This document shows, piece after piece, positions 1 to 64,000 of a DNA stretch of 64,000 bases. The DNA comes from Odiellus spinosus (Eukaryota; Arthropoda; Arachnida; Opiliones; Phalangiidae): positions 8,186,504-8,250,503 of the forward strand of contig OY987239.1 of assembly GCA_963920705.1 (NCBI GenBank). The letters run 5' to 3'. A program made the position numbers and the translations under genes. The notes beneath the pieces are model-generated. The model made no database searches. It was not told the DNA's origin and was given only the letters and a program-made list of their open reading frames with translations. Every line of letters begins with the position of its first letter. Positions within the stretch are counted from its first letter, which is position 1.

Positions 1-134
1 AGGACAAACTTCTAATGATTCGTGGCTTAAAAAGAACATGTTCTTCTTGAAACCTATATAAGGTTAAAATAATTAAAAACTATGTAAAAAACACCAAGAT
101 CTCTCATTTTATAAAACAGAATTATCAGACTAAC

Positions 135-589
135 CTTTAATTTCTTCGTAATTGAGGACAATCTTATGATCCTGTAGTTCATTATAGATAGTCGGAACGA
201 GTAAATTGGATATACAAGGCCTCATTCGGTGCTGGATTCCAAGAGTGACATATGGCAGGCCATTTTTAATCAATCTTTCAAAAAGTGATACGTCCAAATG
301 ATAAACAGTAGCCAACTCATAGACTACTGGATTGGGTCGAAGTTGTTGATGGTCGCCAATCAATACCAGATGCTGTGTATCCTTACTCAATGATGTAACT
401 ACTTGGGCTTCAAGTACTTCGGCGGCTTCTTCGACAATGACTACTTTGGAACGTAGATTTTGGACAAAATGACGATATTTGGCAGCGCCTGATGTTGTTA
501 AGCCAATCACCAAAGCCCCTCTAGCTATGACTAGTTCTTCTTCAGTACGAATTTCACTAAAGGCCCGCAGTTTTCGTTCATATTCTAAC
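135..589 (-). CDS. ZNFX1: ZNFX1-like helicase, exon 7 (SF1 helicase motifs II-IV)
   Basis: This exon carries the second half of the first RecA-like helicase domain of a ZNFX1-type RNA helicase, an SF1 family linked to small-RNA inheritance and antiviral defence in animals. Visible motifs in order are the Walker B/DEAA-like VIVEEAAEVLEA, motif III LIGDHQQLRP and the QHRM motif. The acceptor is ATTTAAATTAG| just above 589 and the donor AAAG|GTTAGT just below 135. The exon enters in phase 2, matching exon 6, so the joined frame reads ELR-LEYERKLRAF. It leaves in phase 1 after EEIK. The next exon, with the second RecA domain and the NFX1-type zinc fingers, lies beyond the left edge. The ZNFX1 assignment is firm because the segment lines up without gaps with the vertebrate protein as I know it. 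Confidence 0.93.
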
Positions 590-1083
590 CTAATTTAAAT
601 TAATTTGAAATTATTTTAAATAATGAAGTAAAATAGCTAAAGGCTAGAAACTTGATTCCAATGGAATAACTAGAAAGATACCGTCACGATGTTTGCTATA
701 AGTCGAGGGATTATATTTTTGCCTTTTATATACTAGACTCAAATCGGGCCTTATAAAATTGATCTCGCAAAATTTAATGCTTAGAAATAGAAAAAAAAAA
801 AAAGCTGATTTCTTTCTTTACTCTAACGGAGCGCAAATAAAATTAAAACAGATCACAATGTAGCTCTAAATTTTGGTAACACATTTTTGGACCTAAATAG
901 CAGTTGTAATAAAATTAAGAGAGGATATTTTGCCCCACTATTTGGGCCTATCCCATTTAATTTCAAACACTTTGTTCTATAGCTCCCAAGCAAAATCATC
1001 GCGGGATCCTTAAATTATCACCGGCAACAATTGACGCTTAGAGACAGTAAAATATTTAGATTTATACAAAATGAAACTATTAC
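590..1083 (-). other. ZNFX1-like intron 6
   Basis: AT-rich intron with consensus-type ends (GTAATA to TTAG). Nothing else is recognisable apart from an A run near 790. Confidence 0.7.
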
Positions 1084-1496
1084 CTGAGCTCTTCCAGTTC
1101 CTGTCTGACGTGTTTATTATACAAATAATGCCAGGTTTTGTAGAGTCTCCATTTGTCCTCGATTCTCAGATTCCAGACGCTCTTGCTCTTCAAGGAATCC
1201 ATCTCTTCTTCCGATAAAATCTTGCATTCCTTGAGATTCTTCGCAATCATTTTACGTTCTCTAGTTTGTTCTTTCCTCCCGACTGTAGTGAAATCATCTT
1301 GGCAATCCAATCTACGAAAAAACTCATCCGCTTCTTGACTCTCCTCGTCGTTGTCCAGATGGATAACACTGACTTCCCCCACATCGGGAGTGTCTTGACG
1401 TTGAGCTAAGATTCGATCAACTTCTTTCGTATCAAAATGCTCGCTATTCAATTCGCGTTTTACCACCTCTGGAATAGTTAAGGGTAAACGTTCAGG
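1084..1496 (-). CDS. ZNFX1: ZNFX1-like helicase, exon 6 (inter-motif charged region)
   Basis: A charged, coiled-coil-prone segment between helicase motifs Ia and II, corresponding to the acidic/basic insert of vertebrate ZNFX1. It ends with the conserved VWNLRIEDKWRLYKTWHYLY stretch, whose human counterpart reads VWQLDLSSRWQLYRLWLQLY. The donor CTCAG|GTAATA ends the exon in phase 2. Two starts are possible. Acceptor TTTTTAG| gives 1496 (phase 0) and would pair with a GAG|GTAAAA donor in exon 5. Acceptor ATTCCAG| gives 1468 (phase 1) and pairs with the stronger AAG|GTAAGC donor of exon 5. Both keep the frame open and the sequence alone does not decide. Confidence 0.88.
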
Positions 1497-1571
1497 CTAA
1501 AAATATTGAGGTATATTATCAGGGTTGTTGATTTCTGGGTTTTTATAAATATAAAAAATGTTTTAGTCAAG

Positions 1572-1749
1572 CCTTACCGAAAAAAGTTAGTCTGATCTGA
1601 AGAGGTCCTCAAGAACACTACAAAAGTCTTGGGGAAAGTCTTTAAGATCTCCCCAAGACTTCTTGACATAAGGAAAGACTTCCCCAAGACTTTTTGACAT
1701 AATAAAAGACTTCCCCAAGACCTCTTAAGACTAACTTTTTTTGGTAAGG
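1572..1749. mobile_element. Foldback MITE, family G copy 1
   Basis: A 178-bp non-coding foldback element in ZNFX1-like intron 5. The ends are inverted repeats, CCTTACCGAAAAAAGTTAGT and its near complement at 1729-1749. The interior repeats a CTTGGGGAAGTC-type motif in both directions. A second copy is at 4169-4332 in the next intron, and related motifs recur at 7335-7430. Confidence 0.75.
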
Positions 1750-2383
1750 AAAAGTGAGGCTCGAGCGTTTTATTTTTTTTACGATAGAACCAAAAATAAA
1801 ATTTTTATTCAAATCACTTTTAATATGAATACTGTTGCCTGTTGGCGGTGCCATGGAGTATACCTAGTGTGAAAATTTCAAAGGGCCCTAGAAAACCAAC
1901 TACAATGGCCACAATCTTCTCAAAAGGGGCCTCTAATTACTGTTGGACATTGCGAAAATGGGGGCCTCTTAAAGTTATCAGCCTATGCGGGAAACATTAT
2001 GGCGTCACCACTGCCATTCCCCCAGTTAAAATCAAAGCTTGTTCGCGCTTGCTTAGAAAGGAGGTGCTTTAAAGAAAGGACACTTTTTTTTGCTTATACG
2101 GGAGAGGTGGGTCTCAGAACTGAAAGTTATCGAGGGTTAAAAAGCCAGGGATAAGTTATGTTTGAGAAAGTCAGTGATTTCTTTTGGTCAACCAAAATAT
2201 GCATCATCAAATGAAGTAATTTTTTAAGTTATATCAGAGAACTGCATGGGTCAAAGTTTTCAGACCCGACCCCAGCCTGGCCCAGCATTGAAAAAATTTA
2301 TGCAGGCTCTTTTATTATAAAATGTTGTTCTAAATAGAAGAGTTTGAGAAATTGATCAAATAAATTAATCATACCAGCAGGGC

Positions 2384-2519
2384 TCCCAGAGCATAAACCA
2401 AAAAAAAAATTATAGGTTTTAAAAGCCAAAAATATAGGTTATTTATAGGTATTATAGGTTTTTATAGGATCACTTCAGAATTAAAATTATAGGTATTATA
2501 GGTGGTTTGGGAGCCCTGA
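2384..2519. mobile_element. Short hAT-type non-autonomous element with ATAGG-rich core
   Basis: Begins CAGGGCTCCCA and ends TGGGAGCCCTG, an 11-bp inverted repeat of the CAGGG...CCCTG type seen in hAT elements. The core is a degenerate repeat of TATAGGT. No matching 8-bp target duplication is visible, so the superfamily is inferred from the ends only. Truncated relatives occur at about 2893-3000 and at the right-hand side of the 31-bp minisatellite (about 6050). Confidence 0.5.
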
Positions 2520-2890
2520 CTGCCCAAAATTGTGAAGGCATGCATCGAATCTTCTTACTTTGGTTTCAATGAGAAATATCCTAATAATTGAAGATTCCAA
2601 ATTTTTGATGTAACTACTTCTGGTTAAAACTAATCATATGACGTCATTCCTCACTATTTACAGTACACGTGTTAAAAGTTATCCATAAATTAGACTATCC
2701 AGAATTATGTTCTGTCCAAAATTGTAATGGCATGCATCGAATCTTCTTTACATGGGTTTCAATGAGAAATATCCTAATAATTGAAGATTCCTAATTTTTG
2801 ATGTAACTACTTCTGGTTAAAACTAATCATATGACGTCATTCCTCACTATTTACAGTACGCGTGTTAAAAGTTATCCATAAATCCGTCTA
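2520..2890. repeat. Tandem duplication, about 192-bp unit, two copies
   Basis: The block containing GGCATGCATCGAATCTTC starts near 2538 and again near 2730 with only scattered substitutions. It lies in ZNFX1-like intron 5 and has no coding potential that I can see. Confidence 0.8.
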
Positions 2891-3240
2891 TCCAGAACTA
2901 TGTTCCAGGGCTCCCAGGGCATAGCCCAAAAAATAGTATTATAGGTTTTAAAAGCCAAAATATAGGTTATTTGTAGGTCCAAAAATATGGGTTTGGCTGA
3001 CATGTAATGCAATATAGGGTCCCTCGATCCCCAACTCAGAGATGGCCCTACAACCAACCAGTGGTTTTTCGACAACAGAGGGTATGGGAAGAGGCGTATC
3101 AGTTCTACAGTACAGCGTTGCAAGATCTCTAGTAGCTACTCATTCACATTTGATTCTTTTTCTAATTTCTCTAACTCTGTCTATTTAGGCCTATTTGATT
3201 CATATTTTAGGATTTAAAGTGAAAATAAATGTAGGCTTAC

Positions 3241-3615
3241 CTTTTACCTCCTCAGCCTCAAGAATCTCAACTCCGATCTTCTTAGCTGTCTTTTTTTGAT
3301 TATCTTTCTGAATGGTGCAGTAGACGTTAGTGTATTCTTTAACTTGATAACTTTTGAGTTCGCTTTTCCTTAGATTGAACATTTTTGTCGGAGATTTCTT
3401 CTTGGGAGTGATTTCATTTTCAACAATCCAAGTTTTTTCATCATCTTCGATGTGGTAGTTTAAGACGTGAGGTGGAAGCTGGATTCCCAACCAATACGGA
3501 AGCATTCTCGGCATGTTTGATAAGTTTAAATACGCAGGGGATTTTGTTGTCAGACTTTCATATTGTGTGGGATCAATTACAGATTTCAAAACGGATTCCG
3601 ATAGAATTATGTTTC
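3241..3615 (-). CDS. ZNFX1: ZNFX1-like helicase, exon 5
   Basis: Continues the helicase region between motif Ia and the charged insert. It opens with GNIILSESVLKSVIDPTQYE, equivalent to the vertebrate segment ending ISPQHWES, and holds a MLPYWLGI stretch equivalent to MLEWLGLG. Acceptor TTTTGCGCAG| enters in phase 1, matching exon 4. Donor AAG|GTAAGC at 3241 leaves in phase 1, while an alternative GAG|GTAAAA donor six bases earlier would leave in phase 0. The second half is Lys-rich and less conserved. Confidence 0.88.
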
Positions 3616-4383
3616 CTGCGCAAAATTGGTAAATTGTAAAAAATTAATGAAATTAATTTTTATTTCTTAAAGAAGACATGCAACCTGACTCTATAGAGGC
3701 CTTGACAAATTGATCCTTCCAATTTGGTCAAAAAATTGTCCAAACTGGAACATTACTCGATTAATTCTATTGAAATTTTCAATTTGGACCATTTGGTATT
3801 TGTTATTCTATGAGAGCATGTTGGATTGGAAAATAAAACTCACGTCACGCGTATGTGAAAATAGCCTCGGAAATTTTAAAATTTCTAAAGCATGAATTTG
3901 TAAGCTTGTCGCGAGATAAATTTGACTAATCCTGAATCAAGTTAAGTTGCGTATCTACTCTAAATAAAACAGCTCTAGTACAAAACTACATCATAACTAA
4001 TAGGATTAATTACTATATTAGGCAGAGAGGCTGACTGAGAGAGAATTTTTAGTTGTCAGTAGATAAATTAGCGGACGATCTTTTATATTGTTGTTACTGA
4101 TAACGCTTCAGCCATGAGCTCATAGGTCAATAGAGCAAAACATATAGGCTAACAAAATACAATACATCCCTTATTGAAAAAAGTTAGTCTGATCTGAAGA
4201 GGTCTTCAAGAACGCTACAAAAGACTAGGGGAAGTCTTAAAGACTTTCCCTAGTCTTTTGTAGCGTTCTAGACTTATTGACCTAATGGAAGACTTCGCCA
4301 AGACCTCTTAAGACTAACTTATTTTGGTAAGGTCATGAGCCTTCGAAAGAAATAAGTGACAAAAATATGGAAATTTTTCTTAC
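3616..4383 (-). other. ZNFX1-like intron 4
   Basis: AT-rich intron. Its only recognisable content is a foldback MITE at 4169-4332. Confidence 0.7.
4169..4332. mobile_element. Foldback MITE, family G copy 2
   Basis: Same family as the element at 1572-1749, with terminal repeats (CCTTATTGAAAAAAGTTAGT and complement) and AAGAGGTCTTCAAGAACGCT inside. Its centre is more palindromic than that of copy 1: an ACAAAAGACTAGGGGAAGTC arm is followed by its complement. Confidence 0.75.
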
Positions 4384-4839
4384 CTGAACTTTTCAACTGT
4401 CTGTCTTTCTCGTATATTTCTCGCAAGGCTTTTTCCAAATTAATTTTCATATTCCGAAAGTGTCCAGCCATGTATTCTCCACTTGCGCTTCTACTTTGAC
4501 TACGTTTCAATTGCGCCATACAATAGGGTTGTAATTTCTGACTCGAACTGCGTCCTCCGACCCTAACTAACTTTGTCGTCAGTTCCAAAACCCCTTCAAG
4601 AAACTGGTCCAAAGCGTGGTTGGTATAGCAGACGACTACAATAGGCGATGTTCCTTCGTCGGGTCCTTTCCAATGCTTTTGATTGTGTAGCAAGACTTGC
4701 ATGATTTTCAAGCCAACGTAAGTTTTTCCCGTACCAGGTGGACCTTGGATTATGGCGATTTTCTTCGTAAGTGCTAATTTTAACGCTTCTTTTTGAGAAA
4801 TGTCCAAGTTTAAGGTCTCAGCCTCAGGCCAAGTTTCAT
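4384..4839 (-). CDS. ZNFX1: ZNFX1-like helicase, exon 4 (Walker A)
   Basis: Holds the start of the SF1 helicase core: a Q-motif-like LDISQKEALKLALTKK, then the Walker A P-loop IIQGPPGTGKT, then motif Ia VVCYTNHALDQFLEG and LVRVGGRSSS, in the order and spacing of ZNFX1. These bind and hydrolyse ATP during RNA unwinding. Acceptor TTCTTTAAAG| at 4840 enters in phase 1, so the split codon joined to exon 3 gives LLK-D-ETWP. Donor TTCAG|GTAAG at 4384 leaves in phase 1. The open frame continues upstream to 4885, but that part is intronic because the conserved WP(E/S) segment follows the acceptor directly. Confidence 0.93.
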
Positions 4840-5264
4840 CTTTAAAGAATATATTATAGGAGAGATTAATTATTTGCAATATCACTACTCATATTTGCGT
4901 TATTTTACTCAGTAGCCCAAACACAGTTCTCATTTTGGCTCTAAATCTTAAAAAAAAAAAATATAGGGAAATAGGGGATTTTTCAGGCTAGAAATAGGGT
5001 GAAATAGGAACCAAAATTTTTAAAGTAGGGAGCAAATAGGAACCAATTTAAGAAGAAATGAGATCTTTAATTTTCACAAAATAACTTTTAAAGTAGGTTT
5101 TTTTGTAAAAGCATTTTATCACAAATATGACTTTAATTTTATCACATTTTTTCGTGATATTATATCATACTAACTTAGTCAGTTTTTCTCGCTGTCAGTT
5201 TTTCGACTTAGCATACAATTTGGATTCAATATTATTGGACGACGGTACTTTTAACCAAATTTAC
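4840..5264 (-). other. ZNFX1-like intron 3, unique part
   Basis: Contains a degenerate AATAGGG/AAATAGG-rich stretch at about 4960-5045, similar to the cores of the hAT-type elements elsewhere in this gene. No exon signals were seen. Confidence 0.5.
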
Positions 5265-5995
5265 TATAAATATGGTGATTTAGTGACCAAAATCACAATT
5301 TTATGGTGATTTAGTGACCAAAAATCACGATTTTATGGTGATTAAGTGACCAAAATCACGATTTTATGGTGATTTAGTGACCAAAATCACGATTTTATGG
5401 TGATTTAGTGACCAAAATCACGATTTTATGGTGATTTAGTGATCAAAATCACGATTTTATGGTGATTTAGTGACCAAAATCACGATTTTATGGTGATTTA
5501 ATGACCAAAATCACGATTTTATGGTGATTTAATGACCAAAATCACGATTTTATGGTGATTTAATGACCAAAATCACGATTTTATGGTGATTTAATGACCA
5601 AAATCACGATTTTATGGTGATTTAATGACCAAAAATCACGATTTTATGGTGATTTAATGACCAAAAATCACGATTTTATGGTGATTTAGTGACCAAAATC
5701 ACGATTTTATGGTGATTTAGTGACCAAAATCACGATTTTATGGTGATTTAGTGACTAAAATCACGATTTTATGGTGATTTAGTGACCAAAATCACGATTT
5801 TATGGTGATTTAGTGACCAAAATCACGATTTTATGGTGATTTAGTGACCAAAATCACGATTTTATGGCGATTTAGTGACCAAAATCACGATTTTATGGTG
5901 ATTTAGTGACCAAAATCTCGATTTTATGGTGATTTAGTGACCAAATCACAATTTTATGGTGGTTTAGTGACCAAATCACAATTTTATGGTGGTTT
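5265..5995. repeat. 31-bp minisatellite, about 23 copies, in ZNFX1-like intron 3
   Basis: Unit ATTTTATGGTGATTTAGTGA + CCAAAATCACG (31 bp). Copies differ by single changes (AGTGACC/AATGACC, one-base A insertions), and the right end degenerates before a TGGGAGCCCT transposon-like end near 6050. Each unit can fold, because GTGATTT pairs with AAATCAC. Confidence 0.95.
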
Positions 5996-6167
5996 AGGGA
6001 GCTCAAAACAAAAAAAAAAGTAGGGGGTTTTAGGTATTTTAGTGACCTGGTGGGAGCCCTACTAGCCATATTAAAAAACACAATTCTCTAATTCATTGTC
6101 TTTTGGCCCTATATGTACAATTCTAAGACAATCCATTGACTGGCCTGTAGAAAAGAAAATACCATAC

Positions 6168-6600
6168 CTTTCAATAGTATGACAGGTAACTCTTCATTGG
6201 TATCCTTACAAACGCAGGATATAACATCAAGCGGAACAGGATCCCTGCTTTCGACTTTACACCTCAATTTCTCCTTGTACTCGCTAGTTAGACATTTGAC
6301 GCAGTACACAGTCTCTTGATCGATATATTCCGGGAATGATATGGCACTCTTAACTTCAACAATGTGTTCTTTCAGGGGAAATGTTGATTCTTCAATATTT
6401 TGCAAGGCAGTGAGTACGTAGCGAAAAGCTTCAAAATAAGCGTCAGTTTCAACCATGATGAAATTTTTCCATTTGATTCTTAAGATATCATTGCAATTTT
6501 CGAATTTCACTTGAACAATAACACTCCTTAGGTTTAGCGTATCGCGACTACCCACAGTACCGAAGTACAAGGTTTGAAAGTTGTCGAAAGTTAAGCAAAC
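6168..6600 (-). CDS. ZNFX1: ZNFX1-like helicase, exon 3
   Basis: Encodes the region just before the helicase core. It opens VCLTFDNFQTLYFGTVGSRD, matching the vertebrate VCMSKDNFETFLFATVSNRE, and continues through MVETDAYFEAFRYVL (vertebrate MVETTAYFEAYRHVL). Acceptor CATTTAG| enters in phase 0 directly after exon 2 (...YGNL|VCL), which reproduces the conserved SLVC junction. Donor AAAG|GTATGG at 6168 leaves in phase 1. No ATG is needed at the start of this exon. Confidence 0.93.
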
Positions 6601-6999
6601 CTAAATGTTAGTAAAATGCAGTAATTAAGAATAATGAAGAATCAAAATCGTTCTTTTAAGTCGTCTGCTCTATCAACTTCCTGCAAAAATCCTAGTGTCA
6701 CGTGATCTATCGCCTATAACGTATTTTATATCTCAGATGACAACAGCCATTTTATTTTATTACTCCCCCGATAAAAGGAGGCTTTGCTAACTTTCGTTAA
6801 TTTTGGGTTTCACCCAAGAGGAGAGCTGAAGCTTGCCTCAAAAGTTTAAAAATAATTTCCTTCTGTCTCACCACAATTTTCCACACCCAAACAGTGGCTC
6901 ACAGACACGGGTTCAGTCAAACGACTGAGATTGATACTCTTAAGGATGGTTTTCATATTCTCCCTCTTACTGAAAAAAGTTGTTCATAATAGGTTTCGG

Positions 7000-7336
7000 C
7001 AGAAGCCGATGAAACCCTCCTTAGAAGTCTACTACTCCAATGTTCCACATGGCGCTCCTCTCTGTATGGGTAAAATTCCCAATTTTACGAGTTAAAAGGG
7101 GTCCTACTTCATCCCCCCTGTCTACGGAAAATTGGAAATTCTCTCTCTCCACAAACGACGACGATTTTTGGACGAACTCCAAGGCTGCTAGAGATATTCG
7201 CTCGACGAAATCCCGCTCCGAAAATATCTACCGTTAGGAGGCGTACGAATCGCGCCTTTTGAGAATTACCCATACAGAGAGGGGTAGACAAGACCCGGGA
7301 GTAATAGACTTCAAAGGAGGGTTTCAGCGGCTTCTG
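7000..7336 (+). mobile_element. MITE family A copy 1 (337 bp)
   Basis: Starts CAGAAGCCGATGAAACCCTC and ends with the (diverged) complement, here CAGCGGCTTCTG. Subterminal CTCTCTGTATGGGT and ACCCATACAGAGAG form a second inverted pair. The 7 bases on each side are GTTTCGG and GTTTTGG, a likely 7-bp target duplication with one mismatch. Non-coding. Confidence 0.85.
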
Positions 7337-7517
7337 GTTTTGGGGAAGTCTTTCGGGTGTCTTTTGTTGTCTTATGAGGTCTTGGGGAAGTCTTTCATTA
7401 TGCCAAGAAGTCTTGGGGAAGTCTTTCAAATCCCTTTTAAAGTCGCCGTCTTTTCTAGCTTAACAGACGACGTTGTACAAAACAAATTGTACAGTCAAAG
7501 CTAGGCTGCGTGCGTAA

Positions 7518-7651
7518 TACCCTCTTCAGACGTGGCGTAATTAGCCGGTTTAATCAGATTTAACCGAGGTTTATGTATAGCCTTCTCAGTTCTATATACC
7601 TCGGTTAAATCTGATTAAACCGGGCTAATTACGCCTCGTCTGAAGAGGGTA
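7518..7651. mobile_element. 134-bp TA-flanked palindromic MITE
   Basis: Almost perfect inverted repeat: TACCCTCTTCAGAC...GTCTGAAGAGGGTA with about 53-bp arms and a short loop containing TATGTATAG. The TA ends fit a Tc1/mariner-type non-autonomous element (inference). Confidence 0.75.
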
Positions 7652-8253
7652 TAAGGGACGAGCATTTTAAAGGGGCAAGTTTCAGAGCAGATAGTGACTT
7701 TAAAATGTCTTTAGCACCTTTATAGTGTTTGGTAAGGGCTTGCACACCCCAAATTTTTAAAGGGTGTGGAAGAAATTGCAAACTTTACTGTAACAGTTGG
7801 TTTGTATGATCCTGAAATCCATTTAATGGCCATCTTGCCTGTTACATTATTTAAACAAGACCAAACTTACGGTTATAATTGAAATTCGTCTGCTAATATT
7901 AGCCCTATATATACACAACAGAATTTAACGAAATAGAAGGCAAAAGGCTAAATATAAGCAATATTTCAGGTAGGGCCAATGCAAGTGGGGCAGATTCAGA
8001 GCAAAAGAGATTATTTCGTCAGTCACCATACGACTTGTCAAAGGCAGGAGCCAATGGGACCCACATACAATTATAAATCCCTCCCTTTGGAAAGGTAAAA
8101 TAATTGTGGCATTTAGGAGTAACTCTTGATTAGATCTATTTAGACAACAGTTACTGGCTTTAACATACAGCGTGCATGAACGTTTTTAGGAACCTTGGGG
8201 CCAATGTATATTTTTTCAAATGGTATAATTAACACTTTCAAACATTTTCTTAC

Positions 8254-8670
8254 TAGATTTCCATAAATGAGACGTTTGCTAGCTTCCCATCGAATATTCC
8301 TCAGGTGCGGATTTGAGCCAAAATCAAAATGAACTTGATAGACAACTCCTTCGTTTGAGACCAAGGCATTTTTGATGGTGACATTATGGTAAACCTTAAT
8401 ATCTTGCAAACGACCAGTATTTGATCCCCTTCCACAATTTCCTAGGTACGTGGCAATTCCCTCACGCAATGGGCGGACAAAATCTTCACGTAGAAGACGA
8501 TATTGGATGTCCAGGTATTCTTCAACACTTGCATAACTGCCCACAATTAGATTCTTTCTCAAGAAAGGTCTTATGCGAGAAGAGATCTCTCTCACATCAG
8601 GAAAAATTGGAATTGAACGGAATGTGCTTGAATTGTCATCTCCAGTGAACTTGCCATTGACTAGTTTAAC
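8254..8670 (-). CDS. ZNFX1: ZNFX1-like helicase, exon 2 (LLREDFVRPLREGI signature)
   Basis: Contains the most diagnostic ZNFX1 signature, YLDIQYRLLREDFVRPLREGI, followed by an RLQDIKVYHNV segment and WEASKRLIYGNL. Acceptor ATGTATTAG| enters in phase 0. I end the exon at donor CTA|GTAAGA (8254) because the residues then join exon 3 exactly at the conserved SKRL(I/L)(Y/F)G(S/N)LVC junction. The open frame continues to 8140, but those extra 37 codons are intron read-through. The preceding residues PFLRKNLIVGSY match the vertebrate PFLRPNIISGKY region. Confidence 0.93.
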
Positions 8671-8827
8671 CTAATACATTTTAATTATTAGAAAAATGAC
8701 TAAACAAGACACAAAACTTGGACTTATATACAGACAAGGTTCAAATTTTGAGATTAAATAAATTAGGCCAAAATAGCCTCACTCTTAAATGCTATTTAGA
8801 TCCAAATATGTATTTATTTAATACATT

Positions 8828-10510
8828 AGCCAAGTCAATAACCTCCAAATCAAAAAATTTTTGAGTAATAACCTCCAAATCAAACAATTTTTGAGTAATA
8901 ACCTCCAAATCAAACAATTTTTGAGTTAATAACCTCCAAATCAAACAATGTTTGAGTTAATAACCTCCAAATCAAACAATGTTTGAGTTAATAACCTCCA
9001 AATCAAATAATGTTTGAGTTAATGTCTCCAATTCAAATTATATTTGAGTTAATGTCTCCAATTCAAATGATATTTGAGTTAATAATCTCCAATTCAAATA
9101 ATATTCGAGTTAATAATCTCCAATTCAAATAATATTCGAGTTAATAATCTCAAATTCAAATAATATTTGAGTTAATAATCTCAAATTCAAATAATATTTG
9201 AGTTAATAATCTCAAATTCAAATAATATTTGAGTTAATAATCTCAAATTCAAATAATATTTGAGTTAATAATCTCAAATTCAAATAATATTTGAGTTAAA
9301 TCTCAAATTCAAATAATATTTGAGTTAATAATCTCAAATTCAAATAATATTTGAGTTAATAATCTCAAATTCAAATAATATTTGAGTTAATAATCTCAAA
9401 TTCAAATAATATTTGAGTTAATAATCTCAAATTCAAATAATATTTGAGTTAATAATCTCAAATTCAAATAATATTTGAGTTAATAATCTCAAATTCAAAT
9501 AATATTTGAGTTAATAATCTCAAATTCAAATAATATTTGAGTTAATAATCTCAAATTCAAATAATATTTGAGTTAATAATCTCAAATTCAAATAATATTT
9601 GAGTTAATAATCTCAAATTCAAATAATATTTGAGTTAATAATCTCAAATTCAAATAATATTTGAGTTAATAATCTCAAATTCAAATAATATTTGAGTTAA
9701 TAATCTCAAATTCAAATAATATTTGAGTTAATAATCTCAAATTCAAATAATATTTGAGTTAATAATCTCAAATTCAAATAATATTTGAGTTAATAATCTC
9801 AAATTCAAATAATATTTGAGTTAATAATCTCAAATTCAAATAATATTTGAGTTAATAATCTCAAATTCAAATAATATTTGAGTTAATAATCTCAAATTCA
9901 AATAATATTTGAGTTAATAATCTCAAATTCAAATAATATTTGAGTTAATAATCTCAAATTCAAATAATATTTGAGTTAATAATCTCAAATTCAAATAATA
10001 TTTGAGTTAATAATCTCAAATTCAAATAATATTTGAGTTAATAATCTCAAATTCAACTAATATTTGAGTTAATAATCTCAAATTCAAATAAAATTTGAGT
10101 TAATAATCTCAAATTCAAATAATATTTGGGTTAGTAATCTCAAATTCAAATAATATTTGAGTTAATAATCTCAAATTCAAATAATATTCGAGTTAATAAT
10201 CTACAATTCAAATAATATTCGAGTTAATAATCTACAATTCAAATAATTTTCGAGTTAATAATCTCCAATTCAAATAATATTCGAGATAATAATCTCCAAT
10301 TCAAATAATATTCGAGATAATAATCTCCAATTCAAATAATATTTGAGTTAATAATCTCCAATTCAAATCATTTTCGAGTTAATTATCCCAAATTCAAATC
10401 ATTTTTGAGTTAATAATCTCCAATTCAAAAAATGGAGTTAATAATCTTTAATTTAAAAAATATTTGAGATTAAAAACTCAAAAATCAAACAATTTTTGTG
10501 TTAATAATCT
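8828..10510. repeat. 31-bp minisatellite, about 54 copies, in ZNFX1-like intron 1
   Basis: Core unit AATAATCTCAAATTCAAATA + ATATTTGAGTT (31 bp). The centre (about 9170-10130) is nearly homogeneous. Both flanks grade into older variants (AACCTCCAAATCAAACAATT on the left, CTCCAATTCAAATAATATTC on the right), the pattern expected of unequal exchange. TCAAATA-A-TATTTGA makes every unit a near-palindrome. Confidence 0.96.
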
Positions 10511-10959
10511 CCAGACGACGGAGGTCGCTGGTCATAGGTTCACTATTAAAACCATTCCTTTTTCTTTCACTAAATATAAGACATATCCGCGTAGTTAATC
10601 ATTTGGAAAATATATCCAAATGATTTTAAAAACAAAATTAGATCCAGATTCCACTGCTTTTTTAAAATTGACGTCCTACAACCAATCGTGAAAAATCACT
10701 TATTTTCCTCTTCAACCTCCCTTTACAGGAGAATGCTACCTAATAAGTGTTTTTTTGTCGCTTCCCAATCGTTTAAATAGGCCTAATCTACCAATAAAAA
10801 GTTTACAAAACAAAAATAAATATTAAAATAGAATAAATTTAAAACTTAACCGGAAAATAAGCTTAGACGGATTCATGGAGATACCATGTAAAGTCTAGCA
10901 AACAATGAGCAAAGGCCCGTCATTCACTCGAGATCTCCACAAGACTTACAATCGCATTT

Positions 10960-11545
10960 GATTGGTCGAGGAAATAAGGACCTCCATGTATCCCGATAAG
11001 CCATCATGGCAATGAGATGGCCGATATCCTTGCCAGGAGGGGGGCGGAGGGTAGATTCCTCGGACCCGAACCCGCTGGCATGATACGGCACCAACTCCGC
11101 AAGGCCATGACCGACCTCCAACTAAAGCTTTGGCTTGAGATGAATTCCTTGGTCCTTCTAAGAAGAGGGCGAAGGATCTCCTCACCCTCTCCACATAGAC
11201 TGGTTTGTGGTCTATTAACGGGTCATTGTCATCTTAACAGGCACCTCCACTTGATTGGTATTGGGGACGATCCGCTCTGTAGAGCTTGTCTCACTGAGGA
11301 GGAAACCTCATCTCATGTTCTCTGTAGCTGCATTAACCACTCAGCTCTGAGAATGGAGCATCTTGGTATGCATACAATAGAAACCCGTGAGTTTTCTGAT
11401 ATCCCGGTGAAGCAAATTGTTCGCTTCATCACAGAGACTGGTCTTTTCAAGACATAAACTGCCTGGGGTTGCACAATGGACAAGTACTAGTCGAGGTGCA
11501 CGGTCGGAGTAATCCGACCACCCACTCTTAATAATATAATAATAT
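10960..11545 (+). mobile_element. Jockey/R1-type non-LTR retrotransposon 3' fragment
   Basis: A 5'-truncated retrotransposon tail. Positions 10990-11457 encode the end of an RNase H domain (GNEMADILARRGAEG, the usual GNExAD-LA motif) and then a C-terminal Cys/His region, CRACLTEEETSSHVLCSC, followed by a TAA stop. This arrangement is typical of the pol C-terminus in arthropod Jockey/R1/LOA-like elements (established family knowledge). Upstream of 10990 the frame is broken. The 3' untranslated tail contains GCACAATGGAC and ends in a TAATA-type microsatellite at about 11528-11546. Imperfect inverted repeats flank the insertion at 10840-10870 and 11548-11590, so it may sit inside an older element. 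Confidence 0.85.
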
Positions 11546-11826
11546 ATATCCCGATAAGCCTATTTTCCGGGTAAGATATAAATTTATTTCTAGTTCAATA
11601 TTTGTTCACAAATTTTTTCACTATCTAAACAATAAGGAATCGATAAAAACACTTCATAGATTGCATTCTCCATTTAATTCATTGAAAAATATATCTAATT
11701 TTTGGAATTGCAACACTCTTTACAGAGCAAATTTTATCAGGGTTGCATGTCTACTTATATATGTTTGAAATCTCCAACTATACTGCAAGTCTTAATGATA
11801 AAAATCATAAATAAAACTGAACTTAC

Positions 11827-12411
11827 CTGATTAAGTGACGTCACTTTCGTGGTTAATTCTTCTAACATGGTTGTTAAATCATTGTCCATTGGTTCAGAAA
11901 CCACAATCGCCTTGTCTAGAAGTGGCAATAACAAAATTGCGTATGGCAGAGACCGTTGAGGATGCCAAACTAGCATAGCGTTCAAAAATACTATCATGTT
12001 TCTCAAGGTTTGGGCTTCGATTCTTTCAATTTTGGTTAAATAATTAGAAAGAATGACCTTGAAATAGTTTTCACCACAATCGGCGATCAAATCTCGTAGA
12101 AATTCTATCAATGTTTCTCTGTGACTCGACTGGCAAGCTAATGATAGAAGATTTAGTGATACTACTATCTTCGCGTTATCAAGCGATTTTGATTTGATTA
12201 GGTCTTTGAATCCATACGCGTCATTTTTGATGGCAAATAAGACTTCATTCGGACTCCTGGTTATCTGTTTTTCGAGGTCTTCATAAGGTTTTTTATGGTA
12301 ATTATATGTTCGCGAGGTGTATCGACCTCTAAATCGACCCGATCCACGGTTAACACGAGGGTTGGGCATTTGGAACATGTTTTGAAACATTATTTGTGAC
12401 GTAAATTTCAA
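11827..12411 (-). CDS. ZNFX1: ZNFX1-like helicase, first coding exon
   Basis: Encodes the N-terminus: an Arg/Gly-rich start (RVNRGSGRFRGRYTSR) followed by an alpha-helical, armadillo-like region resembling the N-terminal region of ZNFX1. Examples are SLNLLSLACQSSHRETLIEF and MLVWHPQRSLPYAILLLPLL. Donor CAG|GTAAGT at 11827 is a perfect consensus and leaves in phase 0. I use the ATG at 12411, the first in frame. Methionines at residues 8, 12 and 15 are also possible, and a TTTAG| just upstream could be the acceptor of a 5' UTR intron. Together the seven exons give roughly 1,040 codons of an approximately 1,900-residue family protein. Confidence 0.85.
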
Positions 12412-13960
12412 TTGAATGAATTCACATCAGAAATCTAAATGAAAAAAACTTATATTGTTGCATTTTCTTGGGTGTCTCCCTATGGTTGAAATTATCACAA
12501 AATTTAACAGGACATTAGCACACTAGCAGCAAAAAGAGCAGAATAAGCACCTTAACAGACTTCTAACCAGTGATTTGGAAAATTAAACTGGCTTCTCGAT
12601 CCAGGAAACTTAAATCTTCATCGATAGTAAGTTTAAAGACGAATATGTGTCAAAGATAATTGTTGTGGCTGGAAACCAATATTAGGGTCAGCCAGTGGCG
12701 TCACTCAGGAATATTCCCTTGCTTTTTTTTAATAACATTCGGCTTTCGTGGCAAATCACTTGCCTAAGTTAGAAGTCAGTCAAGGAGGGTATTTCAATTT
12801 ACCTATAAAAAAGGTCGAGCAACCTAAACTCCATTGCCAGCCAACGTTTCTCAAATTTTTCGCATTCACTTTACCAAGTGAATCTTATATCAGAAGCCCA
12901 TGTAAACCATATGTCCGCTTAAGAGGGGAATGTGCAATGTTCGATCAAAATCCAAATTTCCAATGGTTACAGAACGTTGCCAAGTCGATTTCGACAAGGA
13001 AAGGAGTATCAATTTTATATCGAGAAATAATGTCGAAGAGCCCCTTGCTTGGGAGAGGGTTATTTTATCTACAGAATTTGCCAAAGTGAAAAACAAAACA
13101 GCCGAGGCCTAATTTAAAGAGATCCCTGCATTTAGCATAAACCCAAGTCAATTGCACACACAATAATTAGGGCGTAGTATTGTTATTTTACGGAAAATAA
13201 CTTACATAAACTCTACTTCGGTTCATTTCACTTTCCAAAACTCTTCTGTGTTTGTTAAATTTGCATTATTTCAAATTTAAATGAGTTGATTCATCAACGG
13301 TTTTCACGAAGTGACGAACAGACGAAACTGCTTCGGCTTCACTGCTTCGCCTGCCCAGATTTCGGATTCTACAAACGGTCTCGCGCAGTAAATAATAGAA
13401 TGATGAAACCAAAAACTAACTAATTGTCGATAAACTCGTCTGCTCCACGAGGTTTTCGAACTTCGAAGTGTCTATTTAGGGACTTCAGCCTCTTTAACAG
13501 GGCTGTATATAATCAATCAAAAAGGAACTAATGTCCAGTTGGTGTGAACTTGGCTAAGCTAGAAATTTGTTCTTCGGTCCAATGGAATATAATCGTATAA
13601 GCTATAAATGACTGGCAACGGCTTAATCTGAGCTTTAATAACACATTTATTTTACCCAAAACAATATTGAGATAGACACTTTATTTACATAAACAAAATT
13701 TATACGTTTTTTTATTGAACATAATTGCCAAATTAGGGCATTTATTCTTAATTCTTAATAAAATAAAATCGATTTGCCGAGATCATAGGATGAAAATTAT
13801 AAAAATGATAAAATATTTTTTTTATATAACAAAAAAATGTCAGTTTTTTTTCTTAAAAAATTAAAAACGACTAAAACTTATATAATAAAGCGATGTAAAG
13901 TAAAAAATTTCAATCTAATATCAAATTTTCAAATATATCGTCATTAATTTTCTTAATTTT
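12412..13960. other. Intergenic, upstream of the ZNFX1-like gene
   Basis: Probably contains the ZNFX1-like promoter and 5' UTR, but no core promoter motif can be named. Open frames at 12748-13089 show no family features. A CTTCG-rich stretch lies at 13300-13390. Confidence 0.4.
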
Positions 13961-13966
13961 AGTAGA

Positions 13967-14048
13967 GCGCATTCGGTGTAACGTTAATAATAAAAAAATA
14001 CGTAACCGATCTGTCACCGGTCATTTTGGTTCGTTACACCGAACGCAT
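13967..14048. repeat. Short inverted repeat (MITE-like), 17-bp arms
   Basis: GCGCATTCGGTGTAACG at 13967-13983 and CGTTACACCGAACGCAT at 14032-14048, with CACCGG-containing sequence between them. It overlaps the distal part of the candidate exon at 14014-14260. Confidence 0.6.
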
Positions 14049-14260
14049 CCGTTCTTTTTATTTTATTTTTCTTCTTAAGCTTCATCGAGCGGTTAGCAGA
14101 TGGCGTCACAAGACTAGGTATACAATCAAGCGCGTTCGATGCGGGGAACAAGCGTGACCGGTTTTGTAGCCGGTAACTCAAATTCAAGCGAGGAACGCGC
14201 TTCAGGGTGTCTTTTATTTCGACAGGTGTCGCACCGAGCGAATGTTTTTTTTCGTGATAT
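14014..14260 (-). CDS. Candidate 3' exon downstream of the CDK inhibitor
   Basis: Preceded by an excellent acceptor, TTTTCCCTCTTTCTAG| at 14261. One frame is open to a TGA at 14014 and reads a basic peptide with RSRLFP (an RxLF cyclin-docking-like motif) and MKLKKKNKIKR (nuclear-localisation-like). A second frame is open for about 45 codons. A strong donor AAAG|GTAAGA lies at 15178, on the same strand downstream of the CDK inhibitor stop, so the two sites could bound a 0.9-kb intron. No GT in the CDK inhibitor frame gives the phase needed to join it to the RSRLF frame, so the site may be spliced only within the 3' UTR. Coding status is uncertain. Confidence 0.35.
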
Positions 14261-15177
14261 CTAGAAAGAGGGAAAATTATCAAGGTTAACGGTCTGCGTT
14301 ACTCCAGCTAGTGAAATCGGCCAAACCAGTTTATGCCTCTGGAGGTTTTTCGCGCCAAAACTCTAGTCTAGTCTCTAACCCGCAAAAACGTTCTTATATT
14401 CGAAATCTATCATGAATGGCTCTATTTTGAAGAAAACAGCTTTTATATTCAAACTTTAGATGATAAAAAGAATTTTTTTCACGCGCGAGTGAGTTTGAAA
14501 AACAATTTTCGGAAGAAAATCTTATATTACGGTTGGTGATTTTATACAAAACTTACTCGCTAAATTATAATTATCATTTTGATGGCATGTTAAAGTTGTA
14601 ATTAAGATATTTAAGTTTTATTTACTATCGTTACTTGGTAGTTAAGGTTAAAAAAGGCGGAAGGCTTGTTTGAATGTTGTTTGATAAGCATGCGTAACGA
14701 ATTGAGAATTTTATTTCAATTACAACTTAAATTAGACGTTTTTATGTCTTCTTATTTGTTTGAACTTTGCAATTTAAGAAAAGATTAATTAAAAATATAA
14801 CTAAAAACCTATATTTGAAAATAGTCATTCTAAAAACTTACAATATGCTTGATTATTTTTCTATGGTGTTAAGTATTAGTATCTAGGCTTAATATTGATT
14901 TTTGTTAATCAATTCTTAACTATAAAATGATTTTGGTTCAAAATTAGTGTACTTAAGAGTTATTTTTAAGTAGTACATCACAGTAAAATACACTGTAAAT
15001 TAAGACGTATTTAACCTATAATCTTCCTAACATTTTATAAAATATGTCTAGGCCTATCACAATTTAATTTTATGCGAAATAACAGGCTTCGCGTTTGCCG
15101 TTTTAAAAAATTATCACTCTTGTAACTTTTGTTTAAAACTATTTTGTGTAACTAAAAATGAATAAATAGTGTCTTAC
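14261..15177 (-). other. AT-rich spacer or intron between candidate exon and CDK inhibitor
   Basis: Bounded by a strong donor (15178) and a strong acceptor (14261) on the minus strand. No repeats or RNA genes were recognised inside. Confidence 0.4.
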
Positions 15178-15354
15178 CTTTATGTGAATCGAGATCATTG
15201 GAAATATGATGTAAGGTGGCTCCCATTTGAAGAAAATAACATGATATGCAAATTGCAATGTAAAGCGTAGCGTTTTCAACATTATAGAGAGATTTTGTTC
15301 GAGGGGAGTTATTTCATGGGAGCGCAGCAAACATCAAAATAAGTTCAGTTCAGT

Positions 15355-15600
15355 TCATTTTTTCTTCATCCAAGATGAACCACGATCAGAGTCTTTATTA
15401 TAGCAGCAAGATTTTGATTTGTTGTTGTTATTATTATTGTCATTTTCCCATTTCCAACGTCCTGGCAATGGTTTTTCTTTGGTAAAATCAAAATTCCATT
15501 TATTTTTGCCGCTCTGTTGCACTTCCTTCAATTGTTTCTTCACAAATTCTTCCGTTTTTTCGTTATTTTCTCGTCCGAATAAATTTCTGCAGATCGTCAT
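15355..15600 (-). CDS. Cip/Kip-type cyclin-dependent kinase inhibitor (p27/Dacapo-like)
   Basis: An 81-residue open frame consisting almost wholly of the CDI domain that blocks cyclin-CDK complexes in the nucleus. CRNLFG at residues 4-9 is the RxL cyclin-binding motif. A helical linker follows, then NKWNFDFTKEKPLPGRWKW at 33-51, the kinase-binding strand (p27 has RKWNFDFQNHKPLEGKYEW). The motifs and spacing are those of Cip/Kip proteins, so the family call is firm. Oddities: residues 53-60 are an Asn-rich run encoded by an AAT/AAC microsatellite, and the PxFY segment that inserts into the CDK active site in p27 is not visible before the stop. The protein is also far shorter than usual (about 160-245 aa). 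A donor downstream of the stop (15178) suggests a spliced 3' UTR or an unmodelled coding exon. Confidence 0.85.
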   Translation of the reverse strand: MTICRNLFGRENNEKTEEFVKKQLKEVQQSGKNKWNFDFTKEKPLPGRWKWENDNNNNNNKSKSCCYNKDSDRGSSWMKKK

Positions 15601-15672
15601 TTTTAATATTAATTTTAAACTCTCACTCTGTTAAATATCGTTATCTCATAACCGTCTTAAAATCAATTTTAT

Positions 15673-15681
15673 GGCGGGAAA
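15673..15681 (-). promoter_or_regulatory. E2F-type site upstream of CDK inhibitor
   Basis: GGCGGGAAA (TTTCCCGCC on the gene strand), 73 bp upstream of the CDK inhibitor ATG. It matches the E2F consensus TTTSSCGC, a sensible element for a cell-cycle gene. Binding is inferred. Confidence 0.55.
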
Positions 15682-15798
15682 TTCTCCGTCGTCCCCTGGG
15701 CCTCGTGCGCTTGAAAAGTCTCGTGTTGATGTCAAAAGCTCAACTACGGGCGCGAGCTGGCGCGTGTCGAACTAATATACCCCCACCGCCGTAAGAGA

Positions 15799-15808
15799 TT
15801 TCCCGCGC
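15799..15808. promoter_or_regulatory. Second E2F-type site
   Basis: TTTCCCGCGC within a locally GC-rich stretch (15690-15960) that also includes TCACGTGA at 15910-15917. The GC-rich island probably marks the promoter of the CDK inhibitor. Confidence 0.5.
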
Positions 15809-15960
15809 TTTTTACGAAACTAGAATTCGTATTCGGCGCATTCTGACGTCTCTCAGCGCTATCGTCCAATCGGAGAGTTCCGTCCCCGGTTCCCGGGAAA
15901 AAACACGGATCACGTGACGCTAGATATACGGATACTATACGTGCCGTAGAGGCTGGGCGC

Positions 15961-17608
15961 CGTTGAACCAGGCCGAACGAAGTTGATATTTACACAGAAA
16001 ACGCTTAAACGTCGCTTGTAGCGTAGATTTTATGTCAATCCTCGCGTTCAAAACGTTCAAACCTGGCTTGCATTATATGTATTATTATTAAAACGTAAAG
16101 GGAGAGTCTCGTGTAAAAACTATAGTTAACCTCGTAGATATTAAAGACGATTTTGTTAACAGGAACCTAGTTGACGATTAATTAAATTAACTGGGTGTTC
16201 TAAATAGTCCAGTTTAAAAATTAAATCGGCGGGGGAAGGTAGGCCTAGCAGACGACGTGCCCTAGTCAATAGTCATGGACAAGTTTGTCTATTCCTGGTC
16301 GGGGGGAGTCTTTAAAAAAATTCTTATTGTCCACCCTGCTGATGATGCAATACGTTTAAAATTAGGTTTAGCAGACTAAACCGCCAAAATGTATGCATTT
16401 TTATTTCAAGTTGTCTATTATATCATAGAAAATATATATTTTCGGTGGGACACGGTGCACGTCAGTGTAATTTTAAATCAAAATATGTATGTACTCTGTC
16501 TGTCCGTGGGGAACGCTAAAATGTACAAGTTTGAGTTTTAATTTCAAAACACGCGGCGAGTTTGAATTTGTTTATTATTATGGCAAATATAGTCACGCGA
16601 TTTAACTTAAGCCTAACACAAGGCCTAATTTAGTTATTATATGGTTTAGAGATTTGAAGATTAACGAAGAAAAAACTGGAAGGGATTAAATAAGAGAAAT
16701 TTCAGTAATTTTAATACATTCGGTATATGATTATGACGCGTAATAACTAATTAATGTGTTAATTATCGAGGCCTGATTTAGTTTTAACTCTCTTTAGAAT
16801 TGAAACTGTTAATTTTGGAAATGCGTTAATTTGCATTTCTGCAACTCATTATTAAATTCAGAAATACCTTAACATCTGGTACCATATCAGATCGTTTATA
16901 AGTAGAAGTCAATACCCTAACTTCCACGGCACTTCCAAGTTAAGTAGTAATCCTAGTTTATAAGACTAGCCCTTTGCGATTGTCTAAGTTCGTATCCGCT
17001 GCACACTAAGGTTGATTTGGTTCCATAGACTCGTGGACCTTTTTTTTCTAGCCCCTATTTCCCCTTACGCCTTCCAACCCCTCCTTCTATACGTTTTCTT
17101 TTTTACTCAAGATTTTACTTTTTTTTTTTTGCTTTTGTAGGTTCACCAACTGTCTAGGCCGTTAGCATTATGATTCTAATGCAATTGTACTATATTTTGA
17201 ATAGCGTCTGAAGACGTTGGGCTCAGGGTTGGTCGCGAAGGAAGGGAAGTTACTTGGTCTTTCTTTTGTACTCTGGTTTAGGCTTGGTATAGACGGGTTC
17301 GGTTATGTTATACCAGAAGTTTATATGAAATCTACCTTCGGGGGGAGGAAAATAAGCAACGAAGTGACATTTTTCTACGCGCTCTTCTAGAAATATTTAC
17401 GGTACTATTGTTATTAGGAAACTGACACGCACGTTTGGCAGGGTTGCCAGAAACCTGAAAAAGTCAACGAATTTCAAAATAGGTCTTATTAGTCATGGAA
17501 TTTTGAAATTATCCAAGGGTTATGAAATTTAGAAATTGTCATAAGAAAAAAATATATATTATACCGTTAGACCATGGAGGCTTTCATAAATATGTGTATA
17601 AATATGGA
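15961..17608. other. Intergenic, mostly unrecognised
   Basis: Contains one isolated 23-bp unit of the 44.2-kb minisatellite at 16535-16557 and a good plus-strand acceptor-like site (T-rich tract, TTTGTAG|GTTCACC at about 17141). The latter leads only to short open frames. No gene could be supported. Confidence 0.4.
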
Positions 17609-17710
17609 TCAGGGCTCGTACAACATTTTAGGAGTTAATTTCCCTGACTTTTCCAGGTTTTTCCTGACCATTTCATATTAATTTCCCTGACCAATTTTAA
17701 TATTTTTTAG
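17609..17710. mobile_element. Truncated hAT-like repeat (CAGGGCTCGTAC end)
   Basis: Starts CAGGGCTCGTAC and continues with TTTCCCTGACTTTTCCAGG, the same family as the element at 47117. No intact right end was found. Confidence 0.5.
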
Positions 17711-17849
17711 GAATTTATTTTTACGAGGCAATTCCCACTTTTTATTTGACATATTTTATCAATCAGTGTCAATAAATTACTCAGAATATGAGAAAATACT
17801 TTAATCAGTTTAAAAAATTAAGTTACAATTAATTGATCGACCAATCCAG

Positions 17850-18863
17850 GCCTGCCGGAGTACCTATAATATCTATAAATTCCAATAACTCCCAGGGGTC
17901 CTATAAAATCCTATAATTCCTATATTTATCCTATAAATACCTATTTATTTTTATGTTGGTTAAATTGCACTGAGAAAGTAAAAAAAAAATAATCTGCTAT
18001 TGTTCGTTTGAGACCGTTCCATATTTTATTTTTAGCTGGTTGTAAATGTTTTTATCTAAAAACTAACCATTAATTTAAATCCGTCACGAGTCCGGCTACA
18101 TAATTCATTTTGCGTCGGCTGCTGGTTTTTGGAAGTTCTTCGCCTTCGGTCCGCGGATGTAGAGTACTAAAGTCCGGTTTTCAAAGTGTTTCTCGCGGTC
18201 TTAAAGTGTAATTTTACGATAATCGGTAATATTTAGCGTAACTTGCGTCTACTTATCACAATTTCTTTCATAATATGTGCTAAAACTATCGTGAAAGATC
18301 GAAATAAGTTTCAAATGAATCTACTCGTTTTTGATGAGGCTTTGAATCGGCGGATTAGCCCGACTGTTCTCTTGACGGAATTTAAGTGTTTCTCGCGGTC
18401 TTAAAAGTGAAATTTTACGATAATCGCTATTATTTAGCGTAAGCTGTTTCTAATTATAACAAGTTTTGTCTTAATATTCGCTAAATTATCGTGAAATGAT
18501 CGAAATAAGTTTGAAATGAATCTACTGGTTTTTGATGTGTCATTAAATTGGCGGTTTAGCGACTGTTCTCGTGACGGGATATAAGTGCTATGAAGTTTTG
18601 GAAAGCTACCTATGTCTTCAGGCTTATATGGTGAGTGAATTTTAATTTATGTTCGATTTTCGAATAAGTAGTGTATCAAATTCATATGAAAATGTGGGGT
18701 AGTTAAAGTTATAAAGGCTCTACTCTTGAATATCAAATATATAATTCCTGTAAAACTCCAATTTTTCGATATTTTAAACGTAAAACTAATATAAGATAAT
18801 TTTAGACTTATAAATTATTTTTGGACCTATTATTTTTTGTGGAATTTGGGCTGGGAGCCCTGC
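17850..18863. mobile_element. Probable element with CCTATAAAT-rich end and GGGAGCCCTG end
   Basis: The left side is a degenerate CCTATAA repeat and the right side ends TGGGAGCCCTG, as in the hAT-type element at 2384-2519. The interior holds a 199-bp tandem duplication. The left terminus is not certain. Confidence 0.35.
18184..18580. repeat. 199-bp tandem duplication
   Basis: AAGTGTTTCTCGCGGTCTTA begins at 18184 and again at 18383. The copies share the AATTTTACGATAATCG and TTGAAATGAATCTACT-type blocks and differ by scattered substitutions. Confidence 0.8.
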
Positions 18864-18995
18864 CAATCATAGACACGTATCAAAAGGCTAAACGAAAACT
18901 CATATATCACTTTATTGATTTTACGTTTTTCTAAATCTTCGTTATCGAAAACCTAAGAAAAATATCAACTCTAATTTTTAAGCATCTCCTAAATC

Positions 18996-19274
18996 AAGGA
19001 GGATCAGAGAAGGAGAGGAAATGTGGGGACGGCGCGGTTCCTACTGCGTCGGCCTAAACTCCCACTCTGGGAGAACGGGGGTAGAGACGTTTCGTGGTAA
19101 AATGTTGTCGCGTGGGTAAAACGAATCCTTTATGAGACGCGCTAGCTAGCGACCACGTGACAACAGTTTACCTCGAGAATTTCCTATCCCCCCTTTCCAC
19201 CCGAGTGGGAGGTTGGCTCTTCTCTCTCTAACTCAACGAAGCCCCACATTTCCTCTCCTTCTCTGATCCTCCTT
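18996..19274. mobile_element. MITE with 32-33-bp inverted ends
   Basis: AAGGAGGATCAGAGAAGGAG at 18996 and its complement ending at 19274 bound 279 bp of GC-richer, non-coding DNA. Confidence 0.65.
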
Positions 19275-19789
19275 GCCTAAATATGATAGAAAAGGTTTTA
19301 AAGATCGAACTTCGTTGTCTGCTACAAAAAAGCATGGAGTCCCTGCGTTTGAATTCCCGAGGTCTTCACCCGACCAATAAGCGCCGTTTAGACAGTGTGA
19401 CCCCAGAGAAACAATTGATATCATATATGTAATCAGGCTAAATACTTTCATGGCGACCGCAACTATTAGAAACTATGTTTTCCTTCATTTAAAAAACATA
19501 AATCCATCTAAGCATAAATAAATTTGGCAAGGTTTCCGATAACCGACCCCCCACAATAACGATGGTTTTGAACTAATTAGGACCTGGGGAGCTCAGAGAA
19601 AATACTTAAAAAATCTTCAACCATCGGAAGTTTGAGAAAAACGCATTTCAAAATTTGAAGTTTTGCGTATTAAATCCCATAGATTCTAACCTAACAAAAC
19701 GTAACCCAACCTATGGCGCATTCTATGGGATTTTAGCATGGGAATTTCAAATTTTCAAATACGTTTTTCTCAAACTACAGATAAAGTTT

Positions 19790-21245
19790 CGAATCTGGAA
19801 CGTTTTTTGATGGATTTCGGTTGGTTTTGGGGTCCTATTTCCATTAAAGCGAGTTCAGACCGATCAGTTCATTAGTTTTGTAAAAATAAAATATTTAAAA
19901 TCCAAATTTCGCCATGTTAATCTCCATAGGGTCCCAATTAATGTTTTATTTGAATTATTTGGTTGATTTTAACCGGGTTTTTTCTCGTTAAAAGACACTT
20001 AAACGACGTAATTATAATTTGCGTAACTAATTACTAGGAAAAAAACCCGGTCAGAATTAATTAGATACTCAAAATAATGGGTTTTTATAATGGGGAATCT
20101 GGATTTTAAATATTTTATTTTGACAAAACTAATGAACTGATCGGACTCAACTCGCTTTAATGGAAATAGGACCTCAAAACCAACATAAAACCACCAAAAA
20201 AAGTTCTACGTTCGAAACTTTATTTTTGCTCGGCGAAAATATCAAAATTTCATTCTCCCTTTTTTTGGTTTTTTCGTTTTTTTTGAAAATGAGCAAAAAT
20301 AAAGTTTCGAACGTAGAACCTTTTTTGGTGGTTTTATGTTGGTTTTGAGGTCCTATTTCCATTAAAGCGAGTTGAGTCCGATCAGTTCATTAGTTTTGTC
20401 AAAATAAAATATTTAAAATCCAGATTCCCCATTATAAAAACCCATTATTTTGAGTATCTAATTCATTCTGACCGGGTTTTCTTCCACGTAATTAGTTACG
20501 CAAATAATAATTACGTCGTTTAAGTGTCATTCAACGAGAAAAAACCCGGTTAAAATCAACCAAATAATTCAAGTAAAACATTAATTGTTGGCCCTATGGA
20601 GATTAACATGCGAAATTTGAATTTAAATTATTTTAAAATGACAAAACTAATGAACTGATCGGTCTGAACTCGCTTTAATGGAAATAGGACCCCAAAACCA
20701 ACCGAAATGCACCAAAAAATTTCCAGATTCGAAACTTTATTTTTGGCCATTTTCAAAAAAAAAACGAAAAATCGAAAAAAGGGAGAATGAAATTTTGTGT
20801 TCGAAAATGTCAAAAATAAAGTTTCGAATCTGAAACTTTTTTTGCTGGTTTTATGTAGGTTTTTAGGTCCTATTTCCATTAAAGCGAGTTCAGACCGATC
20901 AGTTCTTTAGTTTTGTCAAAATAAAATATTTAAAATCCAGATTCATCATTATAAAAACCCATAGGGCGAGGATAATGTATTATTTTGAGTATCTAATTCA
21001 TTCTGACCGGGTTTTTTCCTCGTAATTAGTTACATAAATCATAATTACATGGTTTAATTGTCTTTTAACGATAAAAAATCCGGGTAAAATCAAACAAATA
21101 ATTCAAATAAAACATTAACTGGGACCCTATGGAGATTAACATGCTAAATCTGAATTTAAATTATTTTAACGGATCGGTCCGAACTCGCTTTAATGGAAAT
21201 AGGACCCCAAAATCAACCGAAATCCATCAAAAAAAGGAACGGAAT
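19790..21245. repeat. Compound palindrome of alternating inverted units
   Basis: A roughly 450-bp unit carrying TGGAAATAGGACC, AACTAATGAACTGATCGG and AACCCGGTTAAAATCAA-type blocks occurs three times in alternating orientation, with symmetry centres near 20255 and 20790. Around 20255 the two strands read almost the same. Non-coding. The palindrome abuts the left end of the tRNA-Pro array. Confidence 0.85.
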
Positions 21246-21414
21246 ACGACCCCCGCGAGCCTGCCGGGTGTGGGCGACACCACAGAGCCGATACACTACC
21301 TATTGGCATCATGATATAAAAATTAATAGCATATTACAATGTAATAAAGCATCATGATATAAAAATTAATAGCATATTACAATGTAATAAAGCAAATAAC
21401 AAACCTTTACAGTC

Positions 21415-21486
21415 GGGCCCCGCCGGGATTTGAACCCGGGACCTCTCGCACCCGAAGCGAGAATTATACCCCTGGCCCACAGAGCC
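21415..21486 (-). tRNA. trnP-CGG: tRNA-Pro(CGG) copy 1
   Basis: A spacer. The A box is altered (TGGGCCAGGGG) and GAATTATACC differs from the consensus GAATCATACC. Confidence 0.75.
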
Positions 21487-21569
21487 GATGCACTACCCAT
21501 TGGCATCATGATATAAAAATGAACATCATATTACATTCTAATCAAACAAGTAACGAAAGTATTACCGTC

Positions 21570-21641
21570 GGACCCCGCCGGGAATTGAACCCGGGACCTC
21601 TCGCACCCGAAGCGAGAATCATACCCCTAGACCACAGAGCC
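21570..21641 (-). tRNA. trnP-CGG: tRNA-Pro(CGG) copy 2
   Basis: C spacer; C-to-T at position 71 gives a G-U acceptor pair. Confidence 0.85.
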
Positions 21642-21723
21642 GATACACTATGCATTGGCATCATGATATAGAAATTAATAGCATATTACAATGTAATAAA
21701 GCAAATAACAAAACATTACAGTC

Positions 21724-21795
21724 GGGCCCCGCCGGGATTTGAACCCGGGACCTCTCGCACCCAAAGCGAGAATCATACCCCTAGACCACAGAGCC
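21724..21795 (-). tRNA. trnP-TGG: tRNA-Pro(TGG) copy 3
   Basis: A-like spacer; consensus body. Confidence 0.9.
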
Positions 21796-21878
21796 GATAC
21801 ACTAAGCATTGTCATCATGATATAAAAATGAACATCATATTACATTCTAATCAAACAATTAACGAAAGTATTACCGTC

Positions 21879-21950
21879 GGGCCCCGCCGAGAATTGAACC
21901 CGGGACCTCTCGCACCCGAAGCGAGAATCATACCCCTAGACCACAGAGCC
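21879..21950 (-). tRNA. trnP-CGG: tRNA-Pro(CGG) copy 4
   Basis: C spacer; one T-stem change leaves a G-U pair. Confidence 0.85.
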
Positions 21951-22032
21951 GATACACTATGCATTGGCATCATGATATAGAAATTAATAGCATATTACAA
22001 TGTAATAAAGCAAATAAGAAACCTTTACAGTC

Positions 22033-22104
22033 GGGCCCCGCCGGGATTTGAACCCGGGACCTCTCGCACCCAAAGCGAGAATCATACCCCTAGACCACAG
22101 AGCC
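22033..22104 (-). tRNA. trnP-TGG: tRNA-Pro(TGG) copy 5
   Basis: A spacer; consensus. Confidence 0.92.
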
Positions 22105-22187
22105 GTTACACTAAGCATTGGCATCATGATATAAAAATGAACATCATATTACATTCTAATCAAACAAGTAACGAAAGTATTACCGTC

Positions 22188-22259
22188 GGGCCCCGCCGGG
22201 AACTGAACCCGGGACCTCTCGCACCCGAAGCGAGAATCATACCGCTAGACCACAGAGCC
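22188..22259 (-). tRNA. trnP-CGG: tRNA-Pro(CGG) copy 6
   Basis: C spacer; T-loop TTCAGTT and a D-loop change (TAGCGG). Confidence 0.8.
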
Positions 22260-22341
22260 GATACACTATCCATTGGCATCATGATATAAAAATTAATAGC
22301 ATATTACAATGTAATAAAGCAAATAAGAAACCTTTACAGTC

Positions 22342-22413
22342 GGGCCCCGCCGGGATTTGAACCCGGGACCTCTCGCACCCAAAGCGAGAATCATACCCCT
22401 AGACCACAGAGCC
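22342..22413 (-). tRNA. trnP-TGG: tRNA-Pro(TGG) copy 7
   Basis: A spacer; consensus. Confidence 0.92.
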
Positions 22414-22496
22414 GCTACACTATGCATTGGCATCATGATATAAAAATGAACATCATATTACATTCTAATCAAAGAAGTAACGAAAGTATTACCGTC

Positions 22497-22568
22497 GGGC
22501 CCCGCCGGGATTTGAACACGGGACCTCTCGCACCCAAAGCGAGAATCATACCCCTAGACCACAGAGCC
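22497..22568 (-). tRNA. trnP-TGG: tRNA-Pro(TGG) copy 8
   Basis: C spacer with a TGG body (recombinant type). GAACACGGG breaks one T-stem pair. Confidence 0.75.
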
Positions 22569-22648
22569 AATACACTAAGCATTGGCATCATGATATATAA
22601 ATGAACATATTACATTCTAATCAAACAAGTAACGAAAGTATTACCGTC

Positions 22649-22720
22649 GGGCCCCGCCGGGAATTGCACCCGGGACCTCTCGCACCCGAAGCGAGAATCA
22701 TACCCCTAGACCACAGAGCC
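22649..22720 (-). tRNA. trnP-CGG: tRNA-Pro(CGG) copy 9
   Basis: C spacer; GTTC of the B box is changed to GTGC. Confidence 0.7.
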
Positions 22721-22803
22721 GATACACTAAGCATTGTCATCATGATATAAAAATGAACATCATATTACATTCTAATCAAACAAATAACGAAAGTACTACC
22801 GTC

Positions 22804-22865
22804 GGGCATTGAACCCGGGACCTCTCGCACCCGAAGCGAGAATCATACCCCTAGACCACAGAGCC
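22804..22865 (-). pseudogene. tRNA-Pro(CGG) copy 10, truncated
   Basis: 62 nt only: about 10 nt of the 3' acceptor and T-stem strand are deleted, so no cloverleaf forms. The identical deletion in copy 13 shows that the block was duplicated. Confidence 0.9.
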
Positions 22866-22947
22866 GATACACTATCCATTGGCATCATGATATAAAAATT
22901 AATAGCATATTACAATGTAATAAAGCTAATAACAAAACATTACAGTC

Positions 22948-23019
22948 GGGCCCCGCCGGGATTTGAACCCGGGGCCTCTCGCACCCAAAGCGAGAACCAT
23001 ACCCCTAGACCACAGAGCC
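22948..23019 (-). tRNA. trnP-TGG: tRNA-Pro(TGG) copy 11
   Basis: A-like spacer; two changes (GGTCCC to GGCCCC, ATGATT to ATGGTT). Confidence 0.85.
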
Positions 23020-23101
23020 GATACACTACCCAATGGCATCATGATATAAAAATTAATAGCATATTACAAAGTAATAAAGCAAATAACAAACCTTTACAGT
23101 C

Positions 23102-23173
23102 GGGCCCCGCCGGGATTTGAACCCGGGACCTCTCGCACCCGAAGCGAGAATCATACCCCTAGACCACAGAGCC
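23102..23173 (-). tRNA. trnP-CGG: tRNA-Pro(CGG) copy 12
   Basis: A spacer with a CGG anticodon but the TGG-type T-loop; a point conversion of the anticodon. Confidence 0.88.
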
Positions 23174-23256
23174 GATACACTAAGCATTGTCATCATGATA
23201 TAAAAATGAACATCATATTACATTCTAATCAAACAAATAACGAAAGTACTACCGTC

Positions 23257-23318
23257 GGGCATTGAACCCGGGACCTCTCGCACCCGAAGCGAGAATCATA
23301 CCCCTAGACCACAGAGCC
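23257..23318 (-). pseudogene. tRNA-Pro(CGG) copy 13, truncated
   Basis: Same 3' deletion as copy 10. Confidence 0.9.
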
Positions 23319-23400
23319 GATACACTATCCATTGGCATCATGATATAAAAATTAATAGCATATTACAATGTAATAAAGCAAATAACAAAACTTTATTGTC

Positions 23401-23472
23401 GGGCCCCGCCGGGATTTGAACCCGGGGCCTCGCGCACCCAAAGCGAGAACCATACCCCTAGACCACAGAGCC
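23401..23472 (-). tRNA. trnP-TGG: tRNA-Pro(TGG) copy 14
   Basis: A-like spacer; CTCGCGCACC breaks an anticodon-stem pair. Confidence 0.75.
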
Positions 23473-23554
23473 GATACGCTACCCATTGGCATCATGATAT
23501 AAAAATTAATAGCATATTACAAAGAAATAAAGCAAATAACAAACCTTTACAGTC

Positions 23555-23626
23555 GGGCCCCGCCGGGATTTGAACCCGGGACCTCTCGCACCCAAAGCGA
23601 GAATCATACCCCTAGACCACAGAGCC
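23555..23626 (-). tRNA. trnP-TGG: tRNA-Pro(TGG) copy 15
   Basis: A spacer; consensus. Confidence 0.92.
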
Positions 23627-23708
23627 GATACACTAGCCATTGGCATCATGATATAAAAATTAATAGCATATTACAATGTAATAAAGCAAATAACAAAACT
23701 TTACAGTC

Positions 23709-23780
23709 GGGTCCCGCCTGGATTTGAACCCGGAACCTCTCGCACCCAAAGCGAGAATCATACCCCTAGACCACAGAGCC
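23709..23780 (-). tRNA. trnP-TGG: tRNA-Pro(TGG) copy 16
   Basis: A-like spacer; three acceptor/T-arm substitutions. Confidence 0.75.
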
Positions 23781-23863
23781 GTTACACTAAGCATTGGCAT
23801 CATGATATAAAAATGAACATCATATTACATTCTAATCAAACAAGTAACGAAAGTATTACCGTC

Positions 23864-23935
23864 GGGCCTCGCCGGGAATTGAACCCGGGACCTCTCGCAC
23901 CCGAAGCGAGAATCATACCCCTAGACCACAGAGCC
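23864..23935 (-). tRNA. trnP-CGG: tRNA-Pro(CGG) copy 17
   Basis: C spacer; one acceptor change. Confidence 0.85.
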
Positions 23936-24017
23936 GATACGTTACCCATTGGCATCATGATATAAAAATTAATTGCATATTACAATGTAATAAAGCAAAT
24001 AACAAACCTTTACAGTC

Positions 24018-24089
24018 GGGCCCCGCCGGGTTTTGAACCCGGGACCTCTCGCACCCAAAGCGAGAATCATACCCCTAGACCACAGAGCC
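24018..24089 (-). tRNA. trnP-TGG: tRNA-Pro(TGG) copy 18
   Basis: A spacer; T-loop TTCAAAA. Confidence 0.88.
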
Positions 24090-24171
24090 GATACAGTACC
24101 CATTGGGATCATGATATAAAAATTAATTGCATATTACAATGTAATAAAGCATATAACAGAACTTTACAGTC

Positions 24172-24243
24172 GGGCCCCGCCGGGATTTGAACCCGGGACC
24201 TCTCGCACCCAAAGCGAGAATCATACCCCTAGACCACAGAGCC
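24172..24243 (-). tRNA. trnP-TGG: tRNA-Pro(TGG) copy 19
   Basis: A-like spacer; consensus. Confidence 0.92.
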
Positions 24244-24325
24244 GATACACTATGCAATGGCATCATGATATAAAAATTAATAGCATATTACAAGGTAATA
24301 AAGCAAATAACCAAACTTTACAGTC

Positions 24326-24397
24326 GGGCCCCGCCGGGATTTGAACCCGGGACTTCTCGCACCCAAAGCGAGAATCATACCCCTAGACCACAGAGCC
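24326..24397 (-). tRNA. trnP-TGG: tRNA-Pro(TGG) copy 20
   Basis: A-like spacer; one variable-arm change. Confidence 0.9.
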
Positions 24398-24480
24398 GTT
24401 ACACTAAGCATTGGCATCATGATATAAAAATGAACATCATATTACATTCTAATCAAACAAGTAACGAAAGTATTACCGTC

Positions 24481-24552
24481 GGGCCCCGCCGGGATTTGAA
24501 CCCGGGACCTCTCGCACCCGAAGTGAGAATCATACCCCTAGACCACAGAGCC
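24481..24552 (-). tRNA. trnP-CGG: tRNA-Pro(CGG) copy 21
   Basis: C spacer; GAAGTGAG puts an A-C mismatch in the anticodon stem. Confidence 0.75.
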
Positions 24553-24634
24553 GATATGTTACCCATTGGCATCATGATATAAAAATTAATTGCATATTAC
24601 AATGTAATAAAGCAAATAACAAACCTTTACAGTC

Positions 24635-24706
24635 GGGCCCCGCCGGGATTTGAACCCGGGACCTCTCGCACCCAAAGCGAGAATCATACCCCTAGACCAC
24701 AGAGCC
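24635..24706 (-). tRNA. trnP-TGG: tRNA-Pro(TGG) copy 22
   Basis: A spacer; consensus. Confidence 0.92.
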
Positions 24707-24789
24707 GTTACACTAAGCATTGGCATCATGATATAAAAATGAACATCATATTACATTCTAATCAAACAAGTAACGAAAGTATTACCGTC

Positions 24790-24861
24790 GGGCCCCGCCG
24801 GGATTTGAACCCGGGACCTCTCGCACCCAAAGCGAGAATCATACCCCTAGACCACAGAGCC
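24790..24861 (-). tRNA. trnP-TGG: tRNA-Pro(TGG) copy 23
   Basis: C spacer; consensus TGG body. Confidence 0.92.
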
Positions 24862-24944
24862 GATATGTTACCCATTGGCATCATGATATAAAAATGAACA
24901 TCATATTACATTCTAATCAAACAAGTAACGAAAGTATTACCGTC

Positions 24945-25016
24945 GGGCCCCGCCGGGATTTGAACCCGGGACCTCTCGCACCCGAAGTGAGAATCATACC
25001 CCTAGACCACAGAGCC
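24945..25016 (-). tRNA. trnP-CGG: tRNA-Pro(CGG) copy 24
   Basis: C spacer; same anticodon-stem mismatch as copy 21. Confidence 0.75.
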
Positions 25017-25099
25017 GATACACTAAGCATTGGCATCATGATATAAAAATGAACATCATATTACATTCTAATCAAACAAGTAACGAAAGTATTACAGTC

Positions 25100-25171
25100 G
25101 GGCCCCGCCGGGATTTGAACCCGGGACCTCTCGCACCCAAAGCGAGAATCATACCCCTAGACCACAGAGCC
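25100..25171 (-). tRNA. trnP-TGG: tRNA-Pro(TGG) copy 25
   Basis: C/A hybrid spacer (ATTACAGTC). Confidence 0.92.
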
Positions 25172-25254
25172 GTTACACTAAGCATTGGCATCATGATATA
25201 AAAATGAACATCATATTACATTCTAATCAAACAAGTAACGAAAGTATTACCGTC

Positions 25255-25326
25255 GGGCCCCGCCGGGAATTGAACCCGGGACCTCTCGCACCCGAAGCGA
25301 GAATCATACCCGTAGACCACAGAGCC
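25255..25326 (-). tRNA. trnP-CGG: tRNA-Pro(CGG) copy 26
   Basis: C spacer; D-loop TACGGG. Confidence 0.85.
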
Positions 25327-25408
25327 GATATGTTACCCATTGGCATCATGATATAAAAATTAATTGCATATTACAATGTAATAAAGCAAATAACAAACCT
25401 TTACAGTC

Positions 25409-25480
25409 GGGCCCCGCCGGGATTTGAACCCGGGACCTCTCGCACCCAAAGCGAGAATCATACCCCTAGACCACAGAGCC
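25409..25480 (-). tRNA. trnP-TGG: tRNA-Pro(TGG) copy 27
   Basis: A spacer; consensus. Confidence 0.92.
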
Positions 25481-25562
25481 GATACACTATGCAATGGCAT
25501 CATGATATAAAAATTAATTGCATATTAGAATGTAATAAAGCAAATAACAAAACTCTACAGTC

Positions 25563-25634
25563 GGGCCCCGCCGGGATTTGAACCCGGGACCTCTCGCACC
25601 CAAAGCGAGAATCATACCCCTAGACCACAGAGCC
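25563..25634 (-). tRNA. trnP-TGG: tRNA-Pro(TGG) copy 28
   Basis: B spacer; consensus. Confidence 0.92.
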
Positions 25635-25717
25635 GTTACACTAAGCATTGGCATCATGATATAAAAATGAACATCATATTACATTCTAATCAAACAAGTA
25701 ACGAAAGTATTACCGTC

Positions 25718-25789
25718 TGGCCCCGCCGGGATTTGAACCCGGGACCTCTCGCACCCAAAGCGAGAATCATACCCCTAGACCACAGAGCC
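25718..25789 (-). tRNA. trnP-TGG: tRNA-Pro(TGG) copy 29
   Basis: C spacer; discriminator base C changed to A. Confidence 0.88.
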
Positions 25790-25872
25790 GTTACACTAAG
25801 CATTGGCATCATGATATAAAAATGAACATCATATTACATTCTAATCAAACAAGTAACGAAAGTATTACCGTC

Positions 25873-25944
25873 GGGCCCCGCCGGGAATTGAACCCGGGAC
25901 CTCTCGCACCCGAAGCGAGAATCATACCCCTAGACCACAGAGCC
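25873..25944 (-). tRNA. trnP-CGG: tRNA-Pro(CGG) copy 30
   Basis: C spacer; consensus CGG body with T-loop TTCAATT. Confidence 0.92.
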
Positions 25945-26026
25945 GATATGTTACCCATTGGCATCATGATATAAAAATTAATTGCATATTACAATGTAAT
26001 AAAGCAAATAACAAACCTTTACAGTC

Positions 26027-26098
26027 GGGCCCCGCCGGGATTTGAACCCGGGACCTCTCGCACCCAAAGCGAGAATCATACCCCTAGACCACAGAGCC
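26027..26098 (-). tRNA. trnP-TGG: tRNA-Pro(TGG) copy 31
   Basis: A spacer; start of the regular six-gene higher-order repeat. Confidence 0.92.
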
Positions 26099-26180
26099 GA
26101 TACACTATGCAATGGCATCATGATATAAAAATTAATTGCATATTAGAATGTAATAAAGCAAATAACAAAACTCTACAGTC

Positions 26181-26252
26181 GGGCCCCGCCGGGATTTGAA
26201 CCCGGGACCTCTCGCACCCAAAGCGAGAATCATACCCCTAGACCACAGAGCC
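26181..26252 (-). tRNA. trnP-TGG: tRNA-Pro(TGG) copy 32
   Basis: B spacer. Confidence 0.92.
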
Positions 26253-26335
26253 GTTACACTAAGCATTGGCATCATGATATAAAAATGAACATCATATTAC
26301 ATTCTAATCAAAAGAGTAACGAAAGTATTACCGTC

Positions 26336-26407
26336 GGGCCCCGCCGGGAATTGAACCCGGGACCTCTCGCACCCGAAGCGAGAATCATACCCCTAGACCA
26401 CAGAGCC
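26336..26407 (-). tRNA. trnP-CGG: tRNA-Pro(CGG) copy 33
   Basis: C' spacer (CAAAAGAG). Confidence 0.92.
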
Positions 26408-26489
26408 GATATGTTACCCATTGGCATCATGATATAAAAATTAATTGCATATTACAATGTAATAAAGCAAATAACAAACCTTTACAGTC

Positions 26490-26561
26490 GGGCCCCGCCG
26501 GGATTTGAACCCGGGACCTCTCGCACCCAAAGCGAGAATCATACCCCTAGACCACAGAGCC
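26490..26561 (-). tRNA. trnP-TGG: tRNA-Pro(TGG) copy 34
   Basis: A spacer. Confidence 0.92.
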
Positions 26562-26644
26562 GTTACACTAAGCATTGGCATCATGATATAAAAATGAACA
26601 TCATATTACATTCTAATCAAACAAGTAACGAAAGTATTACCGTC

Positions 26645-26716
26645 GGGCCCCGCCGGGATTTGAACCCGGGACCTCTCGCACCCAAAGCGAGAATCATACC
26701 CCTAGACCACAGAGCC
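26645..26716 (-). tRNA. trnP-TGG: tRNA-Pro(TGG) copy 35
   Basis: C spacer. Confidence 0.92.
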
Positions 26717-26799
26717 GTTACACTAAGCATTGGCATCATGATATAAAAATGAACATCATATTACATTCTAATCAAACAAGTAACGAAAGTATTACCGTC

Positions 26800-26871
26800 G
26801 GGCCCCGCCGGGAATTGAACCCGGGACCTCTCGCACCCGAAGCGAGAATCATACCCCTAGACCACAGAGCC
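26800..26871 (-). tRNA. trnP-CGG: tRNA-Pro(CGG) copy 36
   Basis: C spacer. Confidence 0.92.
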
Positions 26872-26953
26872 GATATGTTACCCATTGGCATCATGATATA
26901 AAAATTAATTGCATATTACAATGTAATAAAGCAAATAACAAACCTTTACAGTC

Positions 26954-27025
26954 GGGCCCCGCCGGGATTTGAACCCGGGACCTCTCGCACCCAAAGCGAG
27001 AATCATACCCCTAGACCACAGAGCC
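26954..27025 (-). tRNA. trnP-TGG: tRNA-Pro(TGG) copy 37
   Basis: A spacer. Confidence 0.92.
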
Positions 27026-27107
27026 GATACACTATGCAATGGCATCATGATATAAAAATTAATTGCATATTAGAATGTAATAAAGCAAATAACAAAACTC
27101 TACAGTC

Positions 27108-27179
27108 GGGCCCCGCCGGGATTTGAACCCGGGACCTCTCGCACCCAAAGCGAGAATCATACCCCTAGACCACAGAGCC
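27108..27179 (-). tRNA. trnP-TGG: tRNA-Pro(TGG) copy 38
   Basis: B spacer. Confidence 0.92.
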
Positions 27180-27262
27180 GTTACACTAAGCATTGGCATC
27201 ATGATATAAAAATGAACATCATATTACATTCTAATCAAAAGAGTAACGAAAGTATTACCGTC

Positions 27263-27334
27263 GGGCCCCGCCGGGAATTGAACCCGGGACCTCTCGCACC
27301 CGAAGCGAGAATCATACCCCTAGACCACAGAGCC
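27263..27334 (-). tRNA. trnP-CGG: tRNA-Pro(CGG) copy 39
   Basis: C' spacer. Confidence 0.92.
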
Positions 27335-27416
27335 GATATGTTACCCATTGGCATCATGATATAAAAATTAATTGCATATTACAATGTAATAAAGCAAATA
27401 ACAAACCTTTACAGTC

Positions 27417-27488
27417 GGGCCCCGCCGGGATTTGAACCCGGGACCTCTCGCACCCAAAGCGAGAATCATACCCCTGGACCACAGAGCC
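27417..27488 (-). tRNA. trnP-TGG: tRNA-Pro(TGG) copy 40
   Basis: A spacer; A box TGGTCCAGGGG. Confidence 0.9.
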
Positions 27489-27570
27489 GATACACTATGC
27501 AATGGCATCATGATATAAAAATTAATTGCATATTAGAATGTAATAAAGCAAATAACAAAACTCTACAGTC

Positions 27571-27642
27571 GGGCCCCGCCGGGATTTGAACCCGGGACCT
27601 CTCGCACCCAAAGCGAGAATCATACCCCTAGACCACAGAGCC
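27571..27642 (-). tRNA. trnP-TGG: tRNA-Pro(TGG) copy 41
   Basis: B spacer. Confidence 0.92.
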
Positions 27643-27725
27643 GTTACACTAAGCATTGGCATCATGATATAAAAATGAACATCATATTACATTCTAATCA
27701 AAAGAGTAACGAAAGTATTACCGTC

Positions 27726-27797
27726 GGGCCCCGCCGGGAATTGAACCCGGGACCTCTCGCACCCGTAGCGAGAATCATACCCCTAGACCACAGAGCC
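27726..27797 (-). tRNA. trnP-CGG: tRNA-Pro(CGG) copy 42, U33 lost
   Basis: C' spacer. The anticodon loop is TACGGGT, so invariant U33 is A; decoding is probably impaired. Confidence 0.75.
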
Positions 27798-27879
27798 GAT
27801 ATGTTACCCATTGGCATCATGATATAAAAATTAATTGCATATTACAATGTAATAAAGCAAATAACAAACCTTTACAGTC

Positions 27880-27951
27880 GGGCCCCGCCGGGATTTGAAC
27901 CCGGGACCTCTCGCACCCAAAGCGAGAATCATACCCCTAGACCACAGAGCC
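27880..27951 (-). tRNA. trnP-TGG: tRNA-Pro(TGG) copy 43
   Basis: A spacer. Confidence 0.92.
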
Positions 27952-28034
27952 GTTACACTAAGCATTGGCATCATGATATAAAAATGAACATCATATTACA
28001 TTCTAATCAAACAAGTAACGAAAGTATTACCGTC

Positions 28035-28106
28035 GGGCCCCGCCGGGATTTGAACCCGGGACCTCTCGCACCCAAAGCGAGAATCATACCCCTAGACCAC
28101 AGAGCC
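28035..28106 (-). tRNA. trnP-TGG: tRNA-Pro(TGG) copy 44
   Basis: C spacer. Confidence 0.92.
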
Positions 28107-28189
28107 GTTACACTAAGCATTGGCATCATGATATAAAAATGAACATCATATTACATTCTAATCAAACAAGTAACGAAAGTATTACCGTC

Positions 28190-28261
28190 GGGCCCCGCCG
28201 GGAATTGAACCCGGGACCTCTCGCACCCGAAGCGAGAATCATACCCCTAGACCACAGAGCC
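28190..28261 (-). tRNA. trnP-CGG: tRNA-Pro(CGG) copy 45
   Basis: C spacer. Confidence 0.92.
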
Positions 28262-28343
28262 GATATGTTACCCATTGGCATCATGATATAAAAATTAATT
28301 GCATATTACAATGTAATAAAGCAAATAACAAACTTTTACAGTC

Positions 28344-28415
28344 GGGCCCCGCCGGGATTTGAACCCGGGACCTCTCGCACCCAAAGCGAGAATCATACCC
28401 CTGGACCACAGAGCC
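28344..28415 (-). tRNA. trnP-TGG: tRNA-Pro(TGG) copy 46
   Basis: A spacer; A box TGGTCCAGGGG. Confidence 0.9.
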
Positions 28416-28497
28416 GATACACTATGCAATGGCATCATGATATAAAAATTAATTGCATATTAGAATGTAATAAAGCAAATAACAAAACTCTACAGTC

Positions 28498-28569
28498 GGG
28501 CCCCGCCGGGATTTGAACCCGGGACCTCTCGCACCCAAAGCGAGAATCATACCCCTAGACCACAGAGCC
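28498..28569 (-). tRNA. trnP-TGG: tRNA-Pro(TGG) copy 47
   Basis: B spacer. Confidence 0.92.
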
Positions 28570-28652
28570 GTTACACTAAGCATTGGCATCATGATATAAA
28601 AATGAACATCATATTACATTCTAATCAAAAGAGTAACGAAAGTATTACCGTC

Positions 28653-28724
28653 GGGCCCCGCCGGGAATTGAACCCGGGACCTCTCGCACCCGAAGCGAGA
28701 ATCATACCCCTAGACCACAGAGCC
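28653..28724 (-). tRNA. trnP-CGG: tRNA-Pro(CGG) copy 48
   Basis: C' spacer. Confidence 0.92.
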
Positions 28725-28806
28725 GATATGTTACCCATTGGCATCATGATATAAAAATTAATTGCATATTACAATGTAATAAAGCAAATAACAAACCTTT
28801 ACAGTC

Positions 28807-28878
28807 GGGCCCCGCCGGGATTTGAACCCGGGACCTCTCGCACCCAAAGCGAGAATCATACCCCTAGACCACAGAGCC
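28807..28878 (-). tRNA. trnP-TGG: tRNA-Pro(TGG) copy 49
   Basis: A spacer. Confidence 0.92.
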
Positions 28879-28961
28879 GTTACACTAAGCATTGGCATCA
28901 TGATATAAAAATGAACATCATATTACATTCTAATCAAACAAGTAACGAAAGTATTACCGTC

Positions 28962-29033
28962 GGGCCCCGCCGGGATTTGAACCCGGGACCTCTCGCACCC
29001 AAAGCGAGAATCATACCCCTAGACCACAGAGCC
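28962..29033 (-). tRNA. trnP-TGG: tRNA-Pro(TGG) copy 50
   Basis: C spacer. Confidence 0.92.
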
Positions 29034-29116
29034 GTTACACTAAGCATTGGCATCATGATATAAAAATGAACATCATATTACATTCTAATCAAACAAGTAA
29101 CGAAAGTATTACCGTC

Positions 29117-29188
29117 GGGCCCCGCCGGGAATTGAACCCGGGACCTCTCGCACCCGAAGCGAGAATCATACCCCTAGACCACAGAGCC
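29117..29188 (-). tRNA. trnP-CGG: tRNA-Pro(CGG) copy 51
   Basis: C spacer. Confidence 0.92.
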
Positions 29189-29270
29189 GATATGTTACCC
29201 ATTGGCATCATGATATAAAAATTAATTGCATATTACAATGTAATAAAGCAAATAACAAACCTTTACAGTC

Positions 29271-29342
29271 GGGCCCCGCCGGGATTTGAACCCGGGACCT
29301 CTCGCACCCAAAGCGAGAATCATACCCCTAGACCACAGAGCC
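29271..29342 (-). tRNA. trnP-TGG: tRNA-Pro(TGG) copy 52
   Basis: A spacer. Confidence 0.92.
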
Positions 29343-29424
29343 GATACACTATGCAATGGCATCATGATATAAAAATTAATTGCATATTAGAATGTAATAA
29401 AGCAAATAACAAAACTCTACAGTC

Positions 29425-29496
29425 GGGCCCCGCCGGGATTTGAACCCGGGACCTCTCGCACCCAAAGCGAGAATCATACCCCTAGACCACAGAGCC
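29425..29496 (-). tRNA. trnP-TGG: tRNA-Pro(TGG) copy 53
   Basis: B spacer. Confidence 0.92.
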
Positions 29497-29579
29497 GTTA
29501 CACTAAGCATTGGCATCATGATATAAAAATGAACATCATATTACATTCTAATCAAAAGAGTAACGAAAGTATTACCGTC

Positions 29580-29651
29580 GGGCCCCGCCGGGAATTGAAC
29601 CCGGGACCTCTCGCACCCGAAGCGAGAATCATACCCCTAGACCACAGAGCC
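29580..29651 (-). tRNA. trnP-CGG: tRNA-Pro(CGG) copy 54
   Basis: C' spacer. Confidence 0.92.
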
Positions 29652-29733
29652 GATATGTTACCCATTGGCATCATGATATAAAAATTAATTGCATATTACA
29701 ATGTAATAAAGCAAATAACAAACCTTTACAGTC

Positions 29734-29805
29734 GGGCCCCGCCGGGATTTGAACCCGGGACCTCTCGCACCCAAAGCGAGAATCATACCCCTAGACCACA
29801 GAGCC
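29734..29805 (-). tRNA. trnP-TGG: tRNA-Pro(TGG) copy 55
   Basis: A spacer. Confidence 0.92.
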
Positions 29806-29888
29806 GTTACACTAAGCATTGGCATCATGATATAAAAATGAACATCATATTACATTCTAATCACACAAGTAACGAAAGTATTACCGTC

Positions 29889-29960
29889 GGGCCCCGCCGG
29901 GATTTGAACCCGGGACCTCTCGCACCCAAAGCGAGAATCATACCCCTAGACCACAGAGCC
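29889..29960 (-). tRNA. trnP-TGG: tRNA-Pro(TGG) copy 56
   Basis: C spacer (CACACAAG variant); duplicated unit that makes this repeat seven genes long. Confidence 0.92.
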
Positions 29961-30043
29961 GTTACACTAAGCATTGGCATCATGATATAAAAATGAACAT
30001 CATATTACATTCTAATCAAACAAGTAACGAAAGTATTACCGTC

Positions 30044-30115
30044 GGGCCCCGCCGGGATTTGAACCCGGGACCTCTCGCACCCAAAGCGAGAATCATACCC
30101 CTAGACCACAGAGCC
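30044..30115 (-). tRNA. trnP-TGG: tRNA-Pro(TGG) copy 57
   Basis: C spacer. Confidence 0.92.
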
Positions 30116-30198
30116 GTTACACTAAGCATTGGCATCATGATATAAAAATGAACATCATATTACATTCTAATCAAACAAGTAACGAAAGTATTACCGTC

Positions 30199-30270
30199 GG
30201 GCCCCGCCGGGAATTGAACCCGGGACCTCTCGCACCCGAAGCGAGAATCATACCCCTAGACCACAGAGCC
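30199..30270 (-). tRNA. trnP-CGG: tRNA-Pro(CGG) copy 58
   Basis: C spacer. Confidence 0.92.
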
Positions 30271-30352
30271 GATATGTTACCCATTGGCATCATGATATAA
30301 AAATTAATTGCATATTACAATGTAATAAAGCAAATAACAAACCTTTACAGTC

Positions 30353-30424
30353 GGGCCCCGCCGGGATTTGAACCCGGGACCTCTCGCACCCAAAGCGAGA
30401 ATCATACCCCTGGACCACAGAGCC
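30353..30424 (-). tRNA. trnP-TGG: tRNA-Pro(TGG) copy 59
   Basis: A spacer; A box TGGTCCAGGGG. Confidence 0.9.
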
Positions 30425-30506
30425 GATACACTATGCAATGGCATCATGATATAAAAATTAATTGCATATTAGAATGTAATAAAGCAAATAACAAAACTCT
30501 ACAGTC

Positions 30507-30578
30507 GGGCCCCGCCGGGATTTGAACCCGGGACCTCTCGCACCCAAAGCGAGAATCATACCCCTAGACCACAGAGCC
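30507..30578 (-). tRNA. trnP-TGG: tRNA-Pro(TGG) copy 60
   Basis: B spacer. Confidence 0.92.
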
Positions 30579-30661
30579 GTTACACTAAGCATTGGCATCA
30601 TGATATAAAAATGAACATCATATTACATTCTAATCAAAAGAGTAACGAAAGTATTACCGTC

Positions 30662-30733
30662 GGGCCCCGCCGGGAATTGAACCCGGGACCTCTCGCACCC
30701 GTAGCGAGAATCATACCCCTAGACCACAGAGCC
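30662..30733 (-). tRNA. trnP-CGG: tRNA-Pro(CGG) copy 61, U33 lost
   Basis: C' spacer; U33 replaced by A, as in copy 42. Confidence 0.75.
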
Positions 30734-30815
30734 GATATGTTACCCATTGGCATCATGATATAAAAATTAATTGCATATTACAATGTAATAAAGCAAATAA
30801 CAAACCTTTACAGTC

Positions 30816-30887
30816 GGGCCCCGCCGGGATTTGAACCCGGGACCTCTCGCACCCAAAGCGAGAATCATACCCCTAGACCACAGAGCC
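30816..30887 (-). tRNA. trnP-TGG: tRNA-Pro(TGG) copy 62
   Basis: A spacer. Confidence 0.92.
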
Positions 30888-30970
30888 GTTACACTAAGCA
30901 TTGGCATCATGATATAAAAATGAACATCATATTACATTCTAATCAAACAAGTAACGAAAGTATTACCGTC

Positions 30971-31042
30971 GGGCCCCGCCGGGATTTGAACCCGGGACCT
31001 CTCGCACCCAAAGCGAGAATCATACCCCTAGACCACAGAGCC
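30971..31042 (-). tRNA. trnP-TGG: tRNA-Pro(TGG) copy 63
   Basis: C spacer. Confidence 0.92.
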
Positions 31043-31125
31043 GTTACACTAAGCATTGGCATCATGATATAAAAATGAACATCATATTACATTCTAATCA
31101 AACAAGTAACGAAAGTATTACCGTC

Positions 31126-31197
31126 GGGCCCCGCCGGGAATTGAACCCGGGACCTCTCGCACCCGAAGCGAGAATCATACCCCTAGACCACAGAGCC
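31126..31197 (-). tRNA. trnP-CGG: tRNA-Pro(CGG) copy 64
   Basis: C spacer. Confidence 0.92.
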
Positions 31198-31279
31198 GAT
31201 ATGTTACCCATTGGCATCATGATATAAAAATTAATTGCATATTACAATGTAATAAAGCAAATAACAAACCTTTACAGTC

Positions 31280-31351
31280 GGGCCCCGCCGGGATTTGAAC
31301 CCGGGACCTCTCGCACCCAAAGCGAGAATCATACCCCTGGACCACAGAGCC
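31280..31351 (-). tRNA. trnP-TGG: tRNA-Pro(TGG) copy 65
   Basis: A spacer; A box TGGTCCAGGGG. Confidence 0.9.
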
Positions 31352-31433
31352 GATACACTATGCAATGGCATCATGATATAAAAATTAATTGCATATTAGA
31401 ATGTAATAAAGCAAATAACAAAACTCTACAGTC

Positions 31434-31505
31434 GGGCCCCGCCGGGATTTGAACCCGGGACCTCTCGCACCCAAAGCGAGAATCATACCCCTAGACCACA
31501 GAGCC
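31434..31505 (-). tRNA. trnP-TGG: tRNA-Pro(TGG) copy 66
   Basis: B spacer. Confidence 0.92.
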
Positions 31506-31588
31506 GTTACACTAAGCATTGGCATCATGATATAAAAATGAACATCATATTACATTCTAATCAAAAGAGTAACGAAAGTATTACCGTC

Positions 31589-31660
31589 GGGCCCCGCCGG
31601 GAATTGAACCCGGGACCTCTCGCACCCGTAGCGAGAATCATACCCCTAGACCACAGAGCC
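31589..31660 (-). tRNA. trnP-CGG: tRNA-Pro(CGG) copy 67, U33 lost
   Basis: C' spacer; U33 replaced by A, as in copy 42. Confidence 0.75.
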
Positions 31661-31742
31661 GATATGTTACCCATTGGCATCATGATATAAAAATTAATTG
31701 CATATTACAATGTAATAAAGCAAATAACAAACCTTTACAGTC

Positions 31743-31814
31743 GGGCCCCGCCGGGATTTGAACCCGGGACCTCTCGCACCCAAAGCGAGAATCATACCCC
31801 TAGACCACAGAGCC
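31743..31814 (-). tRNA. trnP-TGG: tRNA-Pro(TGG) copy 68
   Basis: A spacer. Confidence 0.92.
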
Positions 31815-31897
31815 GTTACACTAAGCATTGGCATCATGATATAAAAATGAACATCATATTACATTCTAATCAAACAAGTAACGAAAGTATTACCGTC

Positions 31898-31969
31898 GGG
31901 CCCCGCCGGGATTTGAACCCGGGACCTCTCGCACCCAAAGCGAGAATCATACCCCTAGACCACAGAGCC
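31898..31969 (-). tRNA. trnP-TGG: tRNA-Pro(TGG) copy 69
   Basis: C spacer. Confidence 0.92.
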
Positions 31970-32052
31970 GTTACACTAAGCATTGGCATCATGATATAAA
32001 AATGAACATCATATTACATTCTAATCAAACAAGTAACGAAAGTATTACCGTC

Positions 32053-32124
32053 GGGCCCCGCCGGGATTTGAACCCGGGACCTCTCGCACCCGAAGTGAGA
32101 ATCATACCCCTAGACCACAGAGCC
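32053..32124 (-). tRNA. trnP-CGG: tRNA-Pro(CGG) copy 70
   Basis: C spacer; anticodon-stem mismatch (GAAGTGAG). Confidence 0.75.
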
Positions 32125-32206
32125 GATACACTACCCATTGGCATCATGATATAAAAATTAATTGCATTTTAGAATGTAATAAAGCAAATAACAAAACTCT
32201 ACAGTC

Positions 32207-32278
32207 GGGCCCCGCCGGGATTTGAACCCGGGACCTCTCGCACCCAAAGCGAGAATCATACCCCTAGACCACAGAGCC
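32207..32278 (-). tRNA. trnP-TGG: tRNA-Pro(TGG) copy 71
   Basis: B spacer. Confidence 0.92.
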
Positions 32279-32361
32279 GTTACACTAAGCATTGGCATCA
32301 TGATATAAAAATGAACATCATATTACATTCTAATCAAACAAGTAACGAAAGTATTACCGTC

Positions 32362-32433
32362 GGGCCCCGCCGGGAATTGAACCCGGGACCTCTCGCACCC
32401 GAAGCGAGAATCATACCCCTAGACCACAGAGCC
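32362..32433 (-). tRNA. trnP-CGG: tRNA-Pro(CGG) copy 72
   Basis: C spacer. Confidence 0.92.
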
Positions 32434-32515
32434 GATATGTTACCCATTGGCATCATGATATAAAAATTAATTGCATATTACAATGTAATAAAGCAAATAA
32501 CAAACCTTTACAGTC

Positions 32516-32587
32516 GGGCCCCGCCGGGATTTGAACCCGGGACCTCTCGCACCCAAAGCGAGAATCATACCCCTAGACCACAGAGCC
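32516..32587 (-). tRNA. trnP-TGG: tRNA-Pro(TGG) copy 73
   Basis: A spacer. Confidence 0.92.
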
Positions 32588-32669
32588 GATACACTATGCA
32601 ATGGCATCATGATATAAAAATTAATTGCATATTAGAATGTAATAAAGCAAATAACAAAACTCTACAGTC

Positions 32670-32741
32670 GGGCCCCGCCGGGAATTGAACCCGGGACCTC
32701 TCGCACCCGAAGCGAGAATCATACCCCTAGACCACAGAGCC
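32670..32741 (-). tRNA. trnP-CGG: tRNA-Pro(CGG) copy 74
   Basis: B spacer with a CGG body, a recombinant between classes. Confidence 0.9.
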
Positions 32742-32823
32742 CATATGTTACCCATTGGCATCATGATATAAAAATTAATTGCATATTACAATGTAATAAA
32801 GCAAATAACAAACCTTTACAGTC

Positions 32824-32895
32824 GGGCCCCGCCGGGATTTGAACCCGGAACCTCTCGCACCCAAAGCGAGAATCATACCCCTAGACCACAGAGCC
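32824..32895 (-). tRNA. trnP-TGG: tRNA-Pro(TGG) copy 75
   Basis: A spacer; one T-stem change (CCGGAACC). Last copy before the 4.4-kb insertion. Confidence 0.88.
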
Positions 32896-32946
32896 GTTAC
32901 ACTAAGCATTGGCATCATGATATAAAAATGAACATCATATTACATT

Positions 32947-34329
32947 ATATCAAAAATGTCTTTGCGAACAAAGACCCAGAAGGACATGTTATGGCCTTGA
33001 ATGTCTGAAGTGACAGATATTTAATTTTCTTTTAAAACATGAAATTTAAATACAATTAGATTTTCTTTTAAAACGAAATTTAAATATAATCACAATCTGG
33101 CACGATTTAGAGTTTCAAATTTCAATACAACTGATTTTATTCACTCGGAAATATTTAAGAAAAACATAACAGACGATTTTCTCCCATTGACGCTTAACAT
33201 TAAATTTCGCTAAATTATTTTTCAGGGAAAACGTGTATTGAACTGTTATTTTTCAGTATAACGCGAGTCCACTTTATGTTTTCTTAGTTTAACCCGAATT
33301 TCCACGACTCGCAATTGAACGGATCGTTAAAAATACTCGCCGGTTTATTGGAATGGGTATATGATAAAGGGAAATGTGTTTTTTAAAGCCCGTTTAAAGT
33401 CACCTTCTTTTCTAGCTTAGCAGACGACGCAAACCATAACAATTTGTACTTTCAAAGCTATATTGCGCGCGCAAGCGGAGAGAATTTCAAAGCGTCGAAT
33501 TTTAGAGCGGATAAGCTTTTTAAATAAATTGTAATACTTTCATTTTTCTTTTCATTAAAACCGTACAATTAAAATGAGGATTTCCATAAGGGACCACTAA
33601 TTAGTTATTAGGAGTTATAAAAAAACATCCATGAATTAGGTTTGTTCGTTTGCAACCCAAGTTAAAAATTAAAATATGGTGAATTTTTATTCCCTTTAAA
33701 TTCCTTGTATAAGCATCCGTAAGCTAACATGAACGAATTGCCTCGACTAAAGTCGAGGAGTTGTAATAAAACATTATCCATGGATTAGGTTTGTTCGTTT
33801 GCAACCTAGATTAAAAATTAAAATATGGGGAATTTTTTTCCCTTTAAATTCCTTGATAAGCATTCATAAGCTAACATGAACGAGAACGAATTGCCTCGAC
33901 TAAAGTCGAAGAGTTATAATAAAGCATTATCCATAGAAAACATTATCCAATTAAGGTATGAGATCAGATCATAGAACTTTGAGTCTATGCCTAAAGCCAA
34001 AGCTAAATTAAGTATATTTTTCTATCGAAATTTAATGTTAAGCGTCAATGGGAGAAAATCGTCTGTTATGTTTTTCTTAAATATTTCCGAGTGAATAAAA
34101 TCAGTTGTATTGAAATTTGAAACTCTAAATCGTGCCAGATTGTGATTATATTTAAATTTCGTTTTAAAAGAAAATCTAATTGTATTTAAATTTCATGTTT
34201 TAAAAGAAAATTTAATTGTATTTAAATTTAATGTTTTAAAAGAAAATTAAATATCTGTCACTTCAGACATTCAAGGCCATAACATGTCCTTCTGGGTCTT
34301 TGTTCGCAAAGACATTTTTGATATAATAT
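32947..34329. repeat. Long inverted-repeat unit, about 270-300-bp arms
   Basis: The left arm 32947-33213 starts TATATCAAAAATGTCTTTGC and contains GAGTTTCAAATTTCAATACA. The right arm 34026-34329 is its complement, with one extra copy of the TTTTAAAAGAAAATTTAATT block. The interior has a roughly 150-bp direct duplication (33610-33756 and 33758-33915) around GGTTTGTTCGTTTGCAACC. Confidence 0.85.
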
Positions 34330-34390
34330 CTGTCACTTCAGTCTAACACGAAAGTGTTAACTTCTATATTAAAAGACTAGCCCTTTAAAA

Positions 34391-36440
34391 AGTGATTCAG
34401 TCAAATCTCTACATTTTTACCATTGCCCTTTAAACCCAATTAAAATTAATTTTTTCATAATTTTTGATGTTAATAGCTGCGGCAGCCGCACTTGATTCAG
34501 TCAAATCTCTACATTTTTACCATTGCCCTTTAATCCCAATTAAAAAAAAATTTACATTATTTTTGATGTTAATAGCTGGGGCAGCCTCACTTGATTCAGT
34601 CAGATCTCTACATTTTTACCATTGCCCTTTAATCCCAATTAAAATAAATTTTTACATTATTTTTGATGTTAATAGCTGGGGGAGCCGCACTTGATTCAGT
34701 CAAATCTCTACATTTTTACCATTGCCCTTTAATTCCAATTAAAAAAAAAATTTACATTATTTTTGATGTTAATAGCTGGGAGAGCCGCACTTGATTCAGT
34801 CAAATCTCTACATTTTTACCATTGCCCTTTAATCCCAATTAAAATTAATTTTTACATTTTTTTGATGTTAATAGCTGGGGCAGCCGCACTTGATTTAGTC
34901 AAATTTCTACATTTTTACCATTGCCCTTTAAACCTAATTAAACTAAATTTTTTCATAATTTTTGATGTTAATGGCTGGGGCAGCCGCACTTGATTTAGTC
35001 AAATTTCTACATTTTTACCATTGCCCTTTAAACCCAATTAAAATTAATTATTTCACAATTTTTGATGTTAATAGCTGGGGCAGCCTCACTTGATTCAGTC
35101 AAATTTCTACATTTTTACCAGTGCCCTTTAATCCCAATTAAAATTTATTTTTATATTATTTTTGATGTTAATAGCTGGGGCAGCCGCACTTGATTGAGTC
35201 AGATCTCTAAATTTTTACCATTGCCCTTTAAACCCAATTAAAATTAATTATTTCACAATTTTTGATGTTAATAGCTGGGGCAGCCTCACTTGATTCAGTC
35301 AAATTTCTACATTTTTACCAGTGCCCTTTAATCCCAATTAAAATTTATTTTTTCATTATTTTTGATGTTAATAGCTGGGGCAGCCTCACTTGATTCAGTC
35401 AAACCTCTACATTTTTACCAGTGCCCTTTAATCCCAATTAAAATTAATTTTTACATTATTTTTGATGTTAATAGCTGGGGCAGCCGCACTTGATTCAGTC
35501 AGATCTCTACATTTGTACCATTGCCCTTTAAACCCAATTAAAATTAATTTTTTCATAATTTTTGATGTTAATAGCTGGGGCAGCCGCACTTGATTCAGTC
35601 AAATCTCTACATTTTTACCATTGCCCTTTAATCCCAATTAAAATTAATTTTTTCCTTATTTTTGATGTTAATAGCTGGGGCAGCCGCACTTGATTCAGTC
35701 AAATCTCTACATTTTTACCATTGCCCTTTAATCCCAATTAAAATTAATTTTTACATTTTTTTGATGTTAATAGCTGGGGCAGCCGCACTTGATTTAGTCA
35801 AATTTCTACATTTTTACCATTGCCCTTTAAACCTAATTAAACTAAATTTTTTCATAATTTTTGATGTTAATGGCTGGGGCAGCCGCACTTGATTTAGTCA
35901 AATTTCTACATTTTTACCATTGCCCTTTAAACCCAATTAAAATTAATTTTTTCATAATTTTTGATGTTAATAGCTGGGGCAGCCTCACTTGATTCAGTCA
36001 GATCTCTACATTTTCCCCATTGCCCTTTAAACCCAATTAAAATTAATTTTTTCATCAATTTTGATGTTAATAACTCCGACAGCCGCAGCGAAATCATTAT
36101 ATTTTCCCCATTGCCCTTTAAACCAAATTTAAATTAAATTTTTCATCAATTTTGATGTTAATACCTCCGACAGCCGCAGTGAAATCTTTATATTTTCCCC
36201 ATTGCCCTTTAAACCAAATTTAAATTAATTATTTCAGCAATTTTGATGTTAATACCTCCGACAGCCGCAATGAAATCTTTATATTTTCCCCATTGCCCTT
36301 TAAACCAAATTTAAATTAATTATTTCAGCAATTTTGATGTTAATACCTCCGACAGCCGCAGCGAAATCTTTATATTTTCCCCATTGCCCTTTAAACCAAA
36401 TTCCAATTAATTTTTTCATTATTTTTGATGTTAATACCTT
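34391..36440. repeat. About 100-bp satellite, about 20 copies
   Basis: Unit includes TTTTTGATGTTAATAGCTGG, GGCAGCCGCACTTGATTCAG and TTTTTACCATTGCCCTTTAA, period 99-101 bp. The last copies (from about 36050) form a diverged subfamily with TACCTCCGACAGCCGCAG and TTCCCCATTGCCC. Repeated open frames in it (MMLIAGAAALDS...) are by-products of the repeat. Confidence 0.95.
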
Positions 36441-36522
36441 CCTTATTGCCGTTCGGAATGGCAAGTCGTTCGGAATTTCACTCATTTTTAAAAAGGAGAG
36501 TACTTTTAAGGCGGAGAAATTG

Positions 36523-37033
36523 AAAATTAATGTTATTCTATGGGATTTAGATTTTTTGCAAGAGACTTACCTTTCAGATTTATTTTCTAATGCTTCCAAA
36601 TATTTTACAGGCTTTATTTTAAGACTAATTTCATAATTTTATACCGATTAGTTTGGTCACAGTCTATAAACGGCAAAAATATGAAAAAGGAGAAATTAAG
36701 TCATTAGAGTTCAATACCCATAACCTCCAAATCAAGCGCGCGCGCTCGTGCTCGTGATTTTAAAAAGCCATATAAAACCTAAGCCTAATTTGTCAAATTA
36801 GGCTTAGGTTTTTGGCGAATCTATTTCTCCGCCTTGTTGTTCCCTCCGTTTTCATAAATAGATTGTGGGCCATCTAATTGGTGTAAAATTATGAAATTAG
36901 TCTTAAAATAAAGCTCGAATCTTAATTCATACCACACGGAAAATCCAAGTCTGAAAAATATCCGGAAGTATTAGAAAATAAATCTGAAAGGTAAGCCACT
37001 TTCAAAAAACCAAATCCCATAGAATAACATTAC
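36523..37033. repeat. Foldback unit
   Basis: 36523-36642 (AATGTTATTCTATGGGATTT ... TTTCATAATTTTATACC) is complementary to 36881-37033. A smaller palindrome AACCTAAGCC...GGCTTAGGTT lies near 36795 inside. Confidence 0.8.
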
Positions 37034-37401
37034 GATTTGGCCATGCGCGAAACCAGCTAAGTACAAAAAAAAGGGTCAACTTTAGAATTAATTTTAAAAT
37101 ACTTAGACTTAATATTTTTAAATGAAACTTGAAAAGTTCAACATTCGAACCTTGCTCTACCATTTAAAAGTGATTATAGCTGTAACAAATAATTCCTCTT
37201 TTAGTTCTCTCAATCACTGGACTTGTCCTCGAAAGAGTCGATTTTAATGTTATTCTATGGGAGAATGGAGCGTTTTGATTGGCTAGAGACTGAATTTTTT
37301 AGGAAATCAAAATAGCATTACAGATGATGATGGGCCCAATACATAGAACCCTACCGGGTTCTAAGAATTCTAATCAAACAAGTAACGAAAGTATTCCCGT
37401 C

Positions 37402-37473
37402 GGGCCCCGCCGGGATTTGAACCCGGGACCTCTCGCACCCGAAGTGAGAATCATACCCCTAGACCACAGAGCC
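37402..37473 (-). tRNA. trnP-CGG: tRNA-Pro(CGG) copy 76, right of insertion
   Basis: C spacer (ATTCCCGTC); anticodon-stem mismatch GAAGTGAG, as in copy 70. Confidence 0.75.
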
Positions 37474-37555
37474 GATACACTACCCATTGGCATCATGATA
37501 TAAAAATTAATTGCATATTAGAATGTAATAAAGCAAATAACAAAACTCTACAGTC

Positions 37556-37627
37556 GGGCCCCGCCGGGATTTGAACCCGGGACCTCTCGCACCCAAAGCG
37601 AGAATCATACCCCTAGACCACAGAGCC
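37556..37627 (-). tRNA. trnP-TGG: tRNA-Pro(TGG) copy 77, array right end
   Basis: B spacer; consensus body. Array similarity ends about 3 bp past the gene. Confidence 0.92.
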
Positions 37628-37633
37628 GATAAT

Positions 37634-38008
37634 CGCTTTAACTAAACGAATATTAAATTTTCAATCTAACCCGTTTTTCTGGCTAAAAACTTACTTTTCA
37701 AGCTAGATGCCAATCAGTCTGACCCATTTAGAGTTTTCATAGAGTAGATTATGATTTAAACTATTTTTATATTATGTTAAATAATTAGTAAATAATATAA
37801 ATATTCATGAAAGATTTTAGCTCAGATATTTTTAAAATGGTTTTTATATTAATGGCTCGAGAAAAAGCCACAAAAGCCTTCCAGGACACAAAAATCATAA
37901 ATTTTTTCATGAGAAATTAAGTAAACAGATGTCGGTGTCAAAAATCAGACATGCAAAATTACAAACGAGGACTATTTTTACACAATACAACTTATTATCA
38001 TTTTATAA
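37634..38008. other. Unrecognised AT-rich DNA
   Basis: No gene, RNA or repeat seen. Confidence 0.4.
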
Positions 38009-38322
38009 ACGAATTCGAAATTGAAGAGGAACTTGCTAGTACAGCTCGGCATCGGGGTACACTCTTTACGTGCCGATCTGTTAAGAGATGTCGCTATCAT
38101 AGTTCCCATTCTGATCCTATTCTGATTGGATAGGCTATGACGAGAGAGACAAACTAGGCGGTAGCCCCTCCCCTCGCTCTGCAAGACTCGACGAATTTTC
38201 TATAGCAACAGGTGTAATAGGTGGATAGGTACGGGAGCGAGAGATAGTGAGGCGCATGCGCGCCATCTATTGTGATAACTCATCATGGAAGTTTGATTAT
38301 GAGTATAGAAATTTAGAATTCA
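38009..38322. mobile_element. MITE family D copy 1
   Basis: About 310-330 bp, bounded by ACGAATTCGAAATT-type ends, with internal AGAGATGTCGCTATCATAGT and CTATCCACC-type blocks. Other copies: 42715-42870 (partial), 43605-43935, 48468-48690 (half), 50905-51219 and 58767-59235 (split by a family A MITE). Confidence 0.75.
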
Positions 38323-39151
38323 TCAATAGTATTTCTAAAAAATAGATAATAATAGGTGAAACTTGTCTAATAGGGTATTTACCTAACTTGTTTCTATAGG
38401 CAGCCGCCGCGTGTTGAGGGGGAGTATATTATTGAGAGAGGGCGCTCTCAAGGTCACGTGACACGCTGCCGAGGAGCGTCATTTTGCCCGGGGATCGCCA
38501 AGAGAGAGATTTTCTTGTTATTTTTTTTTTTTTTTAACTTTTGAGTAGCGTATAGATAATCAAAACCAGACTAACATATCAATACCATCTAAGCCTTGGC
38601 TATTCCTACGAACTCTAAAATCCATTCCATTCTATTTATCAGACGGGTTTATTTAAAACGTTATGAAAATTTCGAATAATTTTGACCCGAAACTCGCGCG
38701 CGAAGGGCTGGCCTTGGAAAGGACGCCATAACATATAATACGTTTCAATCAAAGTTTGCACTACGTGTTGAAGTACAATGTACGGTATTTTGGATTTTAT
38801 ATTTCTTAAATGTTTTAGGGTTAGTATTGGGTGTAATTTTCGAGTGGATTATTGTGAGAGCCGTTAGCCGAGTGGAATAAAATTTTCTATTTACGCGAGC
38901 CACCTTCATTGGGGAAAAAAAATTGTTCGTGCATAAGCATTAATGTTGACAGTAAAATCTGAGCCCAGATTTGGGAAAACCGCAAAGGGAAATTGAACCA
39001 GATAAAATATACGCAACATATTTTACACGGGAACTGAATCAAATCGTGTTTAATACGTGAAAACTTAATTTTTAAATTTAATAAAATATTAAATATGTCA
39101 GGCCCTGTTTTCATTCAAGTTTTTCAAGCTTCTGCTTTTGCATATATAAAA
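38323..39151. other. Intergenic with a small GC-rich patch
   Basis: 38395-38510 is GC-richer and contains the palindrome GTCACGTGAC (38453-38462), an extended E-box of the MiT/TFE type. A T18 tract follows at 38518. No linked gene could be found. Confidence 0.4.
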
Positions 39152-39470
39152 TCAAGAATCCATTCAGGTTCCATAAGAATATGGTAGGGCAGCGATTCAA
39201 TAACCATCCTCCCAAACTTTGTAGCAAAAGTTCGTCCGCTTCGAATCGATTTTTCAAGTAAATCGCTCCTGACATTATATTATTAACCCGCGCCACTAAC
39301 GACCTTGACATAATATTTTGGGTAATAAAAATGGAACCGACCGAAAAAAGATCTAAGCGTACAAATGTTGCGAAAATTGCAGACGAACTTTTGTTACAAA
39401 GTTTGGGAGGATGGTACCAGAGGCTAAAGCTATGCTCCCATATTCTTATGGAACCTGAAAGGATTCTTGA
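39152..39470. mobile_element. MITE family C copy 1
   Basis: 319 bp, with TCAAGAATCCATTCAGGTTC at the left and its complement at the right (arms 33 bp or more, extended by GATGGT...-type internal complementarity). The right half carries an open frame starting MEPTEKRSKRTNVAKIADEL, also present in copy 3. Copies 2 and 3 are at 52733-53040 and 57319-57637. Confidence 0.85.
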
Positions 39471-41658
39471 TAAAATTCATTGTGATATCCTCTTTTCTGT
39501 ACAAAAAATGTCTAAAATAGTTAAAACGATATTCAAATAAGTACTTTTAAATTTGGAACTTACATCTCGACCATAATTTTGAATCCTGGCTCCCAGAGAA
39601 GGGGATACGAGCCAATCAAATCTCTTTTCAATTCCAATAATATAAATATACCAAGATGGCGCCAAATTTCCAATAAAAAATCGATATCGAGACATGCAGT
39701 CTTCTATAATTCTTACCCCCAGAAAAACTGAGATTTCTATTATAAAAATCAGTGGCATCTCGTGTTTTGTCATCGAACTAAATAACCCTTATATATGTAT
39801 ATATATTCGTTTTACTATTGACTAAATAGAAATGGTTCTCAGACTAATTTACATTCCCTTTAAATGCTAGTTTACTATACTAAGGTCGTAAAAAATTTCC
39901 CCTTTCTCAGCTATAAGAGGCGCAAAATGAATTTTTTTCCGAAACACATAATGGAATTTCTTTGCTATATCTAGAACAGGAAGTCCTAACTCACTTAAAA
40001 AATTCTTAGAAATATACATATAACAAAATATATTAGTAACTCTTATGGATTATTAAATTTTGGTGTCAGAACAAGGTCTGCAACTATTTTTATTCAATAT
40101 TTTATACCTTTGGGTTGAATAGTTAAAATATTTAAATTCAAATTTCACAGCTTCATGACGTAAAAAAACGAATTTTTAAAATTAAATCCAAGGTCTAGTT
40201 TTAAAATTAAAAGATTTAAGGTGGTGGTAAAGGGTTATAGTACTATGAAAAAACACGAGATGGCACTGATTAAATTTATACCACGAATTAAATCGTCAGA
40301 AAATGTATTGACGGAAAACTACCCTCTCTCTCTCTCTCTCTCGCAAAACGAAGGAGCGTGTCTCGCCCGGCCGTCGCGATTTCAAGTCTAATTTACTCTA
40401 GAAAGAATATACTTGGCCTAGCCGCCTTTCTGTACAATTTTCGGAATACTTAGAGTGAAACCATTGACTGAGAAAATCGGACTCACTTCATTGTCATCTT
40501 CATTGTCGTCTTATAAAGTTGAAGGATGATTTATTTGTGACTATTTTTAGCATTGAGTATACTTATATTGATGTACGTTAAGGGGTCATCCGCACATGAT
40601 TAATTTCGTAACTCTTAAACGGCGCCCCGTACGACAAAACGTCATAGAACCTTTTCGTCTTAAAATGACCCATAGAACCCATTGTAGCTCGGTCCTACCA
40701 CCATTTTTGAGACACCCTGTAAATCTGTGACAAATAGCCCCCCTTCTAGTTGTGCAACACAATTAGTTTTTAATTAATACCTGCCCCTTTAAAGAAACTC
40801 GTGTGATAAAAATCGTACCGAAATGATTTAACGGGCTTTGTACGCGCTTAAAAGTTTAAAATTCCGCTTCTTTAACCCCTAAGCTCAGATCTCTCAATTA
40901 AATTAAAATAATAGGAACTTCAAAATATGTTTTATTTCTTTAAAATATCCGATTCAGTTTTTAAATAATTTTTATTCGTTAAAATAAGTGTTCAGTTTTA
41001 ATATTGCATTAGTCCTATATGTTTAACAAATACCCGTAAATTTTTACTCGATTAACCGGCAGTTGGAAACCAAGATTTCGAAGAACTAGTTCGAAAAGCA
41101 CGATTGTCATTTAGGCCAACGTTCAACCTTGAACTATAAAAGCGTCATAAAACCACTTGTTAAATACTTAGAGATGTAAACGCATTTATAATTCGTATTA
41201 CGACAGTAAGTTAATATTTGTTAAGCGATTATTATAATGACTTAAGGCTTTTATCTTTCATTTTTATCATAGCCGTGTAATCTATGGCAATTCAAAGCAA
41301 AAACCTTGCACATGAAACTCAACCAATTTTTACCTCAGGCCAAAGAGTTGTAAAACCAACAGGTATAATTAAGTTATCGTACGATGTCTAAGATCTTGGG
41401 TGTCAAACGTCAGCCTATTATTTTAATGTTAGGACGTTATAAGCGCTGTTGAAGGCTGAAATAATATGATTGGCCAGAATTTATATTCACTTTTTTCAAA
41501 ATTTAATCAAACTTCAGAAATTAATTTAAATACCAAAAACGTGTCTAAATCCGAAAAATTTCGCTAATACGTTTTTTGGCATGATGATTTTTAAAATAAA
41601 TTTAAAGCTCAAAGTTTCCCTTTAAAATAACTAGATTCCAAATTCAAGGTTTATTACT
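39471..41658. other. Intergenic
   Basis: Contains a (CT)9-type microsatellite at 40324-40344 and a roughly 60-bp segment (40429-40489) repeated at 56041-56100. Otherwise nothing recognised. Confidence 0.5.
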
Positions 41659-41662
41659 TTAA

Positions 41663-42124
41663 AGGGAGAATGAAAGGCCGAAACAACCTATTTTTAATCG
41701 ATTAGGAATGCTAAAATAATGAGAAAAACAATAATATAACTCACCAAAAATATTTCGTTATTTTATAATCAATTTCCAAAGTTCCGATGCTAAGCCTTGG
41801 CTACCTAGCTCGGTGAACTAGGCTAGCACGACCTGTATTTTTTAATATTCGCGGCTGTTCTTGTCGCCAATCACGAGCGAGTACGCGTATTTTATAAATA
41901 CGCGTACTCGCTCGTGATTGGCGACTAGATCAGACGGGAATATTAAAAAAAATACGGCTCGTGTTCGCTAGGCAGCCAAGGCTTAGCATCTGCAAGTTTC
42001 GGAACTTTGGAAATTAATTATAAAATAACGAAATATTTTTGGTGAGTTATATTATTGTTTTTCTCATTATTTTAGCCTTCTTAATCGATTAAAAATAGGT
42101 TGTTTTGGCCTTTCATTCTCCCTT
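41663..42124. mobile_element. TTAA-flanked palindromic MITE, copy 1 (462 bp)
   Basis: Starts AGGGAGAATGAAAGGCC and ends with its complement, immediately flanked by TTAA on both sides (41659-41662, 42125-42128). The element is almost one perfect hairpin centred near 41896 in GCGTATTT-TATAAATACGC. TTAA duplication points to a piggyBac- or Kolobok-mobilised element (inference). Confidence 0.9.
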
Positions 42125-42128
42125 TAAT

Positions 42129-42714
42129 TTGTCAACAGAGATATGTGTTTCTTTTGCATTCAGGTTCCAGTGATAGCGTCATAGACAATATACATTAAAT
42201 TGCAGAAGCCGTTCCCAATTTTTCTGGAACGTGTTAATGACCGATAGAGATTTTTCGAGGAGCGCCATGCATTATCAGCGACGAGAACACAAGGTTACCC
42301 TGGGAGAGATCTGAGTAAGTACATTCCATTTATAAGCGTGATCCAATCACAATATGCAACGGAAACAATTGAACTACTCCCCCACTATATACAATTTTTC
42401 GCGCCAAAATATGGGTGCAGCCATTGGGGAAAAGGGTCTTGGCCCTATGTTATGGCTTTAGTTAAGCAAAATTTGAGTAACCATAACGTTCATGTTCATT
42501 TCCAATCCGCTTCTCAAAGGCAGATTCTGAGAGGCAATCATATTTGTAACAAAAATGGTGTTAGGCCGTAGCCAAGGCTTAACGCATTTTTCAAAATTTA
42601 TCTAGTCTTTAAAAATTACCGATGTCTATCCCAAAAATACTCAACTATTCGTTATCACTACGATTACAGAAAGCATTCGAGCAAATATATCTCACAGCCT
42701 TGCAGCGCGCTCTA
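42129..42714. other. Intergenic
   Basis: One open frame at 42338-42571 lacks any family motif. No other signal. Confidence 0.4.
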
Positions 42715-42908
42715 CTAGAGTACACTCTTTACGTGCCAATCTGTTAAGAGATGTCGCTATCGTAGTTCCCATTCTGATCCTATTCTTATTGGCTAAGCTA
42801 TGACGAGAGAGACAAACTAGGCAGTAACTCCTCCCCTCGCACTTCGAGACTCGACGCGTTTCCCACAGTCACTTTATATAAATATATAAATTCGTTTCTT
42901 AGTATTAT

Positions 42909-43245
42909 CAGAAGCCGATGAAACCCTCCTTTGAAGTCTACTACTCTAATGTTCCATATAGCGCGCCTCTCTGTATGGGTAAAATTCACGATTTTTCGAG
43001 ATTGGAGGGGTCCTACTTCATGCCCCCTGTCTATGGAAAATTGGAAATTCTCTCTCTCCACAAACGACGACGTTTTTTTGACGAACTCCGAGGCTGCTAG
43101 AGATATTCGCTCGACGAACTCCCACTCCGAAAATATCTACCGTTAGGAGGCGTACGAATCGCGCTTTTTGAAACTAACCCATACAGAGAGGGGTAAACAA
43201 GACCCGGGAGTAATAGACTTCAAAGGAGGGTTTCATCGGCTTCTG
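42909..43245 (+). mobile_element. MITE family A copy 2
   Basis: 337 bp, CAGAAGCCGATGAAACCCTC to its complement, with a perfect 7-bp target duplication GTATTAT on both sides. A partial family D element precedes it. Confidence 0.92.
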
Positions 43246-43604
43246 GTATTATATAAAATGCAAGCATTTTTCAATTGATCTTCCAATTGTCCCCTACATT
43301 TTGTTGATAACTCCGTGTGGTTTAATTGAATGTATTTGATGTCATCATTTTATCGCGTGATAAAATATTTGGACCGCGTGTTAAATCTCCGAGATGATAG
43401 ATGTCTGATCGACAAATCTAATAAAAACGAACGACTTGAAGAAGTGCCGAGATAGAAGTTTTACTGTTGTCGCTGATTAACTGGCTTAAATGTAAAACTG
43501 TAGTATAGATTATTTCGAACAGATTACGAGCTCACCAACCAATTTTATATCTTTGAAATAATTTCAAGGGCTGGCTATAAAAAAAATACGATTTGTTGCA
43601 ACTG

Positions 43605-43935
43605 ACGAATTCGAAATTTCCATACTCATAAACCAAATGATCCATGGGCTACGGCCATTGGGGTACAAATATAATGATGAATTATCGCGATAGATGGCCT
43701 CACTCTATCTCTCACTCTCGTACCTATCCACGTATTACACCCATTGCTATGGGAAACGCATCGAGTCTGGAAGCGCGAGGGGAGGGGTTACCGCATAGTT
43801 TGTCTATCTCGTCATAGCTTAGAATAGGATCAGAATGAGAACTACGATAGCGACATCTCTTAACAGATCGGGACGTAAAGAGTGTACCCCAATGGCACGC
43901 TGTCACTGTAAGTTCCTCTTCAATTTCGAATTCGT
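43605..43935. mobile_element. MITE family D copy 3
   Basis: Full-length copy bounded by ACGAATTCG and CGAATTCGT. Confidence 0.75.
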
Positions 43936-44189
43936 CTATAGTAGAAGGAAATAATTGGTGGTTAGAAACACGGCTTTCACTGAGAAAAAAGGTCACTATC
44001 AAAGCTGCAAACGAATATGATATATGACTTGTTATGGACGATTTCCACGTGTAGATTAGATGACATTGTCACCTTTATTCCATGGTCCGTCGGTCATTGT
44101 AACCCCTCCCCCCTCATAGTCGTCAGCAGCAAAATGTCTTAGGCTTAATCCGCGTGTGAATTTAGCCTTGAGGCGCTTGACTTGGTTGT

Positions 44190-44564
44190 GAACCGTGTGT
44201 TTTGAAATTAAAACATGCCGCGTGTTTTGAAATAAAAACTTGCCGCGTGTTTTGAAATTAAAACTTGGCGCGTGTTTTGAAATTAAAACTTGCCGCGTGT
44301 TTTGAAATTAAAACTTGCCGCGTGTTTTGAAATTAAAACTTGCCGCGTGTTTTGAAATAAAAACTTGCCGCGTGTTTTGAAATTAAAACTTGCCGCGTGT
44401 TTTGAAATAAAAACTTGCCGCGTGTTTTGAAATAAAAACTTGCCGCGTGTTTTGAAATTAAAACTTGCCGCGTGCTTTGAAATAAAAACTTGCCGCGTGT
44501 TTTGAAATAAAAACTTGCCGCGTGTTTTGAAATAAAAACTAATCGCGTGTTTTGAAATTAAAAA
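44190..44564. repeat. 25-bp minisatellite, about 15 copies
   Basis: Unit GCCGCGTGTTTTGAAATTAA + AACTT, alternating with an AAATAAAAACTT variant. An isolated inverted unit occurs at 16535-16557. Confidence 0.95.
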
Positions 44565-45185
44565 TCAAACTCAAGCGGAGTTTGCAATGAAGATTAACAT
44601 AGTATTTCTAACTTTACGTGTGCATATTAAGCGTCCCCCACAAACAAACAGATGTAAATAGAGATTTATATTGTAATTTTAAATTAAACATTACATTTTT
44701 TTCCCCAATCAGGAAATAAAAGATAACATACCACGTTTTTGCATGCCGTTAAAAATTCAAACGTGTAATCTCACCCTCCTTCCCCCTCCCCCTTTTCTTA
44801 CAACGGTTTTTGGAAGATTTGTAGTATAAAATAAGTTTAGGCCTAGATAACTTCGACCACAAGCTAGAATACTATACACTTTTGTACCCCAAGACGTTAA
44901 AAACCCTCGCGAGCCATAAATAAATGTACCCCGCACTTCCCTACCAACCCTCGGGCTCTGACCTTTGACCCCGGGGCAATTTCAATCCGCCCCTTTTCCC
45001 GGGGATCCGATGCTAGTACGATAAGTTAAGACCCCCTCGTAATACACCCCCTAAAATAGACGCGCGCGTGCTGAACGCATGCTGAACGGTAGCAGGCCGA
45101 GACCATCCTCCCTAACAGTTTATGGTCTTGTTCGCATTATGGTCATTAATATGCCCGATTATATAGTTAATTTTTGATTTTGCAA
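44565..45185. other. Intergenic
   Basis: A CCCC-rich, relatively GC-rich stretch at 44920-45110; no gene or RNA recognised. Confidence 0.4.
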
Positions 45186-45762
45186 TAGTTTATCGTAATT
45201 TACCATAATTTATACCTGTTTGCAATAAGTTGTTAAATTTTGCAATAAGTAACTAAGTTTTGCAATAAGTTATTAAGTTTTGCAATAAGTTATTAAGTTT
45301 TGCAATAAGTTATTAAATTTTGCAATAAGTTATGAAATTTTGCAATAATTTATTAAATTTTTCAATAAGTTATTAAATTTTGCAATAAGTTATTAAATTT
45401 TGCAATAAGTTATTAAATTTTGCAATAAGTTATTAAATTTTGCAATAAGTAACTAAGTTTTTCAATAAGTTATTAAGTTTTGCAATAAGTTATTAAGTTT
45501 TGCAATAAGTTATTAAATTTTGCAATAAGTTATTAATTTTTGCAATAAGTTATTAATTTTTACAATAAGTTATTAAATTTTGCCACAATTTATTAAATTT
45601 TGCCATAAGTTATTAAATTTTACAATAAGTTATGAAATTTTGCAATAATTTATTAAATTTTTCAATAAGTTATTAAATTTTGCAATAAGTTATTAAATTT
45701 TGCAATAAGTTATTAAATTTTGCAATAAGTTAATAATATTGGCAATAAGTTATTAAATTTTA
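45186..45762. repeat. 20-bp minisatellite, about 28 copies, no indels
   Basis: Unit TGCAATAAGTTATTAAATTT repeated exactly every 20 bp from about 45201 to 45760, with substitutions but no length changes. Degenerate TATTAAATATTGCAATG units follow to about 45880. It lies just downstream (3') of the tRNA-Ser gene. Confidence 0.95.
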
Positions 45763-45908
45763 CAATACATTTATTTTAAATATTGCAATTTGTATTAAAT
45801 ATTGCGATGCTATATTAAATATTGCAATGTTGTATTAAATATTGCAATGTTATATTATATTTTACAATAAATTAAAATCTTTTACTATTGAATGTAAAAG
45901 TATTTCTG

Positions 45909-45990
45909 CGCAGTCGGCAGGATTCGAACCTGCGCGGGGAGACCCCAACAGATTTCTAGTCTGTCGCCTTAACCACTCGGCCACGACTGC
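45909..45990 (-). tRNA. trnS-AGA: tRNA-Ser(AGA)
   Basis: An 82-nt class II tRNA: acceptor GCAGTCG/CGACTGC plus discriminator G, A box TGGCCGAGTGG, anticodon loop CTAGAAA with AGA, long variable arm TTGGGGTCTCCCCGC, B box GGTTCGAATCC. A TTTT Pol III terminator lies about 10 nt downstream on the gene strand. All parts are canonical, so the gene is probably functional. Confidence 0.97.
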
Positions 45991-46364
45991 TTATAGGAAC
46001 TTATAATAAGTAATTTTAAGTTGAAATGTCAATCATTTTCCATGAGTTCTAAATGGAATTTGAGTAGCATTTTCGGAAAGATCGTTAGAAAGAAGATTAG
46101 AAATTTTATAGATTATACAAAAAGAGGGTGTTGCGCATCCTCAAAAAAGGACAATTGCGTAGTTGCGCTCAAGGCCACAAAGGGACACAAAATAAAATTT
46201 GTTTAGAGAATATTCAATTTATTATTTTTTAAAATTATATAATTAAATATTATTAAAATGAGTAATTTCCACCCAATAATAAAATATTACGCTTAGGCAG
46301 TCGAAATAATGGTGATAGGATCACTTTAAATTATCATTGTAGGCTTCCTGAAATTCCCTGATAT
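45991..46364. other. Intergenic, AT-rich
   Basis: Nothing recognised; a 61-codon open frame at 46021-46206 has no supporting feature. Confidence 0.4.
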
Positions 46365-46769
46365 CAGAGGTATATAATAACCCCCTTCGGGGGGAAGTAT
46401 GAAAGCCCCTATACTACCAATGCTAAAAATCATGAACAACAAGAGCCCGCTGCTGACTATCTAGGCCACTAGCTCGCGCTGGACTTCTCAATGTCGCTAC
46501 TCTAGTAAATGGTCTTTGTATAAACAAGACGGCTCGATTTGTGTTTAGAACTTCCTGTCTCAGGGGTCAGGCTGTCTGTTAAATTGGAGTCGAAGGTTGA
46601 CTTCAGCTCGCGAGTTCCGGAAGTGTGCGTAGGGAAAATTTAGTGAGGTTCAAAATGGTGTAACTATTTTTTGGAGTAAAGCGGTGTGTCGATCCACCGG
46701 GCACTTGTTGTTCGTCGATTTTGCCTACCTTTCATACTTCCCCCCGAAGGGGGTTATTATATACCTCTG
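46365..46769 (+). mobile_element. MITE family B copy 1 (405 bp)
   Basis: Ends CAGAGGTATATAATAACCCC and complement, with CTTCGGGGGGAAGTATGAAA next to them. Flanked by CTGATAT and CTGATAA (7 bp, one mismatch). Non-coding. Confidence 0.9.
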
Positions 46770-47116
46770 CTGATAATAATATTGGTCTAAACATATATTT
46801 TCTTTATTCTCCTAGTCTGAACAGGGCTCTAATGGCGTCTTGGGTCTTATTGCGAATATCCCGACCACTTTTCTTTTAACTGCATACCTGTTTTATCTAA
46901 AATTCAAGCATTATTGTATAGGCCAGGAGTCAGGACACCAGGTGGTTTGTCTTCAAAATAACCCAGGCTCAATTCCTCAAGCTAGACAACACAATTTTTT
47001 TTTCTATCTATATCATCAAAAATACTACGTAACACTAGGCTATATGAGGGGAAATTACATACAAACAGTGGCGCCCTCTAGTCGTCATGCAATATCCAAT
47101 TTTTCCCCACTTCTTC

Positions 47117-47908
47117 ACAGGGTTCGTACGCAACCTGGAAAACTTGGAACAACTGGGAAAGTCAGGGAAATTGCAAATGAATCCAAAAGGTCAGGGAAAA
47201 GTCTGGGAAATCTCCTTTTTGGGTGAAAGTTAGGGAAAACCATGATGATTCAGTTAGTAAGCATATTAGTTAGTTAATATTATAATCATTCTAACTCAGT
47301 GTCAATTTTTTTACAAAATGAGCATTTATTGAAAAATGGCCAGGTCATTTATTGAAAAATGGTCAGGTTATTCATTGAAAAATGGTCAGGTCATTTATTG
47401 AAAAATGGTCAAGTCATTTATTGAAAAATGGTCAGGTCATTTATTGAAAAATGGTCAGGTCATTTATTGAAAAATGGTCAGGTCATTTATTGAAAAATAG
47501 TCAGGTCATTTATTGAAAAATAGTCAGGTCATTTATTGAAAAAGGTCAGGTCATTTATTGAAAAATGGTCAGGTCATTTATTGAAAAATGGTCAGGTCAT
47601 TTATTGAAAAATGGTCAGGTCATTTATTGAAAAATGGTCAGGTCATTTATTGAAAAATGGTCAGGTCATTTATTGAAAAATGGTAAGGTCATTTATTGAA
47701 AAATGGTCAGGTTATTCATTGAAAATAGTCAGGTCATTTATTGAAAAATGGTCAAGTCATTTATTGAAAAATAGTCAGGTCATTTATTGAAAAATGGTCA
47801 GGTCATTTATTGAAAAAGGTCAGGTCATTTATTGAAAAAGGTCAGGTCATTTATTGAAAAATGGTCAGGGAAAACCTGGAAATGACAGGAAACTTCATTT
47901 CCCAAGCC
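47117..47908. mobile_element. hAT-like repeat with internal 23-bp minisatellite
   Basis: The left end CAGGGTTCGTACGCAACCTG followed by GAAAGTCAGGGAAATT is a hAT-like end found in many animal genomes. From 47322 to 47871 it turns into about 24 copies of GG-TCAGGTCATTTATTGAAAAAT (23 bp). It closes with AAAACCTGGAAATGACAGG and lacks a clean right terminus. Confidence 0.75.
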
Positions 47909-48467
47909 TAATTTTAATAGTCACCGAATATCGAAATCAGTGATTTAGCCGACAGATGGCGCGAACATTCGAAATATTGCTTCCTTTAACACGAGGCAGT
48001 CCATCTTGTTTATTATATTTTAGGATCTACAGCGTTCTAAAACCCAAAATTAAAAAAAAAAAATCTTACGAATCAAATCGTACTGTTTTGAGAACCACTA
48101 TGTGAAGTGTGCGAACAAGTCTTAATATGGCCACGTATATTAAAATTTAACGCACGGTATTGTATATCAGGGCACAAGATTATCACTTCCTACCCCTAAA
48201 CCCAGCGGTAACACCCACCCCACTGTCCCACAGCTCTAGGAGCGCGCGTCTGTTAGGCTTCGCCAAGTTCGCCACCCAATAGCCATAAAAACATTCAATA
48301 CATTATAAAACTTCAGCTCACACGTGCACTTTTCCCCCAACCTTTCCAAAAATTCAAAATCAAGCGAAACCACGCCATAAGGAGCGGAACCTTATGTCTG
48401 TTCGAGTTGGCAGAGCGCTCAAAGCTATAGTGTCCCTTTATCTGTAATGCCATGCCGTTTCTAATTT

Positions 48468-48690
48468 ACGGATTCGAAATTTCCATACTCATAAACCAAC
48501 TTTCAGGGGCTATTGCCATTGGGTACAAATATAACGATGAATTATCACAATAGATGGCGTGCCTGCCCTTCACTCTATTTCTCGCTTTCGTACCTATCCA
48601 CGTATTACACCCGTTGCTATGGGAAACGTGTCGAGTCTCGAATCGCGAGGGGAGGGGCTACCGCCTACTTTGTCTCCTCGTCATTGAGGT
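48468..48690. mobile_element. MITE family D copy 4, half element
   Basis: Left half only; it breaks off about 70 bp before the plus-strand tRNA-Pro. Confidence 0.65.
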
Positions 48691-48758
48691 AAATTTACAG
48701 AATTGGGTCAAATTCATTGTTTTTGATTTTGAAATATTTATTTCGTTAACGTTGTATA

Positions 48759-48830
48759 GGCTCTGTGGTCTAGGGGTATGATTCTCGCTTTGGGTGCGAG
48801 AGGTCCCGGGTTCAAATCCCGGCGGGGCCC
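48759..48830 (+). tRNA. trnP-TGG: Solitary tRNA-Pro(TGG), plus strand
   Basis: The 72-nt body is identical to the consensus TGG copy of the array but lies 11 kb away in the opposite orientation with unrelated flanks. It has a normal close terminator: TTTTT begins about 5 nt after the gene. Probably an independently functional gene, or the kind of source from which the array arose. Confidence 0.97.
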
Positions 48831-49010
48831 GACATATTTTTATTTTATTTAGATATTAAAAAAAAATTCCAGATAATTAATAAACAGTTATTGTGCACGT
48901 AAAACTAATTAAGAACTAGTATCAATTTATTAGTTTTTGTAAATTGAAAGAGATGGCGATCTAGACCTGCTTTTGAAAGTTATGTAATATATGAAGATCT
49001 GGAAGTTGGA

Positions 49011-49468
49011 CTTTCATTCGAGTTAATTTATTCGAAGATAAAGTAAAAAAAACGTAATCCATATCCGTTTTAATCCAAAAATGGCCTTATCTTAGTATAT
49101 TATCCGCGTTATACGTTCGGATAAAAAAATTCAAAATTTATTTTCGTGAAAAATAATGAACAAAAAGATGATTTAAAATCTTAGTTTCGTCGTTTTATTT
49201 ATATCCTTCGAATTAAAAGTCAATTTGAAATATTTTTCTTATATTATAGACTAATTCTGGAAACGCGAATGTTTCTTATCCATCGTTATACGTTTGAAAA
49301 CGAGTAATTTGTTCGTAGATAAAGCGCCAATCGCTTATCTTCGGGTAAATCTTATACATTTAACAATTATACGAATATACAAATTTCAATTTTTAGTTAA
49401 CAAACAAATTATCCAAAATAATATATCTGAAAATATACGAATATCAGCAGATAATGGATATCCGATTA
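49011..49468. repeat. Single arm of the 60.7-62.4-kb element
   Basis: TTCATTCGAGTTAATTTATT ... AATGGATATCCGATTACTC, closely similar to the right arm of the element at 60743-62440. Its partner arm is absent here. Confidence 0.8.
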
Positions 49469-49889
49469 CTCTAAGAGGTGTAGCCATTTTATGGACTTGT
49501 TTTTTTTAGCCTTAATTATTCGCAAATATAGTATCTAAATATAACTTTAGAAAAAAACAGTAAAATCGTATCTGTCCTAGACTTAATAAAAGATGATTAG
49601 ATTTTTCATTGTCTGGTTTAGCTGATTAAAAATATGCAAGTAATTGCCATGTTTGTGTTTTTCTATTCGTATTTGTCACCGGTAAATTAAGTGGCCTCAA
49701 TAATTGGCGGCTATGACGTTGTAGGTAGAGTATATTCTACATATTCAGAGAGAAGTGACAAGGAAGGTCGTCCTATTAAATTATTCTAGTTTTCAAAGCT
49801 CGCGGCCATCATATTAAGGGTCGTTACACAATTTTTAAAGGGAAGCTAACATTATAAATCAACAATATTATTTAAGAAATTAATAAGAG
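49469..49889. other. Intergenic
   Basis: Nothing recognised. Confidence 0.4.
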
Positions 49890-50306
49890 CAGAGGTATAT
49901 AATAACCCCCTTCGGGGGAAGTATGAAAGCCCTTATACTACCAATGCTAAAAATCACGAACAACAAGAGCCCGCTGCTGACTATCTAGGCCACTAGCTCG
50001 CGCTGGCCTTCTCAATGTCGCTACTCTAGTAAATGGTCTTTGTATAAACAAGATGGCTCGATTTGTGTATAGAACTTCCTGTCTCAGGAGTCAGGCTGTC
50101 TGTTAAAATGGAGTCGAAGGTTGACTTCAGCTCGCGAGTTCCGGAAGTGTGCGTAGGGAAAATTTAGTGAGGTTTGAAATGGTGTAATTATTTTTTGGGA
50201 GTAAAGTGGTGTGTCGATCCGCCGCGATTTACGCCGGGCACTCGTTGTTCGTCGATTTTGCCTACCTTTCATACTTCCCCCCGAAGGGGGTTATTATATA
50301 CCTCTG
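49890..50306 (+). mobile_element. MITE family B copy 2
   Basis: CAGAGGTATATAATAACCCC ends; no clear target duplication remains. Confidence 0.9.
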
Positions 50307-50904
50307 ATACTACGATTGTTAAAACCAACATGAATAAATAACCGCGATTTAAGTAGGTAAAGTTAAACATTCTTAACTGCTTGTTCAGAAAGGCTTAAGT
50401 ACCTTAAAATATTCTATATATTTGGCATTTTGGACCTATAATACCTATTATTTTTGAGGACTGTATTATGGTTTAAAATATTTCTCTGGACATTTCGATT
50501 TCCCTTAAACCATAACAGGTGTTCTTACAACCTTCATTTTCGTGAAAACATACTCTCTGAGATGCTTATTTTATAGTTTATATTTATTACTATAACATTA
50601 CACATACACGACAAGGTTTTCAAAATCACAATTATTGCACCAGAAAATGTGGGCCAGGTGACCGCCTGTGAATTTCTTAAGGGCCCCAAAATATAGCATG
50701 ACGACAGCCACTTGGATGTCTCAAATCAAAAGACTCCCATACGTCAGATGACGTTTAAGTTACTTGGCAATAATTTATTTCTTTCATAAGCCAATTATAA
50801 TCATAGACTTATGGTTTTGAGGATAATCTCGCGGATAAGATATTATTTGCAATTTTAAAGAAATTCCTGAGCTCATTAAAATTATAAATTTAATTAAGAA
50901 TTGA
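50307..50904. other. Intergenic
   Basis: Nothing recognised apart from a short TATAATACCTATTATT motif near 50440. Confidence 0.4.
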
Positions 50905-51219
50905 CCAATTCGAAATTTCCATACTCTTAAATCAACTTCCAGGGGCTACGGCCATTGGGGTACGCATTAATGATGAATTATCACAATAGATGGCGCGCCT
51001 ACGCCTCACTCTATCTCTCGTTCTCGTACCTATCCACGTATTACACCCGTTGCTATGTGAAACACGACGAGTTTGTTTGTCTCTCTCGTCGTAGTTTAGC
51101 AAATCAGAATAGGATCAGAATGGGAACTACGATAGCGACATCTCTTAACAGATCGGCGCGTAAAGAGTGTACTCCAATGGCGCGCTTCCCCTGTAGTTAC
51201 TCTTCAATTTCGAATTCGT
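50905..51219. mobile_element. MITE family D copy 5
   Basis: Full-length or nearly so, ending CGAATTCGTC 11 bp before a family A MITE. Confidence 0.75.
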
Positions 51220-51230
51220 CTAAATGTTTA

Positions 51231-51570
51231 CAGAAGCCGATTAAACTCTCCTTTGAAGTCTACTACTCTAATGTTCCATATAGCGCTCCTCTCTGTATGG
51301 GTAAAATTCACGATTTTACGAGATCGGAGGGGTCCTACTTCATACCCCACCCTGTCTACGGAAAATTGGAAATTCTCTTTCTCCACATACGACGACGTTT
51401 GGTTGACGAAATCCAAGGTTGCTAGAGATATTCGCTCGACGAACTCCCGCTCCGAAAATATCTACCGTTAGGAGGCGTACGAATCGCGCTTTTTGAGACT
51501 AACCCATACAGAGAGGGGTAGACAAGACCCGGGAGTAATAGACTTCAAAGGAGGGTTTCATCGGCTTCTG
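51231..51570 (+). mobile_element. MITE family A copy 3
   Basis: Perfect 7-bp target duplication ATGTTTA on both sides. On the minus strand the open frame of the candidate exon at 51571-51774 runs into this element and stops inside it at 51499. Confidence 0.92.
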
Positions 51571-51774
51571 ATGTTTATTATACTCGAGCTTCTTGCGAAT
51601 GACATTGGGTTCTGGGAATTTTGTTGGAAGTAAATGGCGCTCTATCATTACCCATTGTTGACATGACTCAAAAAACGAGTTCAAGTGAAAGATTAAGCGA
51701 AGGAACTCAATCGAATAATTGAGTAATATAATAGCAAAAAATTCGCGGCCCCTTGTCCTACGTACGCGTATCTC
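51571..51774 (-). CDS. Candidate downstream exon of unrecognised gene X
   Basis: Open frame with protein-like composition: EFFAIILLNYSIEFLRLIFH, then SCQQWVMIERHLLPTKFPEP and NVIRKKLEYN. Possible acceptors (TTTTAAGAG|, ACGTAG|, GACAAG|) allow phase 0 or 2, the latter matching the small candidate exon at 52450-52490. There is no canonical donor before the MITE at 51570, so the element may have been captured as the new end of the reading frame. No family recognised. Confidence 0.35.
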
Positions 51775-52449
51775 TTAAAAGTAACATTGGGATTCTGAGA
51801 GTCCCGGGAATTGGGTGCGTTCAGTAGATTGAACTGAAACAACCGGTTATGGATTGATACTCTTATTTACTTACCATGAACGCTTCATTATCTAGACTGG
51901 CTTTAAGGGAAGATGGAAAAGAATTTCAAACTAATTTTAAAACATTGAGTCTAAGATTTAAAAGACATCGTGTCTCGAATTTCCTAGTACGAATATTTCT
52001 TTCACACTCACTTCAGGGAAGGCTTCAATTTGGGTTAAGTTATGAAATATCCCACCTCGAATTGACAGCAGGGATAAAGCTTAGGCCCTACGTGATTTCT
52101 AAGTAACGAAATCATAACAATAAGGTGTAGCTTACCTTTATATTTAATAGTAATTTAAGGTGAAATAAAATTAAATAAAAACAGTAAAACTTGTTAGGTT
52201 AATCGTTTTAAATTACAGTACATTGTAATATATCATTTTACATGGCATGCCGTTTTTGGCAGTTATCCAAGAGCCCAGATAAAACAATTTGAGCCAAATC
52301 GACACCCCAATTACTAAATCAAAAATAAAAGCCTTAAGGTGTCAAAGTAAGTTATATTTTAAAATTATATTATATCATGCTAGTTTGTTGCAACCTTAGT
52401 AAAAACCCATATTCGTGTATCTAAAGAGGTTTTTCATGTAATTTAAGAC
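51775..52449. other. Intron or intergenic
   Basis: No repeat or RNA recognised; a plus-strand open frame at 51876-52106 has no supporting signal. Confidence 0.4.
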
Positions 52450-52490
52450 CTTTCAAGGGTGAAATCTTTAATTTTTAAGTCTTCTTCAGA
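52450..52490 (-). CDS. Small candidate exon of gene X
   Basis: SEEDLKIKDFTLE between acceptor GATCAG| and donor GAAAG|GTCTTA. Phases 0 in, 2 out fit its neighbours, but the donor is weak and 41 nt is short. Confidence 0.25.
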
Positions 52491-52732
52491 CTGATCGAAC
52501 CAAGGTTAGTAATGAGACAGGTTAAGGTGGTAGTATAGTATTATTTAGCCACTTCTCGTAGCGTGTGGGCACGCTGTAGGCCAGACGGTGACGGGTCTCG
52601 GATAATAGGCTCTATTGTGGCGACATCTTTACGCGTAAAACACTGTTATAATATACATTACTTATCATAAGTTATTTTTAAACAAGATTCACTAATCTCT
52701 CGTGTTATAATTATCAGTATTACCAAGAATCC

Positions 52733-53040
52733 ATTCAGGTTCCATAAGAATATGGGAGCATAGTTTTAGCCTCTGGTACCATCCTCCCAAACTTTGTAAC
52801 AAAAATTCGTCCGCAATTTTCGCAACATTTGTACGCTTAGATCTTTTTTCGGTCGGCTCCATTTTTATTACCCAAAATATTATGTCAAGGTCGTTAGTGG
52901 CTCGGGTTAGTAATAGATGTCAGGAGCGATTTACTTGAAAAATCGATTCGAAGCAGACGAACTTTTGCTACAAAGTTTGGGAGGATGGTTATTGAATCGC
53001 GGCCCTCCCATATTCTTATGGAACCTGAATGGATTCTTGA
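52733..53040. mobile_element. MITE family C copy 2 (reverse orientation)
   Basis: CCAAGAATCCATTCAGGTTC to TGAATGGATTCTTG; inverted relative to copies 1 and 3. Confidence 0.85.
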
Positions 53041-53390
53041 TAATAAATAAAGCAAAAGACCCTTGTTTCATGTGCTTTCAGTTTGATTTAGTTTTTTTCA
53101 AAATTGCGCTTCCTTTTAAAAATTTGGCTCCGGAAAATTTGGGAAAACTGCTTTATTTGAAATATTTTATTGCTAATTGAATTTACATATACGATATTTT
53201 ATTTTATCAATTAAATACTTAATTAATCTTCCTAAAACTTAATTATAAGTTCGAAAATTAAAACTACCGTAGACAATAGCATGGCGTAAAAGTAACCCTG
53301 AAAAATTACTTTTAAATTAAAGAATCTCATAGCCGAAATAATTTTAATGGGGGTTTTCCATAAAACACGCTCGGCAAAAATGTTCGTTAC

Positions 53391-53436
53391 CAGCTTCAAA
53401 TATTGCAAAGGTTTCGTTTCAAACAGTACCAGAAAT
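53391..53436 (-). CDS. Gene X exon after 54043-54311
   Basis: After acceptor TTTTTGATTCCAG| the frame FLVLFETKPLQYLKL is entered in phase 2, exactly as exon 54043-54311 leaves it. Donor CTG|GTAACG at 53391 is one possible end. The frame also stays open to a TAG near 53221, so this may instead be the terminal exon (it continues VTNIFAERVLWKTPIK). Confidence 0.5.
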
Positions 53437-53591
53437 CTGGAATCAAAAATATATCATAATCCGTACTGCTTTTTTTGCTGCATCTTGTAACTCTTCCTCT
53501 ACTATTTGTACATAAACCCTCTGCGGCTTAACTAAGATTAACTAATAAAGTTAAATCCTGCCATTATTTTTTAAAAAAACGGAGCTAAGCC

Positions 53592-53974
53592 TTGGCTATA
53601 GACGAAACGGGGCGAATTGTCTTGTCAGCGTGTGAACAACGGACAAATGGAAAACGCTTTGAAAGGGTTAGGGAACCAAGGGCGGACCTTGTTGATAAAC
53701 AGGACACCCCCATTAGGGTCCGTAGAGCCCAAAAAAAAGGGAAACCAATCCATTCTATCAAGCTCCTTGTGACGTCTGAAACTTTAGCTTGTATCCCTTT
53801 GAGCCCAGATGAGCTAGGCGAGGTGGCTGACACTTAAGGAACTCGGTGTACAAGTAGAAATGAATTCGCATGAACTTAAGCATAATTTTTATGAGAAGTC
53901 TCGCAAATTTTCGAGAACTCTGACGAACTCATCAAAATTCGAACTCAGGTGTACACAAAAAAAAAAAAAAAAAA
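53592..53974 (+). other. Unidentified coding-like fragment with poly(A) tail
   Basis: A plus-strand frame (53592-53837) with a charged, protein-like composition (LSACEQRTNGKRFERVREP, IPLSPDELGEVADT) is followed by about 120 bp and then A19 at 53956-53974. Lying antisense in an intron of gene X with a 3' poly(A), it looks like a retroposed fragment. No AATAAA or target duplication was found and the protein family is not recognised. Confidence 0.4.
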
Positions 53975-54042
53975 CCAAGTGTCTACCCCCTTTAAACCAG
54001 TGGGTTTAAAGTCATAAACCCACCATTGCCTTGTGTCCTTAC

Positions 54043-54311
54043 CCTAATGTTAAATGCTCGTCAAACTTGTGATCTTGTATAAGTGACTTGTTAACACCGT
54101 ACACTACGTATTCGGATTTAATTTTTGTCATGTGATAATTATATCCACTCTCGACCATGGCCGGGTTGAAGTAGATATTAGCTCTGACGGTGTTCTCGGT
54201 TGCGATGAAGACTTGAAGATCTGTCGAGGACAACATGGTTTCCGCCGCGTCCGATACTAAAACAAATTCCGATTCTATTTTGTGTCTCGACATCCAAGCA
54301 TTTCGTGCGAC
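54043..54311 (-). CDS. Gene X exon (VARNAW...)
   Basis: 89.7 codons between acceptor TTTTTCAG| (phase 0) and donor AGG|GTAAGG (phase 2). It contains SEFVLVSDAAETMLSSTDLQ, FIATENTVRANIYFNPAMVE and SGYNYHMTKIKSEYVVYGV. It joins in frame to the exon at 54709. The product is unrecognised, without transmembrane segments or catalytic motifs that I can name. Confidence 0.7.
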
Positions 54312-54346
54312 CTGAAAAATATGTTAAACCCAGAAATTACAAATAG

Positions 54347-54684
54347 CAGAAGCCGATGAAACCCTCCTTTGAAGTCTACTACTCTAATGTTCGATATAGC
54401 GCTCCTCTCTGTATGGGTAAAATTCCCAATTTTACGAGATCGGAGGGGTCCTAATTCATACCCCCCTGTCTACGGAAAATTGGAAATTCTCTCTCTCCAC
54501 ATACGACGACGTTTGGTTGACGAACTCCAAGGCTGCTAGAGATATTCGCTCGACGAACTCCCGCTCCGAAAATATCTACCGTTAGGAGGCGTACGAATCG
54601 CGCTTTTTGAGACTAACCCATACAGAGAGGGGTAGACAAGACCCGGGAGTAATAGAATTCAAAGGAGGGTTTCATCGGCTTCTG
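54347..54684 (+). mobile_element. MITE family A copy 4, inside gene X intron
   Basis: Makes up 338 of the 397 bp of the intron between exons 54709 and 54311. No clear target duplication. Confidence 0.9.
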
Positions 54685-54708
54685 CTTATACTAGATTGAA
54701 ATACTTAC

Positions 54709-55007
54709 AAAATTATTAAAAAACTGTTTATCGTTTTCGGAAAATAGAAGCTTGACTTTATGTTGAATAATATCTTCAACTTTATCGTAAAATATGTAGC
54801 TTTCGTCGCAAAAGTCTGATTTTAAGTTACAGCTTATGACAGACGACAGAATAGTAAGCGCGAGTAACCATGAAGCCAACAAGAGCTTCTCGCTGGAATT
54901 GATAAATCTAGTAGATAAGGAACGAAGAGCTGCGATAGAAACATTACTGTGGTAAATGCAAAAGTATTCTACTATCTCTAAGTTTGACAATTTCAAGTTT
55001 AATTTTT
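54709..55007 (-). CDS. Gene X exon (helical region)
   Basis: Ends at donor TTT|GTAAGT in phase 0. It reads a Leu/Ile-rich helical segment (SEKLLLASWLLALTILSSVI), then SDFCDESYIFYDKVEDIIQH and SENDKQFFNNF. The start is uncertain: acceptor CTAAAG| gives 55007 (phase 1) and TTAGAG| gives 54975 (phase 0, matching exon 55776). No in-frame ATG lies near the start, so it is internal. Confidence 0.65.
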
Positions 55008-55244
55008 CTTTAGCCACAGTAAGAAATGTATATTATAACTGTGTTTTATGCCTAAACTCAAAGATATCGCCACAGTAGAGCCTATTATACGAAACCCGTC
55101 ATCTTCTGGCCTACAGTATGCCAACCCACTTCCGCGAGAGGTCGTATATGCTGGGGAAAGAGGTGAGAGAGAGTTCATCTTTACCCCCAGAAAATTTGAG
55201 ACCCCTTTTATGGAATTCAGTGCTATCTTATTCTTTCATAGCAC

Positions 55245-55662
55245 CAGAGGTATATAATAACCCCCTTCGGGGGGAAGTATGAAAGCCCTTATACTACCAA
55301 TGCTAAAAATCACGAACAACAAGAGCCCGCTGTTGACTATCTAGGCCACTAGCTCGCGCTGGACTTCTCAATGTCGCTACTCTAGTAAATGGTCTTTGTA
55401 TAAACAAGACGGCTTAATTTGTGTTTAGAACTTCCTGTCTCAGGAGTCAGGCTGTCTGTTAAAATGGAGTCGAAGGTTGACTTCAGCTCGCGAGTTCCGG
55501 AAGTGTGCGTAGGGAATATTTAGTGAGGTTCAAAATGGTGTAACTATTTTTTGGGAGTAAAGCGGTGTGTCGATCCGCCGCGATTTACGCCGGGCACTCG
55601 TTGTTCGTCGATTTTGCCTACCTTTCATACTTCCCCCCGAAGGGAGTTATTATATATCTCTG
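55245..55662 (+). mobile_element. MITE family B copy 3, inside gene X
   Basis: Perfect 7-bp target duplication ATAGCAC on both sides; lies in the intron between exons 55776 and 55007. Confidence 0.93.
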
Positions 55663-55775
55663 ATAGCACTAATAACCCACTAACAACCTCTCTAACTCCA
55701 TTGCGCCGACGCTCATGAAAGCTCGAGCGTGGAGCTCTGTTCTCATATACAGATTTTAATATTTAAACAGTAACC

Positions 55776-55877
55776 TCAACTTGTTTTACAATATCAGAAC
55801 TGTCTTTTTGTTGAATATGTGCTAAACAAAAAGACTTAAAGTATTCTACCATTTTTACTGCGGCCTCTATTACGGCC
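55776..55877 (-). CDS. Gene X exon (34 codons)
   Basis: AVIEAAVKMVEYFKSFCLAH and IQQKDSSDIVKQVE between acceptor ACAAATTAG| and donor GAG|GTTACT, phases 0/0. Confidence 0.6.
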
Positions 55878-56462
55878 TAATTTGTATATTCACAAATAAA
55901 TCATCGTTCAAGTTTACAACCGGGCATATTTCCCTATGGTATGTGGTTCTGGAAGTTGAGCCGTTAGAGCTTTTGCGCCCGAGAAGAGAGATTCAAGCAT
56001 GGTTTACTCTGCACAGTAACTACTCAGCCTTGCTGCCATTCTGTACAAATGTCGGAATACTCAGGGTGAAACCATTGACCGAGAGAATCGGACTCACTTC
56101 GTCGTAACCCACATGCCTTGTTGTAAACTTGTAGTATGATTTACCTGTGGTATATTTTATTGGAACAAAAGCATGGAGCTTGTGGATCCTTGGATCAATA
56201 AATAATAGGGCAATATTAATTAATCCATGATGGATCGTTTCTGATTGGACGAAAATTAGTAATTCAATCTTACGTACGTTCGTATAAAAACAATGCTAGT
56301 AGATCACACATGATATTGAAAAAATATTGTGTCAATTTTTTGCGTTTGAATTTTCGTGAAGAATTGCGAATCGAATAAGATAAAGAAAATAATGAAGATA
56401 TCATTATCACACTTAAAATCAGATAAGTCACCGTCTGAAAAAAAAAAAAGGTTTCATAATTA
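55878..56462. other. Gene X intron, left part
   Basis: Contains the roughly 60-bp segment (56041-56100) shared with 40429-40489. No exon found. Confidence 0.5.
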
Positions 56463-56799
56463 CGGAAGCCGATGAAACCCTCCTTTGAAGTCTATTACTC
56501 CCGGGTCTTGTCTACCCCTCTCTGTATGGGTTATTCTCAAAAGGCGCGATTTGTACGCCTCCTAACGGTAGATGTTTTCGAAGCGAGAGCTCGTCGAGCG
56601 AATATCTCTAGCAGCCTTGGAGTTCGTCCAAAAAACGTCGTCGTTTGTGGAGAGAGAGAATTTCCAATTTTCCGTAGACAGGGGGGATGAAGTAGGACCC
56701 CTTCTAACTCGTAAAATTGTGAATTTTACCCATACAGAGAGGAGCGCTTTATGGAACATTAGAGTAGTAGACTTCAAAGGAGGGTTTCATCGGCTTCTG
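56463..56799 (-). mobile_element. MITE family A copy 5 (inverted)
   Basis: Inner motifs run opposite to copies 1-4 (CCCGGGTCTTGTCTACCCCT at the left). Confidence 0.9.
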
Positions 56800-57226
56800 A
56801 TGATATCTAGCCGAATTCTCGCTCAATTAAAAAATAACGAAAAGTCTAAATCAGGGTAGCATATTTGAAATCACACGAGCGCAATTAGTTTCCGCGTGAA
56901 ATTAAAAAGCCAGGAAGCCTGCACCTCGAGTCATAGAGATACTTTAAAATAATATCAAAAGTTTATTACTTTATTCAATAAAAGTAAACAACGCCCCATA
57001 GCTTAATTCTATCAGCAAAGGCCTAGGTAAATGTACAGTCAGGTTCTGATTCGAGACACTCTAGCGGCCGCAGTCGCCGTGTAAAATTGGAAGCGCCACT
57101 CTTTGGAGAAATTCCGGAGTTGGGGGAAGACAATATAATCAAGCGCGACCCGCCGAAATTTCGATTCAAAATATCGAGGAAGGGTCCAAATTATTTGAGC
57201 CAGACAGGGGTGATGACTTTTTTCGC

Positions 57227-57259
<33 letters not shown>

Positions 57260-57318
57260 TCCTTTGCTTTGGAACGTTGTTCACTTTTATGGGATATAGT
57301 GATAGACATTTGATAGTA
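56800..57318. other. Gene X intron, middle part
   Basis: T28-type tract at about 57230-57258; otherwise nothing recognised. Confidence 0.4.
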
Positions 57319-57637
57319 TCAAGAATCCATTCTGGTTCCATAAGAATATGGGAGGGCCGCGATTCAATAACCATCCTCCCAAACTTTGTAGCAAAAGTTC
57401 GTCCGCTTCGAATCGATTTTTCAAGTAAAACGCTCCTGACATTATTTTATTAACCCGCGCCACTAACAACCTTGACATAATATTTTGGGTAATAAAAATG
57501 GAGCCGACCGAAAAAAGATCTAAGCGTACAAATGTTGCGAAAATCGCGGACGAACTTTTGTTACAAAGTTTGGGAGGATGGTACCAGAGGCTAAAGCTAT
57601 GCTCCCATATTCTTATGGAACCTGAATGGATTCTTGA
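57319..57637. mobile_element. MITE family C copy 3
   Basis: Same orientation as copy 1; keeps the MEPTEKRSKRTNVAKIADEL frame. Confidence 0.85.
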
Positions 57638-57821
57638 TAATATATCTATCTCTGTCACACGCGCGTTTGGTCTCCGTGTATTAAATTCATCACACATGAT
57701 CTAGAAGTGTGCCAGCTCCTTACCCATTTATAATAAGAACTAATTTGCCCTAAATCACATAGTATGTCCTTATTTGTAAAAAGTATACCATTTTGACCTA
57801 CTTCTTCGCTGAAGTACGTAC

Positions 57822-57977
57822 CGCGCTATCAATATTTAGAAATGAGACAGTGTTTTCACTCTTCAATCGTGGAAGAGAAATTATGATTCTGTCGGTGACT
57901 TTGAAAATCGCTCTTGGAAACCAGACATTGTAATTGCTAAAAGATGATAATAGTTTTGCGGGATAAATGTCCACGTT
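57822..57977 (-). CDS. Gene X exon (52 codons)
   Basis: NVDIYPAKLLSSFSNYNVWF, PRAIFKVTDRIIISLPRLKS and ENTVSFLNIDSA. Acceptor TTCGTTTAG| and donor GCG|GTACGT, phases 0/0. Well-conserved-looking aromatic and basic pattern; no family recognised. Confidence 0.7.
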
Positions 57978-58031
57978 CTAAACGAAAAAGGAAAAAGAAC
58001 GAGATTTCATTGAAATGGGAATACTAATTAG

Positions 58032-58370
58032 CAGAAGCCGATGAAACCCTCCTTTGAAGTCTATTACTCCCGGGTCTTGTCTACACCTCTCTGTATGGGT
58101 TAGTTTCAAAAAGCTCGATTCGTACGCCTCCTAACGATAGATATTTTCGGAGCGGGAGTTCGTCGAGCGAATATCTCTAGCAGCCTTGGTGTTCGTCCAA
58201 AAAAACGTCGTCGTATGTCGAGAGAGAGAATTTCCAATTTTCCGTAGACAGGGGGGTATGAAGTAGGACCCCTTCTAACTCGTAAAATTGGGAATTTTAC
58301 CCATACAGAGAGGCGCGCTATAAGGAACATTAGAGTAGTAGACTTCAAAGGAGGGTTTCATCGGCTTCTG
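58032..58370 (-). mobile_element. MITE family A copy 6 (inverted), gene X intron
   Basis: Fills most of the 427-bp intron between exons 58405 and 57977. Confidence 0.9.
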
Positions 58371-58404
58371 ACATATTTAATTGGAACAGTCTAGAAAGGC
58401 TTAC

Positions 58405-58459
58405 TTTGCAATAAGCTGCATATACTTCATCGTCATCAAGACAAAAGAACAGCTCAAAA
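58405..58459 (-). CDS. Gene X exon (18 codons)
   Basis: FELFFCLDDDEVYAAYCK between acceptor TTTCTATCTCAG| (phase 2) and donor AAA|GTAAGC (phase 0). The phases match both neighbours. Confidence 0.65.
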
Positions 58460-58766
58460 CTGAGATAGAAAATTAAAATATAACAAGAATTATTACATTT
58501 TTACTAAATTAAATTATATATTTGAAAATGAATGAATTTATTAAAAATATATTTTGGTATAACCAGAAGCCGATTACAGTTAGTGATTTCTCGTTTTCGA
58601 GAACACGTGTCGAAAACGTGGCCGAAAAGAAGACCCACAATGTCCTCAGTTAAAAAAAAACTTCTTAATATTTCATTTTTAGTTAGGCAATCGGTTTCTA
58701 ATTTAACTTTTGGTTGTTAAAAACGGTACATGAGGCGAGAAAGCTTTCGGCCTCCTATAGACTAGT

Positions 58767-59235
58767 TCCGAAATTTCATACTCATAAACCAACTTCCAGG
58801 GGCTACGACCATTGGTGTACAAACAGAAGCCGATGAAACCCTCCTTTGAAGTCTATTACTCCCGGGTCTTGCCTACCCCTCTCTGTATGGGTTAGTTTCA
58901 AAAAGCGCGATTCGTACGCCTCCTAACGGTACATATTTTCGGAGCGGGAGTTCGTCGAGCGAATATCTCTAGCAGCCTTGGAGTTCGTCAATAAAACGTC
59001 GTCGTTTGTGGAGAGAGAGAATTTCCAATTTTCCGTAGACAGGGGGGTATGAAGTAGGACCCCTCCGATCTCGTAAAATTGGGAATTTTACCCATACAGA
59101 GAGGAGCGCTATATGGAACATTAGAGTAGTAGACTTCAAAGGAGGGTTTCATATACTTCTGGAACTACTCAAGCGCCAGCTCTTAAAGAAAATGTACTCC
59201 AAAGGCACGCTACCACTGGAAGTTCTTCTTCAATT
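58767..59235. mobile_element. MITE family D copy 6, split by family A
   Basis: 58767-58823 and 59162-59235 are the two ends of a family D copy. Confidence 0.6.
58824..59161 (-). mobile_element. MITE family A copy 7 (inverted), nested
   Basis: Inserted into the family D copy; its right end is diverged (ATATACTTCTG). Confidence 0.88.
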
Positions 59236-59352
59236 ACGAATTCGTTAATAACTTATTCAACTCCTTTTATAAAACTATTAAAAATAATACCTTAATTTTA
59301 GAAAATTCAACGTTAATAAAAACAAACGTGTTTTAAAAATTAGGATAGTAAC

Positions 59353-59411
59353 CTTATGTTGAGAATTTTTTCAAAAACAGCATCAACGACTACATGATCG
59401 TCGAACGAAAA
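59353..59411 (-). CDS. Gene X exon (FSFDDH...)
   Basis: FSFDDHVVVDAVFEKILNI plus a split codon; acceptor TTTGTTTTGAAG| (phase 0), donor ATAAG|GTTACT (phase 2, completed to Ser by the next exon). Confidence 0.6.
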
Positions 59412-59462
59412 CTTCAAAACAAAAATTCAACGTTATAAAAAAATTGTAATTCAGCTTGGCAA

Positions 59463-59771
59463 CATGGATTAATCAACCTCACAGGGATAATTCACTCTGG
59501 TACGATTTGCTATACTAGTAGTTGAAGATGTTTGTTTCAAACATGGCTGCCAGACATTTTATCCGACCCCTCAATTTTACCCCTTTACCGATACAAATCC
59601 GGAAGTAATCCATGAGAGCATCGTCTGCTTTAGAGTTTTTTTCCCTTCAATATTTCACCCCGTGTATCGGTAGCTAGAAACTTCCGGTGTAGACAATTTT
59701 TGTCACCAGGGTGCGATTCGAACAATCATTTTACCAGAGTGAATTATCCCTGTGAGGTTGATTAATCCATG
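59463..59771. mobile_element. 309-bp MITE with 7-bp target duplication
   Basis: Ends CATGGATTAATCAACCTCAC and its complement (40-bp arms), flanked on both sides by TTGGCAA. Lies in the gene X intron upstream of exon 59353. Confidence 0.93.
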
Positions 59772-59920
59772 TTGGCAACGATAGATTTTCTGCCGAGCAT
59801 ATTAAACTAGTAATTTGGTTAAGGAGCGAAAGCAAGCTCCTCTATAGAAGTGTGCAACTTTGCAGTGGCTTTGATGAAAGCACCCTATTGAGCTATACCG
59901 GTATAGTATCTTGGTGTAAC

Positions 59921-60338
59921 CAGAGGTATATAATAACCCCCTTCGGGGGGAAGTATGAAAGGTAGGCAAAATCGACGAACAACAAGTGCCCGGCGTAAAT
60001 CGCGGCGGATCGACACACCGCTTTACTCCCAAAAAATAGTTACACCATTTTGAACCTCACTAAATTTTCCCTACGCACGCTTCCGGAACTTGCGAGCTGA
60101 AGTCAACCTTCGACTCCATTTTAGCAGACAGCCTGACTCCTGAGACAGGAAGTTCTAAACACAAATCGAGCCGTCTTGTTTATACAAAGACCATTTACTA
60201 GAGTAGCGACATTGAGAAGTCCAGCGCGAGCTAGTGGCCTAGATAGTCAGCAGCGGGCTCTTGTTGTTCGTGATTTTTAGCATTGGTAGTATATTGGCTT
60301 TCATACTTCCCCCCGAAGGGGGTTATTATATACCTCTG
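59921..60338 (-). mobile_element. MITE family B copy 4 (inverted)
   Basis: 418 bp with perfect 7-bp target duplication GTGTAAC. Confidence 0.94.
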
Positions 60339-60366
60339 GTGTAACTCTATCTATAGTAGTTTTTAC

Positions 60367-60441
60367 CCTAACAGTATGAATAGTCGAAAAACTCTTCCCG
60401 AGTGTAGGGTTACCAAACAATCTTTCGTTTAAGATGACGAC
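60367..60441 (-). CDS. Gene X exon (VVILNERLFG...)
   Basis: VVILNERLFGNPTLGKSFST then IHTVR, ending at donor AGG|GTAAAA in phase 0. Acceptor CTGAAG| at 60442 gives phase 0, matching exon 60619-60702. An upstream acceptor at 60468 would add RRLKLK but needs phase 1. Confidence 0.55.
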
Positions 60442-60618
60442 CTTCAGTTTAAGGCGTCGCAAAAAGTCTTATAGGGAAGTGATCTGATATGCAGGGCTAA
60501 TTTGATTTTAAGACATTTATGGCTGTTTCATTGGAGAAAGTAACTTTTTTGAACAATTAAAAAAGGAAGACCTCGCTCATTTTATCCAGAATGGTTTTTG
60601 TCTGATAATAATACTCAC

Positions 60619-60702
60619 CCCTAATCCATATGAAGAAAATACCATATGAGCAGACTTATCCAAGACATATTTTCGGTATAAATCTTCACCTCCCATAATG
60701 AG
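60619..60702 (-). CDS. Gene X exon, most upstream one found
   Basis: LIMGGEDLYRKYVLDKSAHM then VFSSYGLG; acceptor TTGTACTTTCAG| and donor GGG|GTGAGT are both strong, phases 0/0. Upstream exons would lie beyond the 60.7-62.4-kb element. Gene X as rebuilt has at least eight exons. I cannot name its product. Confidence 0.65.
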
Positions 60703-60742
60703 CTGAAAGTACAATCAAATAGTTACCATATTTGGAGCTCGG

Positions 60743-62440
60743 AATCGGATATCCATTATCTTCTGTTATTCGTATATTTTCAGATATTTTATTTTCGGAT
60801 AAATTGTTTGTAACTAAAACAATGAAATTTGTATATTCGTATAATTGTTAAATACATAAGGTTTACCCGAAGATAAGCGTTTGGCGCTTTATCTATATAC
60901 AAATTACTCGTTTTTAAACGTATAACGATGGATAAGAAACATTCACGTTTCCAGAATTAGTCAAAAATATAAGAAAAATATTTCAAATTGACTTTTAATT
61001 CAAAGAAAATAAATAAAACGACGAAACTAAGATTTTAAATCATCTTTTTATTCGTTATTTTTCACGAAAATAAATTTTGAATTTTTTTATCCGAACGTAT
61101 AATGCGGATAATATTCTAAGATAAGTTGCCATTTTTGGATAAAAACGGATATGGATTAGGTTTTTTTACTTTATCTAGGAATAAGTTAACTCTATTTTTA
61201 ATCAAACAGATAATATACATCAGAATTTAGTAGATTTTATCCAATTAATAAAAATTATACGAATTCCAAGCTCTACACCCGACCTTGAGATATAGAAAAA
61301 ATAAGCTTAAGAAGTGCTCGGTGCTCACGAGCGCTATGACGTAACTGATGACGTCGACTTCTTTTATGATAGCAACTACTGGCCCAGCTCTGGATGTGAT
61401 TAGCTTTTTTTAAACGTAGTTATAACATTATGAGCTCGGAAATAATTAGGGGGAGAATTGTTCCCAATATTCAAAAAATTATATTAGCATAATCATTCTC
61501 TCTTATAATTTGTAAAAATTATTATTAGTGAGACTCTCACGACCTGCACTCACCCCTCTAATTATAGCTTTAGGGTTTCCAACGCTTTCAGAGATCTCTT
61601 GCCATTATGCACACAAAGTTGGTTCGCTTTGCAAAGATTATTTTTACTCGTGTACTATAACCACTAACACAGTCGCTAAGGTAACCATTTGTAATGATTT
61701 CCTCACTATATGAAAACGAATTAACGTACGCGTTCTCGGTAAGTGTTCAAAAATCACAGGGCATGAGATTAACCTTTAAAGGACCACCGTCATGAGATTT
61801 GTTTGGTCTAGAAACTTGGTAAATATCTTGTGTATGTGCAAAGAAATCTTGCAATAAAAATACCATTAAAATATTATGGTTAATTAGGCTTGAATTAATT
61901 AAATGGTGAAAATAGAGCTTGGAATTCGTATAATTTTATTAATCGGATAAAATCTGATGTATATTATCTGTTTGATTAAAAATAGACTATTTTTCATTCG
62001 AGTTAACTTATTCGAAGATAAAGTAAAAATAACATAATCCATATCCGTTTTTATCCAAAAATGGCCTTATCTTAGAATATTATCCGCGTTATACGTTCGG
62101 ATAAAAAACATTCAAAATTTATTTTCCTGAAAAATAACGAATAAAAAGATGATTTAAAATCTTAGTTTCGTTGTTTTATTTATATTCTTCGAATTAAAAG
62201 TTAATTTGAAATATTTTTCTTATATTTTAGACTAATTCTGGAAACGTGAATTTTCTTATCCATCGTTATACGTTTGAAAACGAGTAATTTGTAGATAGAT
62301 AAAGCGGCGAAGGCTTATCTTCGGGTAAACCTTATACGTTTAACAATTATACGAATATGCAAATTTAATTTTTAGTTACAAACAATTTATCCGAAAATAA
62401 AATATCTGAAAATATACGAATAACAGAAGATATTACCACT
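60743..62440. mobile_element. 1.7-kb element with about 530-bp inverted repeats
   Basis: The left arm 60743-61281 (AATCGGATATCCATTATCTT ... GAATTCCAAGCTC) is complementary to the right arm 61907-62440. The roughly 620-bp centre has no transposase-like frame, so the element is non-autonomous. A solo arm is at 49011-49468. Confidence 0.85.
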
Positions 62441-62911
62441 AATAATCGATTAAAAATAACAAGTTACTTCTCTTCATTATCTCTTTAATTGACGTAATAC
62501 AATTAATATAAAGTGAAATTTAAATTAATAAATTGAAAAACCCGTCTCCACGCGACGCCGTGTTTTTCTCATTAAATTTTTCCCGCGCTTTTCTAGTAGA
62601 GCGGGCGATAAAGGACCACGTGCTTGAAACTCTCTTCCCTCCCCTCTACCTCTATCCTTAGCCTTCCGCGCCAAATAGTGGCGCGGCCTCGAGGCATAGA
62701 AAAATAAACGTTATCTCCAACGTATTTTTCTAAAAAAAAAAAAAAAAACACTTGTGGAGGAGGAATGCTAAAGTCACCCCACAGATAACGAGGAAAAATG
62801 AAATTATAAGCTAGAGCGTGGCTAGAATCACCGGTTTAAAAGGGTACGTTCAGTGCGAATGTACGAAATAACCGGTTAAAGTGAGGATGAAGAGGAAAAT
62901 CAAATGATTTC
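62441..62911. promoter_or_regulatory. Possible promoter region with E2F-like sites
   Basis: TTTCCCGCGC at 62579-62588, CACGTG at 62617-62622 and GCGCCAAA (reverse E2F) at 62668-62675, within a palindromic CCGCGCCA...TGGCGCGG, in a GC-richer patch. It could serve gene X (minus) or the right-edge gene (plus). Only motif evidence. Confidence 0.4.
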
Positions 62912-62915
62912 TTAA

Positions 62916-63394
62916 AGGGAGAATGAAAGGCCGAAACAACCTATTTTTAATCGATTAAGAATGCTAAAATAATAAGAAAAACAATAATATAACTCACCAA
63001 AAATATTTCGTTATTTTATAATCAATTTCCAAAGTTCCGATGCTAAGCCTAGGCTGCCTAGCTCGGTGAACTAAGCTAGCACGACCTGTATTTTTTTAAA
63101 TATTCGCGGCTGTTCTTGTCGCCAATCACGAGCGAGTACGCGTATTTTTAAAAATACGCGTACTCGCTCGTGATTGGCGACTAGATCAGACGGGAATATT
63201 AAAAAATAATACGGCTCGTGCTCGCCTAGTTCGCCGAGCTAGGCCGCCAAGGCTTAGCATCTACAAGTTTCGAAACTTTGGAAATTGATTATAAAATAAC
63301 GAAATATTTTTGGTGAGTTATATTATTGTTTTTCTCATTATTTTAGCATTCTTAATCGATTATAAATAGGTTGTTTTGGCCTTTTATTCTCCCT
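62916..63394. mobile_element. TTAA-flanked palindromic MITE, copy 2 (479 bp)
   Basis: Same family as 41663-42124, again with TTAA on both sides (62912-62915, 63395-63398). Confidence 0.9.
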
Positions 63395-63398
63395 TTAA

Positions 63399-63954
63399 TT
63401 AAATTAAAAACATAAGAAAAATAGCTGAGTCATCGAATGTGCAAATTAATATTTGTTCGTAATTATTTTTACTAATTAATTAAGCATATTTAAACAATTA
63501 TTCAATAAATTATTTTTCAGCTTTATTCTCCCCTTAAAAAAAAACACAAACTTTGTCAAACCGATTACTTCGGTTCCATTCCCTGAACGCCGCGATTATT
63601 ACAAAAGGGGGAGTTGGGCGTTAAGGAACCGAATGACCTAGAAGCCTGATCCCTTATAGCTGACTGACTATAGTGACGTGTAAATTTCTATAGAAACGAA
63701 AACGTAGATACGTAGTTGCCGAGCCAGTTAGGACTTGTTAAAATTCATTTAAACAGTTCTACATTTATTTTTATACCCCAGTTAAAATTGCGGTGGTAAA
63801 AAAATAGAGAAAAACACAGTAGAGGAACCGATGTCAGTGTGTCTGGAACGTTCCAAAGAGTTACTCGGCATTTAAAGTGTAAAAAAAGAAAAAAATACAG
63901 ATCCAATTATTAAAATTCGGCCAAATGTGTTCAAGTAACAGACTTTAAATCAAC
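63399..63954 (+). promoter_or_regulatory. Upstream region/5' UTR of the right-edge gene
   Basis: Leads to a good translation start. Contains the palindrome GGAACGTTCC at 63845-63854, which fits a single heat-shock-element pair (GAAnnTTC). No TATA box is clear. Confidence 0.35.
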
Positions 63955-64000
63955 ATGGCTCCAGTGAAACGGAGATTAGATTTCGGAGAAGATTCGGAAG
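63955..64000 (+). CDS. Start of a gene cut by the right edge (KRRLDF motif)
   Basis: ATG in good context (CAACATGG) followed by an open frame to the edge: MAPVKRRLDFGEDSE. KRRLDF fits an RxL cyclin-docking motif; PVKRRLDL occurs near the N-terminus of E2F1. Fifteen codons are too few to name a family, so the product is left open. Confidence 0.5.
   Translation, partial: MAPVKRRLDFGEDSE

Follow-up and report, generated by a model that had tools for sequence, protein, structure and literature searches.

The tandem proline tRNA genes in a 64-kb window of the Odiellus spinosus genome (the whole stretch of DNA analysed here) are, on balance, predicted from their sequence to be a Pol III dosage array with the anatomy of a satellite, whose copies would be transcribed. 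tRNA arrays of this kind look like satellite DNA and may also be a working gene supply. Three possibilities had originally been raised for the locus, namely a functional dosage array, a satellite that happens to contain Pol III promoters, and an insulator or boundary structure; our results favour the dosage array over a dead satellite. The locus had also been taken for a single oddity. With it, the genome contains at least eight tRNA arrays, each devoted to a single amino acid.

A fuzzy search of the window revealed 77 tRNA-Pro bodies on the minus strand (anticodons TGG in 48 and CGG in 29) and one on the plus strand (Table 1). ARAGORN called 75 of the array bodies (48 TGG, 27 CGG) together with the solo copy at 48759-48830, whose body is identical to the commonest array body; the two without a call are the copies truncated by 9 nt at the 3' end. 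This confirms the original prediction as to copy number, anticodons, truncations, single orientation and the solitary plus-strand copy. Its period of about 154 bp also holds: TRF reports period 154 for 21349-32944, with scores also at 309 and 463, and the step between neighbours is mostly 154-155 bp. Rfam, at its own cut-off, reported 74 of the 77 bodies. The three absent copies (27726, 30662 and 31589) are exactly those in which U33, universal in tRNA, is replaced by A.

The notion of one continuous array has to be narrowed. It stands for 75 copies, and copies 76 and 77 lie behind a 4.5-kb insert; the left edge at 21279 is that of an 11-nt stub of a further body, not of a full copy. With many same-strand tRNA genes at regular spacing, the locus is a tandem tRNA array, and chance origin of its 77 copies is impossible. 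It sits on a 13.7-Mb contig (C17) of the 443-Mb assembly. An assembly artefact, in which case the copy number may be off, is improbable in the extreme: the variants are ordered, the insert is unique, the edge carries a stub and a like organisation is found on several contigs.

Table 1. Features of the window (window coordinates) and other tRNA arrays or gene groups (by contig)
Feature	Position	Strand	Details
Left-edge stub, first 11 nt of a further tRNA-Pro body	21279..21289	-	
Left-edge duplication of a 43-bp spacer segment	21306..21394	.	TRF
Main array, copies 1-75, contiguous tRNA-Pro bodies	21415..32895	-	step 145-155 bp; ARAGORN, TRF, Rfam, fuzzy search
Conserved upstream block at -34..-19, example from copy 5: ATTTTTATATCATGAT	22123..22138	-	
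Copy 10 (CGG), truncated by 9 nt at the 3' end	22794..22864	-	Rfam 29.3 bits, cut-off 29
Copy 13 (CGG), truncated as copy 10 (9 nt, 3')	23247..23317	-	Rfam 29.3 bits, cut-off 29
Homogenised core, copies 28-69	25563..31969	-	higher-order repeats of 3 and 6 monomers, mostly TGG-TGG-CGG
Array-splitting insert, 4.5 kb	32945..37390	.	
Inverted-repeat element inside the insert	about 32945-34330	.	
100-bp satellite inside the insert	34393-36436	.	
Copies 76 (CGG) and 77 (TGG), beyond the insert	37402..37627	-	
Solo tRNA-Pro (TGG)	48759..48830	+	T5 run 6 nt behind the body; ARAGORN
tRNA-Ala array	C17:8319826-8341415	opposite to Pro array	136 bodies (68 CGC, 67 TGC, one CAA); step mostly 159-160 bp
Lys (TTT) array	C4, between 15328332 and 15353784		119 copies (117 TTT, two TGT) in three stretches totalling 28.9 kb; step mostly 148 bp
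Lys (TTT) array	C5		23 copies in 3.5 kb; step 149 bp
Cys (GCA) array	C16		19 copies in 3.0 kb; step 153-155 bp
Ser array	C1		17 called in 3.0 kb (8 AGA, 8 TGA, one CGA); step 161 bp
Pro genes	C2		8 copies in 1.5 kb, 8/8 CGG; step 148 bp
Pro genes	C12		three AGG copies in 0.6 kb; step 166 bp

The description of the array as organised like a satellite was apt. Within copies 28-69, similarity between units is 0.950 at a lag of three and 0.973 at a lag of six, against 0.895 for neighbours. Copies 1-27 have no clear order (0.884-0.910 over lags 1-9), and the array is thus diverged on the left and homogenised in its core. Concerted evolution and higher-order repeats, the marks of a satellite, are both found here. 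In addition, copies at several places in the array have defects in common: three carry U33A, four a broken pair in the anticodon stem and two the truncation. From the higher-order repeats, the diverged edge and the defects common to several copies, we infer that unequal crossing-over expanded and homogenised the array. Higher-order structure and defective copies that spread are also in keeping with the main rival to the dosage array, a mostly silent satellite grown from a tRNA gene by unequal crossing-over. Its copies would be methylated or heterochromatic, and the bodies would owe their low diversity to earlier function or to gene conversion with solo genes that are active. The P clusters of Arabidopsis, which are reported to stay silent (PMC12308677), are a precedent. 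We nevertheless consider a silent satellite unlikely, given the pattern of conservation outside the bodies set out below.

Nucleotide diversity (pi per site) in the Pro array is 0.025 in the bodies and 0.136 in the spacers (75 units, copies 75 and 77 being left out), so that the bodies are five times less diverse. The corresponding values are 0.031 and 0.111 in the Ala array (136 units) and 0.026 and 0.107 in the larger Lys array, on C4 (104 units). High-frequency variation in the Pro bodies is confined to two sites, the wobble base and canonical position 59 (the free N of box B). When the three arrays are pooled, the ratio of singleton to shared variants is 77:67 in bodies and 74:148 in spacers (p 1.5e-4), and shared variants are depleted in bodies. 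Taken singly, the Ala (p 0.007) and Lys (p 0.003) arrays differ in this respect and the Pro array does not (p 0.64). Nor is the difference in segregating sites significant in Pro (24 of 72 body sites, 38 of 82 spacer sites, p 0.14). For constraint in Pro alone, these two tests are non-significant, and both results count in favour of a silent satellite. The monomer is nonetheless not free of functional constraint as that of a satellite should be, since the body and the block at -34..-19 are far less diverse than the remaining spacer. Frequency and block analyses were restricted to units of regular length (72 Pro, 131 Ala, 104 Lys on C4, 22 Lys on C5, 18 Cys and 17 Ser).

Conservation of this 16-bp block (pi 0.005) equals or exceeds that of the bodies, and the sequence TTTTTATATCATG is found exactly upstream of 73 of the 77 Pro copies. 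In ten-base bins, spacer diversity falls from 0.200 (-42..-33) to 0.008 (-32..-23) and 0.036 (-22..-13) and rises again to 0.234 (-12..-3). The block is the least variable 16-bp window of the Pro spacer (permutation p 0.0066). Equivalent windows lie at -36..-21 in both Lys arrays (p 0.0001 on C4, 0.024 on C5) and at -39..-24 in Cys, where the result is not significant (p 0.20, 18 units); in Ala (-56..-41, p 0.0001) and Ser (-60..-45, p 0.0078) they are located further upstream. A block at about the Pro position is thus present in three of the five other arrays tested, one of the three, Cys, being non-significant. TFIIIB presumably binds at about -35 to -20, and in four of six arrays, including the non-significant Cys, the block lies about where this factor would be expected to sit. 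Its sequence differs from array to array.

These observations argue against a silent satellite. Gene conversion of bodies is not expected to keep a bounded block 19-36 bp upstream, and the block lies at about equal distance in several arrays with unrelated spacers. They also bear on the idea that TFIIIC sites make the array an insulator or boundary, for which a human tRNA tandem repeat implicated as a boundary provides a model (PMC4041453). A shared insulator motif would not be expected to differ in sequence between arrays as the upstream block does, and several isotypes have been amplified; none of the results speaks for an insulator, which we regard as highly improbable.

Most Pro copies have sound bodies, with a tRNA fold and an internal promoter: the A and B boxes both match consensus in 68 of the 77, and 61 are structurally intact (16 are damaged). 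Integrity differs between anticodons (TGG 45/48, CGG 16/29, p 9e-5), a p value that overstates the difference because some defects were copied. Few copies have a proximal terminator, a point in favour of a silent satellite. Among 72 Pro spacers, the first run of at least four T is 49-50 nt behind the body in 49, 22 nt in 7 and 10 nt in 14, and is missing in 2, so that it lies at 22-50 nt in 56 of the 72. In three solo TGG genes, T5, T7 and T8 runs follow about 6 nt behind the body, and in the other arrays the first T-run is mostly at 8-21 nt. The T5 at 49-50 nt belongs to the conserved upstream block of the next Pro gene, and the block may therefore double as terminator and start element. Rfam scores of the window family are mostly 52-54 bits (best 57.4) and those of the Pro genes on C2 and C12 are 57-60 bits, which suggests that the window family may be secondary.

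Under the dosage interpretation, the monomer of about 154 bp would be near the smallest self-sufficient tRNA unit, in which a TFIIIB-type site (about -35 to -20) precedes a 72-nt body containing the internal A and B boxes, and a T-run follows. Its length of about 150 bp would be the sum of about 35-55 bp needed upstream by TFIIIB, the 72 bp of the body and 10-50 bp up to the T-run. The arrays would grow and shrink via unequal crossing-over. Selection, to judge from the diversity data, would retain the bodies and the upstream block, acting weakly on each copy and mainly on the total of working copies. The copies would be transcribed, perhaps at a stage or in a tissue of high demand such as an oocyte or gland. 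A narrower version, in which the array is active only in the oocyte, early embryo or secretory gland and silent elsewhere, is a special case of the dosage array, with which its odds overlap; taken by itself it is somewhat doubtful. A parallel comes from the Arabidopsis SYY cluster, which according to a commentary on Parasyraki et al. is active in cells of the root tip but silent in the majority of tissues (PMC12308677).

At least seven further arrays, for Ala, Lys (two), Cys, Ser and Pro (two), have steps of 148-166 bp (Table 1). The Ala array lies 96 kb from the right end of the window array (264 kb around the window were read) and has no higher-order pattern (0.92-0.93 at all lags). Further Ser genes on C1 are found with step 161 at 8.33 Mb and, less regularly, at 8.40 Mb. 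The Pro genes on C2 and C12 were reached by a wider Pro pattern search, and the Lys and Cys arrays through the stretches around high-scoring tRNA matches. Seven of these arrays, the window array included, were found with no filter on period; their steps are 154 (Pro), 159 (Ala), 148 and 149 (Lys), 154 (Cys), 148 (Pro on C2) and 166 (Pro on C12). Spacers measure 75-94 nt in the arrays read, and no homology beyond chance was detected between those of Pro, Ala and Lys on C4, or of Lys on C4, Lys on C5 and Cys, the two sets compared. The similar steps and, where compared, unrelated spacers suggest that similar array architecture arose repeatedly for other tRNAs of this genome.

It is tentatively possible that 'tRNA satellites' have come to provide much of the tRNA supply. 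Many arrays, among them the eight read here, would independently have converged on a monomer of about 148-166 bp, because no smaller unit can seat TFIIIB upstream of a body occupied by TFIIIC and still include a terminator. Dosage would be set by satellite-style copy-number change, and purifying selection would act on the bodies and on an upstream element specific to each array. For the step alone, a nucleosome-sized constraint is an alternative. With tens to hundreds of copies per array and unrelated spacers between arrays, each array is a natural mutagenesis experiment, in which comparison of copies maps the bases outside the tRNA that matter for Pol III in O. spinosus; this touches on the question of what determines the number of tRNA genes.

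A cnidarian host, as in Hydractinia, was rejected on one let-7 match (58.5 bits, cut-off 53.5): let-7 presumably marks bilaterians, and the O. spinosus assembly would thus be bilaterian, unlike Hydractinia. Tandem tRNA arrays are known elsewhere; the present ones are a variant distinguished by a short unit with a single gene, by the presence of several isotypes and of mixed isoacceptors, and by a promoter footprint within the array. In the open-access literature searched, we came upon no bilaterian described with single-tRNA arrays whose units measure about 150 bp. Clustering for a tissue-specific demand is reported for tRNA-Ala genes of the silkworm silk gland, with about 20 copies. The Hydractinia report describes ncRNA arrays with tens to hundreds of near-identical, evenly spaced tRNA copies, whose significance is called unclear; every one of the 20 amino acids is represented, spacers measure several hundred nt or more, and tRNA arrays are mentioned for Nematostella too (PMC11067881). 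The O. spinosus arrays share the many near-identical copies, the even spacing and the coverage of several amino acids (five of the 20, Pro, Ala, Lys, Cys and Ser, were read), and differ in their much shorter spacers. They are relevant to the question, left open in that report, whether such large arrays consist of functional genes or of debris (PMC11067881). Plants have tRNA-Pro, Tyr-Ser and Ile clusters (PMC11700998, PMC12308677), with about 25-27 copies for Pro and 28 for Ile (PMC11700998); head-to-tail tRNA-Pro genes are common to both systems, whereas 77 Pro and 136 Ala copies and several isotypes exceed the about 25-28 copies at most given in the accessible parts of these reports. In Entamoeba, almost all tRNA genes are in tandem arrays, with up to five tRNA genes per unit and short tandem repeats between them (PMC2652664), whereas each unit of the arrays read here has a single tRNA gene. 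In Nematostella, zebrafish and stickleback, tRNA genes and pseudogenes are described as clustered in very large numbers, and neighbour pairs in the first two are mostly of different amino acids (PMC2888827); here each array has a single amino acid. The human 1q23.3 VNTR also consists of tandem tRNA genes and is variable in copy number, but its unit is 7.3 kb with five tRNA genes and CTCF sites (PMC4041453), unlike the one-gene unit of about 154 bp.

Other tRNA loci are not organised in arrays. Three Arg and three Lys loci have one tRNA gene each, three Thr genes on C1 and three Ala genes on C12 are irregularly spaced, two Cys genes on C3 form a pair at 171 bp, and on C13 an AGG Pro pair is 904 bp apart and a TGG gene is single. 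Neither ARAGORN nor Rfam detected a tRNA at C2:1624250-1624750. The Pro pattern has 81 matches with up to one mismatch, none of them CGG outside the window array, and 724 genome-wide with up to three. An exclusive role of the window array in supplying tRNA-Pro CGG was rejected, as all Pro genes of the C2 stretch carry this anticodon.

Genome-wide, same-orientation pairs of B-box words number 1919 at steps of 111-140, 4914 at 141-171, 569 at 172-201 and 790 at 202-231 (reversed-pattern controls 71, 68, 65 and 65), with the highest count at 141-171, followed by 111-140. Among the matches listed, all places are on C1 for the first three ranges and on C1 and C2 for the last, where minisatellites with 25- and 31-bp units hold a B-box-like word. 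These totals are not gene counts, because minisatellites inflate them and are missed by the reversed control; if the minisatellite share per range does not exceed the sparser totals (569 and 790), at least 4100 pairs remain at 141-171. B-box-bearing repeats with steps of 136, 196 and 207 are also present.

The tRNA-Pro copies missing from the Rfam listing are exactly the three CGG copies in which U33 is replaced by A. All three sit inside the higher-order repeat of the Pro array (copies 28-69, mostly TGG-TGG-CGG units).

The same contig (C17) carries a separate tRNA-Ala array, in which TGC and CGC anticodons are intermixed; 96 kb separate it from the right end of the Pro array in the window. 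At about -30 to -10 upstream of the tRNA-Ala body, the spacer of the Ala array contains GGGGGTTATAGCTCTGGAACG, which looks like a degenerate duplicate of that body's 5' end. Anticodon shifts were also observed: CAA in one of the 136 Ala bodies, and TGT in two of the 119 bodies of the Lys array on contig C4. If expressed, these shifted copies could misread codons.

Locations of the annotated features (L handles denote the stretches read)
Feature	Location	Strand	Details
ZNFX1-type gene	window 130-8670	minus	helicase and ZNFX1 domains (Pfam)
U33A tRNA-Pro CGG copies (3)	window 27726-27797, 30662-30733, 31589-31660		U33 to A
Inverted-repeat element	window 32945-34330		inside Pro array; TATCAAAAATGTCTTTGCG at each end
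Unrelated tandem repeats	window 34393-36436, 5271-5997, 8833-10511, 44193-44563, 45219-45874, 47323-47869		units 20-100 bp
tRNA-Ala array	C17:8319826-8341415 (L017-L020)	opposite to Pro array	136 copies
Long tRNA-Ser array	C1 about 8.123-8.401 Mb (L040-L042)		AGA and TGA intermixed; step 161 bp; parts of span read

The window also contains a solo tRNA-Ser (AGA) at 45908-45990, whose body closely resembles those of the Ser array on contig C1. Exons resembling the ZNFX1-type gene by eye occur in neighbouring stretches (C17:8134705-8151064 and 8182901-8186566), and this likeness suggests tandem paralogues.

Among the matches listed in the genome-wide search for paired B-box words, a B-box-bearing repeat at C1:15.77-15.98 Mb has steps near 136, 184 and 219 bp. 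Both orientations are present in this repeat, whereas the tRNA arrays run one way. Regular B-box repeats with steps of 196 and 207 bp, identified by their B-box matches, are also among the matches listed, at C1:24059170-24066824 and C1:23787278-23793282.
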